A stretch of 64,000 nucleotides of DNA from Paenibacillus lupini (GTDB taxonomy: Bacteria > Bacillota > Bacilli > Paenibacillales > Paenibacillaceae), in assembly GCF_011761355.1 (NCBI RefSeq), contig NZ_JAASRW010000010.1, positions 1 to 64,000 on the forward strand, written 5' to 3'. Made by a program: the position numbers and the translations under genes. This document shows positions 1-64,000 of the stretch, piece after piece. Positions within the stretch are counted from its first letter, which is position 1; every line of letters begins with the position of its first letter. Below the pieces are notes generated by a model, which saw only the letters and a list, made by a program, of their open reading frames with translations, made no database searches and was not told the origin of the DNA.

Positions 1-3
1 TAT

Positions 4-94
4 AGAGAGGTGTCCGAGTGGTCGAAGGAGCACGATTGGAAATCGTGTAGGCTCTAACCGGGTCTCGAGGGTTCGAATCCCTTCCTCTCTGCCA
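4..94 (+). tRNA. tRNA-Ser (GGA)
   Basis: Acceptor arm AGAGAGG pairs with CCTCTCT, followed by discriminator G and an encoded CCA. The anticodon loop reads GGA. A long variable arm is present, as expected for a class II serine tRNA. First complete member of the tRNA run. Confidence 0.97.
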
Positions 95-137
95 TATAAC
101 TTTTCTTACGGAGTAGATCATACTTCGCAAATTGCAA

Positions 138-212
138 GGCCCGTTGGTCAAGGGGTTAAGACACCTCCCTTTCACGGAGGTAACAGGGGTTCGAATCCCC
201 TACGGGTCACCA
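138..212 (+). tRNA. tRNA-Glu (TTC)
   Basis: Acceptor GGCCCGT pairs with ACGGGTC (one G-T wobble), then A and an encoded CCA. Anticodon TTC sits in the stem CTCC/GGAG. The T arm GGTTCGAATCC is intact. Confidence 0.97.
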
Positions 213-291
213 TCTTTACAAAAAGATTAAAAAAAGTTCTTGCAAAACAGACTTCGATATGATATATTATAAAAGTCGCTCGAGAGAATAT

Positions 292-367
292 GGAGGCTTA
301 GCTCAGCTGGGAGAGCATCTGCCTTACAAGCAGAGGGTCGGGGGTTCGATCCCCTCAGCCTCCACCA
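292..367 (+). tRNA. tRNA-Val (TAC)
   Basis: Acceptor GGAGGCT pairs with AGCCTCC, then A and CCA. Anticodon TAC lies in the stem CTGC/GCAG. D and T arms are normal. Confidence 0.97.
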
Positions 368-383
368 TATAAATTTTCGATGA

Positions 384-460
384 CGCGGGGTGGAGCAGCT
401 CGGTAGCTCGTCGGGCTCATAACCCGAAGGCCGCAGGTTCAAATCCTGCCCCCGCAACCA
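384..460 (+). tRNA. initiator tRNA-fMet (CAT)
   Basis: Anticodon CAT. Two initiator hallmarks are visible: the first acceptor position is an unpaired C opposite A (C384/A456), and the anticodon stem carries three consecutive G-C pairs (GGG/CCC). CCA is encoded. This is therefore the formyl-methionine initiator and not an elongator Met or Ile2 tRNA. Confidence 0.96.
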
Positions 461-496
461 AAACTTTATCTTCGGTTTTTACCGAGAACACGATGT

Positions 497-573
497 GGAG
501 CTGTGGTGTAGAGGCCTAACATGCCTGCCTGTCACGCAGGAGACCGCGGGTTCGAATCCCGTCAGCTCCGCCA
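497..573 (+). tRNA. tRNA-Asp (GTC)
   Basis: Acceptor GGAGCTG pairs with CAGCTCC, then G and CCA. Anticodon GTC sits between CCTGC and GCAGG. Confidence 0.97.
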
Positions 574-588
574 TTTAATCAAACATCA

Positions 589-664
<76 letters not shown>

Positions 665-692
665 TGTTAGATGGCTCAAATAATTTTAATAT

Positions 693-768
<76 letters not shown>

Positions 769-776
769 TAGCTTGT

Positions 777-860
777 GGAGGGCTAGTGAAGTGGCTAAAC
801 ACGGCAGACTGTAAATCTGCTCCTTCGGGTTCGGTGGTTCGAATCCATCGCCCTCCACCA
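777..860 (+). tRNA. tRNA-Tyr (GTA)
   Basis: Acceptor GGAGGGC pairs with GCCCTCC, then A and CCA. Anticodon GTA. The long variable arm is as expected for bacterial tyrosine tRNA. Confidence 0.97.
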
Positions 861-864
861 TTTT

Positions 865-938
865 AGGGGCATAGTTTAAAGGTAGAACAAAGGTCTCCAA
901 AACCTTTGGTGTGGGTTCAATTCCTGCTGCCCCTGCCA
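865..938 (+). tRNA. tRNA-Trp (CCA)
   Basis: Acceptor AGGGGCA pairs with TGCCCCT, then G and an encoded CCA. Anticodon CCA lies between AAGGT and ACCTT. Confidence 0.97.
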
Positions 939-961
939 GATTTGAATAAAGTAGTGAGTAT

Positions 962-1038
962 GGCGGTCGTGGCGAAGGGGTTAACGCACCGGTCTGTGGC
1001 TCCGGCATTCGTGGGTTCAAGTCCCATCGATCGCCCCA
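962..1038 (+). tRNA. tRNA-His (GTG)
   Basis: Anticodon GTG. The extra G at position -1 (G962) faces discriminator C (C1035), the identity pair of histidine tRNA. The remaining acceptor GCGGTCG pairs with CGATCGC. Confidence 0.96.
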
Positions 1039-1071
1039 TTTTCACTCTTCGTTCAAAAAAGATGTTTGTGT

Positions 1072-1147
1072 TGGGGATTAGCCAAGTGGTAAGGCAACGG
1101 ACTTTGACTCCGTCATTCCAAAGGTTCGAATCCTTTATCCCCAGCCA
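1072..1147 (+). tRNA. tRNA-Gln (TTG)
   Basis: Acceptor TGGGGAT pairs with ATCCCCA, then G and CCA. Anticodon TTG is held by CGGA/TCCG. Confidence 0.97.
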
Positions 1148-1152
1148 TTTTT

Positions 1153-1227
1153 GCGGAAGTGGCTCAGCGGTAGAGCATCGCCTTGCCAAGGCGAGGGTCG
1201 CGGGTTCGATTCCCGTCTTCCGCTCCA
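1153..1227 (+). tRNA. tRNA-Gly (GCC)
   Basis: Acceptor GCGGAAG pairs with CTTCCGC, then T and CCA. Anticodon GCC is held by CGCCT/AGGCG. Confidence 0.97.
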
Positions 1228-1241
1228 AAAGTTTTTAGGAT

Positions 1242-1315
1242 GGCGCCATAGCCAAGTGGTAAGGCAAAGCTCTGCAAAAGCTTTATCCCCAGTTCGAATC
1301 TGGGTGGCGCCTCCA
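1242..1315 (+). tRNA. tRNA-Cys (GCA)
   Basis: Acceptor GGCGCCA pairs with TGGCGCC, then T and CCA. Anticodon GCA. Discriminator U is the cysteine identity base. Confidence 0.97.
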
Positions 1316-1333
1316 CAATTGTTTCGAAAAGAT

Positions 1334-1410
1334 GTGCCCTTAGCTCAGCTGGATAGAGCGTTTGACTACGAATCAAAAGGTCAGGAGTTCGAATCTCTTA
1401 GGGCACGCCA
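1334..1410 (+). tRNA. tRNA-Arg (ACG)
   Basis: Acceptor GTGCCCT pairs with AGGGCAC, then G and CCA. Anticodon ACG (A34 would be edited to inosine) is held by TTGA/TCAA. It lies between Cys and Leu, where Bacillus subtilis trnD has no Arg gene. Confidence 0.96.
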
Positions 1411-1422
1411 TATTCACAAAAT

Positions 1423-1504
1423 GCCGGTGTGGCGGAATGGCAGACGCGCGCGACTCAAAATCGTGAGGGAAACCGTGGAGGTTCGAGTCCTCTCACCGGC
1501 ACCA
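1423..1504 (+). tRNA. tRNA-Leu (CAA)
   Basis: Acceptor GCCGGTG pairs with CACCGGC, then A and CCA. The anticodon loop CTCAAAA gives CAA, reading TTG codons. A class II variable arm is present. Last tRNA before the cluster terminators. Confidence 0.96.
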
Positions 1505-1518
1505 TACTTTAAAATCAC

Positions 1519-1553
1519 AACGCTGATTGCAGATTCTTGCAGTCAGCGTTTTT
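1519..1553 (+). terminator. Terminator of the tRNA cluster
   Basis: Inverted repeat CGCTGATTGCA / TGCAGTCAGCG (one G-T wobble, six-base loop) followed by a T run, 15 bases after the last tRNA. Confidence 0.85.
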
Positions 1554-1564
1554 GCTTTGAAATG

Positions 1565-1592
1565 AAGTGCTTAAGATCTTAAGCACTTTTTT
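1565..1592 (+). terminator. Second, back-up terminator after the tRNA cluster
   Basis: A 24-base perfect palindrome built on AAGTGCTTAAGA runs directly into six T residues. Tandem terminators are common after highly transcribed stable-RNA units. Confidence 0.75.
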
Positions 1593-1596
1593 GTTT

Positions 1597-1627
1597 TGTT
1601 TATCGACTAGGTTCTTTGACCATACTG
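1597..1627 (+). promoter_or_regulatory. Candidate forespore sigma-G promoter for the germination operon
   Basis: TGTTTAT is followed after 17 bases by CATACTG. This resembles the sigma-G pattern (-35 near TGAATA, -10 near CATACTA) that normally drives gerA-type operons. The -10 match is good and the -35 match is partial, so this is tentative. Confidence 0.35.
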
Positions 1628-1664
1628 AAGGGTATCTGAAAATGCGAAGAGGTCGTTAGACAGC

Positions 1665-3131
1665 ATGAAGCAGCCATTTGATATTCCGGCGATTAAAGTG
1701 ATGCTTTCCAAAAGCGCGGATGTTGTTTGTCGTGAATTTAGGATAGGCAAAGATGGCGTAAACATAGATGCAATTTTGTTTTACACAGATGGACTAGTAG
1801 ATACGAAGGCGATTCAGGATTTTATTCTTGAGACGCTGATGATTGAAGTTGATAAAACCGATTTGATCTCCAATAGGTTAAAAGATTACATAACTGCCGG
1901 AGATATCTCGACGGTTGAAGATACGGAGATGCTGTATCATCATCTATTTTCCGGACATGCGATTTTACTGTTGAATCGTGGGTCATTATGTTACTCCATT
2001 GGTATGTATGCAGCCAAGGGAAGAGAAGTAGCAGATTCAATTGGAGAAACGGTGATCCGTGGACCAAAGGAAGCTTTTACAGAGACGATCCGGATAAATA
2101 CGGCATTAATAAGACGTAAAATCAAGAATCCCAATCTGTGGCTGGAAAACAGACAGATCGGGAAAATCACAAAAACAGATGTTTCAATTATGTATATCAA
2201 TGGGATTGTAAACGATTCGATTGTGCAGGAAGTAAGGGACAGATTGGATCAGATCGATATTGATGGCATTTTGGAAAGCCAGTATATCGAAGAGTTGATT
2301 CAAGACGATATCTACACTCCTTTCCCTACGATGTACAACACAGAGCGGCCGGATGTGATCGCAGCTGAGCTGTTGGAAGGGAAAGTTGCGATTTTAGTGG
2401 ATGGGACTCCACATGTTCTTATTGTACCGGCGCTGTTTATCTCGTTCCTGCATTCGGCAGAAGATTATTATCAGCGTGCGGATATTAGTTCGTTGCTGCG
2501 GATGCTGCGATTTGTTGGCATATTCATCGCGCTGCTTGGGCCTTCGCTATATATTGCGATTACTACGTTTCATCAGGAAATGCTGCCCACTCCCTTGCTC
2601 ATTAGTTTAGCAGCTCAGAGAGAGGGGATTCCTTTTCCAGCGTTGATTGAAGCACTAATGATGGAAATTACGTTCGAGGTGCTGCGTGAGGCTGGGATTC
2701 GTATGCCTAGGCCTATAGGTCAAGCCATCTCCATAGTAGGGACACTCGTTATTGGCCAAGCTGCTGTTGAGGCGGGGATTGTCTCAGCTGCAATGGTTAT
2801 CGTTGTGTCGATTACGGCGATTTCCAGCTTTGTAGTGCCTTCCATTAATATGTCGATTTCAATACGGATGATCCGTTTCATCATTATGGGACTAGCTGCC
2901 TCATTTGGACTTTATGGAATTGTGATTGGTATTCTTGCTCTTATATTGCACTTATGCAGCTTGCGATCGTTTGGAATTCCATACATGACCCCATTTGGAC
3001 CCTATAATGCAGATGCCAAGAGGGATACGATATTCCGTTTACCTTTCTGGGCGATGAAGACTCGTCCACGATTAGTCAGCCAGAAGAATGTAACGCGTAA
3101 CAAAACAAAGCCTCCGGGCCCAAATCGGTAG
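1665..3131 (+). CDS. Spore germinant receptor subunit A (GerAA/GerKA family)
   Basis: 488 residues, the usual length for the A subunit of GerA-type nutrient germinant receptors, which sit in the inner spore membrane and trigger germination. The N-terminal 240 or so residues are soluble; the motif NRQIGKITKTDVSIMYINGI is typical of the family. Four to five hydrophobic segments follow (roughly residues 285-305, 365-390 and 400-435), then a basic C-terminal tail ending before residue 488. ATG at 1665 follows GAGGTCG. The gene opens an A-C-D-B operon; the next gene starts 11 bases after the stop. The nutrient recognised cannot be read from sequence. Confidence 0.93.
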   Translation: MKQPFDIPAIKVMLSKSADVVCREFRIGKDGVNIDAILFYTDGLVDTKAIQDFILETLMIEVDKTDLISNRLKDYITAGDISTVEDTEMLYHHLFSGHAILLLNRGSLCYSIGMYAAKGREVADSIGETVIRGPKEAFTETIRINTALIRRKIKNPNLWLENRQIGKITKTDVSIMYINGIVNDSIVQEVRDRLDQIDIDGILESQYIEELIQDDIYTPFPTMYNTERPDVIAAELLEGKVAILVDGTPHVLIVPALFISFLHSAEDYYQRADISSLLRMLRFVGIFIALLGPSLYIAITTFHQEMLPTPLLISLAAQREGIPFPALIEALMMEITFEVLREAGIRMPRPIGQAISIVGTLVIGQAAVEAGIVSAAMVIVVSITAISSFVVPSINMSISIRMIRFIIMGLAASFGLYGIVIGILALILHLCSLRSFGIPYMTPFGPYNADAKRDTIFRLPFWAMKTRPRLVSQKNVTRNKTKPPGPNR

Positions 3132-3142
3132 GTGAAGGAATA

Positions 3143-4345
3143 ATGAAACAGAGAACATTAGCCTTTCTGCTTCTACTGCCTTTACTTCTCACCATAACAG
3201 GCTGTTGGAACCGGAGAGAACTGAACGACCTGGCCATCGCGGTGGGACTTGGCTTCGATAAGGTTGATGATCAATACCTGGTGTCCGTGCAGGTTGTAGA
3301 TCCGGGAGAGGTCGCTTCTAATAAAACCTCTGGAGCAAGGACACCAGTAACGATGTATCAGGCAAAAGGACAAACCATCTTCGAGGCGATGCGTAAGATT
3401 ACAACGGTGTCGCCAAGGAAAATTTATAATTCCCATCTTCGTATTCTTGTCATTCAAGAAGACCTGGCAAGAGAAGGAGTAAATGATGTTCTTGATTATG
3501 TATCTCGTAATCATGAGCATCGTACTGACTTTTTTATTGTTGTTGCAAGGAAGACGAGTGCAGCCAGTACGCTTAAAGTATTAACTCATCTGGAGGCTAT
3601 CCCGGCGAACCAAATGTATTATTCGTTAAGTGCTTCGCAGAAAGCTTGGGCGCATACGTCTACCATGACACTTGATATGCTTATTAGAGACATTGTCACC
3701 GAAGGTAAGAATCCTGTTTTAACCGGTATTCGATATACAGGGCCGCAGGAGGTGGGCAAGAGCAAGAAAAATGTTGAAGAAATCTCATCACCAGCAGAGC
3801 TTGTGTATACAGGGCTTGGAGTTTTTAGCAAAGAGAAGTTGATTGGATGGCTGTCAGAGGAAGACAGCAGAAGCTATTCGTTCATCCATGATGATATTGA
3901 TAGTACTGTGCTTGTTATTCCTTGTCCAACAGGCGGAAAGTTATCTCTTGAGGTAATCCGTTCTCAAACTAAGATAAAGCCAAGTTTAACTGCAGATAAT
4001 CCGGCTATAAAGCTGGCTACTCGAACAGAGGTTAATATCGGGGAAGTGAAATGCCGGATTGATCTGACGAAACTGGATACGATTAATGAGCTTGAAACCA
4101 TTGCAAGTGAGCAGCTTCAGAAGAATATGGAGAAGGCCATTAAAAAGGTACAACAGACATATGGATCCGATATTTTTGGTTTTGGTGAAGCGTTCCATCG
4201 CTCGTACCCAAAATATTGGCATAAGGTTAACGACCAATGGGAAACTGTTTTTTCAAGTCTTCCTGTAACCGTGAAGGTAGATCTTAAAATCCGAGAAATA
4301 GGTACGCTTAATAACTCCTTTATGGAGCAGAAGCAAAGGGAGTAA
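3143..4345 (+). CDS. Spore germinant receptor subunit C (Ger(x)C lipoprotein)
   Basis: 400 residues with a lipoprotein signal: basic start, leucine-rich core and the lipobox T-I-T-G-C at about residue 21. The family motif WNRRELNDLAIAVGLGFDK follows directly. C subunits are diacylglycerol-anchored on the outer face of the inner spore membrane and are needed for receptor function. The gene starts 11 bases after subunit A and is followed two bases later by the small D-type gene, so the subunits are probably co-expressed in the forespore. Confidence 0.93.
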   Translation: MKQRTLAFLLLLPLLLTITGCWNRRELNDLAIAVGLGFDKVDDQYLVSVQVVDPGEVASNKTSGARTPVTMYQAKGQTIFEAMRKITTVSPRKIYNSHLRILVIQEDLAREGVNDVLDYVSRNHEHRTDFFIVVARKTSAASTLKVLTHLEAIPANQMYYSLSASQKAWAHTSTMTLDMLIRDIVTEGKNPVLTGIRYTGPQEVGKSKKNVEEISSPAELVYTGLGVFSKEKLIGWLSEEDSRSYSFIHDDIDSTVLVIPCPTGGKLSLEVIRSQTKIKPSLTADNPAIKLATRTEVNIGEVKCRIDLTKLDTINELETIASEQLQKNMEKAIKKVQQTYGSDIFGFGEAFHRSYPKYWHKVNDQWETVFSSLPVTVKVDLKIREIGTLNNSFMEQKQRE

Positions 4346-4347
4346 AT

Positions 4348-4581
4348 ATGTGGAGCATTATTGGTGTTCTCATCGTCACCGCAGCAATTATTGCCTATGA
4401 GATTCCGAAGCTGACCAAGAGAAGATCAATCCGTGACGGCGTTGTATTCGGATTCCTGATTGTAATTGGATGTACAGCGGCAGTTCTCGGAAGCTTGCAT
4501 GTGGATCTGCCGAATCCTGTGACAGGCATTAATGCTGTTTTCAAACCGCTTGGTAGTATGATTTATGAATCATTCAAATGA
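4348..4581 (+). CDS. Small two-helix germinant receptor D-type subunit
   Basis: 77 residues with two hydrophobic helices (about 2-17 and 34-50) separated by a basic loop (KLTKRRSIRDG). Several GerA-type operons carry such a small D gene, which can modulate receptor activity. It lies two bases after subunit C and 12 bases before the preferred start of subunit B, so it belongs to the operon. Assignment rests on size, topology and position; there is no catalytic motif. Confidence 0.75.
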   Translation: MWSIIGVLIVTAAIIAYEIPKLTKRRSIRDGVVFGFLIVIGCTAAVLGSLHVDLPNPVTGINAVFKPLGSMIYESFK

Positions 4582-4593
4582 GGGATGCCGGAC

Positions 4594-5688
4594 ATGCTGG
4601 AAAAAGGAAAAATAAGCGCACGCCAATTTACTATATTGGTATTTCTTTTTATGATTGGCACGTCTATCTTGATCGTTCCCTCAATGGTTGTTAGTCTTAC
4701 GAAGCAGGATGGCTGGATTTCTGTATTAATTGGGCTCGTCTTAAGCATGCTTTCCGTATTGTTGTACTATGCTCTCGCGGCTCGATACCCGGATAAAACT
4801 TTAGCCGAGTATTGTGAGCTTATTTTAGGAAAATGGCTGGGAAAGCTAGTTTCTCTCTTTCTTATGTCGTATATCTTTTTACTAACGGCTCTTCTGCTAC
4901 GCGTTGTGGGCAACTTTATGACGACGGAGATTATGCCCGAGACGCCTATTGAAGTCATTCACATCCTTATCGTAGCTGTGGTGATCTATGCGGTCAGGCT
5001 GGGAATTGAGACCTTCAGCCGCACTTCAGAGATTATGCTGCCGGTCATCCTCGTTCTGTTTCTTTTATTCGCCGTTTTACTTTTGAAAGAAATAGATATG
5101 GAACGGATTCAACCCGTTATGGAGTGGGGGATGAGGCCGGTACTCCTTGCTTCTTTTTATTTTTTTAGTCTTCAGGAGCTTGTGGTCTTCCTGATGCTTG
5201 TTCCTTATGTGAATCGGATAGATAAGGTTAGACGGAGCTGGATGATGGGGACTATGCTTGGGGGAGTGGTTCTATTAGTGTCCATTCTCCTATGTATTCT
5301 AGTTTTGGGCAGTGATTTTACTGCACGTAACATGTATCCGACTTATACCCTGGCGAAACAGATCAATGTCGCAAACTTTTTGCAAAAGGTGGAGTCCGTA
5401 ATTGCTGTTATATGGTTGATTACGATTTTTTTCAAAATTACAATCAGCTATTATGCAGCTATTCTAGGTATGGCACAATCGCTTGGCTTAAAGGATTATC
5501 GTACGTTGACGCTGCCACTTGGCATCATTCTGGTGGTGCTGTCGATTGTTGTGTACAAAAATATTGTAGACTATATCGAATTTACACCGAGGGTATGGTC
5601 GGTTTATGCAATGGTTTCTATGGTTGTTATTCCTTTGCTTCTTCTGCTTGTTGATCTTATTCGATCCAAGTTGAAACCAAGCACTTAG
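4594..5688 (+). CDS. Spore germinant receptor subunit B (GerAB permease family)
   Basis: Integral membrane protein with about ten hydrophobic segments, belonging to the endospore germination permease branch of the APC superfamily. The opening M-L-E-K-G-K-I-S-A-R-Q-F is characteristic. ATG 4594 is preferred (364 residues) because GAGGG at 4580-4584 lies nine bases upstream; ATG 4585 would be too close to it. The B subunit is thought to bind the germinant and to form part of an ion path. Last gene of the operon; a hairpin with a T run follows at 5689. Confidence 0.93.
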   Translation: MLEKGKISARQFTILVFLFMIGTSILIVPSMVVSLTKQDGWISVLIGLVLSMLSVLLYYALAARYPDKTLAEYCELILGKWLGKLVSLFLMSYIFLLTALLLRVVGNFMTTEIMPETPIEVIHILIVAVVIYAVRLGIETFSRTSEIMLPVILVLFLLFAVLLLKEIDMERIQPVMEWGMRPVLLASFYFFSLQELVVFLMLVPYVNRIDKVRRSWMMGTMLGGVVLLVSILLCILVLGSDFTARNMYPTYTLAKQINVANFLQKVESVIAVIWLITIFFKITISYYAAILGMAQSLGLKDYRTLTLPLGIILVVLSIVVYKNIVDYIEFTPRVWSVYAMVSMVVIPLLLLLVDLIRSKLKPST

Positions 5689-5720
5689 CGCGGGTTCCCT
5701 CGATGGAATCGGCGTTTTTT
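5689..5720 (+). terminator. Terminator of the germination operon
   Basis: CGCGGGTTCC pairs imperfectly with GGAATCGGCG across a six-base loop and is followed by six T residues, immediately after the stop of subunit B. Confidence 0.65.
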
Positions 5721-5886
5721 GTCTATTTGACCCTTGAGGCGGAAGCGCGACTCGACTAAGGTCTAGCATAGATACCGTCGGTGGTCCGTTTTAGAAAGAG
5801 TGAAATCGATCTACAATAGGTACATAAGCAAGAAGAGCTTCACAGTAACGTAAAGGAAGCGATTCGGAGAGGCGGTGGAAGAAGCA

Positions 5887-6186
5887 ATGGATGGGAAAAA
5901 GGCGTTAGGCTTAGTGCTTGCTGTTGCAGGCGGCATCATGGTACTTAAATTCTTTGGGATTCATCTCGGGTTTTTATTCGGTACCCTGTTCGCGATTGTG
6001 TTAATTGGACTTGGGGTAGTTGCTTGGAGAAGCAATAGAAAAATAATCGGTGGGATCGTTGGTGCTATCGGTATTATCATGCTCCTGCCAGCATTGTCCA
6101 AATTGATTATGCTTGGAATCGCGGTTGTACTGATTTTGTTCGGTATCTCCATGGTTAAGAAAAATAACAATCATCGAAATTTCTAA
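5887..6186 (+). CDS. LiaI-like small membrane protein (LiaI/LiaF transmembrane family)
   Basis: About 99 residues, almost entirely hydrophobic: four segments near residues 6-22, 26-45, 51-68 and 72-88, ending in K-K-N-N-N-H-R. This is the pattern of LiaI-LiaF-like transmembrane proteins, which anchor PspA/LiaH at the membrane under envelope stress. The start is uncertain: ATG 5887 is chosen, but an in-frame GTG at 5875 and a GGAGAGG at 5866-5872 allow a four-residue longer form. It opens a six-gene operon and no separate full-length LiaF gene follows. Confidence 0.7.
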   Translation: MDGKKALGLVLAVAGGIMVLKFFGIHLGFLFGTLFAIVLIGLGVVAWRSNRKIIGGIVGAIGIIMLLPALSKLIMLGIAVVLILFGISMVKKNNNHRNF

Positions 6187-6209
6187 TATAAAAGTTGGGA
6201 GGGCCATAC

Positions 6210-6896
6210 ATGAGCATTATGCGGCGAGTGCGCGACATAACGGTCGCCACCTTAAATGAAAGATTAGAGAAAGCAGAAGATCCGGTTCGCTTGATTGATC
6301 AGTTCCTCTGGTCAACACGTGAAGATATTATTCAAGCGGAGAAGCTGCATCAGCAGTACTTAGGACATAGCAATCATCTGAAAGCGCAATGGCTGCAAGC
6401 TGAACACCAAAAGGAAAAGCGAGAGCAGCAAGCACTTACAGCACTAAAAGCTGGTGAAGAGCAGCTGGCGCGAATGGCGCTTCATGAGAAAGCAACCAGT
6501 GAGGAGCGTTCTGTGCAATACCGCGATTTGTATGAGCAAAGCCGGCAAAATACGATGGAGCTGGAAGATCAGCTTCGCGAAATGCGAAGTGAGTACCAGC
6601 TGGTATATGACAAACGCGAGTATTACGCAGCGAGAATGGAGTCACTTAGACTTCAGCAGCGTATGAACGCCCGGTTTACAGAGGGCAGCCAAGCGGGCGG
6701 CGTACAGCCAGGTACGATGTTCAGAAGGCTGGAAGATCGTATCGGTGATATGGAGATGGAAGCGAAGAGCCTGCACGATCTGCGCAGAATGGGCAAAGAG
6801 TTCATTACAGAAGCAGGTAACCAGGTGCAATCCATTATTGACCGTGAGCTGCAGCAATTAAAGAAGAAGCTTGAGAAGGAAGGATGGTCGTCTTGA
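6210..6896 (+). CDS. PspA/IM30 family protein (LiaH-like), copy 1
   Basis: 228 residues, highly charged and nearly all alpha-helical, with heptad-type coiled coil through residues 20-150. The N-terminal amphipathic segment S-I-M-R-R-V-R-D-I and the following E-D-P-V-R-L-I-D-Q motif are typical of PspA/LiaH/IM30. These proteins form large oligomers on the inner membrane surface and protect against cell-wall antibiotics and membrane damage. ATG 6210 is chosen because GGGAGGG precedes it by seven bases. Its stop overlaps the start of the PspC gene. Confidence 0.9.
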   Translation: MSIMRRVRDITVATLNERLEKAEDPVRLIDQFLWSTREDIIQAEKLHQQYLGHSNHLKAQWLQAEHQKEKREQQALTALKAGEEQLARMALHEKATSEERSVQYRDLYEQSRQNTMELEDQLREMRSEYQLVYDKREYYAARMESLRLQQRMNARFTEGSQAGGVQPGTMFRRLEDRIGDMEMEAKSLHDLRRMGKEFITEAGNQVQSIIDRELQQLKKKLEKEGWSS

Positions 6897-7366
6897 AAAA
6901 ACTGTACCGATCCCGCCGCGACAAGAAGCTGTTTGGCCTTTGCGGTGGACTAGCGGAAATGATCAATGTAGACGTGACGCTTATCCGTATCCTACTTATC
7001 GTTGTAACGATCTTTACGAGCGGCTTCGCTATTCCGGTCTACCTCATTGCAGGCTTTATTGTACCGAAGGAACCTGGCTTCCCTAACGGAGGTTTTGGAC
7101 CAGGTCCCGGATTTGGTGGCGGGTATGGAAGCGGCTATGGCAATAACTATGGCGGCAACCAAAATGGTTACGGTTCATCCTTCGGTGGTCCATATAAAAA
7201 CCCTCCACAAGGACAATGGGACAGCTATTCACAATCCAGCAACAACCAGCAATCTTCTTCATCGCAATTCGATAGCATGATGGATGATCTTGAAAAAAAA
7301 GCATTACGTAAAGAAATCGAAGAGTTACGTGCCAAATTGGCCAAACATGAGAAGGGAGAGATTTAA
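6893..7366 (+). CDS. PspC domain membrane protein with Gly/Asn-rich tail
   Basis: 157 residues. The N-terminal 65 residues are a PspC domain: [19 protein letters not shown], then a hydrophobic segment ([14 protein letters not shown]) and a second one to residue 62. A low-complexity Gly/Tyr/Asn/Gln stretch (about 66-125) leads to a charged C-terminal helix ([12 protein letters not shown]). TTG 6893 is preferred because it gives the standard PspC N-terminus and overlaps the preceding stop (TTGA); an ATG at 6884 is possible. It probably acts with the flanking PspA proteins as membrane partner or sensor. Confidence 0.85.
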
Positions 7367-7368
7367 CA

Positions 7369-8064
7369 ATGGGAATTTTTAAAAGAATGAAAGACATGAC
7401 GAAGGCTTCTGTAAACGAGGTATTGGATAAAATGGAAGATCCGGTAGTTATGCTTAATCAATACTTGCGTGACATGGAATCGGAAATTCATCAAGCAGAA
7501 GTAACGGTAGCGAAACAAATGGCGAACGAACGTCGTCTGAAACAACGTCTGGAAGAAGCGGTTCGCGCTATTACCGACCGTGAATCCAAAGCAGAAGCAG
7601 CGCTTCGTGCCGATCAAGAAGATTTTGCCCGCAAGCTGTTGGAAGAGAAGCTTTACTTCGAACAAAAAGTAGGTGAGTACACAGAACTTCACGCTCAAGC
7701 AAAAGTACAGGCGGAAGAGCTGATGCAGCAGCTCCATGGTATGAAAGAGGAATTCTACCAGCTTCGCAATAAACGTAATGAGCTAGCGTCCCGCGCTCAA
7801 ATTGCTAAAGCTCAGAAGCAAATGGCACAAATTTCTTCGAACCATTCGATTGACAGCGGTACAGCATCTAGAGGCTTCCACCGTATGGAAGAGAAAATTA
7901 TGCAGCTTGAAGCAGAAGCGGATGTTCTTCGCACCCCTTATGCGTACAATGGCAATGGAAGCACGACGGGTACATTTAACGCCATCGATATGGAGAAAAA
8001 GCTGAAGGTTGATGAGCAGCTTGAGGCGTTAAAAAATAAGATGAGTAAACCGGTAGAACAATAA
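7369..8064 (+). CDS. PspA/IM30 family protein (LiaH-like), copy 2
   Basis: 231 residues, the second PspA-type protein of the operon, beginning two bases after the PspC stop. It opens [13 protein letters not shown] and carries the [10 protein letters not shown] motif, which aligns with copy 1, then a long coiled coil to about residue 175 and a short C-terminal helix. Divergence between the two copies along their whole length suggests an old duplication with distinct roles or hetero-oligomers. Good ribosome site AGGGAGAG. Confidence 0.92.
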
Positions 8065-8087
8065 TTAAGATAACAGCATGACAAAGC

Positions 8088-8121
8088 GGAAGAGCGGACC
8101 GGTTAGCCGGTCTGCTCTTCC
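8088..8121 (+). other. Strong hairpin between the second pspA and liaS
   Basis: GGAAGAGC-G-GACCGG pairs with CCGGTC-T-GCTCTTCC around a very short loop; about 15 pairs. No T run follows, so it is not a standard terminator. It may stabilise the upstream mRNA or reduce read-through into the sensor genes. Confidence 0.6.
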
Positions 8122-8152
8122 ATGCGTGCGTACTAAAAAGGAGTGGACTTAG

Positions 8153-9160
8153 GTGGCCCAAGGGCAGTCAAATGAGCCCCATCATACGGATAGACCGAAT
8201 CAAGAGGCAAGGCGCAAACATGTGACGGAGACTATTCTCTGGCTCATTATTATTGTCAGTCTCGTCATCATTGTGCTGCAGGCAATCGGTTATGTACAGC
8301 TCTATACCTTTAGAGGGAAATGGGCCATTCTAGGGCTCACCGTTATTGGTGCAGCAATAGCAGCCGCGGCTGTAGTCGGTTTTCTGCAAAATTCAAAGCT
8401 GAAGCAGGCTGTAGAGCGTTTAAGTGAGCAGCAGCGCAGGCGCAGCTACCGCGTAACGCTGAATTCTGCAGAAGAATCCGAAGGAAATCATGCGAACGAG
8501 CAAACGGAAAGCGAAGCAATATGGACTGAGAAGGTCAAGTTCTCGGCAGTCATTGAAGAGCGGCAGCGGCTAGCAAGAGAGCTGCATGATGCCGTGAGTC
8601 AGCAGTTATTCGCCATATCCATGACAGCAACAGCTGTCAGCCGTACGATCGAGCGTGACTGGGAGAGAGCCCGCAGGCAGGTTCAGCTGATTGAAGAAAT
8701 GGCTTCTGTTGCCCAATCTGAGATGAGGGCGTTGCTGCTTCATTTGCGGCCCGTTCATTTGGATGGCAAAAATCTGGCGGCAGCTCTAACCGCACTTGTG
8801 GACGAGCTTAAGCAGAAGGTTCCAATGACGATTGATTTGGATGTCGATGATACGATAACGCTCAAGCCAGAGGCGGAAGATCATTTATTCCGGATTGCAC
8901 AGGAGGCTTTATCCAACACGCTGCGGCATTCCAAGGCTGATCGGATGCAAATTAACCTGCATCGGAAAGGCCATGAAGTACGTATGTTAATTAAAGACAG
9001 CGGGATTGGATTCGATCTGGAAGCGAAAAAACAGACATCTTATGGATTACTCACAATGGAAGAGCGTGTAAATGAGCTTGGCGGCTATTTACATATGGTT
9101 TCTAAACCGGGGGAAGGAACAGCTATCGATATTAGTGTTCCGATTGACGGAGGAAAGTGA
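8153..9160 (+). CDS. liaS: Sensor histidine kinase, LiaS/NarX type
   Basis: 335 residues starting at GTG 8153, with AAAGGAG upstream. Two hydrophobic segments (about 25-47 and 54-77) are separated by a very short loop, so the extracellular part is minimal, as in intramembrane-sensing LiaS. The HisKA_3 motif ERQRLARELHDAVSQQ carries the phospho-accepting His; the ATPase part shows A-L-S-N-T-L-R-H and D-S-G-I-G-F-D. The kinase would phosphorylate the LiaR-like regulator 27 bases downstream. Symbol given by family and context; in Bacillus LiaS is held inactive by LiaF, which is not seen here. Confidence 0.85.
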   Translation: MAQGQSNEPHHTDRPNQEARRKHVTETILWLIIIVSLVIIVLQAIGYVQLYTFRGKWAILGLTVIGAAIAAAAVVGFLQNSKLKQAVERLSEQQRRRSYRVTLNSAEESEGNHANEQTESEAIWTEKVKFSAVIEERQRLARELHDAVSQQLFAISMTATAVSRTIERDWERARRQVQLIEEMASVAQSEMRALLLHLRPVHLDGKNLAAALTALVDELKQKVPMTIDLDVDDTITLKPEAEDHLFRIAQEALSNTLRHSKADRMQINLHRKGHEVRMLIKDSGIGFDLEAKKQTSYGLLTMEERVNELGGYLHMVSKPGEGTAIDISVPIDGGK

Positions 9161-9186
9161 ATGCAAAAGAAAGCGGTGAATAATAG

Positions 9187-9855
9187 GTGGAACCGATCGA
9201 GCAGCTAAATGAACAAATTAAAGTTTTATTAGTGGATGATCATGAAATGGTACGAATTGGTCTTGCTGCCGTGCTTGATACGGAGGAAGGTATTGAGGTT
9301 GTAGGGGAAGCCAGCAACGGTTATGACGGTATTCGGCTGGCCCAGGCCTATAAGCCTGACATCGTACTCATGGACCTTGTAATGGATGGTATGGACGGTG
9401 TGGAGACGACACAAAAGCTGCTTGAGCTTTATCCAGAGTGCAAAGTCATTGTATTAACGAGTTTTATTGATGACAGCAAGCTATATCCGGTTATTGAAGC
9501 GGGTGCATTCAGCTACTTGCTGAAGACAGCTAGAGCAACGGAGATTGCTGATGCCATCCGTGCAGCAGCAAGGGGCCAATCTGTGCTGGAGTCACAGGTT
9601 GCAGCCAAGATGATGAACCGACTTCGCAAACCGAAGCAGCCTGTACAAGCTGCACTCCATGATGATTTGACGGAGCGGGAGATGGACGTGTTAAAGCGGG
9701 TCGCTCAAGGTATGTCCAATCAGGAGATAGCGGACGAGTTGTTTATTGGTGTGAAGACAGTGAAATTTCACATTACGAATATTTTCAATAAGCTTGACGT
9801 TGACGACCGTACACAAGCAGCAATCTACGCACATAAGCAGGGGATTGCAGAATAA
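9187..9855 (+). CDS. liaR: Response regulator, LiaR/NarL type
   Basis: 222 residues. Receiver domain in residues 10-130 with the acidic pocket (L-V-D-D-H) and phospho-acceptor Asp in I-V-L-M-D-L-V-M-D-G; LuxR-type HTH at about 155-220 (L-T-E-R-E-M-D-V-L, S-N-Q-E-I-A-D-E-L, V-K-T-V-K-F-H). GTG 9187 is used; its ribosome site is weak, consistent with coupling to the kinase gene. By analogy it would activate this operon; no clear LiaR box was identified upstream of 5887. Confidence 0.87.
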   Translation: MEPIEQLNEQIKVLLVDDHEMVRIGLAAVLDTEEGIEVVGEASNGYDGIRLAQAYKPDIVLMDLVMDGMDGVETTQKLLELYPECKVIVLTSFIDDSKLYPVIEAGAFSYLLKTARATEIADAIRAAARGQSVLESQVAAKMMNRLRKPKQPVQAALHDDLTEREMDVLKRVAQGMSNQEIADELFIGVKTVKFHITNIFNKLDVDDRTQAAIYAHKQGIAE

Positions 9856-9899
9856 TGACATCTATTTATTTCGATGAGGGCTGCCTGAAGTTTATCTTT

Positions 9900-9917
9900 A
9901 GGAGAGCTCCTTTTTTT
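9900..9917 (+). terminator. Short terminator after liaR
   Basis: AGGAG-AG-CTCCT followed by seven T residues. The stem is short, so efficiency is uncertain. Confidence 0.5.
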
Positions 9918-9928
9918 GCTAAAATAAG

Positions 9929-10594
9929 TTAAAGAAGGCGATTTAACAGCATCCCGCTTGTTGGAAAAGGCCAGTATGTTTTCATGGAGCTATAATAACA
10001 ACTGTACGGCTGCAGAAGCGGGATATCCCCACGCAGCAAATCCAGCGCCTTGACTGACAGCGGCTCTTCCAGTGCTTTATGAAGACCAGTCATCCAGCCT
10101 CTTGGACCAATTAATGTTGGAATAGAGGATTCAACAGGAAAGGATTTTGGAAAATCAATATGCCAGTCTCCTGATTCTTTGGTTAGACCAAATTGCTTCG
10201 CATCGGGATGCTGCATGGCCACCTCGATAGATGTCCACAGCTCAGGTTTTAGGTAAGCTTCGAGGTCCTTATAACGGATATGCAGTCCGTTGATTGTATC
10301 GACTACACGCTGCAGCTGCTCTTCCAGAACAAGCAGAGAAGGATTATGTTTGATCTGACGAGCGGAAGCTCTGATGGTGAGCTGGGCTTGTCTACTATGC
10401 TGCAGCCACTCTGCCGCACATTCTGCAGCTTGACGGTAAGGCTGGTTCCAGTCGAAGCTGTCATAGAAACCAGGTTCAGGAGGCAGTCGTGTCGGCTCCT
10501 CTTCACGGAATGGGGCGCTGCCGTAAGGTCGGATTGGAGAAACGACGGATAATCGTTCTGTGCGTTTGGCGTACGACAACGGTGTAATGTACAT
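9929..10594 (-). CDS. Uncharacterised protein
   Basis: 221 residues on the minus strand, with a strong ribosome site (AAGGAGG) seven to nine bases before ATG 10594, so it is very likely expressed. No signal peptide or membrane segment. The first 45 residues are rich in Pro, Arg and aromatic residues; the centre (about 55-125) is helical (Q-A-A-E-C-A-A-E-W-L-Q, L-L-V-L-E-E-Q-L-Q-R-V-V-D-T-I). The C-terminal part holds G-P-R-G-W and a Tyr/Phe-rich end. I do not recognise a family. It stands alone, convergent with liaR. Confidence 0.7.
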   Translation of the reverse strand: MYITPLSYAKRTERLSVVSPIRPYGSAPFREEEPTRLPPEPGFYDSFDWNQPYRQAAECAAEWLQHSRQAQLTIRASARQIKHNPSLLVLEEQLQRVVDTINGLHIRYKDLEAYLKPELWTSIEVAMQHPDAKQFGLTKESGDWHIDFPKSFPVESSIPTLIGPRGWMTGLHKALEEPLSVKALDLLRGDIPLLQPYSCYYSSMKTYWPFPTSGMLLNRLL

Positions 10595-10669
10595 TTTTGG
10601 CTGCCTCCTTATCTATAATGACTCCAGCATATTACGTATTAATGGCAAAGGCTGGCGAATGATGTCCTA

Positions 10670-11053
10670 TTAGAAAATAAGAAATAGAAAGGCGATAAGC
10701 GCCAAATCAATGGCAATCACATCACGGAACGGAAAGTACGGGCGTGGTTCATAATAGTAAGGATCGAACGGGTAGGATTGCGTCTGAACCGGCAGCTCAG
10801 CCGGCTTACTGGATTTGGACGGTGATTTTGATTTCCCGCTTTTTTTATTCTTTTTCGAAGATTTTGGAGGTTCAGTTTCCGCTTCTGATTCAACTGCTGC
10901 AGCTTTATTAGGATCCTCATTCAGTGTCAGCTTCCCTTTGCTGCATTTGCTCAATATACCGATATGCCTCGATCCATCCTTCATCACGACATAAACAGGC
11001 ATCCCGCAATATTGTGAGATCAGGTCCTCCTCTAAGGGATAGATTTGATCCAT
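10670..11053 (-). CDS. Uncharacterised protein with Sm-like N-terminus and hydrophobic C-terminal tail
   Basis: 127 residues, ribosome site AAGGAGG before ATG 11053. Residues 12-45 (Y-C-G-M-P-V-Y-V-V-M-K-D-G-S-R-H-I-G-I-L) look like the strand pattern of an Sm/LSM or YlxS-C-type small barrel. A low-complexity Lys/Ser/Pro linker spans about 60-88, a Tyr/Pro stretch follows, and the last 18 residues are a single hydrophobic segment that could anchor it in the membrane. Similar minus-strand orientation to its neighbour 75 bases away suggests a possible pair. No function is claimed. Confidence 0.65.
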   Translation of the reverse strand: MDQIYPLEEDLISQYCGMPVYVVMKDGSRHIGILSKCSKGKLTLNEDPNKAAAVESEAETEPPKSSKKNKKSGKSKSPSKSSKPAELPVQTQSYPFDPYYYEPRPYFPFRDVIAIDLALIAFLFLIF

Positions 11054-11168
11054 GATTCATTCCTCCTTGTCTATAACTGAAGTAGGCTTTGCAACCAGTG
11101 TATTCACCTACAGGCGAATAGGTATGGTTATATACCTAGCGGTAATAAATGGTTGAAGGGAGAGCTTC

Positions 11169-11918
11169 ATGATGTCAACAAATCGATTCGCTCGCAAGAC
11201 AGCTGATCAGGCAGCATCCCAAAGAGCCCGGCTTGGAATTATCATTGCTGCAGTTGTGTTATTATCCGGGGTTATATGGGCGGCAGTGAACAAGGATCAA
11301 ATTCGTAACCAGAAGAACGACAGTGTTCTGGCCCATGATATCGCTCTGCTCTGGCAATGGACGGACAAGCTATACAATAAAGGGGCTGCAAATACGGTAT
11401 GGACGCTCAGATGGGATATCGAAGGAGAGGGAGCAGTATTAGAGCAGACTGGGCAAAAGCTGCAAGCGGATGAAATTGGTCAGGAACAGGGCACACTGTC
11501 CATATTCCCGTTATCCTCTGAAAATCAAGCCATGATTGTCTATGTCACGAAGCAAGGGACAGCAAAGAAGCAGCTGCTAGCTATTGTTAACATGGTGGAG
11601 ACTGACTTAAAGGAATCAGGGTTAACTTATTCCGGAGGAATGACGGTTCGAGGCGATACGGAATATAATAACGCAGCAGAGCGGCTGGCTCATGCAGCCA
11701 GCGGAAAACGGATCGATCGGTATAAGGATAACAGTGGGACAGTAAGTGAGGCATACTACTCAGAAAAATTGTTCTCAGCTGTAGAAGCAGGAGCGGGGAA
11801 AAAGGCTAATCTTCAGATCGCAGCGCATCGTGAAACAGAGTCAAAGCAGCTTTCTCTGATCATAGGAATTCCACTGATAACAGGCGATTACACCGTGTCA
11901 CAGCAAGGAATCGATTAG
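11169..11918 (+). CDS. YwmB-like membrane-anchored protein
   Basis: 249 residues with one N-terminal transmembrane segment (about 24-42) and an extracytoplasmic remainder. The C-terminal stretch L-Q-I-A-A-H-R-E ... I-I-G-I-P-L-I-T-G-D-Y resembles the end of Bacillus YwmB (TATA-box-binding-like fold family, function unknown). A double ATG opens it after AAGGGAGAG. It is a single gene between the minus-strand pair and zwf. The family call rests on remembered C-terminal similarity and length; moderate confidence. Confidence 0.55.
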   Translation: MMSTNRFARKTADQAASQRARLGIIIAAVVLLSGVIWAAVNKDQIRNQKNDSVLAHDIALLWQWTDKLYNKGAANTVWTLRWDIEGEGAVLEQTGQKLQADEIGQEQGTLSIFPLSSENQAMIVYVTKQGTAKKQLLAIVNMVETDLKESGLTYSGGMTVRGDTEYNNAAERLAHAASGKRIDRYKDNSGTVSEAYYSEKLFSAVEAGAGKKANLQIAAHRETESKQLSLIIGIPLITGDYTVSQQGID

Positions 11919-12041
11919 AAGAAATAAGAATGCTAATCAGTTTTTTTTATGATTGGATGAATAGCAGTTTAAGGATTAATATGCTAAACTACATAAATAA
12001 AAATAAAAAAATAATAGGAAAGAATGAGGGAACTTACTGAA

Positions 12042-13586
12042 ATGAACGTTGAATCATCAAATGCGCAAGGCGCTATTTATTATATTTTTGGAGCGACAGG
12101 CGATTTGGCGAAACGCAAGTTGTTTCCTGCCCTGTTTAGCCTATATAAAGAAGGAAAACTTTCAGAAAATTTCGCCGTTGTAGGTCTCGCCCGCAGAGAG
12201 CGTACGAACGAACAGTTCCGCGCTGATCTGTACGACTCGATCGTAGAGTTCTGCCGTTATAAAGCAGATGACGTTGAGCTCTGGAACCGTTTCGCAGAGC
12301 ATTTCGAATATATGCCGCTTGATATTAACAATGTAGAAGCATTCCGTGGTCTGGCTACTCTGTCGGATCAACTGGATGCCAAATTTAATATTCCGGGTAA
12401 CCGTTTGTTCTACCTGGCACTTGCTCCATCCCTGTTCGGACCAGTATCGTTCAGCCTGCGTGATGGCGGACTGCTGGAGTCGAAGGGCTGGCACCGCGTG
12501 GTTATCGAGAAACCATTTGGTTATGATCTCGAGTCGGCTCAAAAGCTTAACGATCAAATTACACAAGTATTTAAAGAAGAAGAGATCTACCGTATTGACC
12601 ACTATCTTGGCAAAGAGATGGTTCAAAACATTCAAGTTATCCGTTTTGCTAACGCATTTTTCGAGCCGCTGTGGAATAATAACCATATCGCTAACGTGCA
12701 GGTTACATTGTCGGAAACGGTTGGTGTAGAAGAACGCGGTGGTTATTATGATAAATCCGGCGCTCTTCGCGACATGGGCCAAAACCATATGCTGCAAATG
12801 CTTACGATGATTGCTATGGAGCCGCCTAGCCGCCTGCATGGTGAAGATATTCGCGATGAGAAGGTAAAAGTGCTTCGTTCCCTTCGTCCATACAGCTCAA
12901 GCGATGTTGTACGCAGCAACGTAGTGCGTGGTCAATACAGCGAAGGCTCCCATAAAGGGAAGGACCTCCCTGGCTACCGCGAAGAGGATTCCGTAGGTGA
13001 GAACTCTACAACGGAAACTTATTTTGCAGCGAAGCTGGCCGTTGATAACTTCCGCTGGGCGGGTGTACCGTTCTATATCCGTACAGGCAAACGCCTGCCG
13101 GTTAAAACAACTGAAGTTGTTATCGAATTCAAATCGATGCCGCAAAACGTACTGTTTGCTCAACGTCATGACCTGCAGCCAAACCTGCTTGTTATCCGCG
13201 TTAACCCGATGGAAGGCATCTACATTAAAGTAAATGCGAAAACACCGGGCGAAGATAATTCGGTACAGCCGGTAATCATGGAATTCTGCCAAAGCTGCCA
13301 AATCGGCATCAACACGCCGGAAGCTTATGAGCGCCTGATCCATGATGCGGTCCGCGGCGATTCGACTTACTTTACACGTTGGGATGAAGTAGCTCAAGCA
13401 TGGGAGTTTGTTGACCGCATTGCAGCTGCATGGCGTGAAGATTCGAATGACCTGCAGCATTATCCAGCAGGTTCATGGGGTCCTGAGAAAGCTAATCAAT
13501 TGCTGGCACAAGATGGCTTCAAATGGTGGCCGGTTAACGGACAAGAAGAAGACAATGTCATTTGGGTATCAAATAGCGGCAAGTAA
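12042..13586 (+). CDS. zwf: Glucose-6-phosphate 1-dehydrogenase
   Basis: About 514 residues. Oxidises glucose 6-phosphate to 6-phosphoglucono-lactone with NADP, the entry step of the oxidative pentose phosphate pathway. The nucleotide-binding motif I-F-G-A-T-G-D-L-A-K-R-K is at the N-terminus, the substrate motif R-I-D-H-Y-L-G-K-E near residue 190, and E-K-P-F-G before it. ATG 12042 is preferred over ATG 12024 because it gives the normal short N-terminus and a usable spacing from GAGGG. The next gene begins 30 bases downstream and could be co-transcribed. Confidence 0.95.
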   Translation: MNVESSNAQGAIYYIFGATGDLAKRKLFPALFSLYKEGKLSENFAVVGLARRERTNEQFRADLYDSIVEFCRYKADDVELWNRFAEHFEYMPLDINNVEAFRGLATLSDQLDAKFNIPGNRLFYLALAPSLFGPVSFSLRDGGLLESKGWHRVVIEKPFGYDLESAQKLNDQITQVFKEEEIYRIDHYLGKEMVQNIQVIRFANAFFEPLWNNNHIANVQVTLSETVGVEERGGYYDKSGALRDMGQNHMLQMLTMIAMEPPSRLHGEDIRDEKVKVLRSLRPYSSSDVVRSNVVRGQYSEGSHKGKDLPGYREEDSVGENSTTETYFAAKLAVDNFRWAGVPFYIRTGKRLPVKTTEVVIEFKSMPQNVLFAQRHDLQPNLLVIRVNPMEGIYIKVNAKTPGEDNSVQPVIMEFCQSCQIGINTPEAYERLIHDAVRGDSTYFTRWDEVAQAWEFVDRIAAAWREDSNDLQHYPAGSWGPEKANQLLAQDGFKWWPVNGQEEDNVIWVSNSGK

Positions 13587-13616
13587 AGTACACCGCTCAC
13601 GGAGGGATTTACCTTT

Positions 13617-14240
13617 ATGTTTAAGGTTTATGATATTTCGATGACAATCGAAGAGGGCATGCAAGTATGGGGAAACCATGAAAGTAAGCAGCCTCAAATA
13701 AACTCCCAACCTACCTCTCCAGACGGCGTTAATGAATCGCGCATCGATATGGATGTCCATTGCGGCACCCATGTCGATGCGCCTCTGCATATGCTGGAGG
13801 ATGGCGCTACTATTGAGACGATTGGGCTTGAAGAGTTGGTTGGTAATGCTCGCGTTCTTGATCTTACCGATGTGGTAGATAGTATCACAAGAGAAGATCT
13901 TGAGAAGCATGGTTTGCAGAAGGGCGAATGGATCCTTGTAAAAACAAAAAATTCTTATTCGAATACGTTCGAATCTGATTTTGTGTTTTTGCGGGAAGAC
14001 GGCGCCCGGTATTTAGTTGAGGTTGGAGTACGTGGTATAGGTACGGATGGTCTTGGAATTGAACGATCTCAAGAAGCGTATCCTACACATCGGACGTTAT
14101 TCCGCAACAATGTCATTATTGTAGAAGGTCTTCGCCTGAAGGAAGTGCCGCCGGGCACTTATTTCATGGTGATCGCACCTTTGAAATTGACCGGTATTGA
14201 AGCAGCGCCGGCACGCGCACTGCTTATCGGGAATGGATAA
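13617..14240 (+). CDS. Cyclase family protein (KynB-like metal-dependent hydrolase)
   Basis: 207 residues, the standard length for the cyclase/arylformamidase family. The metal-binding signature H-C-G-T-H-V-D-A-P-L-H is near residue 43, and G-T-D-G-L-G-I-E near 140. KynB members hydrolyse N-formyl-kynurenine, but no other kynurenine gene is nearby, so the substrate here is open. Good ribosome site (GGAGGG) before ATG 13617. Lies between zwf and prfC in the same direction. Confidence 0.85.
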   Translation: MFKVYDISMTIEEGMQVWGNHESKQPQINSQPTSPDGVNESRIDMDVHCGTHVDAPLHMLEDGATIETIGLEELVGNARVLDLTDVVDSITREDLEKHGLQKGEWILVKTKNSYSNTFESDFVFLREDGARYLVEVGVRGIGTDGLGIERSQEAYPTHRTLFRNNVIIVEGLRLKEVPPGTYFMVIAPLKLTGIEAAPARALLIGNG

Positions 14241-14279
14241 AGGGGCGTTGCATCGCGACGCCATGAAGGGAAGGCAAGC

Positions 14280-15866
14280 ATGAGCCAAACATTAAGTAAT
14301 GAAATTTCGCAGGAAGTTGATAAGCGCCGTACGTTCGCGATTATCTCTCACCCTGATGCCGGTAAAACGACATTAACAGAGAAGCTCCTCTTATTCGGGG
14401 GAGCTATTCGTCTTGCAGGGTCGGTAAAGGCTCGTAAAGCCAGCCGTCACGCAACATCTGACTGGATGGAAATCGAGAAGCAGCGTGGTATCTCGGTTAC
14501 GTCCAGCGTTATGCAATTTGATTATTTGGGACATCGGGTCAACATTCTGGATACCCCAGGTCACCAAGATTTCAGTGAAGATACGTACCGTACGCTGACA
14601 GCAGCGGACAGCGCAGTTATGTTGATAGACGTTGCGAAAGGCGTCGAGGCGCAGACGATTAAGCTGTTCCAAGTCTGCCGCAAGCGGGGGATTCCGATCT
14701 TCACGTTTATTAACAAGCTGGACCGTGAAGGTCAAAGCCCATTCGAGTTGATGGAAGAGCTGGAGCGGGTACTTGGGATCCGTTCGGTTCCAATGAACTG
14801 GCCAATTGGTATGGGCCGCGAGTTATGTGGTGTGTATGACCGGATGAAAAATCAGGTTGAGCTGTTCCAAGGGAATGACCATGACGTTATTGAGGTTCGT
14901 AAAGTCGATGACTATAACGATCCCATTATTCGTGAGATGGCAGGCGACTACTTGACTGATCAGCTTGTGAATGATTTGGAGCTGCTTGATGTAGCAGGCG
15001 ATCAGTTTGATTTTGAAAAAGTTCAAGCGGGCGAACTGACTCCAGTCTTCTTCGGAAGTGCGGTTAATAACTTTGGTGTTCAAACCTTCCTTGAGAACTT
15101 CCTGCAGCTGGCACCAAAGCCGACTTCACGGAAAAGTACGGCAGGAGAGATCGAGCCTACGAACGAGAAATTCTCCGGCTACGTCTTCAAGATTCAAGCG
15201 AACATGAACCCGGCGCATCGCGACCGTATTGCGTTCCTGCGGATTTGTTCCGGACGGTTCGAACGCGGGATGAGCGTTAGACATGTACGCGCTGGCAAAG
15301 ATATTAAGCTATCCCAGCCTCAGCAGTTCCTGGCACAAGACCGTGATATTGTCGAGACGGCTTATCCTGGCGATATTATTGGTTTGTTTGATCCAGGTAT
15401 CTTCCGAATTGGCGATTCCTTATCGCAAGGCTCCGAGATCGTGTTCGACGAGCTGCCGACGTTCTCGCCGGAGATCTTCGCCAAAGTAACGGTTAAGAAT
15501 GCCCTTAAGCATAAGCAGTATCAGAAGGGTATCGATCAGCTGACAGAGGAAGGTACGATTCAAGTGTTCCACTCTGCAAGCGGCTTTGAGGAAACGATTC
15601 TTGGCGTTGTTGGTCATCTCCAGTTCGAGGTATTCGAATATCGGATGAAAGGTGAATACGGGGTAGATATTCAATTGCACCGTATGCAATTTCAATTCGC
15701 CCGCTGGATCGTTGACGATAAGATTGATCCTTCGAAATTCCGTATCAACTCGACACTCGTGAAGGATAAGAAAGGCAATTATGTTGTCTTGTTCGAGAAC
15801 GAGTATGCGATGCGTACTGCAATGGATAAGAATCCAACGATGAAATTCCTGGAGACAGCTCCATAA
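14280..15866 (+). CDS. prfC: Peptide chain release factor 3 (GTPase)
   Basis: 528 residues, full length. Recycles release factors 1 and 2 from the ribosome after peptide release. GTP-binding motifs are complete: P-loop S-H-P-D-A-G-K-T-T near residue 24, switch II D-T-P-G-H, and N-K-L-D. The segment L-L-F-G-G-A-I-R-L-A-G-S-V-K distinguishes RF3 from elongation factor G. ATG 14280 follows GAAGGGAAGG. A strong terminator lies 22 bases past the stop. Confidence 0.96.
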   Translation: MSQTLSNEISQEVDKRRTFAIISHPDAGKTTLTEKLLLFGGAIRLAGSVKARKASRHATSDWMEIEKQRGISVTSSVMQFDYLGHRVNILDTPGHQDFSEDTYRTLTAADSAVMLIDVAKGVEAQTIKLFQVCRKRGIPIFTFINKLDREGQSPFELMEELERVLGIRSVPMNWPIGMGRELCGVYDRMKNQVELFQGNDHDVIEVRKVDDYNDPIIREMAGDYLTDQLVNDLELLDVAGDQFDFEKVQAGELTPVFFGSAVNNFGVQTFLENFLQLAPKPTSRKSTAGEIEPTNEKFSGYVFKIQANMNPAHRDRIAFLRICSGRFERGMSVRHVRAGKDIKLSQPQQFLAQDRDIVETAYPGDIIGLFDPGIFRIGDSLSQGSEIVFDELPTFSPEIFAKVTVKNALKHKQYQKGIDQLTEEGTIQVFHSASGFEETILGVVGHLQFEVFEYRMKGEYGVDIQLHRMQFQFARWIVDDKIDPSKFRINSTLVKDKKGNYVVLFENEYAMRTAMDKNPTMKFLETAP

Positions 15867-15887
15867 GCTGAACATATAGCAATTAAC

Positions 15888-15937
15888 AAAAATCCCCTGA
15901 CGTGTTAGTACTTGCTGTCCTCCGTCAGGGGATTTTT
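15888..15937 (+). terminator. Terminator after prfC
   Basis: AAAATCCCCTGACG pairs with CGTCAGGGGATTTT around a loop of about 20 bases and ends in a T run. Confidence 0.88.
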
Positions 15938-15981
15938 GCTGTTTAAATGAAAAATAAGGTAAAGTTATTCACTTAATCCGG

Positions 15982-16024
15982 TTGACGGAAGAGCGCTTTC
16001 ATGACATAATGTACGCGTGTACAT
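15982..16024 (+). promoter_or_regulatory. Promoter and operator-like repeat upstream of the LacI operon
   Basis: TTGACG (15982-15987) and CATAAT (16005-16010) are 17 bases apart, a good sigma-A promoter. Between them lies GAAGAGCGCTTTCA (15988-16001), whose right half matches a catabolite-response or LacI-type half-site. ATGTAC-GCGT-GTACAT (16009-16024) is an inverted repeat directly at the start-site region, a plausible operator for the downstream LacI protein. Operator function is inferred. Confidence 0.5.
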
Positions 16025-16085
16025 TACTTACAAGAATGACAGCGGCAAGTTGTCTTTTGATTAGCGAGCATACAGGAGGCTGTCG

Positions 16086-17090
16086 ATTATTAGCAGGAAA
16101 GAAGTAGCGAAGCTGGCGGGTGTATCGGAAGCGACGGTATCTCGGGTCCTGAACAATGTAGGTCCTATCAAGGAAGAGACACGTATTCGCGTCCTCGAGG
16201 CTGCGAAAGAGATAGGTTATGTGCCTAATGCGCTTGCACAGCGGTTTGCCCGCAGGAAAAGCGGGAATGTTGGCGTTATTCTGCCTTTTGTTCCAAAGGT
16301 GCATTTGTTCTCTACCTATTATTTTGCAGAGATCTTAAGCGGGATCGGTGAAGCGGCGAAGGCTTGCAACTACGATCTGCTTCTTATCTTCCGGGAACCG
16401 GATAGTCCCCGTGATTATGCCAAGCTGTACCGTACACAGAAAGTGGATGCCTGCATCGTGCTGGGCGCACAGGATGTGGCGGAAGAGCGTGCAGCACTTA
16501 GGGAGCTTCAGGTGGAGGGTTTCCCGTTTTGTCTCGTGAATCAGCGGTTTGACGAAGAAGAGTATTTAACGGTTGATGCAGATCACGAATCGGGCAGCTT
16601 TGCGGCTGTACAGCACCTTATAGCGAAAGGCTTTAAGCGCATTGCTTTCCTAAACGGGCCTAATGCGTTCTCAAGCAGCGGCGATCGTCTTGCCGGCTAT
16701 GAGCGGGCACTGACAGAAGCCGGCATTCCACTTCTGGAAGAGAGGATCTTCACTGGCAACTATAGCAGGAAGAGCGGATTTGAAGCCGCAGCTAAGATCT
16801 TTGAAGGTATAGAGAAGAAGGAGATCGATGCTGTATTTGCCGCCAATGACCGGATGGCGATTGGGCTGATGGATGGGCTAAGGGAACGTGGTATTGAAGC
16901 GGGCAAAGATATTGGGCTTATCGGCTATGATGACTCGGACAGTTCAAGAATTGTGAGTCCCAAACTGACGACGGTCTCAGTTCCCTTTTATGAAATGGGT
17001 CGTAGGGCGGCGATGAAGCTGCTTGCGGAGGAATCCGAAGAGGGGAATACAATTCTTCCCGTTCAGCTAGTAAAACGTGAAACAACTTAA
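16086..17090 (+). CDS. LacI family transcriptional regulator with apparent ATT start
   Basis: The open frame begins after a stop at 16062 and has no ATG, GTG or TTG before 16221, yet codons 16092-16160 encode a complete LacI DNA-binding domain (K-E-V-A-K-L-A-G-V-S-E-A-T-V-S-R-V-L-N-N). A perfect AGGAGG at 16074-16079 sits six bases before ATT 16086. Starting there gives a protein of about 334 residues, beginning M-I-S-R-K-E-V, the usual LacI N-terminus. The periplasmic-binding-like sensor domain runs from about residue 65 to the end (D-A-V-F-A-A-N-D-R-M-A-I-G). It probably controls its own operon of sugar oxidoreductases, 28 bases downstream. A sequencing error at the start is the main alternative. 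Confidence 0.85.
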   Translation: MISRKEVAKLAGVSEATVSRVLNNVGPIKEETRIRVLEAAKEIGYVPNALAQRFARRKSGNVGVILPFVPKVHLFSTYYFAEILSGIGEAAKACNYDLLLIFREPDSPRDYAKLYRTQKVDACIVLGAQDVAEERAALRELQVEGFPFCLVNQRFDEEEYLTVDADHESGSFAAVQHLIAKGFKRIAFLNGPNAFSSSGDRLAGYERALTEAGIPLLEERIFTGNYSRKSGFEAAAKIFEGIEKKEIDAVFAANDRMAIGLMDGLRERGIEAGKDIGLIGYDDSDSSRIVSPKLTTVSVPFYEMGRRAAMKLLAEESEEGNTILPVQLVKRETT

Positions 17091-17118
17091 TTACTTATTC
17101 GAGAGGCGGTAGTTAGGA

Positions 17119-18288
17119 ATGGGCAAACTTCGTGTCGGGATGGTTGGATATAAATTTATGGGTAAGGCGCATAGCAACGCTTATCGCGCAGTGCCGATGT
17201 TTTTCCCAGAAACAGCGGTATTGCCGGAGATGACAGCTATTTGCGGACGTGATCCAGAAGGACTCGAGAAAGCACGCGCACAGTTCGGCTGGCAAAGTGC
17301 CGAAACGGATTGGCGTAAGCTTATCGCACGTGATGATATTGATCTTATTGATATTAATGCGCCAAGTGATGCTCATAAGGAGATTACGATTGCCGCAGCT
17401 GAGGCTGGTAAACATTTGTTCTGTGAGAAACCTCTGGCTCTGACTTTGGAGGACGCGAACGAAATGCTGGTAGCTGCTGAAAAAGCTGGTGTAAAGCATA
17501 TGGTTGGCTTTAACTACCGCTTTGCTCCTGCCGTACAGTTGGCTAAGAAGCTGATCTCCGAAGGTCGTATCGGTAAAATCCATCATTTCCGCGCTGTGTT
17601 CCTGCAGGACTGGATTCTTGATCCCGAATTCCCGCTCGTATGGCGTTTGCAGAAAGAAATTGCTGGATCCGGTTCTCATGGTGACCTGGGGGCGCATCTG
17701 ATTGATATGGCTCGTTTCCTTGTTGGTGAATTCCAAGAAGTAATCGGTATGGAAGAGACGTTTGTGAAAGAGCGTCCGGTTTCCTCCGGTATGACGGGAC
17801 TTAGCGGAACGAAGAGTGGTGCCGATGCGCCGCGTGGCGAAGTAACGGTTGATGATGCAACCTTGTTCATGACTCGCTTTGAGAACGGTGCGCTTGGAAG
17901 CTTCGAAGCAACACGTTTTGCCGCTGGTCATCGTTGTACGAATGCTTTCGAGATTAACGGCAGCAAGGGCAGCATCAAGTTCGACTTCGAACGGATGAAT
18001 GAGCTTCAAGTTTACTTCACAGATGATGCAGAGGATGTACAAGGCTTCCGCCGCGTACTCGCTACAGATGCTGCGCATGCCTATATGGATGCATGGTGGC
18101 CGGCTGGTCACACAATTGGTTACGAGCATACCTTCACCCATGAGGTTCATGAGCTGATGACTGCTATTGCGGAAGATCGTCAGCCGGTACCAAACTTCTA
18201 CGATGGTGTGAGATGCCAAGAGGTGCTTGTTGCGGTTGAACGCTCGATTGCAGAGCGGCGCTGGGTTGCTTTGAAAGAGTTTCAATAG
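17119..18288 (+). CDS. Gfo/Idh/MocA family oxidoreductase, copy 1
   Basis: 389 residues. N-terminal Rossmann fold (residues 1-125) with a glycine motif (R-V-G-M-V-G-Y-K-F-M-G-K-A-H) and the family signature C-E-K-P-L-A near residue 100; C-terminal alpha/beta domain beyond. Members are NAD(P)-dependent dehydrogenases of sugars, inositols or glycosides. The long insert V-S-S-G-M-T-G-L-S-G-T-K-S-G and active-site-like stretch S-H-G-D-L-G-A-H-L-I-D are intact. Second gene of the LacI operon, followed by a ThuA-like gene 30 bases later; the substrate is not predictable. Confidence 0.9.
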   Translation: MGKLRVGMVGYKFMGKAHSNAYRAVPMFFPETAVLPEMTAICGRDPEGLEKARAQFGWQSAETDWRKLIARDDIDLIDINAPSDAHKEITIAAAEAGKHLFCEKPLALTLEDANEMLVAAEKAGVKHMVGFNYRFAPAVQLAKKLISEGRIGKIHHFRAVFLQDWILDPEFPLVWRLQKEIAGSGSHGDLGAHLIDMARFLVGEFQEVIGMEETFVKERPVSSGMTGLSGTKSGADAPRGEVTVDDATLFMTRFENGALGSFEATRFAAGHRCTNAFEINGSKGSIKFDFERMNELQVYFTDDAEDVQGFRRVLATDAAHAYMDAWWPAGHTIGYEHTFTHEVHELMTAIAEDRQPVPNFYDGVRCQEVLVAVERSIAERRWVALKEFQ

Positions 18289-18318
18289 ATTCCACGAGCA
18301 GAGGAGATTAATTGGATC

Positions 18319-19014
18319 ATGAGAAAAGCACTAATCGTATGGGGTGGCTGGGATGGTCATCAGCCGAAGGAAGTTGCAGGTCTTTTTCAAGAGGTGCTGA
18401 TGAAGGAAGGCTTTGAGGTTGAAGTGTCGGATTCGCTGGATGCCTTCGCAGATGGTGAGAAACTGAAAGCATTGGATCTGATCGTACCGGTCTGGACGAT
18501 GGACAAAATCAAACCGGAATACGTTGAGAACGTATCCTTAGCCGTACAAAGCGGTGTAGGACTTGCAGGCTGCCATGGCGGTATGTGCGATGCCTTCCGT
18601 GAGAATGTAGACTGGCAGTTTATGACCGGCGGCCAATGGGTTGCTCATCCAGGCAATGACGGTACGAACTATGTCGTTAACATCAAGCACAGTTCCAGCC
18701 CGCTAACGCAAGACATCGAAGATTTCGAAGTAAGCTCGGAGCAATATTATTTACATGTTGACCCTGCGGTTGAAGTGCTTGCGACTACTCGTTTCCCAGT
18801 TACAGAAGGTCCACATTCCCTGAACAAAGCAGTGGATATGCCAGTCGCTTGGACGAAGCGTTGGGGCGTTGGGCGTGTCTATTATAACTCTCTTGGTCAT
18901 CAAGCTAACATTATCGATATCCCAGTGGTGAAGGAAATGATGCGCCGAGGCTTCCTCTGGTGCGCGGAAGGTAAAACTGCAGCGGTAAACGGAGGGACTC
19001 ATACTCATGGATAA
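18319..19014 (+). CDS. ThuA-like (trehalose utilisation family) protein
   Basis: 231 residues with the glutamine-amidotransferase-like fold of the ThuA family. Markers are K-A-L-I-V-W-G-G-W-D-G-H-Q-P near the start, G-L-A-G-C-H-G-G-M-C-D-A-F near residue 88, and W-G-V-G-R-V-Y-Y-N-S-L-G-H near the end. ThuA proteins are found beside Gfo/Idh/MocA dehydrogenases in routes that handle 3-keto-sugars. The gene overlaps the next oxidoreductase by eight bases, so translation is coupled. Confidence 0.85.
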   Translation: MRKALIVWGGWDGHQPKEVAGLFQEVLMKEGFEVEVSDSLDAFADGEKLKALDLIVPVWTMDKIKPEYVENVSLAVQSGVGLAGCHGGMCDAFRENVDWQFMTGGQWVAHPGNDGTNYVVNIKHSSSPLTQDIEDFEVSSEQYYLHVDPAVEVLATTRFPVTEGPHSLNKAVDMPVAWTKRWGVGRVYYNSLGHQANIIDIPVVKEMMRRGFLWCAEGKTAAVNGGTHTHG

Positions 19015-20107
19015 GTTAAAGGTTGGCGTTATCGGAACAGGAAATATTAGCAGCGCTTATTTGAACAATGGCAAGAAGTTTGATTCGATGGAGATTGTTG
19101 CTTGCGCGGATCTCGACGTAGAGCGGGCTAAAGCGAAAGCGGAGGAATTTGGTATTCACGGCTGCTCCGTAGAAGATCTTCTGGCTGATCCAGAGATTGG
19201 TATGGTTATTAACTTAACTATTCCACAAGCTCACGCTGCCGTTTGTCTGCAAGCACTGGAAGCTGGTAAGCATGTGTATGTTGAGAAGCCTTTCGCGGTC
19301 ACTCGTGAAGAAGCTCAGCAAGTCCTTGAGCTGGCTGAAAAGAAAGGCCTGCTTGTTGGCAGCGCACCGGACACCTTCCTTGGCGGCGGCATTCAGACAA
19401 GTATTAAGCTGATTGAAGATGGCTGGATTGGTACTCCAATTGGCGCGACTGCATTCATGATGTCAGGCGGCCATGAAACTTGGCATCCGGCTCCGGAATT
19501 CTATTATCAAAAAGGCGGCGGCCCAATGTTCGATATGGGTCCTTACTATTTGACAGCGCTGGTTGCGATGCTTGGACCAATCAGCCGTGTAACCGGCATG
19601 GCACGTGCTTCGTTCCCTGAGCGTACGATCACTAGCCAGCCGAAATTTGGACAAAAAGTTCAGGTTGAGGTTCCTACTCATGTAGCAGGTGTGATCGAAT
19701 TCGCTGCTGGTCCAATTGGTACTTTGGTGACAAGCTTTGACGTGAAAGGCGGTTCGACTTTACCTTGGATCGAAGTATACGGCACTGCTGGCAGTATGCT
19801 TGTGCCAGATCCAAATAATTTCGGCGGTACCATTAAGATCAGACGCAGTGGTTCGACCGAATGGACGAGTATTCCGCTTGCCTTCCAAAACACGGAGAAT
19901 GCAAGGGGACTTGGTGCGGCCGATCTAGCTAAGGCTGTATTGACTGGACGCAAGCATCGTCCTAGCGGTGAGCTTGCCTATCATGTACTGGAAGCGATGC
20001 ATGGCTTCTTCGACGCTGCCGAGCAGGGCGCTCATTACACAATGAAGAGCACATGCAATAAGCCAGCTCCATTCACACTTGGCCTTGCTGCCTATTGCTT
20101 GGATTAA
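19007..20107 (+). CDS. Gfo/Idh/MocA family oxidoreductase, copy 2
   Basis: 366 residues. Rossmann motif V-G-V-I-G-T-G-N-I-S-S-A-Y at the start and signature V-E-K-P-F-A near residue 95; the C-terminal domain carries G-G-P-M-F-D-M-G-P-Y-Y. It differs from copy 1 over most of its length, so the two enzymes probably act on different intermediates or in opposite directions. Last gene of the LacI operon; a terminator follows. No transporter or hydrolase is included in this operon. Confidence 0.9.
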   Translation: MDKLKVGVIGTGNISSAYLNNGKKFDSMEIVACADLDVERAKAKAEEFGIHGCSVEDLLADPEIGMVINLTIPQAHAAVCLQALEAGKHVYVEKPFAVTREEAQQVLELAEKKGLLVGSAPDTFLGGGIQTSIKLIEDGWIGTPIGATAFMMSGGHETWHPAPEFYYQKGGGPMFDMGPYYLTALVAMLGPISRVTGMARASFPERTITSQPKFGQKVQVEVPTHVAGVIEFAAGPIGTLVTSFDVKGGSTLPWIEVYGTAGSMLVPDPNNFGGTIKIRRSGSTEWTSIPLAFQNTENARGLGAADLAKAVLTGRKHRPSGELAYHVLEAMHGFFDAAEQGAHYTMKSTCNKPAPFTLGLAAYCLD

Positions 20108-20128
20108 TAGCACTTATAAGTTAGATAT

Positions 20129-20167
20129 AGAAGCAGGCTGGCGGGCACCCCGTCAGCTTCTTTTTTT
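20129..20167 (+). terminator. Terminator of the LacI/oxidoreductase operon
   Basis: GAAGC and CTGGCGGG pair with CCCGTCAG and GCTTC in one stem, followed by seven T residues. Confidence 0.85.
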
Positions 20168-20251
20168 CGTCAGCAGCATCTTAATATCGGTGTAAAAATA
20201 TGGTATTGTTTGGAGTGTGAAGAACAACAGCGGGAAAGGGGAACTCGGCTG

Positions 20252-21454
20252 ATGACCACTCCTGCGCTTAAGCGCAATATGATTATTCAAAATGGAAATG
20301 TAGTCCTCGAAGACGGGATCGTGCATGCAGCGATAGCTGTTAAGGACGGAATCATTGATGAGGTGTTGACCGACGAGGCCACTCTGCATGAGTATGAGAA
20401 TCGCTACGGTGAGGATAATCTAGCTAGAATTGATGCAGCAGGGCGATATATTCTCCCCGGACTTATTGATATTCATAATGATGCCATTGAGAAGGAAGTA
20501 CAGCCTAGGCCGGGTACGTTATTTCCACTTAAGATGTCTTTCCTGGAATTCGAACGAAAAATGCCGATTCATGGCATTACCACGATGTATCATTCCTTAT
20601 CACTTGGTGTTGGGCTTAGCTTGCGAGGCGATCATCTGCTGACCGAACTGGTTGAGCTTATCCATAACTATCGAAGTTCGAGATCTATTATCCGCAATCG
20701 TATCCATTTGCGTTATGAGGTCTCTTATCTGACAGGTTATCCGATCGCTCAGCAATACATCGAGAATCAGATGATTGACTATATGTCCTTTATGGATCAT
20801 TCACCGGGTCAGGGGCAGTACCGGGCACCAGGCTCTTTTGAGCGGTATGTCATGAAAAATCAAGGTGTAGGAATAGATGAAGTTCACACGATTGTAGAAG
20901 AGTTGCTTATGCGGCGCCGTCAAATTGATTGGGAAAAGCTTCGTCAGCTTGGGAAGCTGGCGGGACAGCAGGGTATCGCACTTGCCTCTCATGACGATGA
21001 CTCGATTGAACAGGTGGAACTATCAAGAGAGTTTGGGGTGTCGGTAACGGAATTCCCCATTAACATGGAGACTGCTAAACACGCATCAAAGTCAGGCTTA
21101 TTCGTATGTGTTGGAGCACCTAATCTTGTGAGGGGAGCCTCTCATGACAATAACTTACGCGCCATTGATGTGATTACGGAAGGGGCAGCTTCCATTATAT
21201 GCTCGGATTATCATCCGTCAGCCTTATTAACGGCTATTTTTGTCTTAGTGGAAAAAGGTATCGTGGAGTTGCCGGAGGCTGTTCGTATGGCTACCCTTTA
21301 TCCGGCACAAGCGCTCGGTATTGCAGATCATTACGGAGCGATTGCACCGGGCAAAGCGGCAGATCTAATTATCGTTGACCAATATGATGGTCATCCATGG
21401 GTGACGCAAACGATTGTAGGAGGCAAGACAGTCTATACGGCGGATGTTCTTTAA
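20252..21454 (+). CDS. phnM: PhnM-like alpha-D-ribose 1-methylphosphonate 5-triphosphate diphosphatase
   Basis: About 400 residues of the amidohydrolase superfamily. The PhnM-specific metal motif D-I-H-N-D-A-I-E-K-E near residue 70 is followed by Q-P-R-P-G-T-L-F-P. Also visible are A-S-H-D-D-D-S and C-S-D-Y-H-P-S-A-L-L. In C-P lyase clusters PhnM releases diphosphate from the ribosyl intermediate. ATG 20252 is preferred over TTG 20210 because AGGGGAA lies nine bases upstream. No other phn gene is in the window, so the gene stands apart from a C-P lyase operon. Confidence 0.83.
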   Translation: MTTPALKRNMIIQNGNVVLEDGIVHAAIAVKDGIIDEVLTDEATLHEYENRYGEDNLARIDAAGRYILPGLIDIHNDAIEKEVQPRPGTLFPLKMSFLEFERKMPIHGITTMYHSLSLGVGLSLRGDHLLTELVELIHNYRSSRSIIRNRIHLRYEVSYLTGYPIAQQYIENQMIDYMSFMDHSPGQGQYRAPGSFERYVMKNQGVGIDEVHTIVEELLMRRRQIDWEKLRQLGKLAGQQGIALASHDDDSIEQVELSREFGVSVTEFPINMETAKHASKSGLFVCVGAPNLVRGASHDNNLRAIDVITEGAASIICSDYHPSALLTAIFVLVEKGIVELPEAVRMATLYPAQALGIADHYGAIAPGKAADLIIVDQYDGHPWVTQTIVGGKTVYTADVL

Positions 21455-21457
21455 CTG

Positions 21458-21685
21458 CTAAGTAGCTGCCTGCTTGGTTCCCTGAAGCTTGTTATGCAAG
21501 GCATCAACAAGACGGTTTTGCTCTTCGGCACTTAGCTCTTTCCAGATCAGCTCGAACAATACGCCTAGTCCGGGGAGCGTTTTTTCATCATTGCCAATGG
21601 AGTCATTAATGACTTCTTTCATTTCTTCCTTTGTATTGTTCTTAACGTTGTTGATAATGGCTTGACGTAAATCCAGATTGATCAA
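21458..21685 (-). CDS. sspI: Small acid-soluble spore protein I
   Basis: About 75 residues on the minus strand. Starts at TTG 21685, seven bases after GGAGGG; a longer frame from TTG 21700 would place that site inside the gene. The sequence I-N-L-D-L-R-Q-A-I and the block K-T-L-P-G-L-G-V-L-F-E are characteristic of SspI, a minor spore-core protein made in the forespore under sigma-G. It converges on phnM with a three-base gap. Confidence 0.87.
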   Translation of the reverse strand: MINLDLRQAIINNVKNNTKEEMKEVINDSIGNDEKTLPGLGVLFELIWKELSAEEQNRLVDALHNKLQGTKQAAT

Positions 21686-21847
21686 TTGGATTCCCTCCAA
21701 GTCTACATGATAGTGGCTTATTTACTGTTTCCGAATGAGGCGATTTTCATCCGAGTGTGATGGATATGCTATAATAATCAGGATTAGGTAATGGATTTAT
21801 ATGCGCATCTTGTAAGCTTGAGCTTGAAGGGAGTAGGATGAAACGAA

Positions 21848-22513
21848 ATGCCCAAAAAACAGTTTGCGGTTATCGGAATGGGGCGGTTTGGCTCCAGTAT
21901 TGCCACTTCACTCACGAATATGGGGTATGAGGTGCTTGCGATTGATTCGAGTGAGCAGCGCATTCAAGAAGCAATCAATATGGTGACCCATGCGGTGTCA
22001 GCAGATTCCACGGATGAGGAAGCATTACGCTCCCTTGGCGTACGTAACTTCGACGTAGTTGTTGTAGCGATTGGAGAAGATATTCAGGCGAGTATTCTGA
22101 CGACGCTCATCTTGAAGGATCTTGGTGTGAAAATGATTGTTGTGAAAGCGCAGAATGAATTACATGGTAAAGTGTTAACGAAGATCGGTGCGGACAAGGT
22201 TGTATATCCGGAGCGGGATATGGGACAACGTGTTGCTCATCATTTAATATCTCCTAACATTTTGGACTATATCGAGATTTCTGAGGATTACAGCATTATT
22301 GAAGTGAAAGCGCCGGAAGCGATGATCGGGAAAAGCTTGAAAATGCTGGACATTCGGGCGAAGTTTAAATGCAATGTGATGGCGATTAAGACCAATGGCA
22401 AGATGAATATCGCTCCTTATGCGGAAGACCTGATCCGGCCAGAGGACATTCTTGTTATTGTAGGTAAGAACTCGGATTTATCCAATTTGGAAATAGCTTA
22501 TTCGGAAGGCTGA
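21848..22513 (+). CDS. ktrC: Potassium uptake regulatory subunit (KtrA/KtrC type)
   Basis: 221 residues, the length of Bacillus KtrC. N-terminal RCK-N Rossmann domain (A-V-I-G-M-G-R-F-G-S-S-I, then D-S-S-E-Q-R) binds adenine nucleotides. The block Q-A-S-I-L-T-T-L-I-L-K-D-L-G-V is close to KtrC, and a C-terminal RCK-C domain (about 140-220) would bind c-di-AMP. It gates a KtrB or KtrD channel, which is not in the window. Followed eight bases later by the trmH-like gene. KtrC versus KtrA is not certain. Confidence 0.87.
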   Translation: MPKKQFAVIGMGRFGSSIATSLTNMGYEVLAIDSSEQRIQEAINMVTHAVSADSTDEEALRSLGVRNFDVVVVAIGEDIQASILTTLILKDLGVKMIVVKAQNELHGKVLTKIGADKVVYPERDMGQRVAHHLISPNILDYIEISEDYSIIEVKAPEAMIGKSLKMLDIRAKFKCNVMAIKTNGKMNIAPYAEDLIRPEDILVIVGKNSDLSNLEIAYSEG

Positions 22514-22521
22514 TCGGATTA

Positions 22522-23316
22522 ATGAATCATTTATTATTAACCTCCATTCAAAATGATCGAGTGAAGCAGTGGGCTTCCTTGCTTGATAAAAAATATCGTG
22601 ACCGGACAGGCCTGTTTATTATTGAAGGCGTCCACCTCGTGCAGGAAGCATTCCGGGCTTCTGCTGCAGTGAACTGTGTCGTCTATAATGGAGAGCGTGG
22701 TATTCCGCAGGAGTTAGAGCAGCTTGCTGTGGAAGGCGGCACGGAATGGATTCAGGCGACGCCGCAAGTAATGGCCAAATGTACGGGGACGGATACACCG
22801 CCGCCGGTCTTTGCCGTGCTGGAGAAGCTGAAACGGGATGAAACGGCTTTGTTCCGTGATAACAGTCTTGTTGTGATTCTGGATGGTGTTCGTGATCCCG
22901 GTAATGTGGGTACAATTATCCGCAGTGCAGATGCCGTTGGCGCAGATGCTGTCGTGCTCGGCAAAGGCTGCGTGGATCTGTACAATCCGAAGACAGTGAG
23001 ATCGACGATGGGCTCGCTGTTCCATCTGCCGATTCTTGAGGCTGATCTAGCGGAGCTGCTGCCTGAGGCGAAAGCCAAAGGGATTAAACTGGTAGGGACA
23101 AGCCTGCAGGCGAGCCACACTTGCTATTCCTATGATTGGACGGCTGGCACTTGGCTCTTGATGGGTAATGAATCGGAAGGGTTGTCCGAAGCTGTTCGGG
23201 AGACCGTGGATGAGTCGATTATTATCCCGATGCAGGGCGATGCAGAGTCGCTGAATGTGGCAATGGCTTCGACTGTTTTGTTGTATGAGGCTTTGAGACA
23301 AAGGAAGTATAGGTAA
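22522..23316 (+). CDS. TrmH/SpoU family RNA 2'-O-methyltransferase (YsgA-like)
   Basis: 264 residues. N-terminal substrate-binding domain (L-L-L-T-S-I-Q-N-D-R-V-K-Q-W) and a C-terminal SPOUT knot domain with its three motifs: D-P-G-N-V-G-T-I-I-R-S-A, G-N-E-S-E-G-L-S, and I-P-M-Q-G-D-A-E-S-L-N-V-A-M-A. It uses S-adenosylmethionine to methylate rRNA or tRNA ribose. In Bacillus the equivalent ysgA sits next to sspI and ahead of pheST; here sspI is near but pheST is absent downstream. Confidence 0.9.
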   Translation: MNHLLLTSIQNDRVKQWASLLDKKYRDRTGLFIIEGVHLVQEAFRASAAVNCVVYNGERGIPQELEQLAVEGGTEWIQATPQVMAKCTGTDTPPPVFAVLEKLKRDETALFRDNSLVVILDGVRDPGNVGTIIRSADAVGADAVVLGKGCVDLYNPKTVRSTMGSLFHLPILEADLAELLPEAKAKGIKLVGTSLQASHTCYSYDWTAGTWLLMGNESEGLSEAVRETVDESIIIPMQGDAESLNVAMASTVLLYEALRQRKYR

Positions 23317-23401
23317 ATTTTATCAATTGTTGAGATAATCTTCATTTAATGAATAGCAGTTCATATTGACTCAATCAGTGTATTTAATTTGGACAATGTT
23401 G

Positions 23402-23445
23402 AAAGTCCTGACATTCAAGATACCCTTGATATATCAGGACTTTTA
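23402..23445 (+). terminator. Terminator after the trmH-like gene
   Basis: AAAGTCCTGA pairs with TCAGGACTTT across a loop of about 20 bases and is followed by TTAATTTT. Confidence 0.7.
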
Positions 23446-23473
23446 ATTTTCATGGGTCATGGAGGAGATCTAC

Positions 23474-23572
23474 ATGCATGATATAGGGGGAAGGATAAAA
23501 CGGTTAAGAAAGCTGCAGATGATTAATCAGATTGAATTCGCTAAGCGAATTGGAATAATTGAGCTCGGTTGA
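23474..23572 (+). pseudogene. Truncated XRE-type regulator (32 codons)
   Basis: ATG 23474 follows GGAGGAG by six bases and opens a 32-codon frame. It reads G-G-R-I-K-R-L-R-K-L-Q-M-I-N-Q-I-E-F-A-K and then R-I-G-I before a stop at 23570. This is the first one and a half helices of an XRE/Cro helix-turn-helix (R-I-K-x-L-R-x-x-x-x-x-x-Q-x-E-F-A). The recognition helix and the rest are missing, so it is a gene fragment. It lies in a 320-base gap between trmH and marR. Confidence 0.6.
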
Positions 23573-23592
23573 CACAAGAATTTCATCATGAT

Positions 23593-23612
23593 ATATTTAG
23601 TGGGCTAAATAT
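23593..23612 (+). promoter_or_regulatory. MarR operator-like palindrome upstream of marR
   Basis: Perfect inverted repeat ATATTTAG-TGGG-CTAAATAT, 28 bases before the marR start. The same half-site recurs twice in the intergenic region downstream of marR, so it is probably the binding site for autoregulation. Confidence 0.65.
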
Positions 23613-23640
23613 AACTCATTGACTGTTGAGGAGAAATATT

Positions 23641-24066
23641 ATGACAGATACGGTGGATTGCGATATTCGTCAATCAGTAGATAGAATCTCCTCCCAAATG
23701 CGTCGAGATTATAGCGAATCTCTTAGGGAACTTAACCTTTACGTAGGCCAAGATAATTTGCTTTCTCGTTTGTGGTTGGGCGATGGCGTAACACAAATGC
23801 AACTATGCGAGCATTTAAAGTGCGAACCGCCCACGGTAACGAATATGGTTAAATCACTGGAGCAAAATGGATTTATATACCGTAAACGTGATGAACATGA
23901 TGCAAGGGTTATGCGAATTTTTCTAACTGACAAGGGCAAAGAATTAGAGAAACCAGTATCAATCAAATGGAGACAGCAGCAAGATAAATTACTGCATTCC
24001 ATTTTACCGGAAGAGCGCTTATTATTAAGACGGCTATTGAAGCAAATGGAGAGTAACTTATGTTAA
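23641..24066 (+). CDS. MarR family transcriptional regulator
   Basis: 141 residues with a winged helix-turn-helix: recognition region C-E-P-P-T-V-T-N-M-V-K-S-L-E near residue 62, and the wing R-K-R-D-E-H-D-A-R-V near 82. ATG 23641 is used because GAGGAG lies six bases upstream; a TTG at 23626 would include that site. MarR proteins are dimeric repressors released by small ligands. Matching palindromes flank the gene on both sides, so it probably represses itself and the monooxygenase downstream. Confidence 0.9.
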   Translation: MTDTVDCDIRQSVDRISSQMRRDYSESLRELNLYVGQDNLLSRLWLGDGVTQMQLCEHLKCEPPTVTNMVKSLEQNGFIYRKRDEHDARVMRIFLTDKGKELEKPVSIKWRQQQDKLLHSILPEERLLLRRLLKQMESNLC

Positions 24067-24082
24067 GTTTTCTCTTGCGCTT

Positions 24083-24100
24083 ATATTTAGCAAGCTAACT
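24083..24100 (+). promoter_or_regulatory. MarR operator-like site 2 (partial)
   Basis: ATATTTAG-CAAG-CTAACT: left half identical to the site before marR, right half two bases off. Lies 17 bases after the marR stop. Confidence 0.5.
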
Positions 24101-24110
24101 AAGTCTATTT

Positions 24111-24128
24111 ATTTAGCAAGCTAAATAT
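24111..24128 (+). promoter_or_regulatory. MarR operator-like site 3
   Basis: ATTTAG-CAAG-CTAAAT is a perfect inverted repeat inside the promoter region of the flavin monooxygenase gene and shares both half-sites with the palindrome before marR. With site 2 it forms a tandem pair about 28 bases apart. Confidence 0.6.
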
Positions 24129-24258
24129 TAATCGAAGCTTTATTGCTTAAATAAGCCCCTTCATGTCCTTAGACTGCTAACTATAGAAGTCTGTTTGTGT
24201 ATGTTACCTTAGGTTTTTTTGTTTACATGGTCTATCTAGAATAAAGGGGAAGAGAAAC

Positions 24259-25590
24259 ATGAAAAAAAAGAAAGAGATGCAACTAGCACTACAAATGGTT
24301 TCGGGGTACGGAGCCGAATTCAGCGCTTGGAGAATGCCTGGCACAGACCCGGAAGCTTATACAAATATGGATAGTTATGTTGAGCGGGCAAAATTAGCTG
24401 AAAAAGGAAAGTTTCAAATGATATTTATTGCCGATACCCCGGCACTAACTGTTGACTTAGGTCCTCAAACTCCCTCGTTCCCAATGGATCCTATGTTAGC
24501 ACTTATGGCTGTTGCCAGAGAAACCAAACATATTGGGCTTGTTGCTACCCTATCCACGACATTCAATTATCCATATAACATAGCACGTCAGTTCAAAGCA
24601 TTGGATGTTATAAGTCGTGGACGTGTAGGATGGAATGCGGTCACCACATCCGAGCCGTTAGCCTCAGCTAATTTTGGTGAACAGGTTGCCAGCCGTAAAG
24701 AACGATATGACAAGGCTCATGAATCCATACAAATTGTTCAGTCATTGTGGGGGAGTTGGGAAACAGACGCTTGGACGTTAGACGTAAAAGGTGGAAAATT
24801 TGCCGACATGGACAAGATTCAACCTATAAATCTTGAAGGGCAGTATTATGCATCTCGGGGTCCTTTGCCAATCCCCCCTTCCGAGCAAGGGCAGCCTGTT
24901 ATTTTCCAAGCAGGCGGAGGGGAAGAAGGATTAGAAATGGCGGGGAGGTACGCGTCTGGTGTCTATGCGAATCCTTATGATATAGAGTCTGCCCGTGAAC
25001 ACAGGCAAGCACTTCGACTAAGCGCTGCCCGTTATGGCCGAAATCCTGATGACATCAAGATGTATACAGGCTTTATGTTTTCCTTAGGCTCAACGGAAGA
25101 AGAAGCTTTAGAACGGCGAAGACAACTTATGAGTTTTAATCCTGAGGAGATTCCAAGCAGGGTAAGATACCTTGGTTTCATGGTTGGGTTGCCATTATCG
25201 GTAAATGCGTTAGATATTGATCAACCTTTAGCACCCGACCTGTTGAAAAATGCATATGCCAATCCACGGGACCCACGTTCATCCATAGCTTTAAAGCTGC
25301 TGAAACTGGGGCTATCCATTCGAGACGTTCTTGCCCATGGGGTCATTAACTATCATCCGGTAGTTGCAGGTACCCCCGTACAAGTTGCTGACTTCTTGGA
25401 AGAATGGTTTTTGGCGGAGGCATGTGACGGTTTCTCGGTTGTTCCCGATATAGCCTATGATGGAGTTGCTGATTTTGTGGAACAGGTTGTCCCAATTTTG
25501 CAGGATCGCGGTTTATTTCACAGAGAATATGAGGGCAAAACACTACGCGAGAATATGGGAGTTCCCTACCAATACGGAAGGCTGAAATAA
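24259..25590 (+). CDS. LLM class flavin-dependent monooxygenase (NtaA/SnaA/DszA type)
   Basis: 443 residues, the full length for the NtaA-type branch of bacterial luciferase-like monooxygenases. The block I-S-R-G-R-V-G-W-N-A-V-T-T (about residues 115-127) is diagnostic, with F-N-Y-P-Y-N-I-A-R-Q-F before it and F-Q-A-G-G-G-E-E-G near 215. These enzymes oxidise sulphonates, chelators or thioethers with reduced FMN supplied by a separate reductase. The partner candidate directly downstream is a decayed nitroreductase. Base composition is lower in GC than the flanking core genes. Probably under control of the adjacent MarR. Confidence 0.9.
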   Translation: MKKKKEMQLALQMVSGYGAEFSAWRMPGTDPEAYTNMDSYVERAKLAEKGKFQMIFIADTPALTVDLGPQTPSFPMDPMLALMAVARETKHIGLVATLSTTFNYPYNIARQFKALDVISRGRVGWNAVTTSEPLASANFGEQVASRKERYDKAHESIQIVQSLWGSWETDAWTLDVKGGKFADMDKIQPINLEGQYYASRGPLPIPPSEQGQPVIFQAGGGEEGLEMAGRYASGVYANPYDIESAREHRQALRLSAARYGRNPDDIKMYTGFMFSLGSTEEEALERRRQLMSFNPEEIPSRVRYLGFMVGLPLSVNALDIDQPLAPDLLKNAYANPRDPRSSIALKLLKLGLSIRDVLAHGVINYHPVVAGTPVQVADFLEEWFLAEACDGFSVVPDIAYDGVADFVEQVVPILQDRGLFHREYEGKTLRENMGVPYQYGRLK

Positions 25591-25616
25591 AGAAATAATA
25601 TAGAAGAGAGAATCAA

Positions 25617-25752
25617 ATGAATTATACGATTGAATTGCTTCATAATCATCTATCCGTTCGGTCTTTCAAACTTCATCATTCAGTCTTTTACAAGAGGTCT
25701 CATCATTAGAATTACAAATCCAGAACTACGAAAAAAGTGTGCGAAAAAATAA
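25617..25752 (+). pseudogene. Decayed NfsA/NfrA-type nitroreductase (flavin reductase) remnant
   Basis: Starting at ATG 25617, 27 bases after the monooxygenase stop, one frame reads N-Y-T-I-E-L-L-H-N-H-L-S-V-R-S-F-K, the standard N-terminus of NfsA/NfrA flavin oxidoreductases. It stops at 25707. In another frame, 25666-25752 reads S-N-F-I-I-Q-S-F, then I-I-R-I-T-N-P-E-L-R-K-K, which matches the conserved S-S-x-x-Q-x-x-x-I-I-R-I-T segment that lies about 25 residues later in intact enzymes. A deletion plus frameshift explains both pieces; the rest of the gene is gone. Confidence 0.6.
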
Positions 25753-25785
25753 ACGTTTATTTTCATATAAAAGGGGATACAGAAA

Positions 25786-27222
25786 GTGAAGAAGCAATAC
25801 AATACGCGTGCCATCTTGGCATCGCTGCTTATCTGCGGTTTTGTTGGCATGTTTAGCGAGACGGCTCTAAACATAGCCATGACGAATTTAATGGAAGTGT
25901 TCCAAATCTCGCCCGCAACGGCACAATGGCTAACAACTGGGTTCTTGCTGACACTTGGTATTTTAATGCCGATGAGCGGGTTGATGCTGCAGAGGTTTAC
26001 AACGAGACAGCTGTTTACAGGTTCGCTCATAAGCTTAATAATGGGTACACTAATTGCGGCACTCGCGTTTAATTTCGAAATGTTGATGTTCGCCCGAGTT
26101 TTACAGGCGGTGGGAATGGGAATGTTGCTCCCACTTATGTTCAATACCATTCTAGTCATCTACCCGCCGGAGAAGCGTGGAGCGGCGATGGGATTCGTCG
26201 GACTTGTTATCATGTTCGCGCCTGCAACCGGCCCTACCATAGGCGGTCTATTAATAGAGTATTTGACATGGCATTATATCTTCTGGTTCTCGCTGCCGTT
26301 CCTGGTTATTGGGTTATTGATAGGGCTGAAATATTTGGAAAATGTTACCGATGTAACCAAGCCCCGGATAGATCTGCTGTCTGTCGCATTGTCAACGATT
26401 GGCTTTGGAGGAGTTGTCTTCGGCTTCAGTAAGGCAGGTGAAGGATCTGAAGGCTGGGGCAGTGCAGTTGTGGTCACTTCAATCATTGTTGGACTCATCG
26501 CGCTGGTGTTGTTCATGCTGCGGCAGAATGTTATGCGCGATCCGATGATTAATCTGAGAGTATTCAAGCATCCGATGTACGTTGTTGGGCTACTTATGGT
26601 ACTGTCGTGCATGCTTATTATTATGTCGAGCATGATTATTCTGCCGATGTTTCTGCAAACGGGTGCAGGTTTGTCTGTGTTCACTGCGGGACTCATGCTA
26701 TTGCCGGGTAGCGCGCTGAACGGTATCCTATCCCCGCGTATGGGGAGCTTGTTCGATAAATATGGACCAAAGTGGCTCGTTATTCCTGGATTCGTGATCG
26801 TTTCTGTCGTGTTATGGTTCTTTACTACACTATCTCCTGCTTCCTCAGTGGCTTTTATCGTGGCTTTGCATATCGGACTGATGGTTGGGATAGGTATGGT
26901 ATGGATGCCTGCTCAAACGAATGGGCTTAATCAATTGCCGCCGGAGCTATATCCGCATGGCACGGCAGTCATGAACACGCTGCAGCAGGTCGTAGGCGCG
27001 ATTGGAACAGCGATCGCAATCAGTATTCTTTCGGGCGGTATGGAGAACTACTTGCACGGTTCCTCTGCTCCTACCATACATGCCGAAATTGCAAATTCGA
27101 TGACGGCAGGATCACAAAACGTATTCTTGTTTACGATGATTATCGCACTAATTAGCGTGGTTATGGCGTTCTTCATCCGCCGCGTAGTTGTCAACGGAGA
27201 GTCGATAAAGTCGATACATTGA
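25786..27222 (+). CDS. MFS drug exporter, DHA2 (EmrB/QacA) family
   Basis: 478 residues with about 14 hydrophobic segments, as in the 14-helix DHA2 group. Motif A appears as L-M-P-M-S-G-L-M-L-Q-R-F-T-T-R-Q after helix 2, and motif C as G-L-V-I-M-F-A-P-A-T-G-P-T-I-G-G in helix 5, the marker of antiporters. It exports drugs or toxic compounds using the proton gradient. GTG 25786 is eight bases after AAGGGG. It follows the monooxygenase/nitroreductase pair and may serve the same detoxification unit. Confidence 0.9.
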   Translation: MKKQYNTRAILASLLICGFVGMFSETALNIAMTNLMEVFQISPATAQWLTTGFLLTLGILMPMSGLMLQRFTTRQLFTGSLISLIMGTLIAALAFNFEMLMFARVLQAVGMGMLLPLMFNTILVIYPPEKRGAAMGFVGLVIMFAPATGPTIGGLLIEYLTWHYIFWFSLPFLVIGLLIGLKYLENVTDVTKPRIDLLSVALSTIGFGGVVFGFSKAGEGSEGWGSAVVVTSIIVGLIALVLFMLRQNVMRDPMINLRVFKHPMYVVGLLMVLSCMLIIMSSMIILPMFLQTGAGLSVFTAGLMLLPGSALNGILSPRMGSLFDKYGPKWLVIPGFVIVSVVLWFFTTLSPASSVAFIVALHIGLMVGIGMVWMPAQTNGLNQLPPELYPHGTAVMNTLQQVVGAIGTAIAISILSGGMENYLHGSSAPTIHAEIANSMTAGSQNVFLFTMIIALISVVMAFFIRRVVVNGESIKSIH

Positions 27223-27288
27223 TATACTCGACGGCAACCGATGAGACGATCGCAGAGGCCAAATAACTTTTAGAATGGAGAAATGAAA

Positions 27289-28020
27289 ATGAAATTTGGA
27301 ATTATTGGTGCAGGACCAATTGCGTCGAATATCGCAAAAAAGTTAGTTGAGAATGGACATGATGTCAAAATTGCAGATGCTCGCGGAATTGAACGGCTAG
27401 AAGGGAAAGAGCTTGCAGGAACACCTGTGAGTGTTGAGGAGGTCATTACAAATATTGATGTTCTAGTCATATCTATTCCTTTCCATGCACTGCCAAGCCT
27501 TCGCAGCATTATGGATAAAGTTGGTGAGGAAGTAGTTGTTGTAGATACATCAAATTATTATCCTCAACTGAGCGGCAAAATCGAAGAAGTTGAGAACGGG
27601 ATGGTCGAAAGTGTTTGGGTATCCAATCATTTAGGTAGACCGATCATTAAAGCTTTCAACAATTTCTTAGCCTACACATTAGAACATCATGGAACTCCCG
27701 AAGGGACTCGTGGACGCATTGCCATAGCGATTGCCGGTGATGACCTATCCCATAAACAAATAATTATGGATGTCGCAAACGATCTAGGCTTCGACGCTGT
27801 AGATAGTGGTTCTTTAAGCGATTCGTGGAGACAACAGCCAGGAACCCCTGCGTACTGCACAGAACTTACAAAAGAGGAACTAACCATAGCCTTAACTAAA
27901 GCGAATAAAGAAAAAGCGCCATTTCTACGCGATAAGGTGATGGAAAAGCTGGCAGCTTCAGGTGGTACATTTACAATTCATGATGTTATTAAAGCAAATA
28001 GAGAAGTATTCAATTCATAA
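27289..28020 (+). CDS. NADP oxidoreductase, coenzyme F420-dependent type
   Basis: About 243 residues. N-terminal Rossmann motif F-G-I-I-G-A-G-P-I-A-S-N-I-A and a C-terminal helical dimer part (T-P-A-Y-C-T-E-L-T-K-E-E). The fold is that of F420-dependent NADP reductases and related NAD(P)-binding enzymes; in Firmicutes, which generally lack F420, such proteins act as NADP oxidoreductases of unknown substrate. ATG 27289 is preferred because GGAG is eight bases upstream; ATG 27283 is too close. Last gene of the 23-28 kb block. Confidence 0.8.
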   Translation: MKFGIIGAGPIASNIAKKLVENGHDVKIADARGIERLEGKELAGTPVSVEEVITNIDVLVISIPFHALPSLRSIMDKVGEEVVVVDTSNYYPQLSGKIEEVENGMVESVWVSNHLGRPIIKAFNNFLAYTLEHHGTPEGTRGRIAIAIAGDDLSHKQIIMDVANDLGFDAVDSGSLSDSWRQQPGTPAYCTELTKEELTIALTKANKEKAPFLRDKVMEKLAASGGTFTIHDVIKANREVFNS

Positions 28021-28048
28021 ATTATAAATCGATAGTTCAACGAAACTT

Positions 28049-28076
28049 GGAGCAAGCTGCCGCGGCAGTTTGCTCC
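28049..28076 (+). terminator. Hairpin after the NADP oxidoreductase gene
   Basis: GGAGCAAGCTGCC pairs with GGCAGTTTGCTCC around two bases. The T run is broken (TCTTC), so it acts together with the next hairpin. Confidence 0.55.
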
Positions 28077-28100
28077 TCTTCACTAAAAATCATTTTCTCC

Positions 28101-28133
28101 AAGGTTGTTCTGATACTCAGAGCAGCCTTTTTT
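28101..28133 (+). terminator. Terminator 2 after the NADP oxidoreductase gene
   Basis: AAGGTTGTTCTGA pairs with TCAGAGCAGCCTT (with wobbles) and is followed by a T run. The remaining 168 bases up to the AraC gene are AT-rich; nothing else is recognised there. Confidence 0.75.
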
Positions 28134-28301
28134 ATTTTATTGATAATAAACGAATCCAAAAATATCATTATGTCAGGTTTACGAAATCAGGATAACATAA
28201 TATGCTTATTCATATTCCTATTTTAAACATCAAGTGGTCAAGTGGTTGATTGATTTATTGTTGTCATTTTGTTAGCTGTAGTTGTGGGGGGATAAACGGA
28301 C

Positions 28302-29153
28302 ATGAGGGAATACGATTACGAATATGCGGACTTTATCTACTACACGCCAGGCGAACTGGACAAGGCAGGAGGGCTGTGGCCGGTCCGGGCAGGAAGATGC
28401 CTGGCGAAGCCTCATTATAAGGTTGGACCGAAACGAATTGAGTGCTTCAGCATTCATTTCGTTCGTGAAGGGAGACTGCGTCTCGAATATGATGGCCGGC
28501 AGGTGGAGCTTGCAAGGGGAGACTTCTTCGTCCTATTCCCGGACCGAACATATTATTACGACATGCTCCCGGCCGAATGGCCGCTCGAGATGCGCTGGCT
28601 GGCTATCGACGGAGAAAGAGTAGAGGCGCTGCTTGAACTGGCTGGGCTAACGGAGCTAGAACCATTTCGCAGAGGTACTGTCTCTTCGCGGCTTGAAGTT
28701 GCTGTAGACCGGGCTATCGATGCACTGGAGCGGGTCCAGCGCTTGCGGCCGTCGGAGGCACTGGATCTGCAAGCACATCTGTATGGGCTGCTCGCGGCCA
28801 TGATGCCGGATGAACCAACGCAGGGACTCGAGCTTGCGAGCTGGATCCACGAATGCGCGGAGTATATGGAGCTCCATGCGACTGAAGGAATTACCGTCCA
28901 TCAGGTGGCCGAATATGCGGGCGTACACCGTTCTTATTTTACTCAAGTATTCACGGAAGAGATGGGGATGCCCCCGATGAAATATATGCAGAAGGTTCGG
29001 ATGGAGAAGGCTAGACGCCTCTTAATCGATACCCATGCATCGGTGACGGAGATCGGGCTGTCGCTTGGTTACCCCAATCTATATACCTTCACAAGGGCTT
29101 TCAAAATGTACTTTAAAGAATCTCCGCTGGCTTTAAGAAAGGCAGAGGCTTAG
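28302..29153 (+). CDS. AraC family transcriptional regulator
   Basis: 283 residues. An N-terminal cupin-type sugar-binding half (F-S-I-H-F-V-R-E-G-R-L-R-L, then G-D-F-F-V-L-F-P-D) is followed by a double helix-turn-helix at about 185-280 (V-H-Q-V-A-E-Y-A-G-V-H-R-S-Y-F; S-V-T-E-I-G-L-S-L-G-Y). It opens the GC-rich glycan cluster and probably regulates it. The next gene starts 63 bases later, with a catabolite-response-like site between. Confidence 0.88.
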   Translation: MREYDYEYADFIYYTPGELDKAGGLWPVRAGRCLAKPHYKVGPKRIECFSIHFVREGRLRLEYDGRQVELARGDFFVLFPDRTYYYDMLPAEWPLEMRWLAIDGERVEALLELAGLTELEPFRRGTVSSRLEVAVDRAIDALERVQRLRPSEALDLQAHLYGLLAAMMPDEPTQGLELASWIHECAEYMELHATEGITVHQVAEYAGVHRSYFTQVFTEEMGMPPMKYMQKVRMEKARRLLIDTHASVTEIGLSLGYPNLYTFTRAFKMYFKESPLALRKAEA

Positions 29154-29174
29154 CCGATTCAGTCCTCTTATTCA

Positions 29175-29188
29175 TGTAAGCGATTGCA
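29175..29188 (+). promoter_or_regulatory. CcpA catabolite-response-like site before the YesM kinase
   Basis: TGTAAGCGATTGCA matches the cre consensus TGWNANCGNTNWCA at all fixed positions but one. It lies just before the kinase gene, so glucose repression of the two-component genes is plausible. Confidence 0.45.
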
Positions 29189-29216
29189 TTTTATCTCCGC
29201 AAAGGAGTTGTCCGAA

Positions 29217-31028
29217 ATGAAGCTGTCTACCCTTAGGCGATGGGTATCGCCAAGCCTCAGCATTCAAGGCAAAATTTTTCTGGCGTTCAGTCTTGTCGCT
29301 CTTCTCTCTATCGTATCTATCTCCGTCATTGTCTACCTCAACATGCGGGAAACGATCAAGTCCAATGCCGTAACCTCGGTGTCGGACAGTATACGTCAAG
29401 CCGATGAGTCGCTCAACATTATGCTGGAGGAAATTGACCGTCTAAATACGGTTGTTGTCACGAACAAAAACACCGTGATCGATACGGTACTTAGCCCATC
29501 GGAGGAGATTAGCTTCGAATGGTTCCAGGAGCAGAAGCGAATCGAGGAATTTCTGTCATCCCTGGTTGCAAACAAGCCTTATATTGCGAGAATTGCCGTT
29601 GTTGGTTTAAACGGAAAGGTATTTTTCACCGGAGGGCCGTGGCTGGATAAAAGCATTCTCGAAACTCCGATGATGGATTACATGCTGCGCAACGGCTCAC
29701 GACATGCTTATTTGAAGCAGACGGGCGTCACGGAGACGATTACAGTTGGCCGCGAAATCCGGTACAACCGCCAGACGATTGGCGTAGTTATGGTCGATCT
29801 GAATTATGATTTTATCCGCAAGACATACGGCGTGAGGCCAACTGCGGACAGCATGCTGTATGTGCTTGATCAGCAGGACGAATTTGTGTATCGGTCGGAC
29901 CAGACGCCAAGCTTTGCGCCCTCCGATCAGAAAATCTTAAGTATGAAGCACAAATTTGCCAAGCATGGCAAGGTTGAAGGCGATGTGGAGGAGAAGGTCA
30001 TAGGCGGCAGGTCCTATATTGTGGTAAGCCGGCAATCGGACCATACGGGCTGGACGACGCTGGCGCTAATTCCGACGGATTCGCTGCTCAGTGAATCTGC
30101 CCGCCTGCTGAAGCTGATCATCGAAGCTTCTGCGATCGTCCTGCTGGTTGTCTTAATTGGCTCGCTGCAGGTGTCGTCGCGCATCACGATTAATATCCGG
30201 CGTCTAAAGTCCATGATGATGCTGGTGAAGGACGGCAATTTGACTTTCCCGAAGAAGGAGATAAAAACGAAGGACGAGGTGGGACAGCTGTACCACGTGT
30301 TTATTGGCATGGTGGAAGAGCTGAAGCGGTCATTCGAAGGGATACGCATCAGTGAACAGGAGAAACGGGAGGCCGAACTGACCGCGCTCCAGGCGCAAAT
30401 ACGCCCTCATTTTCTATACAATTCGCTTAATACGATCAAATATTTGGCCAAGCTCAACGGAACTCCAAACATAGAAGAGGTATCCGGCTCATTAATCGAT
30501 TTGATGAGGGGCGTGCTGGGCAACTCCAACGAGTATTTGACGGTAAGGGAGGAGCTGGATTACGTGCGCAGCTATATCTCTATCGTTAAATACAAATATA
30601 TGGAGCCTATCCTTGTTCACGAAGAGATTGAAGATCCGTCGTTATTAGATAGCCGAGTGCTTAAGCTTACGCTGCAGCCGATTGTGGAAAACGCGGTTCT
30701 GCACGGAATCGGCTCGAGGGACCAAGGCGGCTTTGTCACGATACGAGTATACGAGGACAACCGCGATCTGATGATCGAGGTGACAGACAACGGCAAAGGA
30801 ATGACGCCGGAGCAAATGGAGCAATTGCTGGGCGGACCGGCGGGTACAAAGCCGACCTCTTCCCGGTTCAGCGGAATGGGCGTGCGCAATGTGCATGAGA
30901 GAATCGTCCGTTCGTTTGAAGCGCCATTCGGTATCAGGCTGTATAGCGAGCCTGGCTTGTATACGAAAGTCGAAATTCGTTTTCCCAATCTGCGGGGCCA
31001 GATAGGCGCCGGACAAGAGGTGAGCTAA
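29217..31028 (+). CDS. YesM-type sensor histidine kinase, cluster 1
   Basis: About 603 residues. A transmembrane segment near 17-40, an extracellular sensor of about 250 residues, a second membrane segment near 295-320, HAMP, then the His_kinase block with Q-I-R-P-H-F-L-Y-N-S-L (phospho-His) and an ATPase domain (V-E-N-A-V-L-H-G; D-N-G-K-G-M). ATG 29217 lies nine bases after AAAGGAG. Its stop overlaps the start of the response regulator by one base (TAATG). It should sense an extracellular glycan signal for the importer downstream. Confidence 0.92.
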   Translation: MKLSTLRRWVSPSLSIQGKIFLAFSLVALLSIVSISVIVYLNMRETIKSNAVTSVSDSIRQADESLNIMLEEIDRLNTVVVTNKNTVIDTVLSPSEEISFEWFQEQKRIEEFLSSLVANKPYIARIAVVGLNGKVFFTGGPWLDKSILETPMMDYMLRNGSRHAYLKQTGVTETITVGREIRYNRQTIGVVMVDLNYDFIRKTYGVRPTADSMLYVLDQQDEFVYRSDQTPSFAPSDQKILSMKHKFAKHGKVEGDVEEKVIGGRSYIVVSRQSDHTGWTTLALIPTDSLLSESARLLKLIIEASAIVLLVVLIGSLQVSSRITINIRRLKSMMMLVKDGNLTFPKKEIKTKDEVGQLYHVFIGMVEELKRSFEGIRISEQEKREAELTALQAQIRPHFLYNSLNTIKYLAKLNGTPNIEEVSGSLIDLMRGVLGNSNEYLTVREELDYVRSYISIVKYKYMEPILVHEEIEDPSLLDSRVLKLTLQPIVENAVLHGIGSRDQGGFVTIRVYEDNRDLMIEVTDNGKGMTPEQMEQLLGGPAGTKPTSSRFSGMGVRNVHERIVRSFEAPFGIRLYSEPGLYTKVEIRFPNLRGQIGAGQEVS

Positions 31029-32677
31029 TGATGTATCGCGTGTTATTGGTAGACGACGAGCCGCTCGTTCGCAACGATCTGCGGTCTTTATTGGATTTCC
31101 GTACACATGGCTTTGAGATCTGCGGTGAGGCCCAAAGCGCGGAGATGGCATTGGTGATGATTGGGGAACAACGTCCTGACGTGGCTATTCTTGACGTCAA
31201 CATGCCGGGAATGAACGGCGTGGATTTGAACCGGATGATCAAGCAGCGATATCCCTCCGTCCAGACGATTATGCTCAGCAGTTATGATGATTACGACTAC
31301 GTCCGGGACTGCCTGAAGAACGGCGCGGTAGATTATTTGCTGAAGCACCGGCTGGACAAGGAGACTTTGCTGGCGATGCTTGAAAAAGCAGTCCAGGCTG
31401 GTAAATCATCCGAAGCCGCGGGTGATGCCGACGAATCGGCCCTCTTCCGTTCCGAGTTAGTCAGGAGCCAAATCGCTGATCTCGCAAGAGGCAAGGCGGA
31501 AGCCTCAAGGGAGCTTGAAGGAAGTATAAGGCGTTACGGCATGTACTCGCAGGCAGATTTGTATGCGGCAGCGGTCCTCCAGATCGTTCCTTTCCTACTG
31601 CTGACGGAATCGAATACCGACGTGCAGACGAACCGGCTGGTTCAGCAGGTTGTCGAGCTTATACAGCAGAGCTTGGGAGACGCACGTGAGCGTACGGCAG
31701 CTTACGTGGAGGACGGGCGAATTGCTGTCGTGTTTGCCATTCGGGAGCGAAGCGAGCATGCAGCCGCAACGGAAGCGGCCAGAAGCATGAGCAAGCTTGG
31801 CCACGCCCTCGAGATGTACTTGAATTTAAAATCAATCTATGCGGTTGGGCATGTATGTAACAGCCTGTCGCAGCTTGGAGCAAGCTACGCCTCCGCAGAG
31901 CGGTCGCTCGACCCAAACGCTCAGGCTGCTCATCCGAATCCAGAGCGCGGAAAAGGCACGCGCGAGAGCCGCGTCGCACTTACGATCGATGAGCAGAAGC
32001 AGCTGCTGCTTGCCATCGAGAGGCTGGACGGGCAAGGTGCGCAGCGTCTGATCACTTCGGTCTTCGAACCACTTCGCGGGCTTCCTTTGCACTCGCACGT
32101 GGTGCAAATGACGGTCAGCGAGCTGCTTCATATCGCAGATAAGGCGTTAAAAAAAGGGAACCGTTCCCCGCTTGGGACAACGAAGGATGCGGACCGTCTG
32201 CCATCACGCGGCGAGATTAACCGCCTTGGAAGTGTCGGTGAGTTGGAGAAGTGGCTTCAGTCGTTCTATGTCGTCTTGCTGGTGCTGCTGAAGGAGCATC
32301 ACGCGACGGGCAGCTATTCCCGCCATGTATCGCAGGCAATCGGCTTTATTCTGGAGCGGTATTCCGGCATCGTGACGCTTGAGCTAGCCGCGGGCTTCAT
32401 CGGCTTAAACGCGTCATACCTGAGCCGGATCTTCAAGGAGGAGACGCAGTCGACGTTCTCCGAATACGTGAACCGGGTACGGGTCGACGCGGCGCGCAGG
32501 CTGCTGGAAAGCGGCCAATATACCATCAAGCAGGTCAGCGACCAGGTGGGCTTTTCCACGCACAACTATTTCTTCAAAGTGTTCAAAGAAGTGACGGGCA
32601 TGACGCCGCAGGCGTATTGGAACAGTCTCGGAGACGGAAAGGCAGCGGCAAAAGATTCCGTAAAATATGTGGAGTAA
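31028..32677 (+). CDS. YesN-type response regulator (receiver plus AraC HTH), cluster 1
   Basis: 549 residues. Receiver domain 1-120 (V-D-D-E-P; phospho-Asp in V-A-I-L-D-V-N-M-P-G; K in Y-L-L-K), a central linker domain, and a C-terminal AraC HTH (L-E-L-A-A-G-F-I-G-L-N-A-S-Y-L-S-R; I-K-Q-V-S-D-Q-V-G-F). Translationally coupled to the preceding kinase. Such pairs activate the adjacent sugar ABC importer; the target promoter is probably at 32680-32790. Confidence 0.92.
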   Translation: MMYRVLLVDDEPLVRNDLRSLLDFRTHGFEICGEAQSAEMALVMIGEQRPDVAILDVNMPGMNGVDLNRMIKQRYPSVQTIMLSSYDDYDYVRDCLKNGAVDYLLKHRLDKETLLAMLEKAVQAGKSSEAAGDADESALFRSELVRSQIADLARGKAEASRELEGSIRRYGMYSQADLYAAAVLQIVPFLLLTESNTDVQTNRLVQQVVELIQQSLGDARERTAAYVEDGRIAVVFAIRERSEHAAATEAARSMSKLGHALEMYLNLKSIYAVGHVCNSLSQLGASYASAERSLDPNAQAAHPNPERGKGTRESRVALTIDEQKQLLLAIERLDGQGAQRLITSVFEPLRGLPLHSHVVQMTVSELLHIADKALKKGNRSPLGTTKDADRLPSRGEINRLGSVGELEKWLQSFYVVLLVLLKEHHATGSYSRHVSQAIGFILERYSGIVTLELAAGFIGLNASYLSRIFKEETQSTFSEYVNRVRVDAARRLLESGQYTIKQVSDQVGFSTHNYFFKVFKEVTGMTPQAYWNSLGDGKAAAKDSVKYVE

Positions 32678-32737
32678 ATAGTCATATAAGTGTAACTCGG
32701 CGATACCGGCTGTATTTTATAATCGAGTAACACCGGT

Positions 32738-32751
32738 GGTAAACGCTTACA
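32738..32751 (+). promoter_or_regulatory. CcpA catabolite-response-like site before the importer operon
   Basis: GGTAAACGCTTACA matches the cre consensus with a single mismatch in the first base. It is 38 bases before the binding-protein start, the usual place for catabolite repression of a sugar operon. It also lies within a CACCGG...CCGGTG repeat (32731-32761). Confidence 0.6.
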
Positions 32752-32788
32752 AGAGCCGGTGAATTGAAGGTCTGGAGGGTATATACAC

Positions 32789-34387
32789 ATGCGAAAAACA
32801 TGGGGGAGATATGCTTTCGCCACGATGCTTGTTAGCGGATTAATCGTATCCGGCTGCAGCAACGGAGGCAACGGCAACAGTAATGATAAAGGCAGTAATA
32901 CGGGGGATTCCAAATCGACGGGTTCGGCGGAGAATGCGGTAAAAACGGAAGGTTTTCCGATCGTTGATGCGCCAATCAAGCTGAAGATGTTTACCCGCGT
33001 CGCACCCGTAAACGGTCCGTTCAAGGACATGCCCGTCTTCCAGGATTACGAGAAGATGAGCAATATCAAGGTCGATTTTATAGAAGCGCCGACCGATGGC
33101 TTTGCGGAGAAGAAAAACCTCTTGTTCGCATCTAATGAGCTTCCCGATGCGTTGTACCGTTCGGGTCTGACGCAGCTGGAGACGGTCCGCTACGGAGCTG
33201 CGGGACAGCTGATCCCGCTCGAGAATCTGATTGATCAATACGCACCGAACCTGAAGAGCCTTATGGAGCAATATCCGGAAATCCGCGCGGGCATCACAAC
33301 GCCGGAGGGACATATTTATGCGATTCCGGGCATTGTGACGCTAGGCTCCGCGCGGACCGACAAGAGATGGATCAACAAGGCATGGCTGGATAAGCTGGGC
33401 CTGAAGGTGCCTGAGACGACCGACGAATTGTATGAAGTGCTTAAAGCTTTCCGCGACGGCGATCCGAACGGCAATGGGAAAGCGGACGAACTTCCGATGA
33501 CTGCGCGTATCGGCATGCCAATCGTTTATCAAATGGCGGGAGCATTTGGACTTGATTCCCAGCTTGGCTACAACATTAATGTCGAGAGCGACAAGGTGCA
33601 TATCTGGAGCGGCGACGAGCAGTACAAAGAGCTGCTCATGTATTTGAACAAGCTTTATAAGGAGAAGCTGATTGACCCGGAAATCTTCTCTCACACGGAA
33701 GCGCAATATCTTGCTAAGCAAGGAACTGGCAATACAGGCTACTTCTTTGATCAGACGAACAATAACTTCCTGACCATTCAGGATCAGTATGTAGGCATTG
33801 CCCCGCAGGCAGGTCCTAATGGCGACCGCCTGCATAGCCAGATCGCTCCGGTGCCGCGCGACTATGGAGCATTCGCCATCACGTCAGTCAACAAATATCC
33901 GGAAGCGACCATGCGCTGGATCGACTACTTCTACAGCGATGAAGGCTCAACTCTGCTGCGTTTTGGCCGGGAAGGCGAGCACTATGATCTGAAGGACGGC
34001 ATCCCTTACTACAAAGAGGAGCTTCTGTCCGTAGCGGGCGAACAAGCGAAAATTACGCCATACGCCGGCGGCGGAGCGCCTCATATTATCAGTGATAAAG
34101 TAGCTTCGTTCATCAACCCGCCTCAAGTACAAGAGGCTTATGAGCAGCTCGAGCCGTATTTGCCGAAAATCCGCTATGCACCGCCGTTATTTGACGAAGA
34201 GACAGCTCAGAAGGTTAACGTGCTGCGTAATGACATCGATAAGTATTTCGAAGAACAAAGTACGAAGTTCATCGTTGGGGCGCTCAGCTTCGACAAGTGG
34301 GACGAATTCCAGTCCACGCTGAAGAAAATGAACATTGCCGATCTTGAGAAGCTTTACCAGGATGCTTATGACAAAATGGCCAAATAA
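32789..34387 (+). CDS. Extracellular solute-binding lipoprotein of an oligosaccharide ABC importer, cluster 1
   Basis: 532 residues. Lipoprotein signal with lipobox V-S-G-C at about residue 23, then an Asn/Gly/Ser-rich spacer (about 24-48) and a family 1 (LplA-type) binding domain. The segment D-G-D-P-N-G-N-G-K-A-D-E (near residue 225) is the calcium-binding loop typical of this group. It captures a glycan outside the cell and hands it to the two permeases that follow at 34421 and 35398. Confidence 0.92.
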   Translation: MRKTWGRYAFATMLVSGLIVSGCSNGGNGNSNDKGSNTGDSKSTGSAENAVKTEGFPIVDAPIKLKMFTRVAPVNGPFKDMPVFQDYEKMSNIKVDFIEAPTDGFAEKKNLLFASNELPDALYRSGLTQLETVRYGAAGQLIPLENLIDQYAPNLKSLMEQYPEIRAGITTPEGHIYAIPGIVTLGSARTDKRWINKAWLDKLGLKVPETTDELYEVLKAFRDGDPNGNGKADELPMTARIGMPIVYQMAGAFGLDSQLGYNINVESDKVHIWSGDEQYKELLMYLNKLYKEKLIDPEIFSHTEAQYLAKQGTGNTGYFFDQTNNNFLTIQDQYVGIAPQAGPNGDRLHSQIAPVPRDYGAFAITSVNKYPEATMRWIDYFYSDEGSTLLRFGREGEHYDLKDGIPYYKEELLSVAGEQAKITPYAGGGAPHIISDKVASFINPPQVQEAYEQLEPYLPKIRYAPPLFDEETAQKVNVLRNDIDKYFEEQSTKFIVGALSFDKWDEFQSTLKKMNIADLEKLYQDAYDKMAK

Positions 34388-34420
34388 ATGTGATGCCGCG
34401 AAGAGAGGGAGGGGCTGCTC

Positions 34421-35383
34421 ATGGACAGCATGATAGAGAACGCGGGGGCCGCCCCCGTTCCTGGCCGCAAGAAGCGGAGCGACGGACTGCTGAGAAAAAT
34501 GGCGAAGCGGTATGATTTGTATCTCATGCTGCTGCCGCCGCTCGCTTTCTATTTGATCTTCCATTACGGGCCGCTGTACGGCCTGCAGATCGCTTTCAAA
34601 AACTTCAATCCGGCCAAAGGCATTATCGGCAGCCCATGGGAAGGCTTTGGCCATTTCGAACGGTTTTTTAACTCGTACTACTTCTGGCGGCTGCTGTGGA
34701 ATACCGTATCGATCAACTTGTTCTCGCTCCTAATTGCATTCCCGGTTCCAATCCTGCTGGCGTTGCTCGTGAACGAAATCAAGAGCCGGGCTTACAGCAA
34801 ATGGCTGCAAAATATTACGTACATTCCGCATTTTATCTCGGTCGTTGTTATCGTCGGCATTCTGAACGTATTTCTGTCGCCGAAGACGGGACCAATCAAT
34901 CAACTGATTGAAGCGTTTGGCGGCACGCCGATTAATTTCCTGCAGGAAGCCGCCTGGTTCAAACCGATCTTTATCGGCTCGAACATTTGGCAGAGCATGG
35001 GATGGCAATCCATTATCTATATCGCCGCGCTCAGCGGGGTTAATCCCCAGCTGTATGAGGCGGCTAAGATGGACGGCGCTTCACGGCTCCGCCGTATCTG
35101 GCACGTATCGCTGCCTGGCATTATGCCGGTTATCGTCATCTTGCTCATTCTCGATATCGGCCACTTCATGAACATTGGCTTCGAGAAAATTTTGCTCATG
35201 CAGAACAACCTGAATCTGGAATCCAGCGACGTCATCTCCACGTTCGTCTATACGACGGGAATCTTGAAGGGCGAGTACAGCTACACGGCAGCCATCGGCC
35301 TGTTCAACTCGGTGATCAATCTCATGCTGCTGCTGCTCGTAAACCGTTTTGCCCGCAAGACGTCGGAGACGAGCTTATGGTAA
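34421..35383 (+). CDS. ABC importer permease, LplB type, cluster 1
   Basis: 320 residues, six transmembrane helices. The EAA loop that contacts the ATPase is present as Y-E-A-A-K-M-D-G-A-S-R-L-R-R-I near residue 212. A typical LplB start appears at Y-D-L-Y-L-M-L-L-P-P. Ribosome site GGGAGGGG. No ATPase gene is in the operon; such importers use a shared MsmX/MsmK-type ATPase encoded elsewhere. Confidence 0.93.
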   Translation: MDSMIENAGAAPVPGRKKRSDGLLRKMAKRYDLYLMLLPPLAFYLIFHYGPLYGLQIAFKNFNPAKGIIGSPWEGFGHFERFFNSYYFWRLLWNTVSINLFSLLIAFPVPILLALLVNEIKSRAYSKWLQNITYIPHFISVVVIVGILNVFLSPKTGPINQLIEAFGGTPINFLQEAAWFKPIFIGSNIWQSMGWQSIIYIAALSGVNPQLYEAAKMDGASRLRRIWHVSLPGIMPVIVILLILDIGHFMNIGFEKILLMQNNLNLESSDVISTFVYTTGILKGEYSYTAAIGLFNSVINLMLLLLVNRFARKTSETSLW

Positions 35384-35397
35384 GGAGGTAATCGCTT

Positions 35398-36285
35398 ATG
35401 GAAAAGAGCATAAGTCCGTCGAATGAACGTTTGTTCGACGCCATTGTATATGTCATAGCCGCCATTATTATGGTCATTGTGTTGTATCCGCTGCTGTTCA
35501 TTGTCAGCGCGTCGTTCAGCGACCCGGCCAAAGTACTAAACGGTGATGTGTGGCTGCTGCCGCAAGGTCTCAATGTCGAGGCTTACGCTAACATTTTGCA
35601 GAATGACAAGATCTGGACCGGCTACGGCAACTCGATTATGTATACCGTCATTGGAACTGTTATTAACATCATCATGACGATCCTCGCGGCGTATCCGCTG
35701 TCGAGACCCGATCTGCCCTTGCGCAACGGAATCATGGTCATGATTACGATGACGATGTTTTTCAGCGGAGGACTTATTCCAAGTTATTTGCTGGTCAAAG
35801 ACCTTGGCATGGTAGACACCATGTGGGCGCTGATCGTGCCGGGCGCTATCGCGACGTACAATCTTATCGTTATGCGTACGTATTTTCAAAATAGTATCCC
35901 TTGGGAGCTGCAGGAGGCGGCCCATATGGACGGCTGCTCCAACTGGAGACTGCTCGTTAGCATCATCCTGCCGCTCTCAAAACCGATTCTTGCCGTCATG
36001 GTGCTGTTCTACGCGGTTGGCCACTGGAACTCGTTCTTTAATGCGCTTATCTATATTCGCGACGAAGGCAAATATCCACTTCAGCTTGTACTTCGCGAAA
36101 TATTGCTGATCAGTCAATCCGCCCAAACGGATGGAGGAAGCGTTGGGCTGGAGAAACAAATCCTGCTGTCCGAAAGCATTAAATTCGCGGTCATTATCGT
36201 GTCCAGCCTGCCCGTGCTGATCATGTATCCCCTTGTGCAGCGGCATTTCGTCAAAGGCGTCATGATTGGTTCCGTTAAAGGATAA
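35398..36285 (+). CDS. ABC importer permease, LplC type, cluster 1
   Basis: 295 residues, six transmembrane helices, with the EAA loop Q-E-A-A-H-M-D-G-C-S-N-W near residue 185 and the C-terminal G-V-M-I-G-S-V-K-G typical of LplC/YtcP proteins. A perfect TAAGGAGGT precedes ATG 35398. Partner of the LplB-type permease 14 bases upstream. The glycosidase genes follow without a terminator. Confidence 0.93.
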   Translation: MEKSISPSNERLFDAIVYVIAAIIMVIVLYPLLFIVSASFSDPAKVLNGDVWLLPQGLNVEAYANILQNDKIWTGYGNSIMYTVIGTVINIIMTILAAYPLSRPDLPLRNGIMVMITMTMFFSGGLIPSYLLVKDLGMVDTMWALIVPGAIATYNLIVMRTYFQNSIPWELQEAAHMDGCSNWRLLVSIILPLSKPILAVMVLFYAVGHWNSFFNALIYIRDEGKYPLQLVLREILLISQSAQTDGGSVGLEKQILLSESIKFAVIIVSSLPVLIMYPLVQRHFVKGVMIGSVKG

Positions 36286-36321
36286 GGCGACTATACCTAA
36301 CGATTTCATTGGAGGTTCATT

Positions 36322-38337
36322 TTGAATAATAACGCTAATATAACCGTCGATTGTGCCGGAGCGAGCCGGCATGTGGTCAACCCGTATTTGTTCGGACATT
36401 TCGTCGAGGACATCCGGGACCATATGGAAGCTATGCTGGCCTTCCCGCTCAAGGATATGGATTTCGAGAGCGAGTCCGAAACCAAGAAGGAAATATCAGG
36501 GAGCTGGTACGCTTATACGAACGGCCGCAATACTAAATACGCGCTGGAGGCGCCTGCACCAAAGCATTCGGGGCGAGCACAGCGAATCCGATTGACGAGC
36601 GACGATGAGGCATTTGCCGGTATTGCGCAGAAGGCTGCTCTCAAAGGTCCGGCCGATTATAAGGTGAAGTTAGTTGCAAGGGCGTCCATTGAGCTGAAGC
36701 AGCTGGTGGTGGAAGCGGTGGACCGACATACGGAGGAAAAGCTTGGTTCATTGGTAATCGAGCTTGCCGGTCATAACTGGCGGGAATATGAAGCGGACTT
36801 GTCCATTTCCCGCGCTTGCGCCGACGCCGAGCTTCGCGTCTACATTCCGGAGGATCATCCTCGCTGGACGGATCACGTGTCGACCGGCATGCTTTGGCTC
36901 GACCATGTATCCCTGCTGGCGGCAGACAATGTCGCCCTAGTGAAACGCGAGGTCGTCGAAATGACGAAAGAGCTGAACGCCGGCATGATGAGGCTGGCGG
37001 GTAATTACATCAGCGCCTACCATTGGGAGCATGGCGTTGGTCCCGTGCTGGAGAGGCCGGTCATGTACAACGAGGCGTGGGGCGGCTGGACGAGCAAATA
37101 TTTTGGTACGGACGAATTTATCGCCTTCTGCCGGGAGCTGCAGGTTGAACCACTCATTTGTGTGAACGACGGATCCGGAACGCCTGAAGAGGCAGCGGCA
37201 TGGATCGAGTATTGCAATGGCGCGGCTGATACGCCGATGGGCGCCTTGCGCGCCGCGAACGGATATCCCGAGCCGTACGGCGTGAAATATTGGGAGATTG
37301 GCAATGAGGTATGGGGAGGGTGGCAGGTAGGAACCTGCTCTGCTGGGGAATTCGCGGCGCGTACGGTATCGTTTGCCGAAGCGATGAAAGCAGCGGACCC
37401 GTCCATCGTGCTGTTGGCCTGCGGCCATTACGACCAGGCATGGAACAAACCGGTGCTGGAGCAGGCCGGTGAGCTTATCGATTATTTGACGCTGCATATC
37501 TATCACGGCTACGGACCTTTTGGTATGACCCGGAACACGAATGCCGAAGACCGATATAAGGCGATTGCGGCCTATCCCGAGTTTACGCGGCATTATTTGC
37601 AGGAGACCACGGACAGCATCAAGGCGAATCCGAAGCATGCTCATGTGAAAATCGCCATTACAGAATACAACACGATGTATTACCCGAATACCATTCGCAA
37701 GGGGCTGCCAAACGAGCATACGCTTGGAGCAGCGGTTGCCAATGCTGCCAATCTTAACGAAATGCTTCGTTCAAGTGACATGGTGCATATCGGCAGCTTC
37801 TCCGACTTGGTCAACGGCTGGCTTGGCGGCTGCATCCGGGTAGGCGATTATTATGCCGACCAATATTGCGGCAAACAGTCCGGCTGGAGCAATCGGCCTC
37901 TCGACGTATACGGGACACCGACCTATGAGGTCATGAAGCTGTATGCGAACCAGGATCTGCAGCATATGCTTCCTGTGCAAGCGGATTGTGCTACGTTTAC
38001 AGTGCCGACATTAAAGGAGACGCCGGTCAACCTGAACGGGCTGCCGGCGCTGGACATCACGGCCGGCATTAACGGAGCAGGCGATACCGTTACGGTATTC
38101 ATTGTGAACCGCGGGCTGAATGAAGTAAATGCCGTGCTGGAGCTGGCTGCTTTCGACGCGGCTGGAGGGACGGTGCTGTACGAGATAACCGGCGAAGGCT
38201 ACGACGAGATCAACAGCGTCTCGGAGCCGGAGAATATGATGTGCAAGAGCCGAGCCGTTCCGACGGCCGAATGGCAGCGCGGCGTTACGCTTCGCCCGTC
38301 TTCCATCTATGCGGCTGTATTTCAAGGCAAGGTATAG
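36322..38337 (+). CDS. GH51 alpha-L-arabinofuranosidase, intracellular
   Basis: 671 residues from TTG 36322, with GGAGG six bases upstream. It has no signal peptide. Layout: N-terminal strand, a carbohydrate-binding-like insert (about 60-205), the (beta/alpha)8 catalytic barrel, and a C-terminal beta domain. The acid/base is Glu329 in E-I-G-N-E-V-W-G-G and the nucleophile Glu448 in I-T-E-Y-N, both in GH51 context. It removes terminal alpha-L-arabinofuranose from imported arabino-oligosaccharides. Follows the importer by 36 bases and is 15 bases before the GH2 gene, so one operon. Confidence 0.92.
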   Translation: MNNNANITVDCAGASRHVVNPYLFGHFVEDIRDHMEAMLAFPLKDMDFESESETKKEISGSWYAYTNGRNTKYALEAPAPKHSGRAQRIRLTSDDEAFAGIAQKAALKGPADYKVKLVARASIELKQLVVEAVDRHTEEKLGSLVIELAGHNWREYEADLSISRACADAELRVYIPEDHPRWTDHVSTGMLWLDHVSLLAADNVALVKREVVEMTKELNAGMMRLAGNYISAYHWEHGVGPVLERPVMYNEAWGGWTSKYFGTDEFIAFCRELQVEPLICVNDGSGTPEEAAAWIEYCNGAADTPMGALRAANGYPEPYGVKYWEIGNEVWGGWQVGTCSAGEFAARTVSFAEAMKAADPSIVLLACGHYDQAWNKPVLEQAGELIDYLTLHIYHGYGPFGMTRNTNAEDRYKAIAAYPEFTRHYLQETTDSIKANPKHAHVKIAITEYNTMYYPNTIRKGLPNEHTLGAAVANAANLNEMLRSSDMVHIGSFSDLVNGWLGGCIRVGDYYADQYCGKQSGWSNRPLDVYGTPTYEVMKLYANQDLQHMLPVQADCATFTVPTLKETPVNLNGLPALDITAGINGAGDTVTVFIVNRGLNEVNAVLELAAFDAAGGTVLYEITGEGYDEINSVSEPENMMCKSRAVPTAEWQRGVTLRPSSIYAAVFQGKV

Positions 38338-38352
38338 GAGCAGGAGGACAGC

Positions 38353-40116
38353 ATGACGACGAAATCATATAGCAAGGATTATCCCAGACCCCAGCTCGTG
38401 CGTGGCGATTGGCATAATCTGAACGGTGAATGGGATTTCCGCTTTGACGATGCAAACGCCGGCGAGCGCGAGAACTGGAAGGAAACGTTTACGGCAACAC
38501 ACCGGATTAACGTACCGTTTACCTACGAAACAAAAGCCAGCGGTATTGGCGAGGAAAGTTTTCATCCTTATGTGTGGTACAGCAGAGAGATCTCCGTTCC
38601 GGCAGAATCGGCGGGCAAGCAGGCAATCCTGCATTTTCAGGCCGTGGACTACGAAGCTAAAGTATGGATTAATGGCGAGCTGGCCGGGGGGCATCAAGGC
38701 GGATATGCTGCATTCTCCGTCGACATGACGCCATATCTCAAGTTCGGAGAAGATAACCGGATAACGGTTAAGGTAACGGACAGCAATAGCTGCTACCAGC
38801 CCAGAGGCAAGCAGCGCTGGGTGCCGGATAACTTCGAATGCTTCTATGTCCAGACGACGGGCATCTGGCAGACGGTATGGATGGAATATGTAGAAGAGCA
38901 GAGGCTGGAATCGGTCAAAATAACGCCGGATCTTGACCGCCACATGGTTCGTCTCGATTACGAGGTGAACGGTGTCAAGGCTGGAAGTGATTTGCTGCTC
39001 GAAGCAATTGTGACATTCAAGGGTCAGCCCGTGAAGCGAGTTGCGCTGGGGATTGACCGTCCGTGCCTTTCGGTGGAAGTTGATCTTCACCACGAAGCGA
39101 ACGGACCGTGGAAGCGGGCGTATTGGACTCCAGCTCGTCCGAATTTGTACGATGTAGAGTTCGTTCTAACCTCGGGCGGACGAGTCGTCGACCGGACGCT
39201 CTCTTATTTCGGCATGCGGAAAATATCCATCGAGAACGGAAAGGTGCTGCTTAACAATGCGCCAATCTACCAACGGCTTATTCTGGATCAAGGCTACTGG
39301 ACGGACAGCCATCTGACGCCTCCAAGCGAAGCAGCGTTGATAGAGGATATTGATCTCATTCTAGCGATGGGCTACAACGGCGTGCGCAAGCATATGAAGA
39401 TCGAGGATGCCCGTTTCCTGTACTGGTGCGACGTGAAGGGGCTGCTTGTCTGGTCCGAGATGGCGGCGACCTTCGAATTCCATGACCGCGCAGTTGAGGC
39501 TTTCACAAGGGAATGGCTGGAGATTATTAAGCAGCAGCATAACCACCCGAGTATTATTACGTGGGTACCGTTCAACGAGTCGTGGGGGATTGGCAACATC
39601 CTTCGCGACAAGCGGCAGCAGAAGTTTACGGAAGGCATCTACCATCTGACGAAGTCGTTTGATCCGAACCGTCCAGTCATCGTCAACGACGGCTGGGAGC
39701 ATACCGTATCGGATATCGTGACGCTGCATGATTATGTCCAGACCGGAGACGGTTTCTTGAAGCGTTATCGCGATAACAAGGACGCTATCATGTCGGGAGA
39801 GACGACCTGCAACCATTGGAAATATGCCTTTGCCGAAGGCTACAGCTATCGTGGACAACCGATTATCATCAGCGAGTTTGGCGGCATTGCGTTCCAGTCG
39901 GACAAGGGCTGGGGCTACGGGGAGCAAGTGGCCTCAGTGGAAGCATTCACGGAACGGTTCAAGGGAATTACGCAGGCAATCAAGTCTGTTGATTATATTT
40001 GCGGATATTGCTATACGCAGGTGACCGACGTGCAGCAGGAGATTAATGGTCTGCTCACGGAGGACCGCAAGCCGAAAATTCCACTGGATGAAATTCGGGC
40101 TATTAACTTGGGCTGA
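38353..40116 (+). CDS. GH2 glycoside hydrolase, intracellular
   Basis: 587 residues, a compact GH2 enzyme without a signal peptide. Sugar-binding jelly-roll in residues 1-180 (L-N-G-E-W-D-F-R-F; G-G-H-Q-G-G-Y), immunoglobulin-like domain to about 290, then the barrel. Acid/base Glu409 in F-N-E-S-W-G and nucleophile Glu508 in I-S-E-F-G-G. GH2 includes beta-galactosidases, beta-glucuronidases and alpha-L-arabino-sidases; sequence alone does not choose. Next to a GH51 arabinofuranosidase, a role on galactose or arabinopyranose in arabinogalactan fits. Terminator follows. Confidence 0.88.
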   Translation: MTTKSYSKDYPRPQLVRGDWHNLNGEWDFRFDDANAGERENWKETFTATHRINVPFTYETKASGIGEESFHPYVWYSREISVPAESAGKQAILHFQAVDYEAKVWINGELAGGHQGGYAAFSVDMTPYLKFGEDNRITVKVTDSNSCYQPRGKQRWVPDNFECFYVQTTGIWQTVWMEYVEEQRLESVKITPDLDRHMVRLDYEVNGVKAGSDLLLEAIVTFKGQPVKRVALGIDRPCLSVEVDLHHEANGPWKRAYWTPARPNLYDVEFVLTSGGRVVDRTLSYFGMRKISIENGKVLLNNAPIYQRLILDQGYWTDSHLTPPSEAALIEDIDLILAMGYNGVRKHMKIEDARFLYWCDVKGLLVWSEMAATFEFHDRAVEAFTREWLEIIKQQHNHPSIITWVPFNESWGIGNILRDKRQQKFTEGIYHLTKSFDPNRPVIVNDGWEHTVSDIVTLHDYVQTGDGFLKRYRDNKDAIMSGETTCNHWKYAFAEGYSYRGQPIIISEFGGIAFQSDKGWGYGEQVASVEAFTERFKGITQAIKSVDYICGYCYTQVTDVQQEINGLLTEDRKPKIPLDEIRAINLG

Positions 40117-40169
40117 CGCCCTTGCGACCCAGAGCTGAAGCATCGAACAAGCCAAACAACTTAGTAAAT

Positions 40170-40215
40170 AAGACCACTACCAGCTATGGAAAGACAGCTG
40201 TAGTGGTCTTTTTAC
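40170..40215 (+). terminator. Terminator of the GH51/GH2 operon
   Basis: AAGACCACTAC and AGCT pair with AGCT and GTAGTGGTCTT in one long stem, followed by five T residues. Confidence 0.88.
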
Positions 40216-40250
40216 AATTGAAGAACTTGGTACATGCTTAAGAAAAGCGG

Positions 40251-41096
40251 CTAATGCTGTACTGATTTGCGATAGCGGAGCGGTGATATTCCCTCTCTGC
40301 GCTTGAAGCATGCGGAGAAATAAGGTGCGTATTGAAAACCAACTTCATTGGCAATTCGCTCAATCGACCACTCCGAGGAAATAAGAAGTTTTTTCGCCTG
40401 TTCCAGACGGAACTCAAGCAAGTAATGGCTTGGCGTCATGCCATATTTCTTCTTCATGCAGCGAACGATGTAATTGGGATGGAAATGGAGCTCCTCGGCA
40501 AGGAGCTCATTCGTTATGTCATTACGAAAGTTCTGCTGTATATAAAATGCAGCTTTCTCCGCGAGACGTGTGGCAGGAGTGCTGTTTCTGTTCAAGCGTT
40601 CGCCTTCGAGCATAGCCAGGAGCTGCGCCAGCAAATTTTGTTCTTCCCAAAAGGAATCCCCAACCGTCAAACTTAGCAGCTGGCGCATCAGCTTAAAGGC
40701 ATTCTCAGGATCGGCCAGCGAGATGTGCTTAGGGATATGGATAGTCGGAGGATTCGAGAAAGAATTCGCAGTAGCTCCTTCCTTCGCACTTGTACTCCAA
40801 GTCTTATGCTCGAAATGGATCCAATAAAAAATAGTATCCTGTTCGCAGGGCTTAACCGAGTAGTGCTTACCATCCGGCAGCAGGAGCAAGGTATCTCCTT
40901 TTCCAAGGGACCATTCCTGCCCGTTCTCTCCTATAAATAACTCCCCCTCAGCCACGATAATCAGGTCGAATATACCAAGTTTCCTTCGATTGGGATGCCG
41001 TTCGCCCACTCGAAACTCTGAACGGCCAGACTCCCAATAATAAGGAAGAGGTGGAGTTTGTAATTTTACGAGGTTGTCTTTATTCAAGGGATCCAC
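40251..41096 (-). CDS. AraC family transcriptional regulator (divergent from GH127 gene)
   Basis: 281 residues on the minus strand. N-terminal cupin-like half (L-I-I-V-A-E-G-E-L-F-I-G; G-D-T-L-L-L-L-P-D-G-K-H-Y), C-terminal AraC HTH at about 180-278 (N-E-L-L-A-E-E-L-H-F-H-P-N-Y; I-E-R-I-A-N-E-V-G-F-Q). Start GTG 41096 has a weak ribosome site; TTG 41087 is an alternative. It shares a 120-base divergent promoter region with the GH127 gene, its most likely target. Confidence 0.87.
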   Translation of the reverse strand: MDPLNKDNLVKLQTPPLPYYWESGRSEFRVGERHPNRRKLGIFDLIIVAEGELFIGENGQEWSLGKGDTLLLLPDGKHYSVKPCEQDTIFYWIHFEHKTWSTSAKEGATANSFSNPPTIHIPKHISLADPENAFKLMRQLLSLTVGDSFWEEQNLLAQLLAMLEGERLNRNSTPATRLAEKAAFYIQQNFRNDITNELLAEELHFHPNYIVRCMKKKYGMTPSHYLLEFRLEQAKKLLISSEWSIERIANEVGFQYAPYFSACFKRREGISPLRYRKSVQH

Positions 41097-41216
41097 GCTT
41101 CTATCTGTGTTATTTTGTATAGAAAAAAGTTCAATCCGTTCCTATTGGATTTGATGGATAAAGCATATACTCGAAAATAGATGGAGTCAATTTGTATCGT
41201 TTTGAGGAGGAGCATT

Positions 41217-43154
41217 ATGAAATCTACACACACCCATATAAAAGATAATTTCTGGAATGAATATTCAGAGCTTGTACGCCAAACGGTTATTCCGTATCAA
41301 TGGGAAGCATTAAATGATCGAATTCTAGATGCAGAGCCAAGCTACTCAATCCGTAATTTTCGAATTGCAGCAGGTCTAGAGAAGGGGGATTTCGGTGGCT
41401 GGATCTTCCAGGACAGCGATCTATACAAGTGGCTGGAGGCTGTTGCTTATTCACTTGAACGTCATCCCGATCCGGAGCTGGAACAAATCGCTGACGAGGC
41501 TATCGCGTTAATTGGACAAGCACAGCACGAGAACGGGTATTTAAATACGTACTTCACGATTCAGGAGCCTGGAAATGAGTGGACGAACCTGTATGAAGCC
41601 CATGAGCTGTATTGTGCAGGTCACCTGTTCGAAGCCGCAGTTGCTTACTATAAAGCTACGGGTAAGCGGAATCTGCTGAATATTTCCTGCCGTTTCGCCG
41701 ACCTGATTGCTAGCTTATTCGGTACGAACCCTGGACAAATGAAGGCTTACTGCGGCCATCCGGAGGTTGAATTGGCTTTAGTTAAGCTGTATCAGGTTAC
41801 AGGTGAAGAACGGTATTTGAACTTAAGCCTTTACTTCATTGACGAACGCGGCAGCAAGCCAAGCTACTTTATTGAAGAATGGGAACGTCGCGGGCGGACT
41901 ACGATCTGGGCTCAGGGAGCTCCTAATCTTGAGGTTTATCAAAGCCATCTTCCAGTACGTGAGCAGCCGGTCGCCGTCGGACATTCCGTTCGAGCGGTAT
42001 ACCTGTATACGGCAATGGCCGATCTTGCCCGGTTAACTGGAGATGTCAAACTCCGCGAAGCTTGCGAGCGGCTATGGGCGAATACGACTGGCAAACAAAT
42101 GTACATCACCGGAGGAATAGGTGCGACTCATCTCGGTGAAGCCTTTACATTCGATCACGATCTTCCTAACGATACCGTATATGCAGAGACCTGTGCCTCG
42201 ATCGGCTTGATCTTCTGGGCACGGCGGATGCTTCAATTGGAAGCAAAGAGTGAATATGCCGATGTAATGGAACGAGCTTTGTACAACAACGTACTTGGAA
42301 GCATGGCTAAGGACGGTAAGCATTTCTTCTACGTGAATCCGCTCGAGGTTCTACCTGAAGCTAGTGTCAAGAATCCGGATAAATTCCATGTCAAGCCAGT
42401 TAGGCAGAAATGGTTCGGATGTTCCTGCTGCCCGCCTAACGTGGCGCGCTTGATCGGTTCACTTGATGAGTATATTTATGATGTGTCGGAAGACGGTCGT
42501 ACAGCTCACGTTCATTTGTATATCGGGAGCGAGGTGTCATTCGAGGCTGGAGGCCAAAAGGTAGTGTTGAGCCAGAAATCGGAGCTTCCGTGGGACGGCC
42601 GGGTTGAATTCATGGTGTCTCTGCCGGAGGAAGCAAATGAAGCTTCGTTTACTCTAGCGCTGCGTGTTCCGAACTGGTTTAATAGTGATCGTCCGACATT
42701 AAAAGTAAATGGAGAATCCATTCATTACAGTATCGAGCAAGGCTATGCCAAGGTCGACTGCATGTGGAAAGACGGAGATGTGGTGGAGTGGCTGCTGCCA
42801 ATCGAGACAAAGCTGATTGCTGCGAACCCGCTAATCCGCGCGGATGCTGGTAAAGCCGCGATCCAACGCGGCCCGTTCGTGTATTGCGTGGAAGAGGCGG
42901 ATAACGGGAAGCCGCTCGCCTCATTATCGCTTGCCGATGAACCAACCCTGACAGAGCGTATGGCTGCCGATTTGCTCGGTGGCTGCGTCGTCGTAGAAGG
43001 TGCCGGGTTTGTTACGGACGATTCTGGCTGGGAGCCGGGCCTTCCATACCGAACATTAAGCAAGCAGAAAAAAGCCGTTCGCTTCAAGGCCATTCCTTAT
43101 TACCTGTGGGGCAACCGTGAGCCAGGAGAAATGAGCATCTGGCTGCGCTATTAG
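41217..43154 (+). CDS. GH127 beta-L-arabinofuranosidase (HypBA1 type)
   Basis: About 645 residues from ATG 41217 (GAGGAGGAG upstream); the longer frame from 41181 lacks such a site. The zinc/cysteine active site of HypBA1 is intact: Glu324 and Cys326 in A-E-T-C-A-S-I, and Cys404-Cys405 in G-C-S-C-C-P-P-N, where Cys404 corresponds to the catalytic nucleophile. HypBA1 releases arabinose from beta-1,2-linked arabinofuranose on hydroxyproline-rich plant glycoproteins. No signal peptide, so it acts on imported oligosaccharides. Divergent from an AraC regulator; terminator follows. Confidence 0.92.
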   Translation: MKSTHTHIKDNFWNEYSELVRQTVIPYQWEALNDRILDAEPSYSIRNFRIAAGLEKGDFGGWIFQDSDLYKWLEAVAYSLERHPDPELEQIADEAIALIGQAQHENGYLNTYFTIQEPGNEWTNLYEAHELYCAGHLFEAAVAYYKATGKRNLLNISCRFADLIASLFGTNPGQMKAYCGHPEVELALVKLYQVTGEERYLNLSLYFIDERGSKPSYFIEEWERRGRTTIWAQGAPNLEVYQSHLPVREQPVAVGHSVRAVYLYTAMADLARLTGDVKLREACERLWANTTGKQMYITGGIGATHLGEAFTFDHDLPNDTVYAETCASIGLIFWARRMLQLEAKSEYADVMERALYNNVLGSMAKDGKHFFYVNPLEVLPEASVKNPDKFHVKPVRQKWFGCSCCPPNVARLIGSLDEYIYDVSEDGRTAHVHLYIGSEVSFEAGGQKVVLSQKSELPWDGRVEFMVSLPEEANEASFTLALRVPNWFNSDRPTLKVNGESIHYSIEQGYAKVDCMWKDGDVVEWLLPIETKLIAANPLIRADAGKAAIQRGPFVYCVEEADNGKPLASLSLADEPTLTERMAADLLGGCVVVEGAGFVTDDSGWEPGLPYRTLSKQKKAVRFKAIPYYLWGNREPGEMSIWLRY

Positions 43155-43182
43155 CCTAAAAAATCCTATAAAAATAATTAAT

Positions 43183-43223
43183 AATGAGCCAGTGGAATTT
43201 CATTCTACATGGCTCATTTTTTT
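43183..43223 (+). terminator. Terminator after the GH127 gene
   Basis: ATGAGCCA-GT-GAAT pairs with ATTC-AC-TGGCTCAT and is followed by seven T residues. Confidence 0.85.
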
Positions 43224-43357
43224 GGTAATTAGACAGGAATCTAATGGACCTTGGTTCGCGAATATAGGCACATGTACCATAAATCGTCATATAGTAGTAA
43301 GGCACCAAGTTATTAGGCGCTTTCATGGTGCAATTTGGTGAAAAATGGGGTGGAATT

Positions 43358-45535
43358 ATGCAAAACAACAGTATTGCGTATTTCTCGGCGGAATTCGGAC
43401 TTGATGAATCCTTACCGATCTACTCGGGTGGCCTAGGCATATTGGCTGGCGACCATGTCAAGGCGGCAGCAGACTTGAATATTCCGCTTACGGGCGTAGG
43501 TATATTTTATGGCAAAGGTTATTTCCAGCAACGTATTGACGAAAGTGGTTCACAGCATCATTTGTACCCCCAAGTGGACCTAGAGGCGAGTGTCTATCCG
43601 GTTCAACTCGTGCGGGATGATAACGGTCGGCCGATCATCATAGAGGTTCCGCTCCAGGGCAGAAAGGTATATGCGAAAGCATGGTCCGTGCAGGTGGGCT
43701 CGGTCACCTTGTACCTGCTTAATACCGATGTTGAATCGAACAGTGATGCGGACCGCCACTTGACTGACACGCTATATCCAGGTGCACAGGACATTCGTAT
43801 TAGCCAGGAGATCCTCCTCGGCATCGGTGGTACAAGATTGCTTACGACATTAGGCATCCGGCCAGAGGTCTGGCATATGAATGAAGGGCACTGCGCCTTC
43901 CTAACACTCGAACGAATCCGCATGCTTTCTGCTGAAGGTTTATCTTTCGAGACAGCCCTCGAAGCCGTCAAGGCAAGCACCGTCTTTACGACGCATACAC
44001 CGGTTCCAGCTGGGCATGACGTTTTCTCCATCGATATGATGGACCGTTATTTCGGCGACTATTACTGGCAGCTCGGGGCTGACAGGGATCGGGTATTGTC
44101 ACTTGGCAGCATGAATGGTGTATTCAATATGACGCGGCTTGCCGTCAGTACCTCGTCGAAAGTGAACGGGGTGAGCAAACTGCATGGTGAGGTTACCCGG
44201 GAGATGTTCCACCGCTGGATGCCTCATATTCCAGTAAGGGACATTCCCGTCGATTCGGTCACAAACGGCATCCATACCGGGACATGGCTAGGCGCTGACT
44301 TGAAAGAGCTGTTCGACCGGTATCTCCCGTCCGACTGGACCTTGCAAACCGCAGAACCGGAAGTATGGGCTGCCGTTCGGGATATTCCGGGCACCGAGCT
44401 GTGGGAGGAACATCAGCAGGCTAAGCTCAAGATGCTTCAGGCTTTTGGTCTTCCGCTCCCCCCATCTGATAGAATGCCGTTAATCATTGGTTTTGCCAGA
44501 CGATTTGCGACGTATAAGCGGGCATTGCTTATCTTCAGTGACCCGGAGCGGATCGCGCGTATCCTGGGTAATCCAGACCGCCCGGTGGTCCTCGTTTTCG
44601 CAGGTAAGGCGCATCCCGCTGATGGACCCGGGCAGGACCTGATTCGCCAAATTGTGGAGCTGTCCCAGGATAATAGGTTCAAAGACCGCGTCTTCATGAT
44701 AGAGAATTATGCTATGGATAAGGCAAAGCTGCTCGTTCAAGGTGTTGATGTATGGCTTAATACGCCACTGAAGCCAATGGAAGCCAGCGGTACAAGTGGG
44801 CAAAAGGCTGCTCTGAATGGCGTGCTTAACTGCAGTGTACTAGACGGGTGGTGGGTAGAGGGTTACAACGGTCGAAACGGATGGGCCATCGAGAGTACGA
44901 TGGATGGCGACACCGAGCTCCAGGCGAAGCAGGATACCGAAGCGCTTTACCGGCTGCTGGAGGAAGAGATTATTCCGCTGTTCTACAAGCAGGGTGATCA
45001 GAAGGTTCCGATGGAATGGGTCAACGTAATGAAGGAATCGATCTGCTCACTTGCACCTGTCTACAACACTCAAAGAATGGTTACCGATTATTGGCACAAG
45101 ATGTACGTTCCAACGAGTGCAAGAGGGAAGCGTTTCGCTGCGGATAACCTTGAGGTTGCGTCAAGGGTTGCGGCTTACAAGCATTTTATCCGAGACAACT
45201 GGTCTGGTGTCCAAGTCAGGAAAGTGGATATTATTGAAGACAATAGCTGCAGAATCGGACTGAACAAGAAGGCTTTCCGGGCTGAGATTGAGCTCGGCGC
45301 CATATGGCACAAGGACGTCCTCGTGGAGGCGGTTGGCTCCGATGGTCATCGCGGTCTCTGGAAGGTGACACTAAAGGCGATAAAGCAGCAGACTAAGGGA
45401 CTCTATATTTACGAGGGCACTTCTTCAGACATCCCGGTAGACAACATCTGGAAGGCTGACGTAAACGTGCGGGTCACACCAATCAGTCCTGATTTCGCTA
45501 GCGATTTCGAACTGGAGTTGGCCGCTTGGGGTTAA
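43358..45535 (+). CDS. glgP: Alpha-glucan (glycogen/maltodextrin) phosphorylase, GT35
   Basis: About 725 residues from ATG 43358 (GGGGTGGA upstream; ATG 43325 possible). The N-terminus S-A-E-F-G-L-D-E-S-L-P-I-Y-S-G-G-L-G marks the short alpha-glucan phosphorylase group. Lys483 in G-T-S-G-Q-K-A-A-L-N-G is the PLP-binding lysine. It releases glucose 1-phosphate from alpha-1,4-glucans using phosphate. Single-gene unit between terminators, with no glg genes around, placed among arabinosidase genes; whether it belongs functionally to them is unclear. Confidence 0.9.
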   Translation: MQNNSIAYFSAEFGLDESLPIYSGGLGILAGDHVKAAADLNIPLTGVGIFYGKGYFQQRIDESGSQHHLYPQVDLEASVYPVQLVRDDNGRPIIIEVPLQGRKVYAKAWSVQVGSVTLYLLNTDVESNSDADRHLTDTLYPGAQDIRISQEILLGIGGTRLLTTLGIRPEVWHMNEGHCAFLTLERIRMLSAEGLSFETALEAVKASTVFTTHTPVPAGHDVFSIDMMDRYFGDYYWQLGADRDRVLSLGSMNGVFNMTRLAVSTSSKVNGVSKLHGEVTREMFHRWMPHIPVRDIPVDSVTNGIHTGTWLGADLKELFDRYLPSDWTLQTAEPEVWAAVRDIPGTELWEEHQQAKLKMLQAFGLPLPPSDRMPLIIGFARRFATYKRALLIFSDPERIARILGNPDRPVVLVFAGKAHPADGPGQDLIRQIVELSQDNRFKDRVFMIENYAMDKAKLLVQGVDVWLNTPLKPMEASGTSGQKAALNGVLNCSVLDGWWVEGYNGRNGWAIESTMDGDTELQAKQDTEALYRLLEEEIIPLFYKQGDQKVPMEWVNVMKESICSLAPVYNTQRMVTDYWHKMYVPTSARGKRFAADNLEVASRVAAYKHFIRDNWSGVQVRKVDIIEDNSCRIGLNKKAFRAEIELGAIWHKDVLVEAVGSDGHRGLWKVTLKAIKQQTKGLYIYEGTSSDIPVDNIWKADVNVRVTPISPDFASDFELELAAWG

Positions 45536-45587
45536 TTAAGGAAAATCCCCAGCTGCTTGATAACATGGAGGCTGGAACTGAATAGTG

Positions 45588-45637
45588 GAGAGCGAGGAGA
45601 CTGCCGTGATGGGCAGTCTTTCCTCGGTCTCTTTTTT
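45588..45637 (+). terminator. Terminator after glgP
   Basis: GAG-CGAGGA-ACTGCC pairs with GGCAGT-TCCTCG-CTC around GTGATG, followed by seven T residues. Confidence 0.88.
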
Positions 45638-45691
45638 TATTAATCGTAAGTTAGTAAAGAAAATCATAACTTCTTCCGCTTTCACACTATT

Positions 45692-45705
45692 TGAAAGCGC
45701 TTTAA
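45692..45705 (+). promoter_or_regulatory. CcpA catabolite-response-like site before the secreted GH43 gene
   Basis: TGAAAGCGCTTTAA fits the cre consensus with one mismatch (second last C replaced by A). It lies about 80 bases before the gene start, consistent with glucose repression of a secreted hydrolase. Confidence 0.6.
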
Positions 45706-45782
45706 AATATACAACGACTACAACAGAAAGGAGGAGTTAGAGGAAGGAGTATGTACCAATATCGTAAAGAGAGGTGCTAGGA

Positions 45783-47306
45783 ATGAAGATGAAGTTGAAA
45801 TGGTTGGCCACTTTGCAAAGCTTGATATTGTTCGCCGCTGTTGCGTTATCCTTTGGCGCACAGACAGCAAGTGCGGCGGCTAAGACGATTAATAATGATG
45901 TATTCTGGAAGGATACCTCAGGCAATCCAATCTACTCTCAAGGCGGGAATATTTTGAAAGTTGGCAGCACGTATTACTGGTACGGAGTCAAATATAATGG
46001 AGCGGTAACTTACTATAATAATCCGTCTTCCAAAAACAGCGACACAAGCTTCGCTGCTGTGACCTGCTATTCTTCTACTGACCTTGCCAACTGGACGTTC
46101 TGCGGCAATGTGATAACCGGTGCGACCGATGGCTCGACCTGGGATGCGGATTGGCTGGGGCGCCTTGGGGTTGTGTACAACACAAATACGCAGAAATATG
46201 TGCTGATCACGCAGTATGCGGGTCCAGCCGGAAGCGGGATTGCCTTTGCAACAAGCAGCACGCCAACCGGAACCTTCACCTTTGATCATGTTCAAACCTC
46301 AATTACGAATGTAGTAAACAACATGTCAGGCGACCAGTCCACCTTCGTCGACGATGACGGGAAGGCTTATCTTATATTCAGTAATGCCAGCGGAAGAAGT
46401 CATCTTTATGTCTCTGAGCTTCGGGCATCAGATTATTTGAACGTCGAACCGGCGACTAACGTGTTCAACAGCAGCGCAGGCGGCCGTGAAGGGAATGCAA
46501 TGTTCAAATATAACGGTGTGTATTACTTATGCTCATCCGACCTGCATGGATGGAATGCTTCGCATACTTACTGTATCACTTCGACGAGCATTAAAGGCAC
46601 ATATGGCAGTGAGTTTGTCATGAATGGAACAGATGCAGACTTCTCGCATGTCTCGCAAACTTCCATGTTTATTAAAGTGCAAGGAACCTCACAGACCACG
46701 ATTCTATTCGGCGGTGACCGCTGGAGCGACTTCGCCGGCAACGGAATTGGTTATAATCAATGGATGCCGATCTCGTTCAGCGGTACGACACCAACCATGA
46801 ATTCTGTTAGCCAGTTTAATCTGGATGCGGCAACGGGAACCTGGAGTGTGGGCAGCGGAAACAACTATGCAAAGAATCCAAGCTATGAGGCGGACAGAGT
46901 ATCCCAGATCAGCCTGGCAGGATGGAGTACCTGGTTTAACGTCGCTGTAGATCCGAACTCCAATGTTGATGGCGGAGCCCATTCGGGAAGATGGTCGGGT
47001 AATCAATATGCCACGACTGCTTACAGCGCGAGTCGTTATCAGACGGTGACCGGTCTGCCGAACGGAACGTATACGCTGAAGGTATGGGTGAAGAGCAGCG
47101 GCGGGCAGACAACTGCCCAGATCTATGTCAAAAATTACGGTGGCTCCGAGCTGGATGCCGCTATTAATACGTCGATCAGCAGCTGGACACAGATAACGGT
47201 ACCTAATATTCAGGTGACAAACGGGCAAGCACAGATTGGCCTGTATTCGGTTGCTAATGCCGGCAACTGGGTGAGGGTAGATGACTGGTCATTGATTAAA
47301 AACTAA
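45783..47306 (+). CDS. Secreted GH43 hydrolase, exo-beta-1,3-galactanase-like, with C-terminal carbohydrate-binding domain
   Basis: 507 residues. Signal peptide 1-31 (A-Q-T-A-S-A cleavage region). The catalytic five-blade propeller spans about 35-355. The blade 1 motif is G-N-P-I-Y-S-Q-G-G-N-I-L-K-V-G-S-T-Y-Y-W, which lacks the D-P catalytic base of most GH43 and instead fits subfamily 24 galactan 1,3-beta-galactosidases. Glu236 in G-R-E-G-N-A-M-F is the likely acid. Residues 365-507 form a jelly-roll binding module (P-N-G-T-Y-T-L-K-V-W-V). ATG 45783 follows GAGG. The only clearly secreted enzyme in the region. Confidence 0.8.
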   Translation: MKMKLKWLATLQSLILFAAVALSFGAQTASAAAKTINNDVFWKDTSGNPIYSQGGNILKVGSTYYWYGVKYNGAVTYYNNPSSKNSDTSFAAVTCYSSTDLANWTFCGNVITGATDGSTWDADWLGRLGVVYNTNTQKYVLITQYAGPAGSGIAFATSSTPTGTFTFDHVQTSITNVVNNMSGDQSTFVDDDGKAYLIFSNASGRSHLYVSELRASDYLNVEPATNVFNSSAGGREGNAMFKYNGVYYLCSSDLHGWNASHTYCITSTSIKGTYGSEFVMNGTDADFSHVSQTSMFIKVQGTSQTTILFGGDRWSDFAGNGIGYNQWMPISFSGTTPTMNSVSQFNLDAATGTWSVGSGNNYAKNPSYEADRVSQISLAGWSTWFNVAVDPNSNVDGGAHSGRWSGNQYATTAYSASRYQTVTGLPNGTYTLKVWVKSSGGQTTAQIYVKNYGGSELDAAINTSISSWTQITVPNIQVTNGQAQIGLYSVANAGNWVRVDDWSLIKN

Positions 47307-47319
47307 CTATTCAATTGCA

Positions 47320-47360
47320 GGCAGCAAGCCGGGGAGCATCTCCAAGGCTTGCTGCTTTTG
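47320..47360 (+). terminator. Terminator after the secreted GH43 gene
   Basis: GCAGCAAGCC pairs with GGCTTGCTGC and is followed by TTTTG. The 160 bases after it carry the promoter region of the next operon; no clear boxes were assigned. Confidence 0.8.
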
Positions 47361-47523
47361 CTATGCCGATACCAAGGAGGAATCATCTTCAAGAATCAAA
47401 GGTAATCATAGCTTTTTCCTGTATGCAGGCCACAATCTTCCTTCTATAATGAGGTGACGGAGTCGTGTCCACAATTAGCTAGTGTGAATCTTATCCGTTA
47501 CATCAGATTCAGGAGGGATTCTC

Positions 47524-49125
47524 TTGAAGTTATTAATTATTGACGACGAGACTCGGACAAGAGAATTATTGAAAAATTATATCCCTTGGGACACTGTTGG
47601 TATTGATGAAGTAGAAACGGCGCGCAACGGACTTCAGGCACTCGAGATTGCAATGGAACATAAGCCTGATATCATTTTGTGTGATATAAGAATGCCGAAG
47701 ATGAGCGGCATCGAATTCGCCAGCCAGTATCGGGAGACCGATCCTGATTGCCCGATTATTTTCCTCAGCGGCTTCTCCGATAAGGAGTATCTGAAATCAG
47801 CCATTCAACTGAAAGTATTTACATATATTGAGAAGCCCGTGAATTTGAACGAAGTACGTGATGTGGTGGAGTCCGCCATTCGGCTCCGCAAGGAAGAGCA
47901 AAAGCGCAAGGAGGAAGAACGGAAGCTCCAAGAAGGGTACGACCACAGTCTGCCTTATCTGAGACAAGAGATGGTGCGCCGGCTTGTATCTAACCCGGAG
48001 TCCCCCCATGTTATTCCTGCGCTGCGAAGCCGTGAAACGTTCCTGCTTCCAGCGGAAGGACCTTTTACGATAGCGGTCTCAAGCCTTTATTGGAGTCCTT
48101 TCAATCTCCCGGAAGATCCAGGTGTGACGCAATTAAGAATACTAGAAGCGATTTCGAGCTGTTATTATTTTAATGAAATGAAAGCGCTTGCTGGATTTGA
48201 TTCGCTCAATCATCTGGTGCTTATCTTGCCGGGTGAGTATGGCAGCACCTATCGAAAGGGCAGAGCAGAGATAGAGGATGTTTTCTCGGAGCTCCGTGTT
48301 ATTGCGGGACCAACCGTCGATATTCGAATCGGAATCGGGCAGACGGTATTCTCTCATAAGGAAATTCCGGAATCCTATCGAATGGCTTCACTTGCTTGTG
48401 CTTACCAATATTATAGCAGCGGATCAAAGCCGATTTTCTCTGATGCCCTTGATAGCCATGCCCCAGTTGTGACGAACTGGGAAGAGGTACGGATGATGCG
48501 TGATCAGCTGCGTAAAGGCCATGTAGATGAAGCCAAACGAATCGTGGGGGAATGGACGGCTTACGCACGTAAGCAGAGGGACCTTGATATTTTGCGTCTC
48601 AAAGATACCTATTTTCAATTCCTCATTGCGATTATGGAGACAGCTGTACAGCTTGGGCTGGCTGAGATTTCGAAAGATACCGAGAGGCGCTACATGTGGA
48701 AGGAGATCGACCGCATTCCAAGCCTGGAGGAGCTGGAACAATATGTGTTGTCGTTTCTTGATGCGATGGCCGAGCCAAGCGATGATGAGGCAGGAGCGGG
48801 AAGCGGTAAGATGAGGGAGATTATGCGTTATATCCATGCCCACTTTCATGAGAAAGGCTTTACGATCCGTGCGATAGCTGATCATGTTCAGCTAAGTGAA
48901 ACGTATCTATGCGCTTATTTCAAGAAGCATAGTCGGCAGACGATTAAGGAGTATATTACGGATACAAGGATGAACAAGGCGAAGGAGCTGCTGAGTGATC
49001 AGAATGTAAAAATGATTGAAGTGGCGCTTCTGATTGGCATGACTGATGCTAATTACTTCACCACCTTTTTCAAACGTAACGCAGGCTGCACTCCTTCCGA
49101 ATTCAGGGAGCGTGCCGCCCGATGA
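47524..49125 (+). CDS. YesN-type response regulator, cluster 2
   Basis: 533 residues from TTG 47524, seven bases after AGGAGGGA. Receiver domain with I-D-D-E-T and phospho-Asp in I-I-L-C-D-I-R-M-P-K; a central domain; AraC HTH at about 435-530 (I-R-A-I-A-D-H-V-Q-L-S-E-T-Y; M-I-E-V-A-L-L-I-G-M). Its stop overlaps the kinase start (ATGA). First gene of a regulator-kinase-binding protein operon. Expected to activate the transporter genes beginning at 52669. Confidence 0.92.
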   Translation: MKLLIIDDETRTRELLKNYIPWDTVGIDEVETARNGLQALEIAMEHKPDIILCDIRMPKMSGIEFASQYRETDPDCPIIFLSGFSDKEYLKSAIQLKVFTYIEKPVNLNEVRDVVESAIRLRKEEQKRKEEERKLQEGYDHSLPYLRQEMVRRLVSNPESPHVIPALRSRETFLLPAEGPFTIAVSSLYWSPFNLPEDPGVTQLRILEAISSCYYFNEMKALAGFDSLNHLVLILPGEYGSTYRKGRAEIEDVFSELRVIAGPTVDIRIGIGQTVFSHKEIPESYRMASLACAYQYYSSGSKPIFSDALDSHAPVVTNWEEVRMMRDQLRKGHVDEAKRIVGEWTAYARKQRDLDILRLKDTYFQFLIAIMETAVQLGLAEISKDTERRYMWKEIDRIPSLEELEQYVLSFLDAMAEPSDDEAGAGSGKMREIMRYIHAHFHEKGFTIRAIADHVQLSETYLCAYFKKHSRQTIKEYITDTRMNKAKELLSDQNVKMIEVALLIGMTDANYFTTFFKRNAGCTPSEFRERAAR

Positions 49126-50930
49126 GAAGAAGACTGAAACGACCAATCTTCTTAAGCATTCGGTATAAACTGTTTGCGACGTATGTTCTTGTCATTATGA
49201 TCCCGTTTCTGCTGCTATTGTTTATTCATATCAGCACCACGCAGCAAGAGAATAAAGAAGCGGCGGTCTATGCCTCACGCAAAATGCTGGATGAGACGAA
49301 GGCTTATCTCGAATATAAGTCGGAAGCGATTACGGAAGTGCTTAATTTTATCGCCTTTAACGAGCTTGTCCAGAAGGCAGTTGATGAGGATTCCAAGCCT
49401 TACGAGGACATTGACGTCTGGCATATGGCTTCGCTGCAGCTCTCAAGGCTTATTAATCAGTTCCGTTATAACGAAGATATTGATTCCATTCAGATCTATA
49501 TGAGACAAGGCTTAGCCGGCGCAACGGAAAATATTGATTTCCTGGATATGAAGAAAGTGGAATCGGAAGCTTGGTATACTCGGTTCTCCTCTGTTAACGC
49601 CTTTGTCGCATGGCTGCCTTCCACTGCCATAACGCCCGGTGCTGACAGCCGGGAATTAACTATCCTGCGTAAAATTCCGAATGAACATGATATTCAGCAA
49701 TTTGATGGTATTGTCCGAGCCCGCGTAAAGCCTGCAGCGATGGAGTCTGTTCTTAACCATGCTATCCTGACTCCGAATGCAGCTGCGTTCCTGTTCAATG
49801 ATGAAGGAGAGCTGCTTGGCAAATCCGACCGGTTCTCTTATTCGGATGAGCTTGTGAAGGAAGTAAGCGAGCTGTACCTCGATTCCGACGAAGTGGACAA
49901 CTATTATAACAATAATTATCCGATCGAAGGAAGCCGGCATTTGCTTGGTGTGCAGGCTATTCCTCATACGGATATGAAAGTTGCACTTGTGGTGCCTTAT
50001 ACCGATATATTGCAATCCAGCGTCAAAGCGAGAAACCGGATAATATCGATCTTCCTAATCGTTGTGCCCTTTATGCTGCCTTTCTCTTTCTTCGTAGCTG
50101 CTTCGGCGACAAAGCGGATTCGAAGGCTGATTGTTCATGTGCGGAAGGTGAAGCATGGACATTTCCAGCTTGCTCCTCTGCCGGCGAATGATGATGAGAT
50201 CGGTGAGCTGACCCATAACTTCAATACGATGGTTCAGAACATATCTGGTCTAATCGAAGAGAAGTCGTCGCTTGGGCGCGAGGTTAAAAATAAAGAATTG
50301 AAGGCGCTCCAGGCGCAGATCAACCCTCATTTTCTGTACAATACACTTGATCTGATCAATGCGATGGCGATTGAATCCAATGCGGGCGATATTAAGCGGG
50401 TCGTAGACGAGCTTGCTGTTTTCTACAAATTAAGCTTGTCGAACGGCAAGGAATATGTCTCGCTGGAGAGCGAGCTGAAGCATATTGAAGCGTATGTTCG
50501 AATCCAGAATATGCGCTTTGGTGACAGCGTCAGATTAGAGTTTGAGGTTTCAAGAGATCTATACGACTGCCAGCTGCCCAAGATTCTGCTCCAGCCGCTT
50601 GTTGAGAATGCAATTCTGCACGGCATTATGGAGAAGGACAGTGAAGAAGGAGAGATCAGGATTGCAGCCTGGACCGATAAGGGTGATCTTCTGATTAAAG
50701 TGACTGATGATGGAGTAGGCATGTCTGCCGAGCAGCTTAGTACGATCCTGCAAGCCCCTTCAGTGGAGGGTGACAGGGGAGGTTATGGCGTCCGTAATAT
50801 TGAAGAGCGGCTGCAGCTGTCTTATGGTCTTCAATACGGCCTGAGGTTCGACAGCTCAGAGGGAGAAGGAACCAGCGTTTTGCTGCGGCTGCCCGAACGA
50901 AGACTGGATGAACGGGGGAGAGCGCAATGA
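49122..50930 (+). CDS. YesM-type sensor histidine kinase, cluster 2
   Basis: 602 residues. Transmembrane segments near 15-33 and 305-328 bracket an extracellular sensor of about 270 residues; HAMP follows, then Q-I-N-P-H-F-L-Y-N-T-L with the phospho-His and an ATPase domain (V-E-N-A-I-L-H-G; D-D-G-V-G-M). It overlaps the regulator upstream and the binding-protein gene downstream by ATGA junctions, so all three are made together. The external domain may contact the coupled binding protein. Confidence 0.92.
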   Translation: MRRRLKRPIFLSIRYKLFATYVLVIMIPFLLLLFIHISTTQQENKEAAVYASRKMLDETKAYLEYKSEAITEVLNFIAFNELVQKAVDEDSKPYEDIDVWHMASLQLSRLINQFRYNEDIDSIQIYMRQGLAGATENIDFLDMKKVESEAWYTRFSSVNAFVAWLPSTAITPGADSRELTILRKIPNEHDIQQFDGIVRARVKPAAMESVLNHAILTPNAAAFLFNDEGELLGKSDRFSYSDELVKEVSELYLDSDEVDNYYNNNYPIEGSRHLLGVQAIPHTDMKVALVVPYTDILQSSVKARNRIISIFLIVVPFMLPFSFFVAASATKRIRRLIVHVRKVKHGHFQLAPLPANDDEIGELTHNFNTMVQNISGLIEEKSSLGREVKNKELKALQAQINPHFLYNTLDLINAMAIESNAGDIKRVVDELAVFYKLSLSNGKEYVSLESELKHIEAYVRIQNMRFGDSVRLEFEVSRDLYDCQLPKILLQPLVENAILHGIMEKDSEEGEIRIAAWTDKGDLLIKVTDDGVGMSAEQLSTILQAPSVEGDRGGYGVRNIEERLQLSYGLQYGLRFDSSEGEGTSVLLRLPERRLDERGRAQ

Positions 50931-52495
50931 GACGGGGAATAAAAGGACAGTTATGGCTGGGTACGGCTCTGCTGTCCGTACTTCTCGTGCTTGGATTGAC
51001 AGCTTGCACTGGTAATGGGGATGAACAAGAAGCAGCTAACCCAGGTCCTGGTCACGAGAAGGAAGTGAAGCTTGTAGGTTATCTGCTTGGAGAGGCACCG
51101 AAGGGCATTCAGCAAGTACTGCAGGCGATTAACGAGAAGCTGAAGAAAGATATCAATGCAAAGATTGAGCTTAATTACATAGCGTGGAATGACGTCGCTT
51201 CGAAGTACCCGCTTGTTCTTGCAAGCGGCCAGGATGTTGATTTTATTTTTGCAGCGGACTGGAACTTCTATGTATCTGAGGCTACAAAGGGGGCATTCTA
51301 TCCGCTTAGTCAATCCTTGCTGGAGCAATACATGCCGAGGCATATGGAGGCTATGGCGCCCGAAGCGCTCCGTGCAGCCGACGTAAATGGAACACCTTAT
51401 ATGATTCCGACCTCCTCTCCCGATCGTAAGGTGAATATTGCCTTATTCCGTAAGGATGTGATGGATAAGGCAGGCATGACGCAAATTACAAAGTTCTCGG
51501 AGATTGAGCCGTACCTCGCTGAGATAAAGCGCAGTTATCCAGGCATGATTCCTCTCAACCTTGATTCCCAATATGATCTTCCAACCCCGTTTACTTATTT
51601 GCTGATGGAGAAATTTGCCTGGTTTAGTGCTCCATTCGATTCAGGTGATCCGCTTGCTCAAGGAATAACAGCGGATATGGAGGACCCGGAGGGTGTCATG
51701 TACAGCATGACAGAGGAGCCGATCCTGAGCTGGCAGAAGGAAGTCGCTTATATAATGAAGGACTGGTATGACAAGGGATATATGAATAAAAACCCGTATG
51801 CCAACAGCATTCGTTCCAAGGACAATTTCTGCAACGGCAAATCGGGTATCGCATTCGGCAATTCCATCGATATGATGAATGTTTTTATGTCCTGCAAGGA
51901 GCAGGGCATTGATGTATATCCATTTCCGATGGTGTATCCGTCCGGGAAAGCCACGAAGGCAAGTTGGCTGAACAATGGTGTAGCAATATCCGCTTCCTCC
52001 AAAAATCCGGAGCGTGCCATGGAGGCTCTTGATCTGCTTATGGAGGATCCCTCCTACGCGTATCTGGCTTATTATGGCATCGAAGGGATCAACTATACCA
52101 TTACGCCTGACGATAGGATTGGCTTGCCAGAAGGAGTTACGTCCGAGTCGAATACATATCCTCCTGATGCTGCCGGCTTCTGGTTTGTGAATAAGAACCT
52201 CTTTAAACCGGTTGCCAATTGGACGGATCCCTATAAGGCTTTGCAGGAGCGGGTTCAGCCGCTGCTCGAGCCGACCCCTTTACTTGGATTCCTGTTTAAT
52301 TCTGATCAAGTGAAGTCGGAGATTGCCAATCTGAAAAGTGTATCCACACAATATGCGCAGCCGATCTATATCGGGGCGGTTGATAATGTGGAGGCTGCTT
52401 TTGACACGTTGGTACAGCATATGAAGAAGGCTGGAATTGATAAGGTTAAGGCGGAAGTACAGAAGCAAGCGGCTGATTATCTTGCAAATCAATAA
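50927..52495 (+). CDS. Solute-binding lipoprotein coupled to the sensor kinase (SBP-1)
   Basis: 522 residues with lipobox L-T-A-C at about residue 26. Family 1 binding domain with E-V-K-L-V-G-Y-L-L-G-E-A-P-K-G near the start and D-A-A-G-F-W-F-V near 405. The start ATGA overlaps the kinase stop, and a terminator directly follows, so it belongs to the regulatory operon and not to the permease operon. A close paralogue (SBP-2, 54589) sits with the permeases. SBP-1 is therefore a candidate ligand-presenting partner of the kinase; a normal transport role cannot be excluded. Confidence 0.9.
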   Translation: MRRGIKGQLWLGTALLSVLLVLGLTACTGNGDEQEAANPGPGHEKEVKLVGYLLGEAPKGIQQVLQAINEKLKKDINAKIELNYIAWNDVASKYPLVLASGQDVDFIFAADWNFYVSEATKGAFYPLSQSLLEQYMPRHMEAMAPEALRAADVNGTPYMIPTSSPDRKVNIALFRKDVMDKAGMTQITKFSEIEPYLAEIKRSYPGMIPLNLDSQYDLPTPFTYLLMEKFAWFSAPFDSGDPLAQGITADMEDPEGVMYSMTEEPILSWQKEVAYIMKDWYDKGYMNKNPYANSIRSKDNFCNGKSGIAFGNSIDMMNVFMSCKEQGIDVYPFPMVYPSGKATKASWLNNGVAISASSKNPERAMEALDLLMEDPSYAYLAYYGIEGINYTITPDDRIGLPEGVTSESNTYPPDAAGFWFVNKNLFKPVANWTDPYKALQERVQPLLEPTPLLGFLFNSDQVKSEIANLKSVSTQYAQPIYIGAVDNVEAAFDTLVQHMKKAGIDKVKAEVQKQAADYLANQ

Positions 52496-52506
52496 TTAGA
52501 TTGAGG

Positions 52507-52545
52507 AAGCCTGTCCGGGCGGTAATGCCGGGTGGGCTTTTTTTT
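52507..52545 (+). terminator. Terminator separating the sensor operon from the permease operon
   Basis: AAGCC-GTCCGG pairs with CCGG-TGGGCTT and is followed by eight T residues. It splits the two binding-protein genes into separate units. Confidence 0.85.
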
Positions 52546-52668
52546 ATAAGTGCCGGTAGATGTGATTTTCAAAGATGATCGTAAGTTTACCCCGTGTGAG
52601 GCGGAATGCACTTTCGGTAACATAGAAGCAGATAGAGATTGCTGGAGAGAATGCTATGGAGGTTGCAC

Positions 52669-53571
52669 ATGAAGGATATTCGAAAAAATTGGCTGTTGTA
52701 TCTGATGTTTGTACCCGTTGCTGTTTATTATGTTGTATTCGCTTACATTCCGATGGGCGGTATTGTTATGGCGTTCGAATCCTATTCCAGGCATGGTGGC
52801 ATGTTCTTAAGTGAATGGGTTGGATTGGATAACTTTCATTACTTTTTCGCTTCGGGGAAGGCTTGGCTTGTGACTCGCAATACGATGGTATATAACGTTA
52901 TATTCCTAGGCTGCTACACCGTGTTCTCCATCGTTGCTGCCGTTTTCTTATCCGAGATCCGCCGCAAGTCGTTCAAGAAGCTGAGCCAAACACTGATGTT
53001 CCTCCCTTATTTTATATCCTGGGTTACCGTATCGGCGTTTGTCTATAACTTCCTTAATTATGAGTATGGCATTGTAAACAAGGTTCTTCATTTTCTCGAT
53101 ATACAGGCACTTGATATTTATTCCAACACGAGCTATTGGTACTTCCTGCTGCCGTTCCTGTATGTGTGGAAGTGGGTGGGCTACGGAAGCATTTTATACC
53201 TGGCTGCCATTGTGGGCATTGACCAGGAAATATATGAGGCGGCAACCATTGACGGGGCTACCCGGCTCCAGCGCATTATGCAGATTACACTGCCTCTGCT
53301 AAAGCCAACGATGGTCATTTTGATTCTACTGGGTCTAGGCCGGATTATGAGAGGCGAGTTCGATATGTTCTATCAGTTAATCGGTAATAACGGCTTGTTA
53401 ATGGATGCCACAGACATTATCGACACGCTTGCTTTCCGCTCTTTGATGGGGTCTGCAGACTTCGGTATGGCGTCTTCGGTTGGTCTGTACCAATCCGTGC
53501 TGACGCTGATTATTATCTTGGCAGCCAACTGGCTTGTCCGCAGATATGACAAGGAACAAGCCTTGTTCTAA
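52669..53571 (+). CDS. ABC importer permease, LplB type, cluster 2
   Basis: About 300 residues from ATG 52669, six bases after GGAGG; the frame extends back to TTG 52639 without a ribosome site. Six transmembrane helices, EAA loop Y-E-A-A-T-I-D-G-A-T-R-L-Q-R near residue 193. First gene of the transport operon. No ATPase gene accompanies it. Confidence 0.92.
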   Translation: MKDIRKNWLLYLMFVPVAVYYVVFAYIPMGGIVMAFESYSRHGGMFLSEWVGLDNFHYFFASGKAWLVTRNTMVYNVIFLGCYTVFSIVAAVFLSEIRRKSFKKLSQTLMFLPYFISWVTVSAFVYNFLNYEYGIVNKVLHFLDIQALDIYSNTSYWYFLLPFLYVWKWVGYGSILYLAAIVGIDQEIYEAATIDGATRLQRIMQITLPLLKPTMVILILLGLGRIMRGEFDMFYQLIGNNGLLMDATDIIDTLAFRSLMGSADFGMASSVGLYQSVLTLIIILAANWLVRRYDKEQALF

Positions 53572-53617
53572 AATCTGCAGCCTTTATTCAACTTAAGTGA
53601 GAAAGCAGGGTGTTAAC

Positions 53618-54514
53618 ATGAGCAGTCAAGCTTCTACAGGAAAGCTGAATTCCGCTCCTATCTTTACAACGATATCGTATACGGTCGTCTCCATTATCGC
53701 GCTGATCTGCCTGCTGCCCTTTATTGTTCTGCTGGCCGGTGCATTCTCTTCGGAAAGCTCTGTGCTGAGTGATGGATATTGGTTCTGGCCGAAAGACTTT
53801 TCAACAGAAGCGTTCCGGTATATTTTCCGCTACCCCGGGGATGTTCTCTCCGCTTATAAGGTTTCGGTTATCGTGACCGTTGTTGGTACAGTTATATCGC
53901 TCTTCATCTCGACGATGGCAGCGTACGTCCTCGGGAGGAAGGAGCTTGCGCATCGCAACAAGCTGGCGTTCTTTCTTTTCTTCACAACGCTGTTTAATGG
54001 CGGTCTTGCACCCTATTATATTTGGCTCAGCCGCAATCTTCATCTGACCAACACTTATGCCGTGCTCATTCTGGGGCCGATGTTCAACGTGATGTACATT
54101 CTGATTCTTCGAAGCTTTATCAAAAGCTCCGTTCCTGAACCGCTTATTGAATCCGCGAGGATTGACGGAGCGGGGGAGATGAGGATTTTCTTGCAGATGA
54201 TTCTTCCGCTTAGTAAGCCGGCGCTTGCCTCTATCGGAGTGTTTACTGCCTTGGCTTATTGGAATGACTGGTGGACAGCCATGATGTTCACCACGAAGGA
54301 TTCTATGATTCCGCTGCAATATTTGCTGTATAAGATGTTGTCTTCAATTAATCTCTCGTCGGCTATGGCCCAGCATGTGACAAGCCTGGATGCTCCGAAG
54401 GAGACATTTAAGCTAGCGATGACAGTCATCGCAACAGGCCCTATATTGCTTGTCTTCCCGTTCGCTCAGAAATATTTCGTAAGTGGTGTCACGATTGGTG
54501 CTGTAAAAGGGTGA
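53618..54514 (+). CDS. ABC importer permease, LplC type, cluster 2
   Basis: About 298 residues from ATG 53618. Six transmembrane helices, EAA-type loop I-E-S-A-R-I-D-G-A-G-E near residue 187, and the C-terminal G-V-T-I-G-A-V-K-G end. Partner of the preceding permease. A GTG at 53597 is in frame, but CAGGGTG before the ATG is the better ribosome site. Confidence 0.92.
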   Translation: MSSQASTGKLNSAPIFTTISYTVVSIIALICLLPFIVLLAGAFSSESSVLSDGYWFWPKDFSTEAFRYIFRYPGDVLSAYKVSVIVTVVGTVISLFISTMAAYVLGRKELAHRNKLAFFLFFTTLFNGGLAPYYIWLSRNLHLTNTYAVLILGPMFNVMYILILRSFIKSSVPEPLIESARIDGAGEMRIFLQMILPLSKPALASIGVFTALAYWNDWWTAMMFTTKDSMIPLQYLLYKMLSSINLSSAMAQHVTSLDAPKETFKLAMTVIATGPILLVFPFAQKYFVSGVTIGAVKG

Positions 54515-54588
54515 TATAGATTCCGATCTGATCTCGGAGTATATATAGATGATGTAATTGCTTGGCCACTATAAGGGGAGGGATTCAC

Positions 54589-56226
54589 TTGAAAAGAAAT
54601 ACAAAAAGCCTATTTACTATGCTGGCATTGATCGCAATGATTGCGCTTCTAATCACAGCCTGCAGCAACAACAACAATAATAATAGTAATACAGCAGCAT
54701 CTTCCAATGCCTCAACGGAGCCTTCGGCTTCACCATCTGCTGACAGCACTGAGCCGACAGCCACAGATACCGGTAATGACCACTCGGAGGAGATAAAGCT
54801 TGTTGGTTATTTACTTGGCGAAGCGCCAAAGGGTATGCCGGATGTGATGACGGCACTTAATGAGAAGCTGAAGAAGGACATTAACGCAACTCTAGAAATT
54901 AACTATATTGGATGGGGAGACATCGCTTCCAAATATCCTCTTATTCTAGCGTCCGGTGAAGATGTCGACTTCGTCTTCACGGCGGACTGGAACTTCTATG
55001 TGCCTGAAGCGAACAAGGGCTCTTTCAAAGAATTGACTCAGGATATGTTCCAGAAATACATGCCGAAGTACACGGCAAAGCAAGACCCGGCTGCTTATAA
55101 AGCAGCTCAAGTTAACGGCAAGCAGTACATGATCCCAACAACAACGCCAGACCGCAAAGTAAACGTCATTGTCCTTCGCAAAGACGTAATGGAGAAGGCT
55201 GGTTTAACTAATCCGACTAAGATCTCGGAACTTGAGCCTTACTTCGCTGAGGTCAAGAAAGATTATCCGAACATGATTCCGCTTAATCTGGATTCCCAGT
55301 ATGACTTACCTACGCCATTTGGGGCTTTGGTATCAGAGAAGTTCGCTTACGCTGGTGCTCCGATTGATTCCGGTGACCCTTCCGGTATTGGCAACTATAC
55401 GGATCAGGAAGATCCATCCGGCAAAATCCTAAGCATTACGGATGAGCCCGTTCAAGGCGCGTTCAAATACGCAGCAGGCATTATGAAGCAGTGGTATGAT
55501 GCAGGGTATGTTAACAAGAATCCCTATTCCAACAAGATCCGCTCGAAAGATAACTTCTGCGATGGCAAATCAGGTGTAGCGTTTGGCAACTCGATTGATA
55601 TTCAAGCGACACTGTCGTCCTGCCAAGACAAGAATATCGAGACTTACATTATGCCGGTTCTGTCACCAACAGGCCATGCACCGTCCAATAGTTGGCTGAA
55701 CAACGGTATTGCAATCGCTGCTAACTCCAAACATCCGGAGCGGGCGATGGAAGCACTTGATCTGATCATGGAAGATCCTACTTACGTATTTAACGCTTAT
55801 TACGGTATCGAAGGTAAAAACTATGTTATTACGGCCGATGATAAGCTGGCTCTGCCCGACGGTGTAACTGCTGAAACCAACACATATCCGCCGGATGCCG
55901 CAGGCTTTTGGTTCGTTGATAAGGATAACTTCAAGCCAAGCGTTAGCTGGACGGATTCCTACATTGAATTAAATAACAAGATTAAAGATTTCTTGCAGCC
56001 TGTTACTTATCTTGGCTTTACATTTAACACGGATAACGTGAAGACAGAAATCGCGAACTTGAAGAACGTATCCACGCAGTACTTTATGCCACTTGCTATT
56101 GGAGCTGTTAAGGATGTCGATAAACAGTTTGATTCGCTCAATTCCAAGATGAATGCAGCTGGTATTGCTAAAGTGAAGAGCGAGCTTGAAACACAGGCAA
56201 CTGCGTTCCTAGCTGCTAAGGGTTGA
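54589..56226 (+). CDS. Solute-binding lipoprotein of the cluster 2 importer (SBP-2)
   Basis: About 545 residues from TTG 54589, seven bases after GGGGAGGG. Lipobox I-T-A-C at about residue 24, then an Asn/Ser/Thr-rich spacer to about 65. From E-I-K-L-V-G-Y-L-L-G-E-A-P-K-G onward it aligns with SBP-1 without large gaps; well over half of the positions look identical by eye. The spacer is much longer than in SBP-1, fitting a free-reaching transport receptor. Terminator follows. Confidence 0.92.
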   Translation: MKRNTKSLFTMLALIAMIALLITACSNNNNNNSNTAASSNASTEPSASPSADSTEPTATDTGNDHSEEIKLVGYLLGEAPKGMPDVMTALNEKLKKDINATLEINYIGWGDIASKYPLILASGEDVDFVFTADWNFYVPEANKGSFKELTQDMFQKYMPKYTAKQDPAAYKAAQVNGKQYMIPTTTPDRKVNVIVLRKDVMEKAGLTNPTKISELEPYFAEVKKDYPNMIPLNLDSQYDLPTPFGALVSEKFAYAGAPIDSGDPSGIGNYTDQEDPSGKILSITDEPVQGAFKYAAGIMKQWYDAGYVNKNPYSNKIRSKDNFCDGKSGVAFGNSIDIQATLSSCQDKNIETYIMPVLSPTGHAPSNSWLNNGIAIAANSKHPERAMEALDLIMEDPTYVFNAYYGIEGKNYVITADDKLALPDGVTAETNTYPPDAAGFWFVDKDNFKPSVSWTDSYIELNNKIKDFLQPVTYLGFTFNTDNVKTEIANLKNVSTQYFMPLAIGAVKDVDKQFDSLNSKMNAAGIAKVKSELETQATAFLAAKG

Positions 56227-56253
56227 TAGCTATTATAGAGTAAGTAAGATGTC

Positions 56254-56296
56254 AACAAGCCGGTCAGATGCTGCATCTGACCGGCTTGTTATTTTA
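56254..56296 (+). terminator. Terminator of the cluster 2 transport operon
   Basis: AACAAGCCGGTCAGATGC pairs perfectly with GCATCTGACCGGCTTGTT; a T-rich tract follows. Confidence 0.9.
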
Positions 56297-56437
56297 CTTG
56301 CTTATAAGCTCTTTGCTAACCACTCCAATTACAAAATTGGATGGTATAAGATTATACGCAATTGGCTGGTTACATTCGTACTTCTCCAATCTATGATTAA
56401 TAGTAATAAAGTCATACGAAGAAGAAGGTGATTACGA

Positions 56438-56563
56438 ATGGAAGCATTGATTTCTTTCATCATGGTTAGTTTAGCGTTTATCTCCGGTCCATTTATTATC
56501 GTTATGTTCGGGCGCCAGGTCATTCGTCATGAAGATCTTAATGAGGCTAACAGTAAAGGGTAG
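56438..56563 (+). CDS. Small single-span membrane protein (41 residues)
   Basis: ATG 56438 follows GAAGAAGGTG. The product opens M-E-A-L-I-S-F-I-M-V and has one hydrophobic helix (about 4-23) containing I-S-G-P-F-I-I-V-M-F, then a short charged tail (R-Q-V-I-R-H-E-D-L). I do not recognise a family. It stands alone between the SBP-2 terminator and the minus-strand MocR gene. Evidence is the ribosome site and clean topology only. Confidence 0.5.
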   Translation: MEALISFIMVSLAFISGPFIIVMFGRQVIRHEDLNEANSKG

Positions 56564-56644
56564 GGATATAACGACCTTGAGAGCCTTCACAACGGGATTG
56601 CTGTCCGCATTGCTGGCATGTACCGGTGGAGCTATACAATTGAT

Positions 56645-56679
56645 AAAAAAAGGGCTAATTCATGATGATTGGCCCTTTC
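56645..56679 (-). terminator. Terminator of the MocR gene
   Basis: Read on the minus strand, AAGGGCCAAT pairs with ATTAGCCCTT and is followed by seven T residues, starting at the MocR stop. It could also stop transcripts from the small gene on the other strand. Confidence 0.75.
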
Positions 56680-58119
56680 TTATCTGGTTATCGTTTCATG
56701 TAAAGCTTCGGAGAATTTGCTGATGCCAATCTCGATATCTTCTACAGCGGGACGGGCGTAGGATAGTCTAACAAAACCTGCCTCAGAACCATACACGCTG
56801 CCCGGGACAAACAAGACGCCACGCTTAAAACCATTTCTCAGCAGCGTATAGTCATCGACATCCTCATTTATTTTACACCAGAGATTTAATCCGCCTGCAG
56901 GCAATTCGAACGAAATCTTATCTCTTAACATACGATTAAGAGCATTTGCCATTAAATTTCGGCGGCTGCGCAAAGCCTCTCTCAGACGGTACAAATGGGG
57001 AGTTAATGCCGATGAATCAAGAAGATGAGCGGCAATCCACTGCGGGAAGATGCTAAGGCCAAAATCCATCTGCTGCCGTGCGTCTACAAGGCGCTGAAGA
57101 ACGGTATGAGGCGCAACCATCCAGCCGATTCGCAGACCAGATGCTGCTACCTTTGATAATGATCCGATGTACAACACGGTGCCCGATCGATCCAAAGATT
57201 TAATTGGGGGAGGGACCTCTTCATCCATAGAGGTTAAGCTGAAGGGATCATCCTCCACGATCGGAATACCAAGCTGCTCGCAGCAGGCAAGTATGTCTGC
57301 TCTTCTTTGTGTGCTTAGAACCGTTCCCGTCGGGTTCTGATAATTCGGATTTAAGAATACCATTCGGATTCGATGCAACTTGAATAAAGTGCGAATTTCC
57401 TCCGGATCAACACCATCCTTATCAACGGTTAATCCGAATAGACGGATGCCTGCTGACTGGAACATGGGTAAAGAGTAATTATAAGAAGGGTTTTCGATAG
57501 CAACGGCATCTCCGGGACTTAGGAGACATTGGGTAATAAGGTATAAGGATTGTTGGGATCCGGATGTAACTAATATAGAATCATCAGTCGCTTTAATAGC
57601 GCGATGTTCCAGGAGAAAGGAGGCTAAAGCGTTGCGAAGTGGAACATAGCCCTGCGGGTCCCCGTATCCTAACGGTTCATGAAATGGCTGGTTCTGCAAG
57701 ACATTTCTAATCCATTCATTTGGTGAAAGCTCTGGAGCCAGTTCTCCGTTTGCGAAATTAATGAACGGTTCCCCACTTTGAACGCCTTCTCTTATTTTTC
57801 TTAAAAAGGGGAGGCTAGGCAGAAGTGTCCCTCCCTCTACATAACGATTCCAATTCGGTGTTTGAAGCTGAGCCATCCCCATCCTTGATTTAGTGACGCG
57901 GGTACCGCTTCCTGTTGTGCTATCAATAATTCCAGAAGCACGAAGATTCTCATAAGCTTGTACAACTGTGCTTCGATTTACACCTAATTGTTCAGCAAGC
58001 TTACGTTCAGAAGGCAGCATACTTCCAGGTGGCATTTCACCTAATGTAATACGCTGCTCGATATACTCTGCGATTTGTTGGTACAATGCTGTTTTACTGG
58101 TTCGGTCTGGTTTCCACAT
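56680..58119 (-). CDS. MocR-type regulator (GntR HTH fused to an aminotransferase domain)
   Basis: 479 residues. GntR winged helix in residues 1-75 (P-S-E-R-K-L-A-E-Q-L-G-V-N-R-S-T-V), then a fold type I PLP-dependent aminotransferase domain with N-P-N-Y-Q-N-P-T-G near 247 and the PLP lysine in G-S-L-S-K-V-A-A-S-G-L-R. MocR proteins use PLP or an amine adduct to switch transcription; PdxR members control vitamin B6 genes. No pdx gene is nearby. It points away from the YajO-like gene, with a 400-base intergenic region between. Confidence 0.92.
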   Translation of the reverse strand: MWKPDRTSKTALYQQIAEYIEQRITLGEMPPGSMLPSERKLAEQLGVNRSTVVQAYENLRASGIIDSTTGSGTRVTKSRMGMAQLQTPNWNRYVEGGTLLPSLPFLRKIREGVQSGEPFINFANGELAPELSPNEWIRNVLQNQPFHEPLGYGDPQGYVPLRNALASFLLEHRAIKATDDSILVTSGSQQSLYLITQCLLSPGDAVAIENPSYNYSLPMFQSAGIRLFGLTVDKDGVDPEEIRTLFKLHRIRMVFLNPNYQNPTGTVLSTQRRADILACCEQLGIPIVEDDPFSLTSMDEEVPPPIKSLDRSGTVLYIGSLSKVAASGLRIGWMVAPHTVLQRLVDARQQMDFGLSIFPQWIAAHLLDSSALTPHLYRLREALRSRRNLMANALNRMLRDKISFELPAGGLNLWCKINEDVDDYTLLRNGFKRGVLFVPGSVYGSEAGFVRLSYARPAVEDIEIGISKFSEALHETITR

Positions 58120-58221
58120 CTTTATTACACCTTTCCAATGACACGATACCTGAATTGTCTTTTCCTTTAGTGTATCAACAAGATGAGGTTATTGTAGCAA
58201 AGCTTATTTCAATTTCGTGAA

Positions 58222-58264
58222 AACAGCCAAAGGAGCCTTGATATAACAAGGTTCTTTGGCTGTT
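58222..58264. other. Long hairpin in the MocR/YajO intergenic region
   Basis: AACAGCCAAAG and GCCTTG pair with CAAGGT and CTTTGGCTGTT with one bulge. There is no good T run on either side and no gene ends here. It may be left from a lost gene or act in regulation. From 58266 to 58440 I see nothing recognisable on either strand. Confidence 0.55.
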
Positions 58265-58446
58265 CATTTAATATCGCCCAGCAGAAAGATTACCATTCAA
58301 TAAAATAACAGGAACAAGCATGACGGTATGGTGAGTTCAATGACGAGCCTGTTCTGGAAAGAAGGGACTTTCTCCATCATTACTTCAAAAACAGCCTCCC
58401 ACTGCCTGCCGCTGTTTGTACCTATATAGTCGCCTGTTGAACATGC

Positions 58447-58476
58447 TTGACTTGGAGTGAACTCCAGATGTAATAA
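58447..58476 (+). promoter_or_regulatory. MerR-type promoter of the YajO-like gene
   Basis: TTGACT and TAATAA are 18 bases apart and enclose the dyad TGGAGT-GA-ACTCCA (58453-58466). A dyad placed inside an over-long spacer is the hallmark of promoters activated by MerR-family proteins. It supports ATG 58518 as the start of the gene. No MerR gene is in the window. Confidence 0.6.
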
Positions 58477-58517
58477 TATCTTTGATGTATGAACTTTTGG
58501 AGAGCGAGGCGTATCTA

Positions 58518-59498
58518 ATGGAATATGTGAAGCTTGGCCATACAGGCTTGGATGTATCGAGGTTGTGTCTTGGATGTATGGGCTTTGGGAACGCAGAGCG
58601 TTCCTTTCACCAATGGGTTCTCAATGAAGAAGGCAGTCGTCCGGTTATAAAAAAAGCACTGGAGCTTGGAATCAATTTCTTTGATACGGCTAACGTCTAT
58701 GCGGATGGAACAAGTGAGGAAATTGTTGGACTTGCACTCAAAGAATATGCCAATCGAGATGAGATCGTCCTCGCAACAAAGATTCATGGGCGCATGCATG
58801 AAGGTCCTAATGGCGCCGGACTTTCACGGAAAGCGATTATGAGCGAGATAGATAAGAGCTTGAAACGTCTAAAAACCGATTATGTAGATCTGTACCAGAT
58901 TCATCGCTGGGATTACCATACGCCAATCGAAGAGACGATGGAAGCCTTGCATGATGTGGTGAAAGCCGGAAAGGCAAGATACATCGGTGCTTCCGCTATG
59001 TATGCGTGGCAGTTCCAGAAGGCCCTTCATGTTGCAGAGCGGAATGGATGGACTAGGTTCGTATCGATGCAAAATCACTTAAACCTCATCTACCGTGAAG
59101 AAGAACGAGAGATGCTGCCGCTCTGCCGGGAAGAAAAAATCGGCGTTATTCCGTACAGTCCGCTTGCTGGAGGACGATTAACAAGAGATCCGAAGGATAC
59201 GACGCATCGTTCTGAAACAGATCAGATTGCGAAACAGAAATACGATGCAACAGCAGAGACTGATCGATTAATCATAGATCAAGTTGCAGCGATCGCGGAA
59301 CAACGCGGCGTTTCCCGTGTTCAGATTGCACTTGCCTGGCTGCTGCAGAAAGAACCGGTGACTGCGCCTATTGTTGGTGCGACGAAACTCTCTCATCTTG
59401 AGGACGCAGCAGCAGCGCTGGATATTAAGTTAACACATGAGGAAATTACTTCACTTGAAGCACCATATGTCCCTCACAGAGTTGTCGGTCATCAATAA
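58518..59498 (+). CDS. yajO: Aldo/keto reductase, YajO-like
   Basis: About 326 residues, an NADP-dependent aldo/keto reductase barrel. The N-terminus L-G-H-T-G-L-D-V-S-R-L-C-L-G-C-M, the catalytic Asp/Tyr region F-F-D-T-A-N-V-Y-A-D-G, and Q-I-H-R-W-D-Y-H-T-P-I-E-E-T follow E. coli YajO closely along the whole length, including the final P-H-R-V-V-G. YajO has been linked to 1-deoxyxylulose 5-phosphate formation; the physiological substrate here is open. ATG 58518 is eight bases after GAGG and downstream of a MerR-type promoter. Confidence 0.87.
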   Translation: MEYVKLGHTGLDVSRLCLGCMGFGNAERSFHQWVLNEEGSRPVIKKALELGINFFDTANVYADGTSEEIVGLALKEYANRDEIVLATKIHGRMHEGPNGAGLSRKAIMSEIDKSLKRLKTDYVDLYQIHRWDYHTPIEETMEALHDVVKAGKARYIGASAMYAWQFQKALHVAERNGWTRFVSMQNHLNLIYREEEREMLPLCREEKIGVIPYSPLAGGRLTRDPKDTTHRSETDQIAKQKYDATAETDRLIIDQVAAIAEQRGVSRVQIALAWLLQKEPVTAPIVGATKLSHLEDAAAALDIKLTHEEITSLEAPYVPHRVVGHQ

Positions 59499-59583
59499 GA
59501 TAGCGTTTTCCTCACTTCTTCTACTAAAAGGATTCTATTATAATAGAATAAATATGGTAAATAGAAGTGGGGGCAACATACAA

Positions 59584-60522
59584 ATGGCAAGTGAGAAGGT
59601 CAGCTACTCAAATCCCTGGATTGTAAATCGCGCAGATCCCTATGTGCTTAAGCACACGGATGGATTCTACTATTTCACAGCTTCCGTACCTGAGTATGAC
59701 CGAATTGTTTTGCGGAAGGCAGCTACGCTTGAAGGGCTTGTTGAGGCGGAGGAAGCAGTGATCTGGCGTAAGCATGAAGTCGGAGAGATGGGAAACCATA
59801 TCTGGGCGCCGGAGATTCATCACATCGGTGGCAAATGGTATATCTATTTCGCGGCGGGGACGGCTGAGGATCAATGGGCGATTCGGCCTTATGTTCTGGA
59901 GTGTGCTGATGAAGATCCGATATCAGGCACGTGGGTTGAAAAAGGCAAAATCGCACTCGACTTCGAGAGCTTCTCGCTTGATGCTACGACTTTCAATCAT
60001 CGTGGGGAGCAGTATCTGATCTGGGCACAATATAAAGAATCAGACAGCAATTTATACATAGCCAAACTGGTCAACCCATGGACGATTGCCGGTCCTCAAG
60101 TTCTGATAGCAACGCCTCAATATGATTGGGAGATTCAGGGTCATCGGGTAAATGAAGGGCCAGCTGTATTGATGCGTAATGGCCGGATTTTTGTTGCTTT
60201 TTCAGCAAGTGCGACCGATCACCGGTATTGTAAGGGTTTGCTGGAAGCTGCTGCTGATGCTGACTTGCTTGATCCGAATTCGTGGACAAAGCATCCTCAG
60301 CCTGTATTTGAGACTAATGAGGAGACCTCTAACTATGGTCCAGGACATAACTGCTTTACGGTGAGTGAAGATGGCTCTACCGACCTGATCGTCTATCACG
60401 CCCGTCCTTATAAAGAACTTATAGGAAGTGCTCTGTCGGATCCAAACCGTCATGCTCGTGTGCAAGCATTCACATGGAATGAAGATGGAACGCCTTATTT
60501 TGGGACTCCGGGAAAAGTATAA
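59584..60522 (+). CDS. GH43 exo-alpha-L-arabinofuranosidase (subfamily 26-like), intracellular
   Basis: About 312 residues, no signal peptide. All three GH43 catalytic carboxylates are visible: Asp18 in N-R-A-D-P-Y, Asp133 in S-L-D-A-T-T-F and Glu191 in V-N-E-G-P-A-V. The blocks F-T-A-S-V-P-E-Y-D-R-I and S-A-S-A-T-D-H-R-Y-C closely resemble exo-alpha-1,5-L-arabinofuranosidases such as the Streptomyces avermitilis GH43 enzyme. ATG 59584 follows GTGGGGGC; ATG 59554 is in frame. It would shorten imported linear arabino-oligosaccharides. Single gene with a terminator behind it. Confidence 0.87.
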   Translation: MASEKVSYSNPWIVNRADPYVLKHTDGFYYFTASVPEYDRIVLRKAATLEGLVEAEEAVIWRKHEVGEMGNHIWAPEIHHIGGKWYIYFAAGTAEDQWAIRPYVLECADEDPISGTWVEKGKIALDFESFSLDATTFNHRGEQYLIWAQYKESDSNLYIAKLVNPWTIAGPQVLIATPQYDWEIQGHRVNEGPAVLMRNGRIFVAFSASATDHRYCKGLLEAAADADLLDPNSWTKHPQPVFETNEETSNYGPGHNCFTVSEDGSTDLIVYHARPYKELIGSALSDPNRHARVQAFTWNEDGTPYFGTPGKV

Positions 60523-60530
60523 TACTATTA

Positions 60531-60577
60531 AAAAGCGGACTATACTATCGTTGCAGCTAGTTAGTCCGCTGTTCTTT
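60531..60577 (+). terminator. Probable terminator after the GH43 gene
   Basis: AGCGGACTA pairs with TAGTCCGCT over a long loop (about 19 bases); the tail GTTCTTTC is a weak T run. Confidence 0.5.
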
Positions 60578-60732
60578 CTGATATTGCAGATAACTAAGAT
60601 TGTCAAAAAGATAGCTTAGACGTATTATTTAAAATGGAGCTACGGATGAAACCTCCCATAGGAGATACCCTACTACCCCGGTACTCCCATCCGATGCTAA
60701 TCACAAATTCCCCGATTAAAGGAGACCTCTCT

Positions 60733-61176
60733 ATGTCCACACGTCTATTTCCTCATGTTTACCATGAAGCCATCTCGGCAACCCAGCATTTTGTTGAAGC
60801 CTCTAATGATTTTCTTCGCTATTGGATCCATGATTTTCGGTATGATATTACTTCTTTCTTCTCCCTTGCTTCAGCAATTCGAACCCTACCTTATATTATT
60901 AATAACAGCTTCTATGCTCAAATATCGGACGGAAAGAAGGAGGAGGTTGATTCTCATCAAGAGGAAGTTGAAAATGTTATGTTTGAGATTGAAGAGCAAA
61001 TGGTGAGAGTCTCGTTCAGCCTCCCAATTGTTGACCGAAGATGGGAATATGAATTGGAACGAATGTGGCGTTTATTTGATCGCGTTTATAATGAGCTCCG
61101 CAATGTCCTTGGAGGGTTCCGTCGTTATCCGTTTGATCTTGACGAGAAATTAGTTTGGAGAGCTACCAGCGATTAA
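60733..61176 (+). CDS. Uncharacterised protein
   Basis: About 147 residues from ATG 60733, seven bases after AAAGGAGA. The frame extends back to 60634 without a ribosome site. No signal peptide or clear membrane span; the content is aromatic and mostly helical (F-L-R-Y-W-I-H-D-F-R-Y-D-I near residue 27; E-L-E-R-M-W-R-L-F-D-R-V-Y-N-E-L near 105), with an acidic stretch at about 68-90. I recognise no family. Confidence 0.6.
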   Translation: MSTRLFPHVYHEAISATQHFVEASNDFLRYWIHDFRYDITSFFSLASAIRTLPYIINNSFYAQISDGKKEEVDSHQEEVENVMFEIEEQMVRVSFSLPIVDRRWEYELERMWRLFDRVYNELRNVLGGFRRYPFDLDEKLVWRATSD

Positions 61177-61183
61177 AATGAAT

Positions 61184-61214
61184 AAATCCCCCTGCTGCAA
61201 GCACAGGGGGATTT
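61184..61214. terminator. Bidirectional terminator
   Basis: AAATCCCCCTG pairs with CAGGGGGATTT between two convergent genes; weak T runs occur on both strands. Confidence 0.7.
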
Positions 61215-61223
61215 ATATGGTAT

Positions 61224-61658
61224 TTAGCCTTTATAATCGATATTAATGTCGTATGTATTCATCTCTAAGGAGATCTCGTTTCTAGTCTCGAAGTTAATGC
61301 TTTTCAGCCATGTTGTATCGAATTTATCAATCGTCTCATTCCTAAGCGTTTCATACTTTTTCTTCGCTTTATCGATTTCCTTGGCCAGTACATACAAATA
61401 AACAAAGCTGACAATGAATACGGCGATCAGGAAGATGAGGAAGGAACTATTCATGATACCTTCAAACAGGCTGGCGAAGCTGCCGTTACTCGTGCCAATA
61501 AATTTATAGTAGGCAACGGCAAATAGTAAAAAACAAAATAAGCAAAGTAATGCACATGCAGCAGCTCTTGATTTGTTAGTATCGAGTTTTTTCTTACGAT
61601 CAATTAACTTATCGAATGTTATCTTCGCATCGCTCGGAACCTGTTCACGCCAAGCCAT
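61224..61658 (-). CDS. Uncharacterised two-span membrane protein (possibly DUF2663/YpbF-like)
   Basis: 144 residues with a GGGAGAGGG ribosome site. A charged N-terminal helix (F-D-K-L-I-D-R-K-K-K-L-D) precedes two membrane segments (about 35-53 and 73-95), and a charged coiled-coil stretch (K-E-I-D-K-A-K-K-K-Y-E-T-L) follows. Size and layout resemble DUF2663 proteins, of unknown function, but this is not secure. Confidence 0.6.
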   Translation of the reverse strand: MAWREQVPSDAKITFDKLIDRKKKLDTNKSRAAACALLCLFCFLLFAVAYYKFIGTSNGSFASLFEGIMNSSFLIFLIAVFIVSFVYLYVLAKEIDKAKKKYETLRNETIDKFDTTWLKSINFETRNEISLEMNTYDINIDYKG

Positions 61659-61775
61659 GTCAGCCCTCTCCCTTCACTTACCTGTCCAATACATGTTATG
61701 CCTGTACGCATAAAGCAATGTCTATCCGCACACAACTAATAAGAAAAAGTTGGATGCTGGAAGGGGCAGTTCGTG

Positions 61776-62009
61776 ATGATCGTACCAATCAAAGTAAAAG
61801 ACGTGAAAGATATTGAACAAATCAACCATATCGTATCGAGATATGACTTTGATATTTGGATTCATGGCAAAAGCGGAATGGCTGATGCGAAGTCAATTCT
61901 CGGTTTGTTCGTGCTTAAGCTGAGTGAACCGTTGACACTTGTTGTGCCGGATGATGTGAACTACAAAAAGCTTTTCAAAGAATTGGAGCCATTTCTCGTA
62001 ATTGGCTAA
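61776..62009 (+). CDS. HPr-like protein lacking the phosphocarrier histidine
   Basis: 77 residues (or 78 from GTG 61773; GGAAGGGG precedes both). The segment S-R-Y-D-F-D-I-W-I-H-G-K-S-G-M-A-D-A-K-S-I and then L-G-L aligns with the second half of HPr, including the regulatory Ser (position 40 here, Ser46 in HPr). The N-terminal active loop with H-A-R-P-A is absent; that part reads K-D-V-K-D-I-E-Q-I. It cannot carry PTS phosphate on His15 but keeps the Ser that HPr kinase modifies in HPr and Crh. Role unknown; a CcpA co-factor role is possible by analogy with Crh. Confidence 0.75.
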   Translation: MIVPIKVKDVKDIEQINHIVSRYDFDIWIHGKSGMADAKSILGLFVLKLSEPLTLVVPDDVNYKKLFKELEPFLVIG

Positions 62010-62181
62010 TTTCTTGTACCCGAATACATTTTGGCAAAGCAGCATCTTTCCGCCAACAATTTAATACAACCCCATAAAGTTTTGTTTTACCCCCGTGCAA
62101 TCCAAAATAGAGTCGTTTAGTATGGAGGTAGGCTAACATAACAAGACAGGTTATGATTTGTATAATGGGGATGGTGAGTGG

Positions 62182-63813
62182 ATGCTGCGAGCTTTAATTG
62201 TGGATGATGAATTCGAGATCCGCGAAGGTTTACGTAACCGCTTTCCTTGGGCTTCTTTTGGCATTGATGAGGTACTGGTTGCTGATGACGGCGATACTGC
62301 ACTTATGCTTGCGCAGGATGTACGTCCGGATTTAATTGTAACGGATATTAAGATGAACCGGATGTCCGGGCTTGAGTTTCTAAGTGCCTTGCAGCAGCTC
62401 ATGGATTATCATCCGGAGGCGATTGTAGTAAGTGGATACGATGATTTCGAACTCGTGAAGCAGGCAATGAAGACCGGTGCCCTCGATTATATTCTTAAAC
62501 CAATCAATATCAGTGAACTGGAGCAAATGATACGCAAAGCGCTTGATAATATTAAAAGGAAACAGCTTGAACAGCATAATGAGCAGATGCTGATGAATCA
62601 GGTCAAATTCGCAATTCCCAAGATGCGCGAAGAGCTGCTTCGGGAAATGGTAGAGCAGGAGCATGATCCCTATAAGGAAACAAGAAGGCGCCACCGGTTG
62701 ACGACCTTGAATCTGGAGTGGATGATCAGTCAGCACATGACGCTGATGGTTATTGAAGCCGATGATTTGAAGGCAATTGAGAACCGCCGGGCTCAGGAAA
62801 AGGACCTCATTCTGTTTGGTATCGGCAATGTGGTGAACCAGACATTAGAGGAGGATTATCCTTATCCGTACGCTTTATATATGGATAGCGGGAACCGTTG
62901 GGTCATTCTACTCAGCTGCATGCGTTCGGATCAATTGGAGCTGACGAGCGGCATCGCGTATTTGTGCATTAAGCGCATCAATGATTTTGTCAAAGTGAAA
63001 GCGAGCGCGGGACTACGGACGAATCCAGGTACCTTCGAGCAATTGCATGATATGTATACCGAGGCGCTTGCTGTGCTGGAGCAAAAGGCGGTGTATGGCG
63101 GCAATCGGGTATTTACGCTGCAAGGAGGCTTTGAAGAGGGAGACAACGCTGATCTAACGCTTGCGGAGCCGGAAGAAGTACTGGATCTGGTCAAATTTGG
63201 TTCAGATGAAGATATTTCAGCGGCCTTGGACCGGTTCGAGTTAATGGTTCAGGCGTGGCAGCTCACACAGCTGCGGGATATTCAGCAGAACATCTTCGAG
63301 TGGCTGTTTGAGATTTTCAAGAAAGCATCCGCTGCTGGCGTTCCTAATAAAAAGTGGATCAGTAATCCAATCGCGTTATGGGAGCAGCTTGAACGATATG
63401 ATACGCTTCAATCGCTTAGGGAGCAGGCAGAAAAATGCCTGAAGGATATTGCGGCTGATTTCCGCAGTCTCTCGTCTACACCAAGCCAGATTATATGCGA
63501 AGCCGAAAAAATTTTGCAGCGTGATTACGCGGAAAGCCTCACGCTGCAAAGTGTAGCAAATGCGGTTCATGTCACGCCAGTATGGCTAAGCAAACTGTTT
63601 AAGAAAGACAAAAGGCAGACCTTCCTCGAATATTTGACGGATATCCGGATCGAGAAAGCGAAAGAAATGCTTGGTGATATCCAGTTCAAGGTATATCAAA
63701 TCTCATTCCAGGTCGGCTATAAGGACCCTGTCCATTTCTCAAAGCTGTTCAAGAAGCAGGTTGGCTGTACGCCAAAAGAATACCGTAGACAACGGGGCAT
63801 TATGGAAGAGTAA
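62182..63813 (+). CDS. YesN-type response regulator without adjacent kinase
   Basis: About 543 residues from ATG 62182 (GGGGATGG upstream; a longer frame begins at TTG 62158). Receiver domain with V-D-D-E-F, phospho-Asp in L-I-V-T-D-I-K-M-N-R, and Y-I-L-K-P; a long central region; AraC HTH at about 440-540 (L-Q-S-V-A-N-A-V-H-V-T-P-V-W-L-S-K; V-Y-Q-I-S-F-Q-V-G-Y). The neighbours are an HPr-like gene and a convergent gene, so no YesM partner is next to it in the window. Terminator follows. Confidence 0.9.
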   Translation: MLRALIVDDEFEIREGLRNRFPWASFGIDEVLVADDGDTALMLAQDVRPDLIVTDIKMNRMSGLEFLSALQQLMDYHPEAIVVSGYDDFELVKQAMKTGALDYILKPINISELEQMIRKALDNIKRKQLEQHNEQMLMNQVKFAIPKMREELLREMVEQEHDPYKETRRRHRLTTLNLEWMISQHMTLMVIEADDLKAIENRRAQEKDLILFGIGNVVNQTLEEDYPYPYALYMDSGNRWVILLSCMRSDQLELTSGIAYLCIKRINDFVKVKASAGLRTNPGTFEQLHDMYTEALAVLEQKAVYGGNRVFTLQGGFEEGDNADLTLAEPEEVLDLVKFGSDEDISAALDRFELMVQAWQLTQLRDIQQNIFEWLFEIFKKASAAGVPNKKWISNPIALWEQLERYDTLQSLREQAEKCLKDIAADFRSLSSTPSQIICEAEKILQRDYAESLTLQSVANAVHVTPVWLSKLFKKDKRQTFLEYLTDIRIEKAKEMLGDIQFKVYQISFQVGYKDPVHFSKLFKKQVGCTPKEYRRQRGIMEE

Positions 63814-63821
63814 GGTATAAA

Positions 63822-63869
63822 AGGGCAGTATCCAAGGTGAATAGCTTTACCTTTGGAACTGCCTTTTTT
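63822..63869 (+). terminator. Terminator after the orphan YesN gene
   Basis: AAGGCAGT-like stem GGGCAGT-TCCAA-GGT pairs with ACC-TTGGA-ACTGCC and ends in a six-T run; its minus-strand side also ends in TTTTA, so it may serve the convergent gene. Confidence 0.8.
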
Positions 63870-63877
63870 GTTGCTTA

Positions 63878-64000
63878 TTATAAAGATTTGATACCAATCG
63901 TTACGATTTTGAAGCCATCTACTGGAAGACTGCTGCCCACAGTTTCATCACTAGCGTCTTCCAATATGGTGCTCTCATAACTCGCTGCTGCGGATTTTGG
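63878..64000 (-). CDS. C-terminal end of a minus-strand gene, cut by the window edge
   Basis: 40 codons ending at the TAA complementary to 63878-63880. The tail includes Y-E-S-T-I-L-E-D-A-S-D-E-T-V, then L-P-V-D-G-F-K-I-V-T-I-G-I-K. Such a strand-rich end would suit the C-terminal beta domain of a glycosidase, but that is a guess. The rest lies outside the window. Confidence 0.45.
   Translation of the reverse strand, partial: PKSAAASYESTILEDASDETVGSSLPVDGFKIVTIGIKSL

Follow-up and report, generated by a model that had tools for sequence, protein, structure and literature searches.

Paralogous solute-binding proteins in a probable sugar-sensing system and importer of Paenibacillus lupini

To our knowledge, few sugar systems in which sensing and carrying fall to separate solute-binding proteins (SBPs) have been examined experimentally. 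In the CuaDSR/CuaABC system of Ruminiclostridium cellulolyticum, which concerns cellobiose, CuaD binds the ectodomain of the kinase and CuaA does not (PMC10384115, PMC5663094). Loss of CuaD weakens signalling, CuaSR alone is still cellobiose-responsive, and CuaD and CuaA are not discussed as close paralogues (PMC10384115). Two-SBP systems are also cited for Clostridium beijerinckii, where XylFII-LytS-YesN and XylFGH comprise a sensor SBP, kinase and regulator that control a sugar importer with its own SBP (PMC10384115, PMC13068155), and for Geobacillus stearothermophilus (PMC10384115). In the latter, an arabinose system, a sensor SBP, kinase and regulator likewise control an importer with its own SBP.

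Here we describe a locus within a 64,000-nucleotide stretch of Paenibacillus lupini DNA (the window) in which two closely related SBP genes lie on either side of a pair of permease genes, one of them behind a YesM-type kinase. Comparative sequence analysis leads us to consider it probable that this is a three-component sugar-sensing system together with its importer, with SBP-1 as the sensor and SBP-2 as the carrier.

Organization of the locus in P. lupini and in related genomes

The features of the locus are listed in Table 1. The regulator and kinase genes, and the kinase and SBP-1 genes, are joined by ATGA overlaps (49122–49125 and 50927–50930), and a terminator separates SBP-1 from the permease-permease-SBP-2 genes, an arrangement already recognized in the original prediction. 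The segment from 52503 to 52543 folds at −22.1 kcal/mol (z −3.5), and the stem and T-run are kept in five relatives; a simple terminator scan makes no call at the 3′ end of SBP-1, though folding finds the terminator there. The likely starts of permease 1, permease 2 and SBP-2 (52669, 53618 and a TTG at 54589) differ slightly from those of the longest open reading frames. Pfam matches identify both a kinase with an extracytoplasmic domain and an AraC-type regulator, the dCache_1 match in the kinase scoring 50.4 bits against a cut-off of 45. SBP-1 combines an SBP_bac_1-type fold with a C-terminal DUF3502 (NgtS-like) domain, and a second SBP, SBP-2, is encoded alongside the permeases.

Table 1. 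Genes, operator sites and terminators of the P. lupini locus (coordinates are those of the window)
Feature	Coordinates	Strand	Basis or remarks
Operator site (weaker) before GH43 gene; −10 TAAAAT at 45703–45708	45654–45678	+	PWM 14.2 bits
Secreted GH43 enzyme, C-terminal CBM61-like domain	45774–47306	+	Pfam GH43; PDB matches
Operator site before regulator operon; −10 TATAAT at 47445–47450	47396–47420	+	
YesN-type response regulator, receiver and AraC HTH, TTG start	47524–49125	+	Pfam Response_reg, HTH_18/AraC
YesM-type histidine kinase, dCache ectodomain and HAMP	49122–50930	+	Pfam dCache_1, HAMP, His_kinase, HATPase_c
SBP-1, kinase-linked solute-binding lipoprotein, proposed sensor	50927–52495	+	Pfam SBP_bac_1, DUF3502
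Intrinsic terminator 3′ of SBP-1	52503–52548	+	Fold z −3.5; kept in five relatives
Operator site before permease operon; −10 TAACAT at 52618–52623	52569–52593	+	0 mismatches
ABC permease 1, sugar type	52669–53571	+	Pfam BPD_transp_1; start set from orthologues
ABC permease 2	53618–54514	+	Pfam BPD_transp_1; start set from orthologues
SBP-2, transport solute-binding lipoprotein, proposed carrier	54589–56226	+	Pfam DUF3502; TTG start
Terminator 3′ of SBP-2	56254–56290	+	17-pair stem

Two other parts of the window contain genes of similar types. Another YesM/YesN unit with an SBP and permeases is located at 29184–36285, adjoining arabinofuranosidase-like and GH2 genes, and its SBP has no close relationship to SBP-1. 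At 59437–60522, an arabinofuranosidase-like GH43 open reading frame overlaps an aldo/keto reductase gene, and its true start is probably further in.

We searched 396 genomes of the family for relatives of SBP-1 and 51 genomes of the genus for kinase orthologues (50–92% identical), and mapped 20-kb stretches around the matches. There are several features of note. First, members of the SBP-1 clade are present in 14 genomes belonging to four genus groups, and the predicted order of regulator, kinase and SBP with a second SBP is found among them; the two SBPs never swap places. SBP-1, which in the window is tied to the kinase and regulator by the gene overlaps, adjoins the kinase in 13 of the 14 genomes, including those with a relocated regulator gene, and SBP-2 follows permease 2 in all 14. 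Because the arrangement is kept in relatives, chance can be excluded as the explanation of the layout. Second, the order seen in the window, regulator-kinase-SBP-1-permease 1-permease 2-SBP-2, recurs in five genomes (G009, G011, G027, G352 and G348), the GH43 gene sits between SBP-1 and permease 1 in three (G270, G294 and G215), and the regulator is relocated behind SBP-2 in another three (G017, G021 and G025). Third, in G287 the locus is divided between two sites 3.4 Mb apart (L075 and L076), with regulator-kinase-SBP-1 at 3.89 Mb and GH43-permeases-SBP-2 at 0.45 Mb. In all 14 SBP-1 genomes the kinase is accompanied by SBP-1 and the permeases by SBP-2. Fourth, no SBP-1 was found in any of the 396 family genomes that is without its kinase, and in G299 the GH43, permease and SBP-2 genes remain and the kinase and SBP-1 are both absent. 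Cohnella fermenti (G058) was considered as a case of SBP-1 without a kinase and rejected, the kinase being located upstream of one giant gene (a 3246-codon open frame in L014; L014/L073) that lies between it and SBP-1.

Elsewhere the commonest arrangement is regulator-kinase-permease 1-permease 2-SBP, with one SBP only; many relatives (e.g. L080–L083, L086 and L088) share the kinase (roughly 50–62% identical), the regulator and the operator and possess just one SBP. Several distant relatives (L092, L094, L102, L104 and L107–L109) have tandem SBPs after the permeases, and G282 (L099) encodes a nearly identical pair of SBPs: the gene of one immediately follows the kinase and has an operator-like site, and that of the other follows the permeases.

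Operator sites, the predicted regulon and the likely ligand

Alignment of the promoter regions of six genomes exposes a common element located before both the regulator and permease 1. It matches the window at 47396 and 52569 (expectation 0.01), and there are no matches elsewhere in the 6.67-Mb genome when permitting up to three mismatches. A matrix built from the six genomes was applied with a threshold of 13 bits, which 0.5% of shuffled sequences reach, and a site of at least 13 bits is present before permease 1 in 29 of 31 loci outside the training set; in the remaining two (G108 and G247; L084 and L089) the SBP is the first gene and a site precedes it. A −10 hexamer lies 49 nt after the start of the site in 50 of 61 promoters. 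The combined operator and −10 pattern, with no more than one mismatch, has only three matches in the 6.67-Mb genome, before the GH43 gene (45657), the regulator (47399) and permease 1 (52572); the GH43 copy, with one mismatch, is the third-best in the genome and its −10 lies at the same 49-nt offset. These three best matches thus tie the transcripts into one predicted regulon. In G287 the only two perfect matches in the genome precede permease 1 at the transport locus and SBP-1 at the sensor locus. The operator and −10 geometry common to the regulator and permease promoters predicts that the importer operon is under the control of the regulator, and with the −10 at 49 nt a GTATG/GTGTG block occupies the −35 position, which would fit an activator that replaces the −35.

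The GH43 enzyme is nearest to exo-beta-1,3-galactanases (PDB 3vsf, 7bys, 6eug and 5flw), and its C-terminus matches 2xom, a domain from an arabinogalactan endo-galactosidase. The loci of relatives also carry glycosidase genes: in G025 the kinase has as its neighbour a gene for a large GH53 protein that carries an operator-like site, and other loci have GH35 or GH3 genes. The most likely ligand, in our view, would be an oligosaccharide of beta-galactan or arabinogalactan.

Divergence and origin of SBP-1 and SBP-2

SBP-1 and SBP-2 are the close paralogues they were predicted to be, with 60% identity over 493 aa and no gaps, and since the next-closest SBP to SBP-1 in the same genome is only about 30% identical, they are each other's only close relatives there. 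The short spacer described for the lipid anchor of SBP-1 is real and conserved, with 22–24 residues between the lipobox Cys and the fold in 10 of 11 lipidated SBP-1 proteins; the corresponding tether is 40–56 residues in all 14 SBP-2 proteins and spans 22 to 58 residues in single-SBP carriers. In three SBP-1 proteins (L077, L078 and L079, from G270, G294 and G215) the lipobox Cys is lost and an N-terminal membrane helix appears to serve as anchor. Mean pairwise identity is 66% among SBP-1 proteins and 76% among SBP-2 proteins, and of the positions that do not vary among single-SBP genomes, 51 are variable in SBP-1 but fixed in SBP-2, compared with 14 showing the opposite pattern. In SBP-1 lineages there are substitutions at residues that all 31 carriers examined have in common, such as K294, K486, and G88 and D89 next to W87. 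SBP-1 is on these comparisons best read as the derived copy and SBP-2 as the more ancestral one. The suggested split of one ancestral protein into sensor and carrier would therefore not be a symmetrical division, SBP-2 having kept the ancestral constraint and SBP-1 having diverged.

The faster evolution of SBP-1 and its loss of carrier-invariant residues are also what would be expected of a decaying duplicate retained by chance. This is highly improbable given the dN/dS values of SBP-1 (0.04–0.07, with synonymous changes near saturation for some pairs), which indicate purifying selection; moreover, the reading frames are intact in 14 genomes and both the overlap and the linker length are conserved. 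The predicted fold of SBP-1 is confident (pLDDT 82); the model of the kinase ectodomain (mean pLDDT 57.8) is too low for use.

Rates of change provide a second view of the association. With permease distances removed, distances between kinase ectodomains correlate with those of SBP-1 (partial r 0.48, p 0.0004) and show no co-variation with those of SBP-2 (r −0.27). However, SBP-1 distances correlate as well with those of the regulator and of the cytoplasmic part of the kinase. The covariation thus points to shared evolution of the sensor module, and a rate common to the whole module, instead of contact, may be its source.

SBP-1 could instead be a second carrier for the same permeases, differing in affinity or in the ligands that it accepts, and its position after the kinase would then reflect co-regulation only. 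It retains the fold and the 81 residues invariant across all SBPs (including the aromatic W87, W112, Y115, F418 and W419), the tandem SBPs of distant relatives provide a parallel, and in G287 it has a perfect operator and promoter of its own. Nonetheless, we regard this as unlikely: rearrangement or splitting of the locus leaves SBP-1 together with the kinase rather than the permeases, it has lost residues invariant in every carrier, as well as the lipid anchor in three genomes, and its rates track the kinase rather than the permeases. A sensor role for SBP-1 is thus the reading that we prefer.

In the SBP tree, SBP-1 forms a single clade of 14 (support 100/100) and SBP-2 groups with carriers from several single-SBP genomes. 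The SBP-1-linked kinases, that of G058 being left out of the tree, fall in one clade of 15 rows (support 100/99), within which the G247 and G223 kinases are nested, yet without SBP-1. A topology confining the SBP-1/SBP-2 split to the two-SBP lineage is rejected (AU p 4e-5, with the caveat that the SBP-1 branches are long), and one in which single-SBP carriers and SBP-2 form a clade excluding SBP-1 is compatible with the data (p 0.24). With a duplication confined to the SBP-1 kinase clade rejected, the split seems to be older than some single-SBP lineages, notwithstanding some doubt arising from the long SBP-1 branches, and to have been followed by loss or transfer. The near-identity of the SBP pair of G282 suggests a separate duplication of this kind that happened very recently. 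The old SBP-1 case, the very recent G282 case, and intermediates such as those in which a membrane anchor has taken the place of the lipid anchor raise the possibility, which we put forward tentatively, that copying a transport SBP into a kinase operon is a recurrent route from two- to three-component sensors in the Paenibacillaceae. If so, these cases would give a natural series in which to watch a transport protein become a receptor subunit.

Proposed mechanism and comparison with described systems

In the mechanism that we propose, SBP-1, lipid-anchored on its short tether, would bind the oligosaccharide outside the cell and act on the dCache ectodomain of the YesM kinase, which would then phosphorylate the AraC-type regulator. 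The regulator is predicted to bind an operator of roughly 37 bp that overlies the −35 region and starts 49 nt from the −10 box, and so to turn on three transcripts: the GH43 galactanase, regulator-kinase-SBP-1 (giving positive feedback) and permease-permease-SBP-2, with SBP-2 acting as the carrier that feeds the permeases. In this scheme we infer the ligand, the contact between SBP-1 and the kinase, the direction of the signal and the binding of the regulator to its operator. The predicted division between sensor and carrier finds good comparative support, in the order of the genes, the split locus of G287 in which each SBP keeps its partners, the common operator, and the covariation of the kinase with SBP-1 only of the two SBPs; the original prediction as a whole is upheld in part, presentation of the ligand to the kinase standing as a proposal and the split not being symmetrical.

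The occurrence in relatives of this kinase and operator alongside a single SBP suggests that SBP-1 is probably an accessory that sharpens sensing and not an obligate receptor, and these relatives, together with the G247 and G223 kinases inside the SBP-1 kinase clade, indicate that the kinase can probably sense, and in relatives probably works, without it. Taken further, the kinase might sense the sugar directly through its dCache domain, for which the Pfam match is above the cut-off, and SBP-1 might be a dispensable booster or scavenger; CuaSR of R. cellulolyticum offers a model for such a response (PMC10384115). We think this improbable, and somewhat more so than a second carrier, because SBP-1, under purifying selection, has been kept together with the kinase across four genus groups, and in the genomes searched it was not found without that kinase. 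An accessory sensor therefore remains our preferred role for SBP-1.

Among solved structures, NgtS of Streptococcus pneumoniae (PDB 5swa, 5swb and 5suo; PMC5215778) is nearest to SBP-1 in both sequence and fold; it is an N-glycan carrier with about 23% identity. In our alignment the NgtS ligand residue Trp386 aligns with a proline in SBP-1, and Trp81 corresponds to W87.

XylFII, offered as precedent in the original prediction, is a PF13407-type protein for a monosaccharide. XylFII-LytS resembles the P. lupini system in having a sensor SBP with a kinase and regulator and an importer with its own SBP, but no Peripla_BP_4 (PF13407) domain was found in SBP-1 by Pfam; as SBP-1 is of the SBP_bac_1/DUF3502 type, the precedent stands as an analogous design and not as a homologue at the family level or an orthologue. 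The G. stearothermophilus system, presumably AraPST, compares by description in the same way, with a sensor SBP, kinase and regulator and a carbohydrate importer with its own SBP, and differs in SBP and sugar.

There are 65 YesM-type kinase matches in the 6.67-Mb P. lupini genome, and several of the other YesM units have a tightly linked SBP, PF13407 proteins among them. Five PF13407 SBPs beside or overlapping YesM kinases (L117:6940-7923, L120:9014-10012, L123:9286-10308, L141:1594-2574 and L115:6145-7158) have an apparent N-terminal membrane anchor and no lipobox, and are candidate XylFII-like sensors.

By analogy of design, CuaDSR is a closer precedent than XylFII. CuaDSR and CuaABC, like the system described here, comprise a kinase-linked sensor SBP (CuaD), a sensor kinase, an AraC-type regulator and a separate transport SBP (CuaA) with the permeases, and this precedent, together with the other SBP-linked YesM units of the genome, makes the design a known and common one. 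In CuaDSR the regulator switches on the importer operon, a step predicted here from the operator sites. Unlike in CuaDSR, the SBPs here are DUF3502 paralogues with 60% identity, the geometry of operator and promoter is mapped, and, judging from sequence, the ligand is probably a galactan oligosaccharide. What the locus appears to add to the known design is thus the paralogous origin of its SBPs, the range of states that relatives show, and its operator. For one of the roughly 65 YesM kinases it yields a regulon that can be tested and a probable class of substrate. Since the pair is close, relatives keep single-SBP, two-SBP and split-locus states, and the operator is mapped, the locus is well suited to asking what residues direct a binding protein to a kinase instead of a permease.
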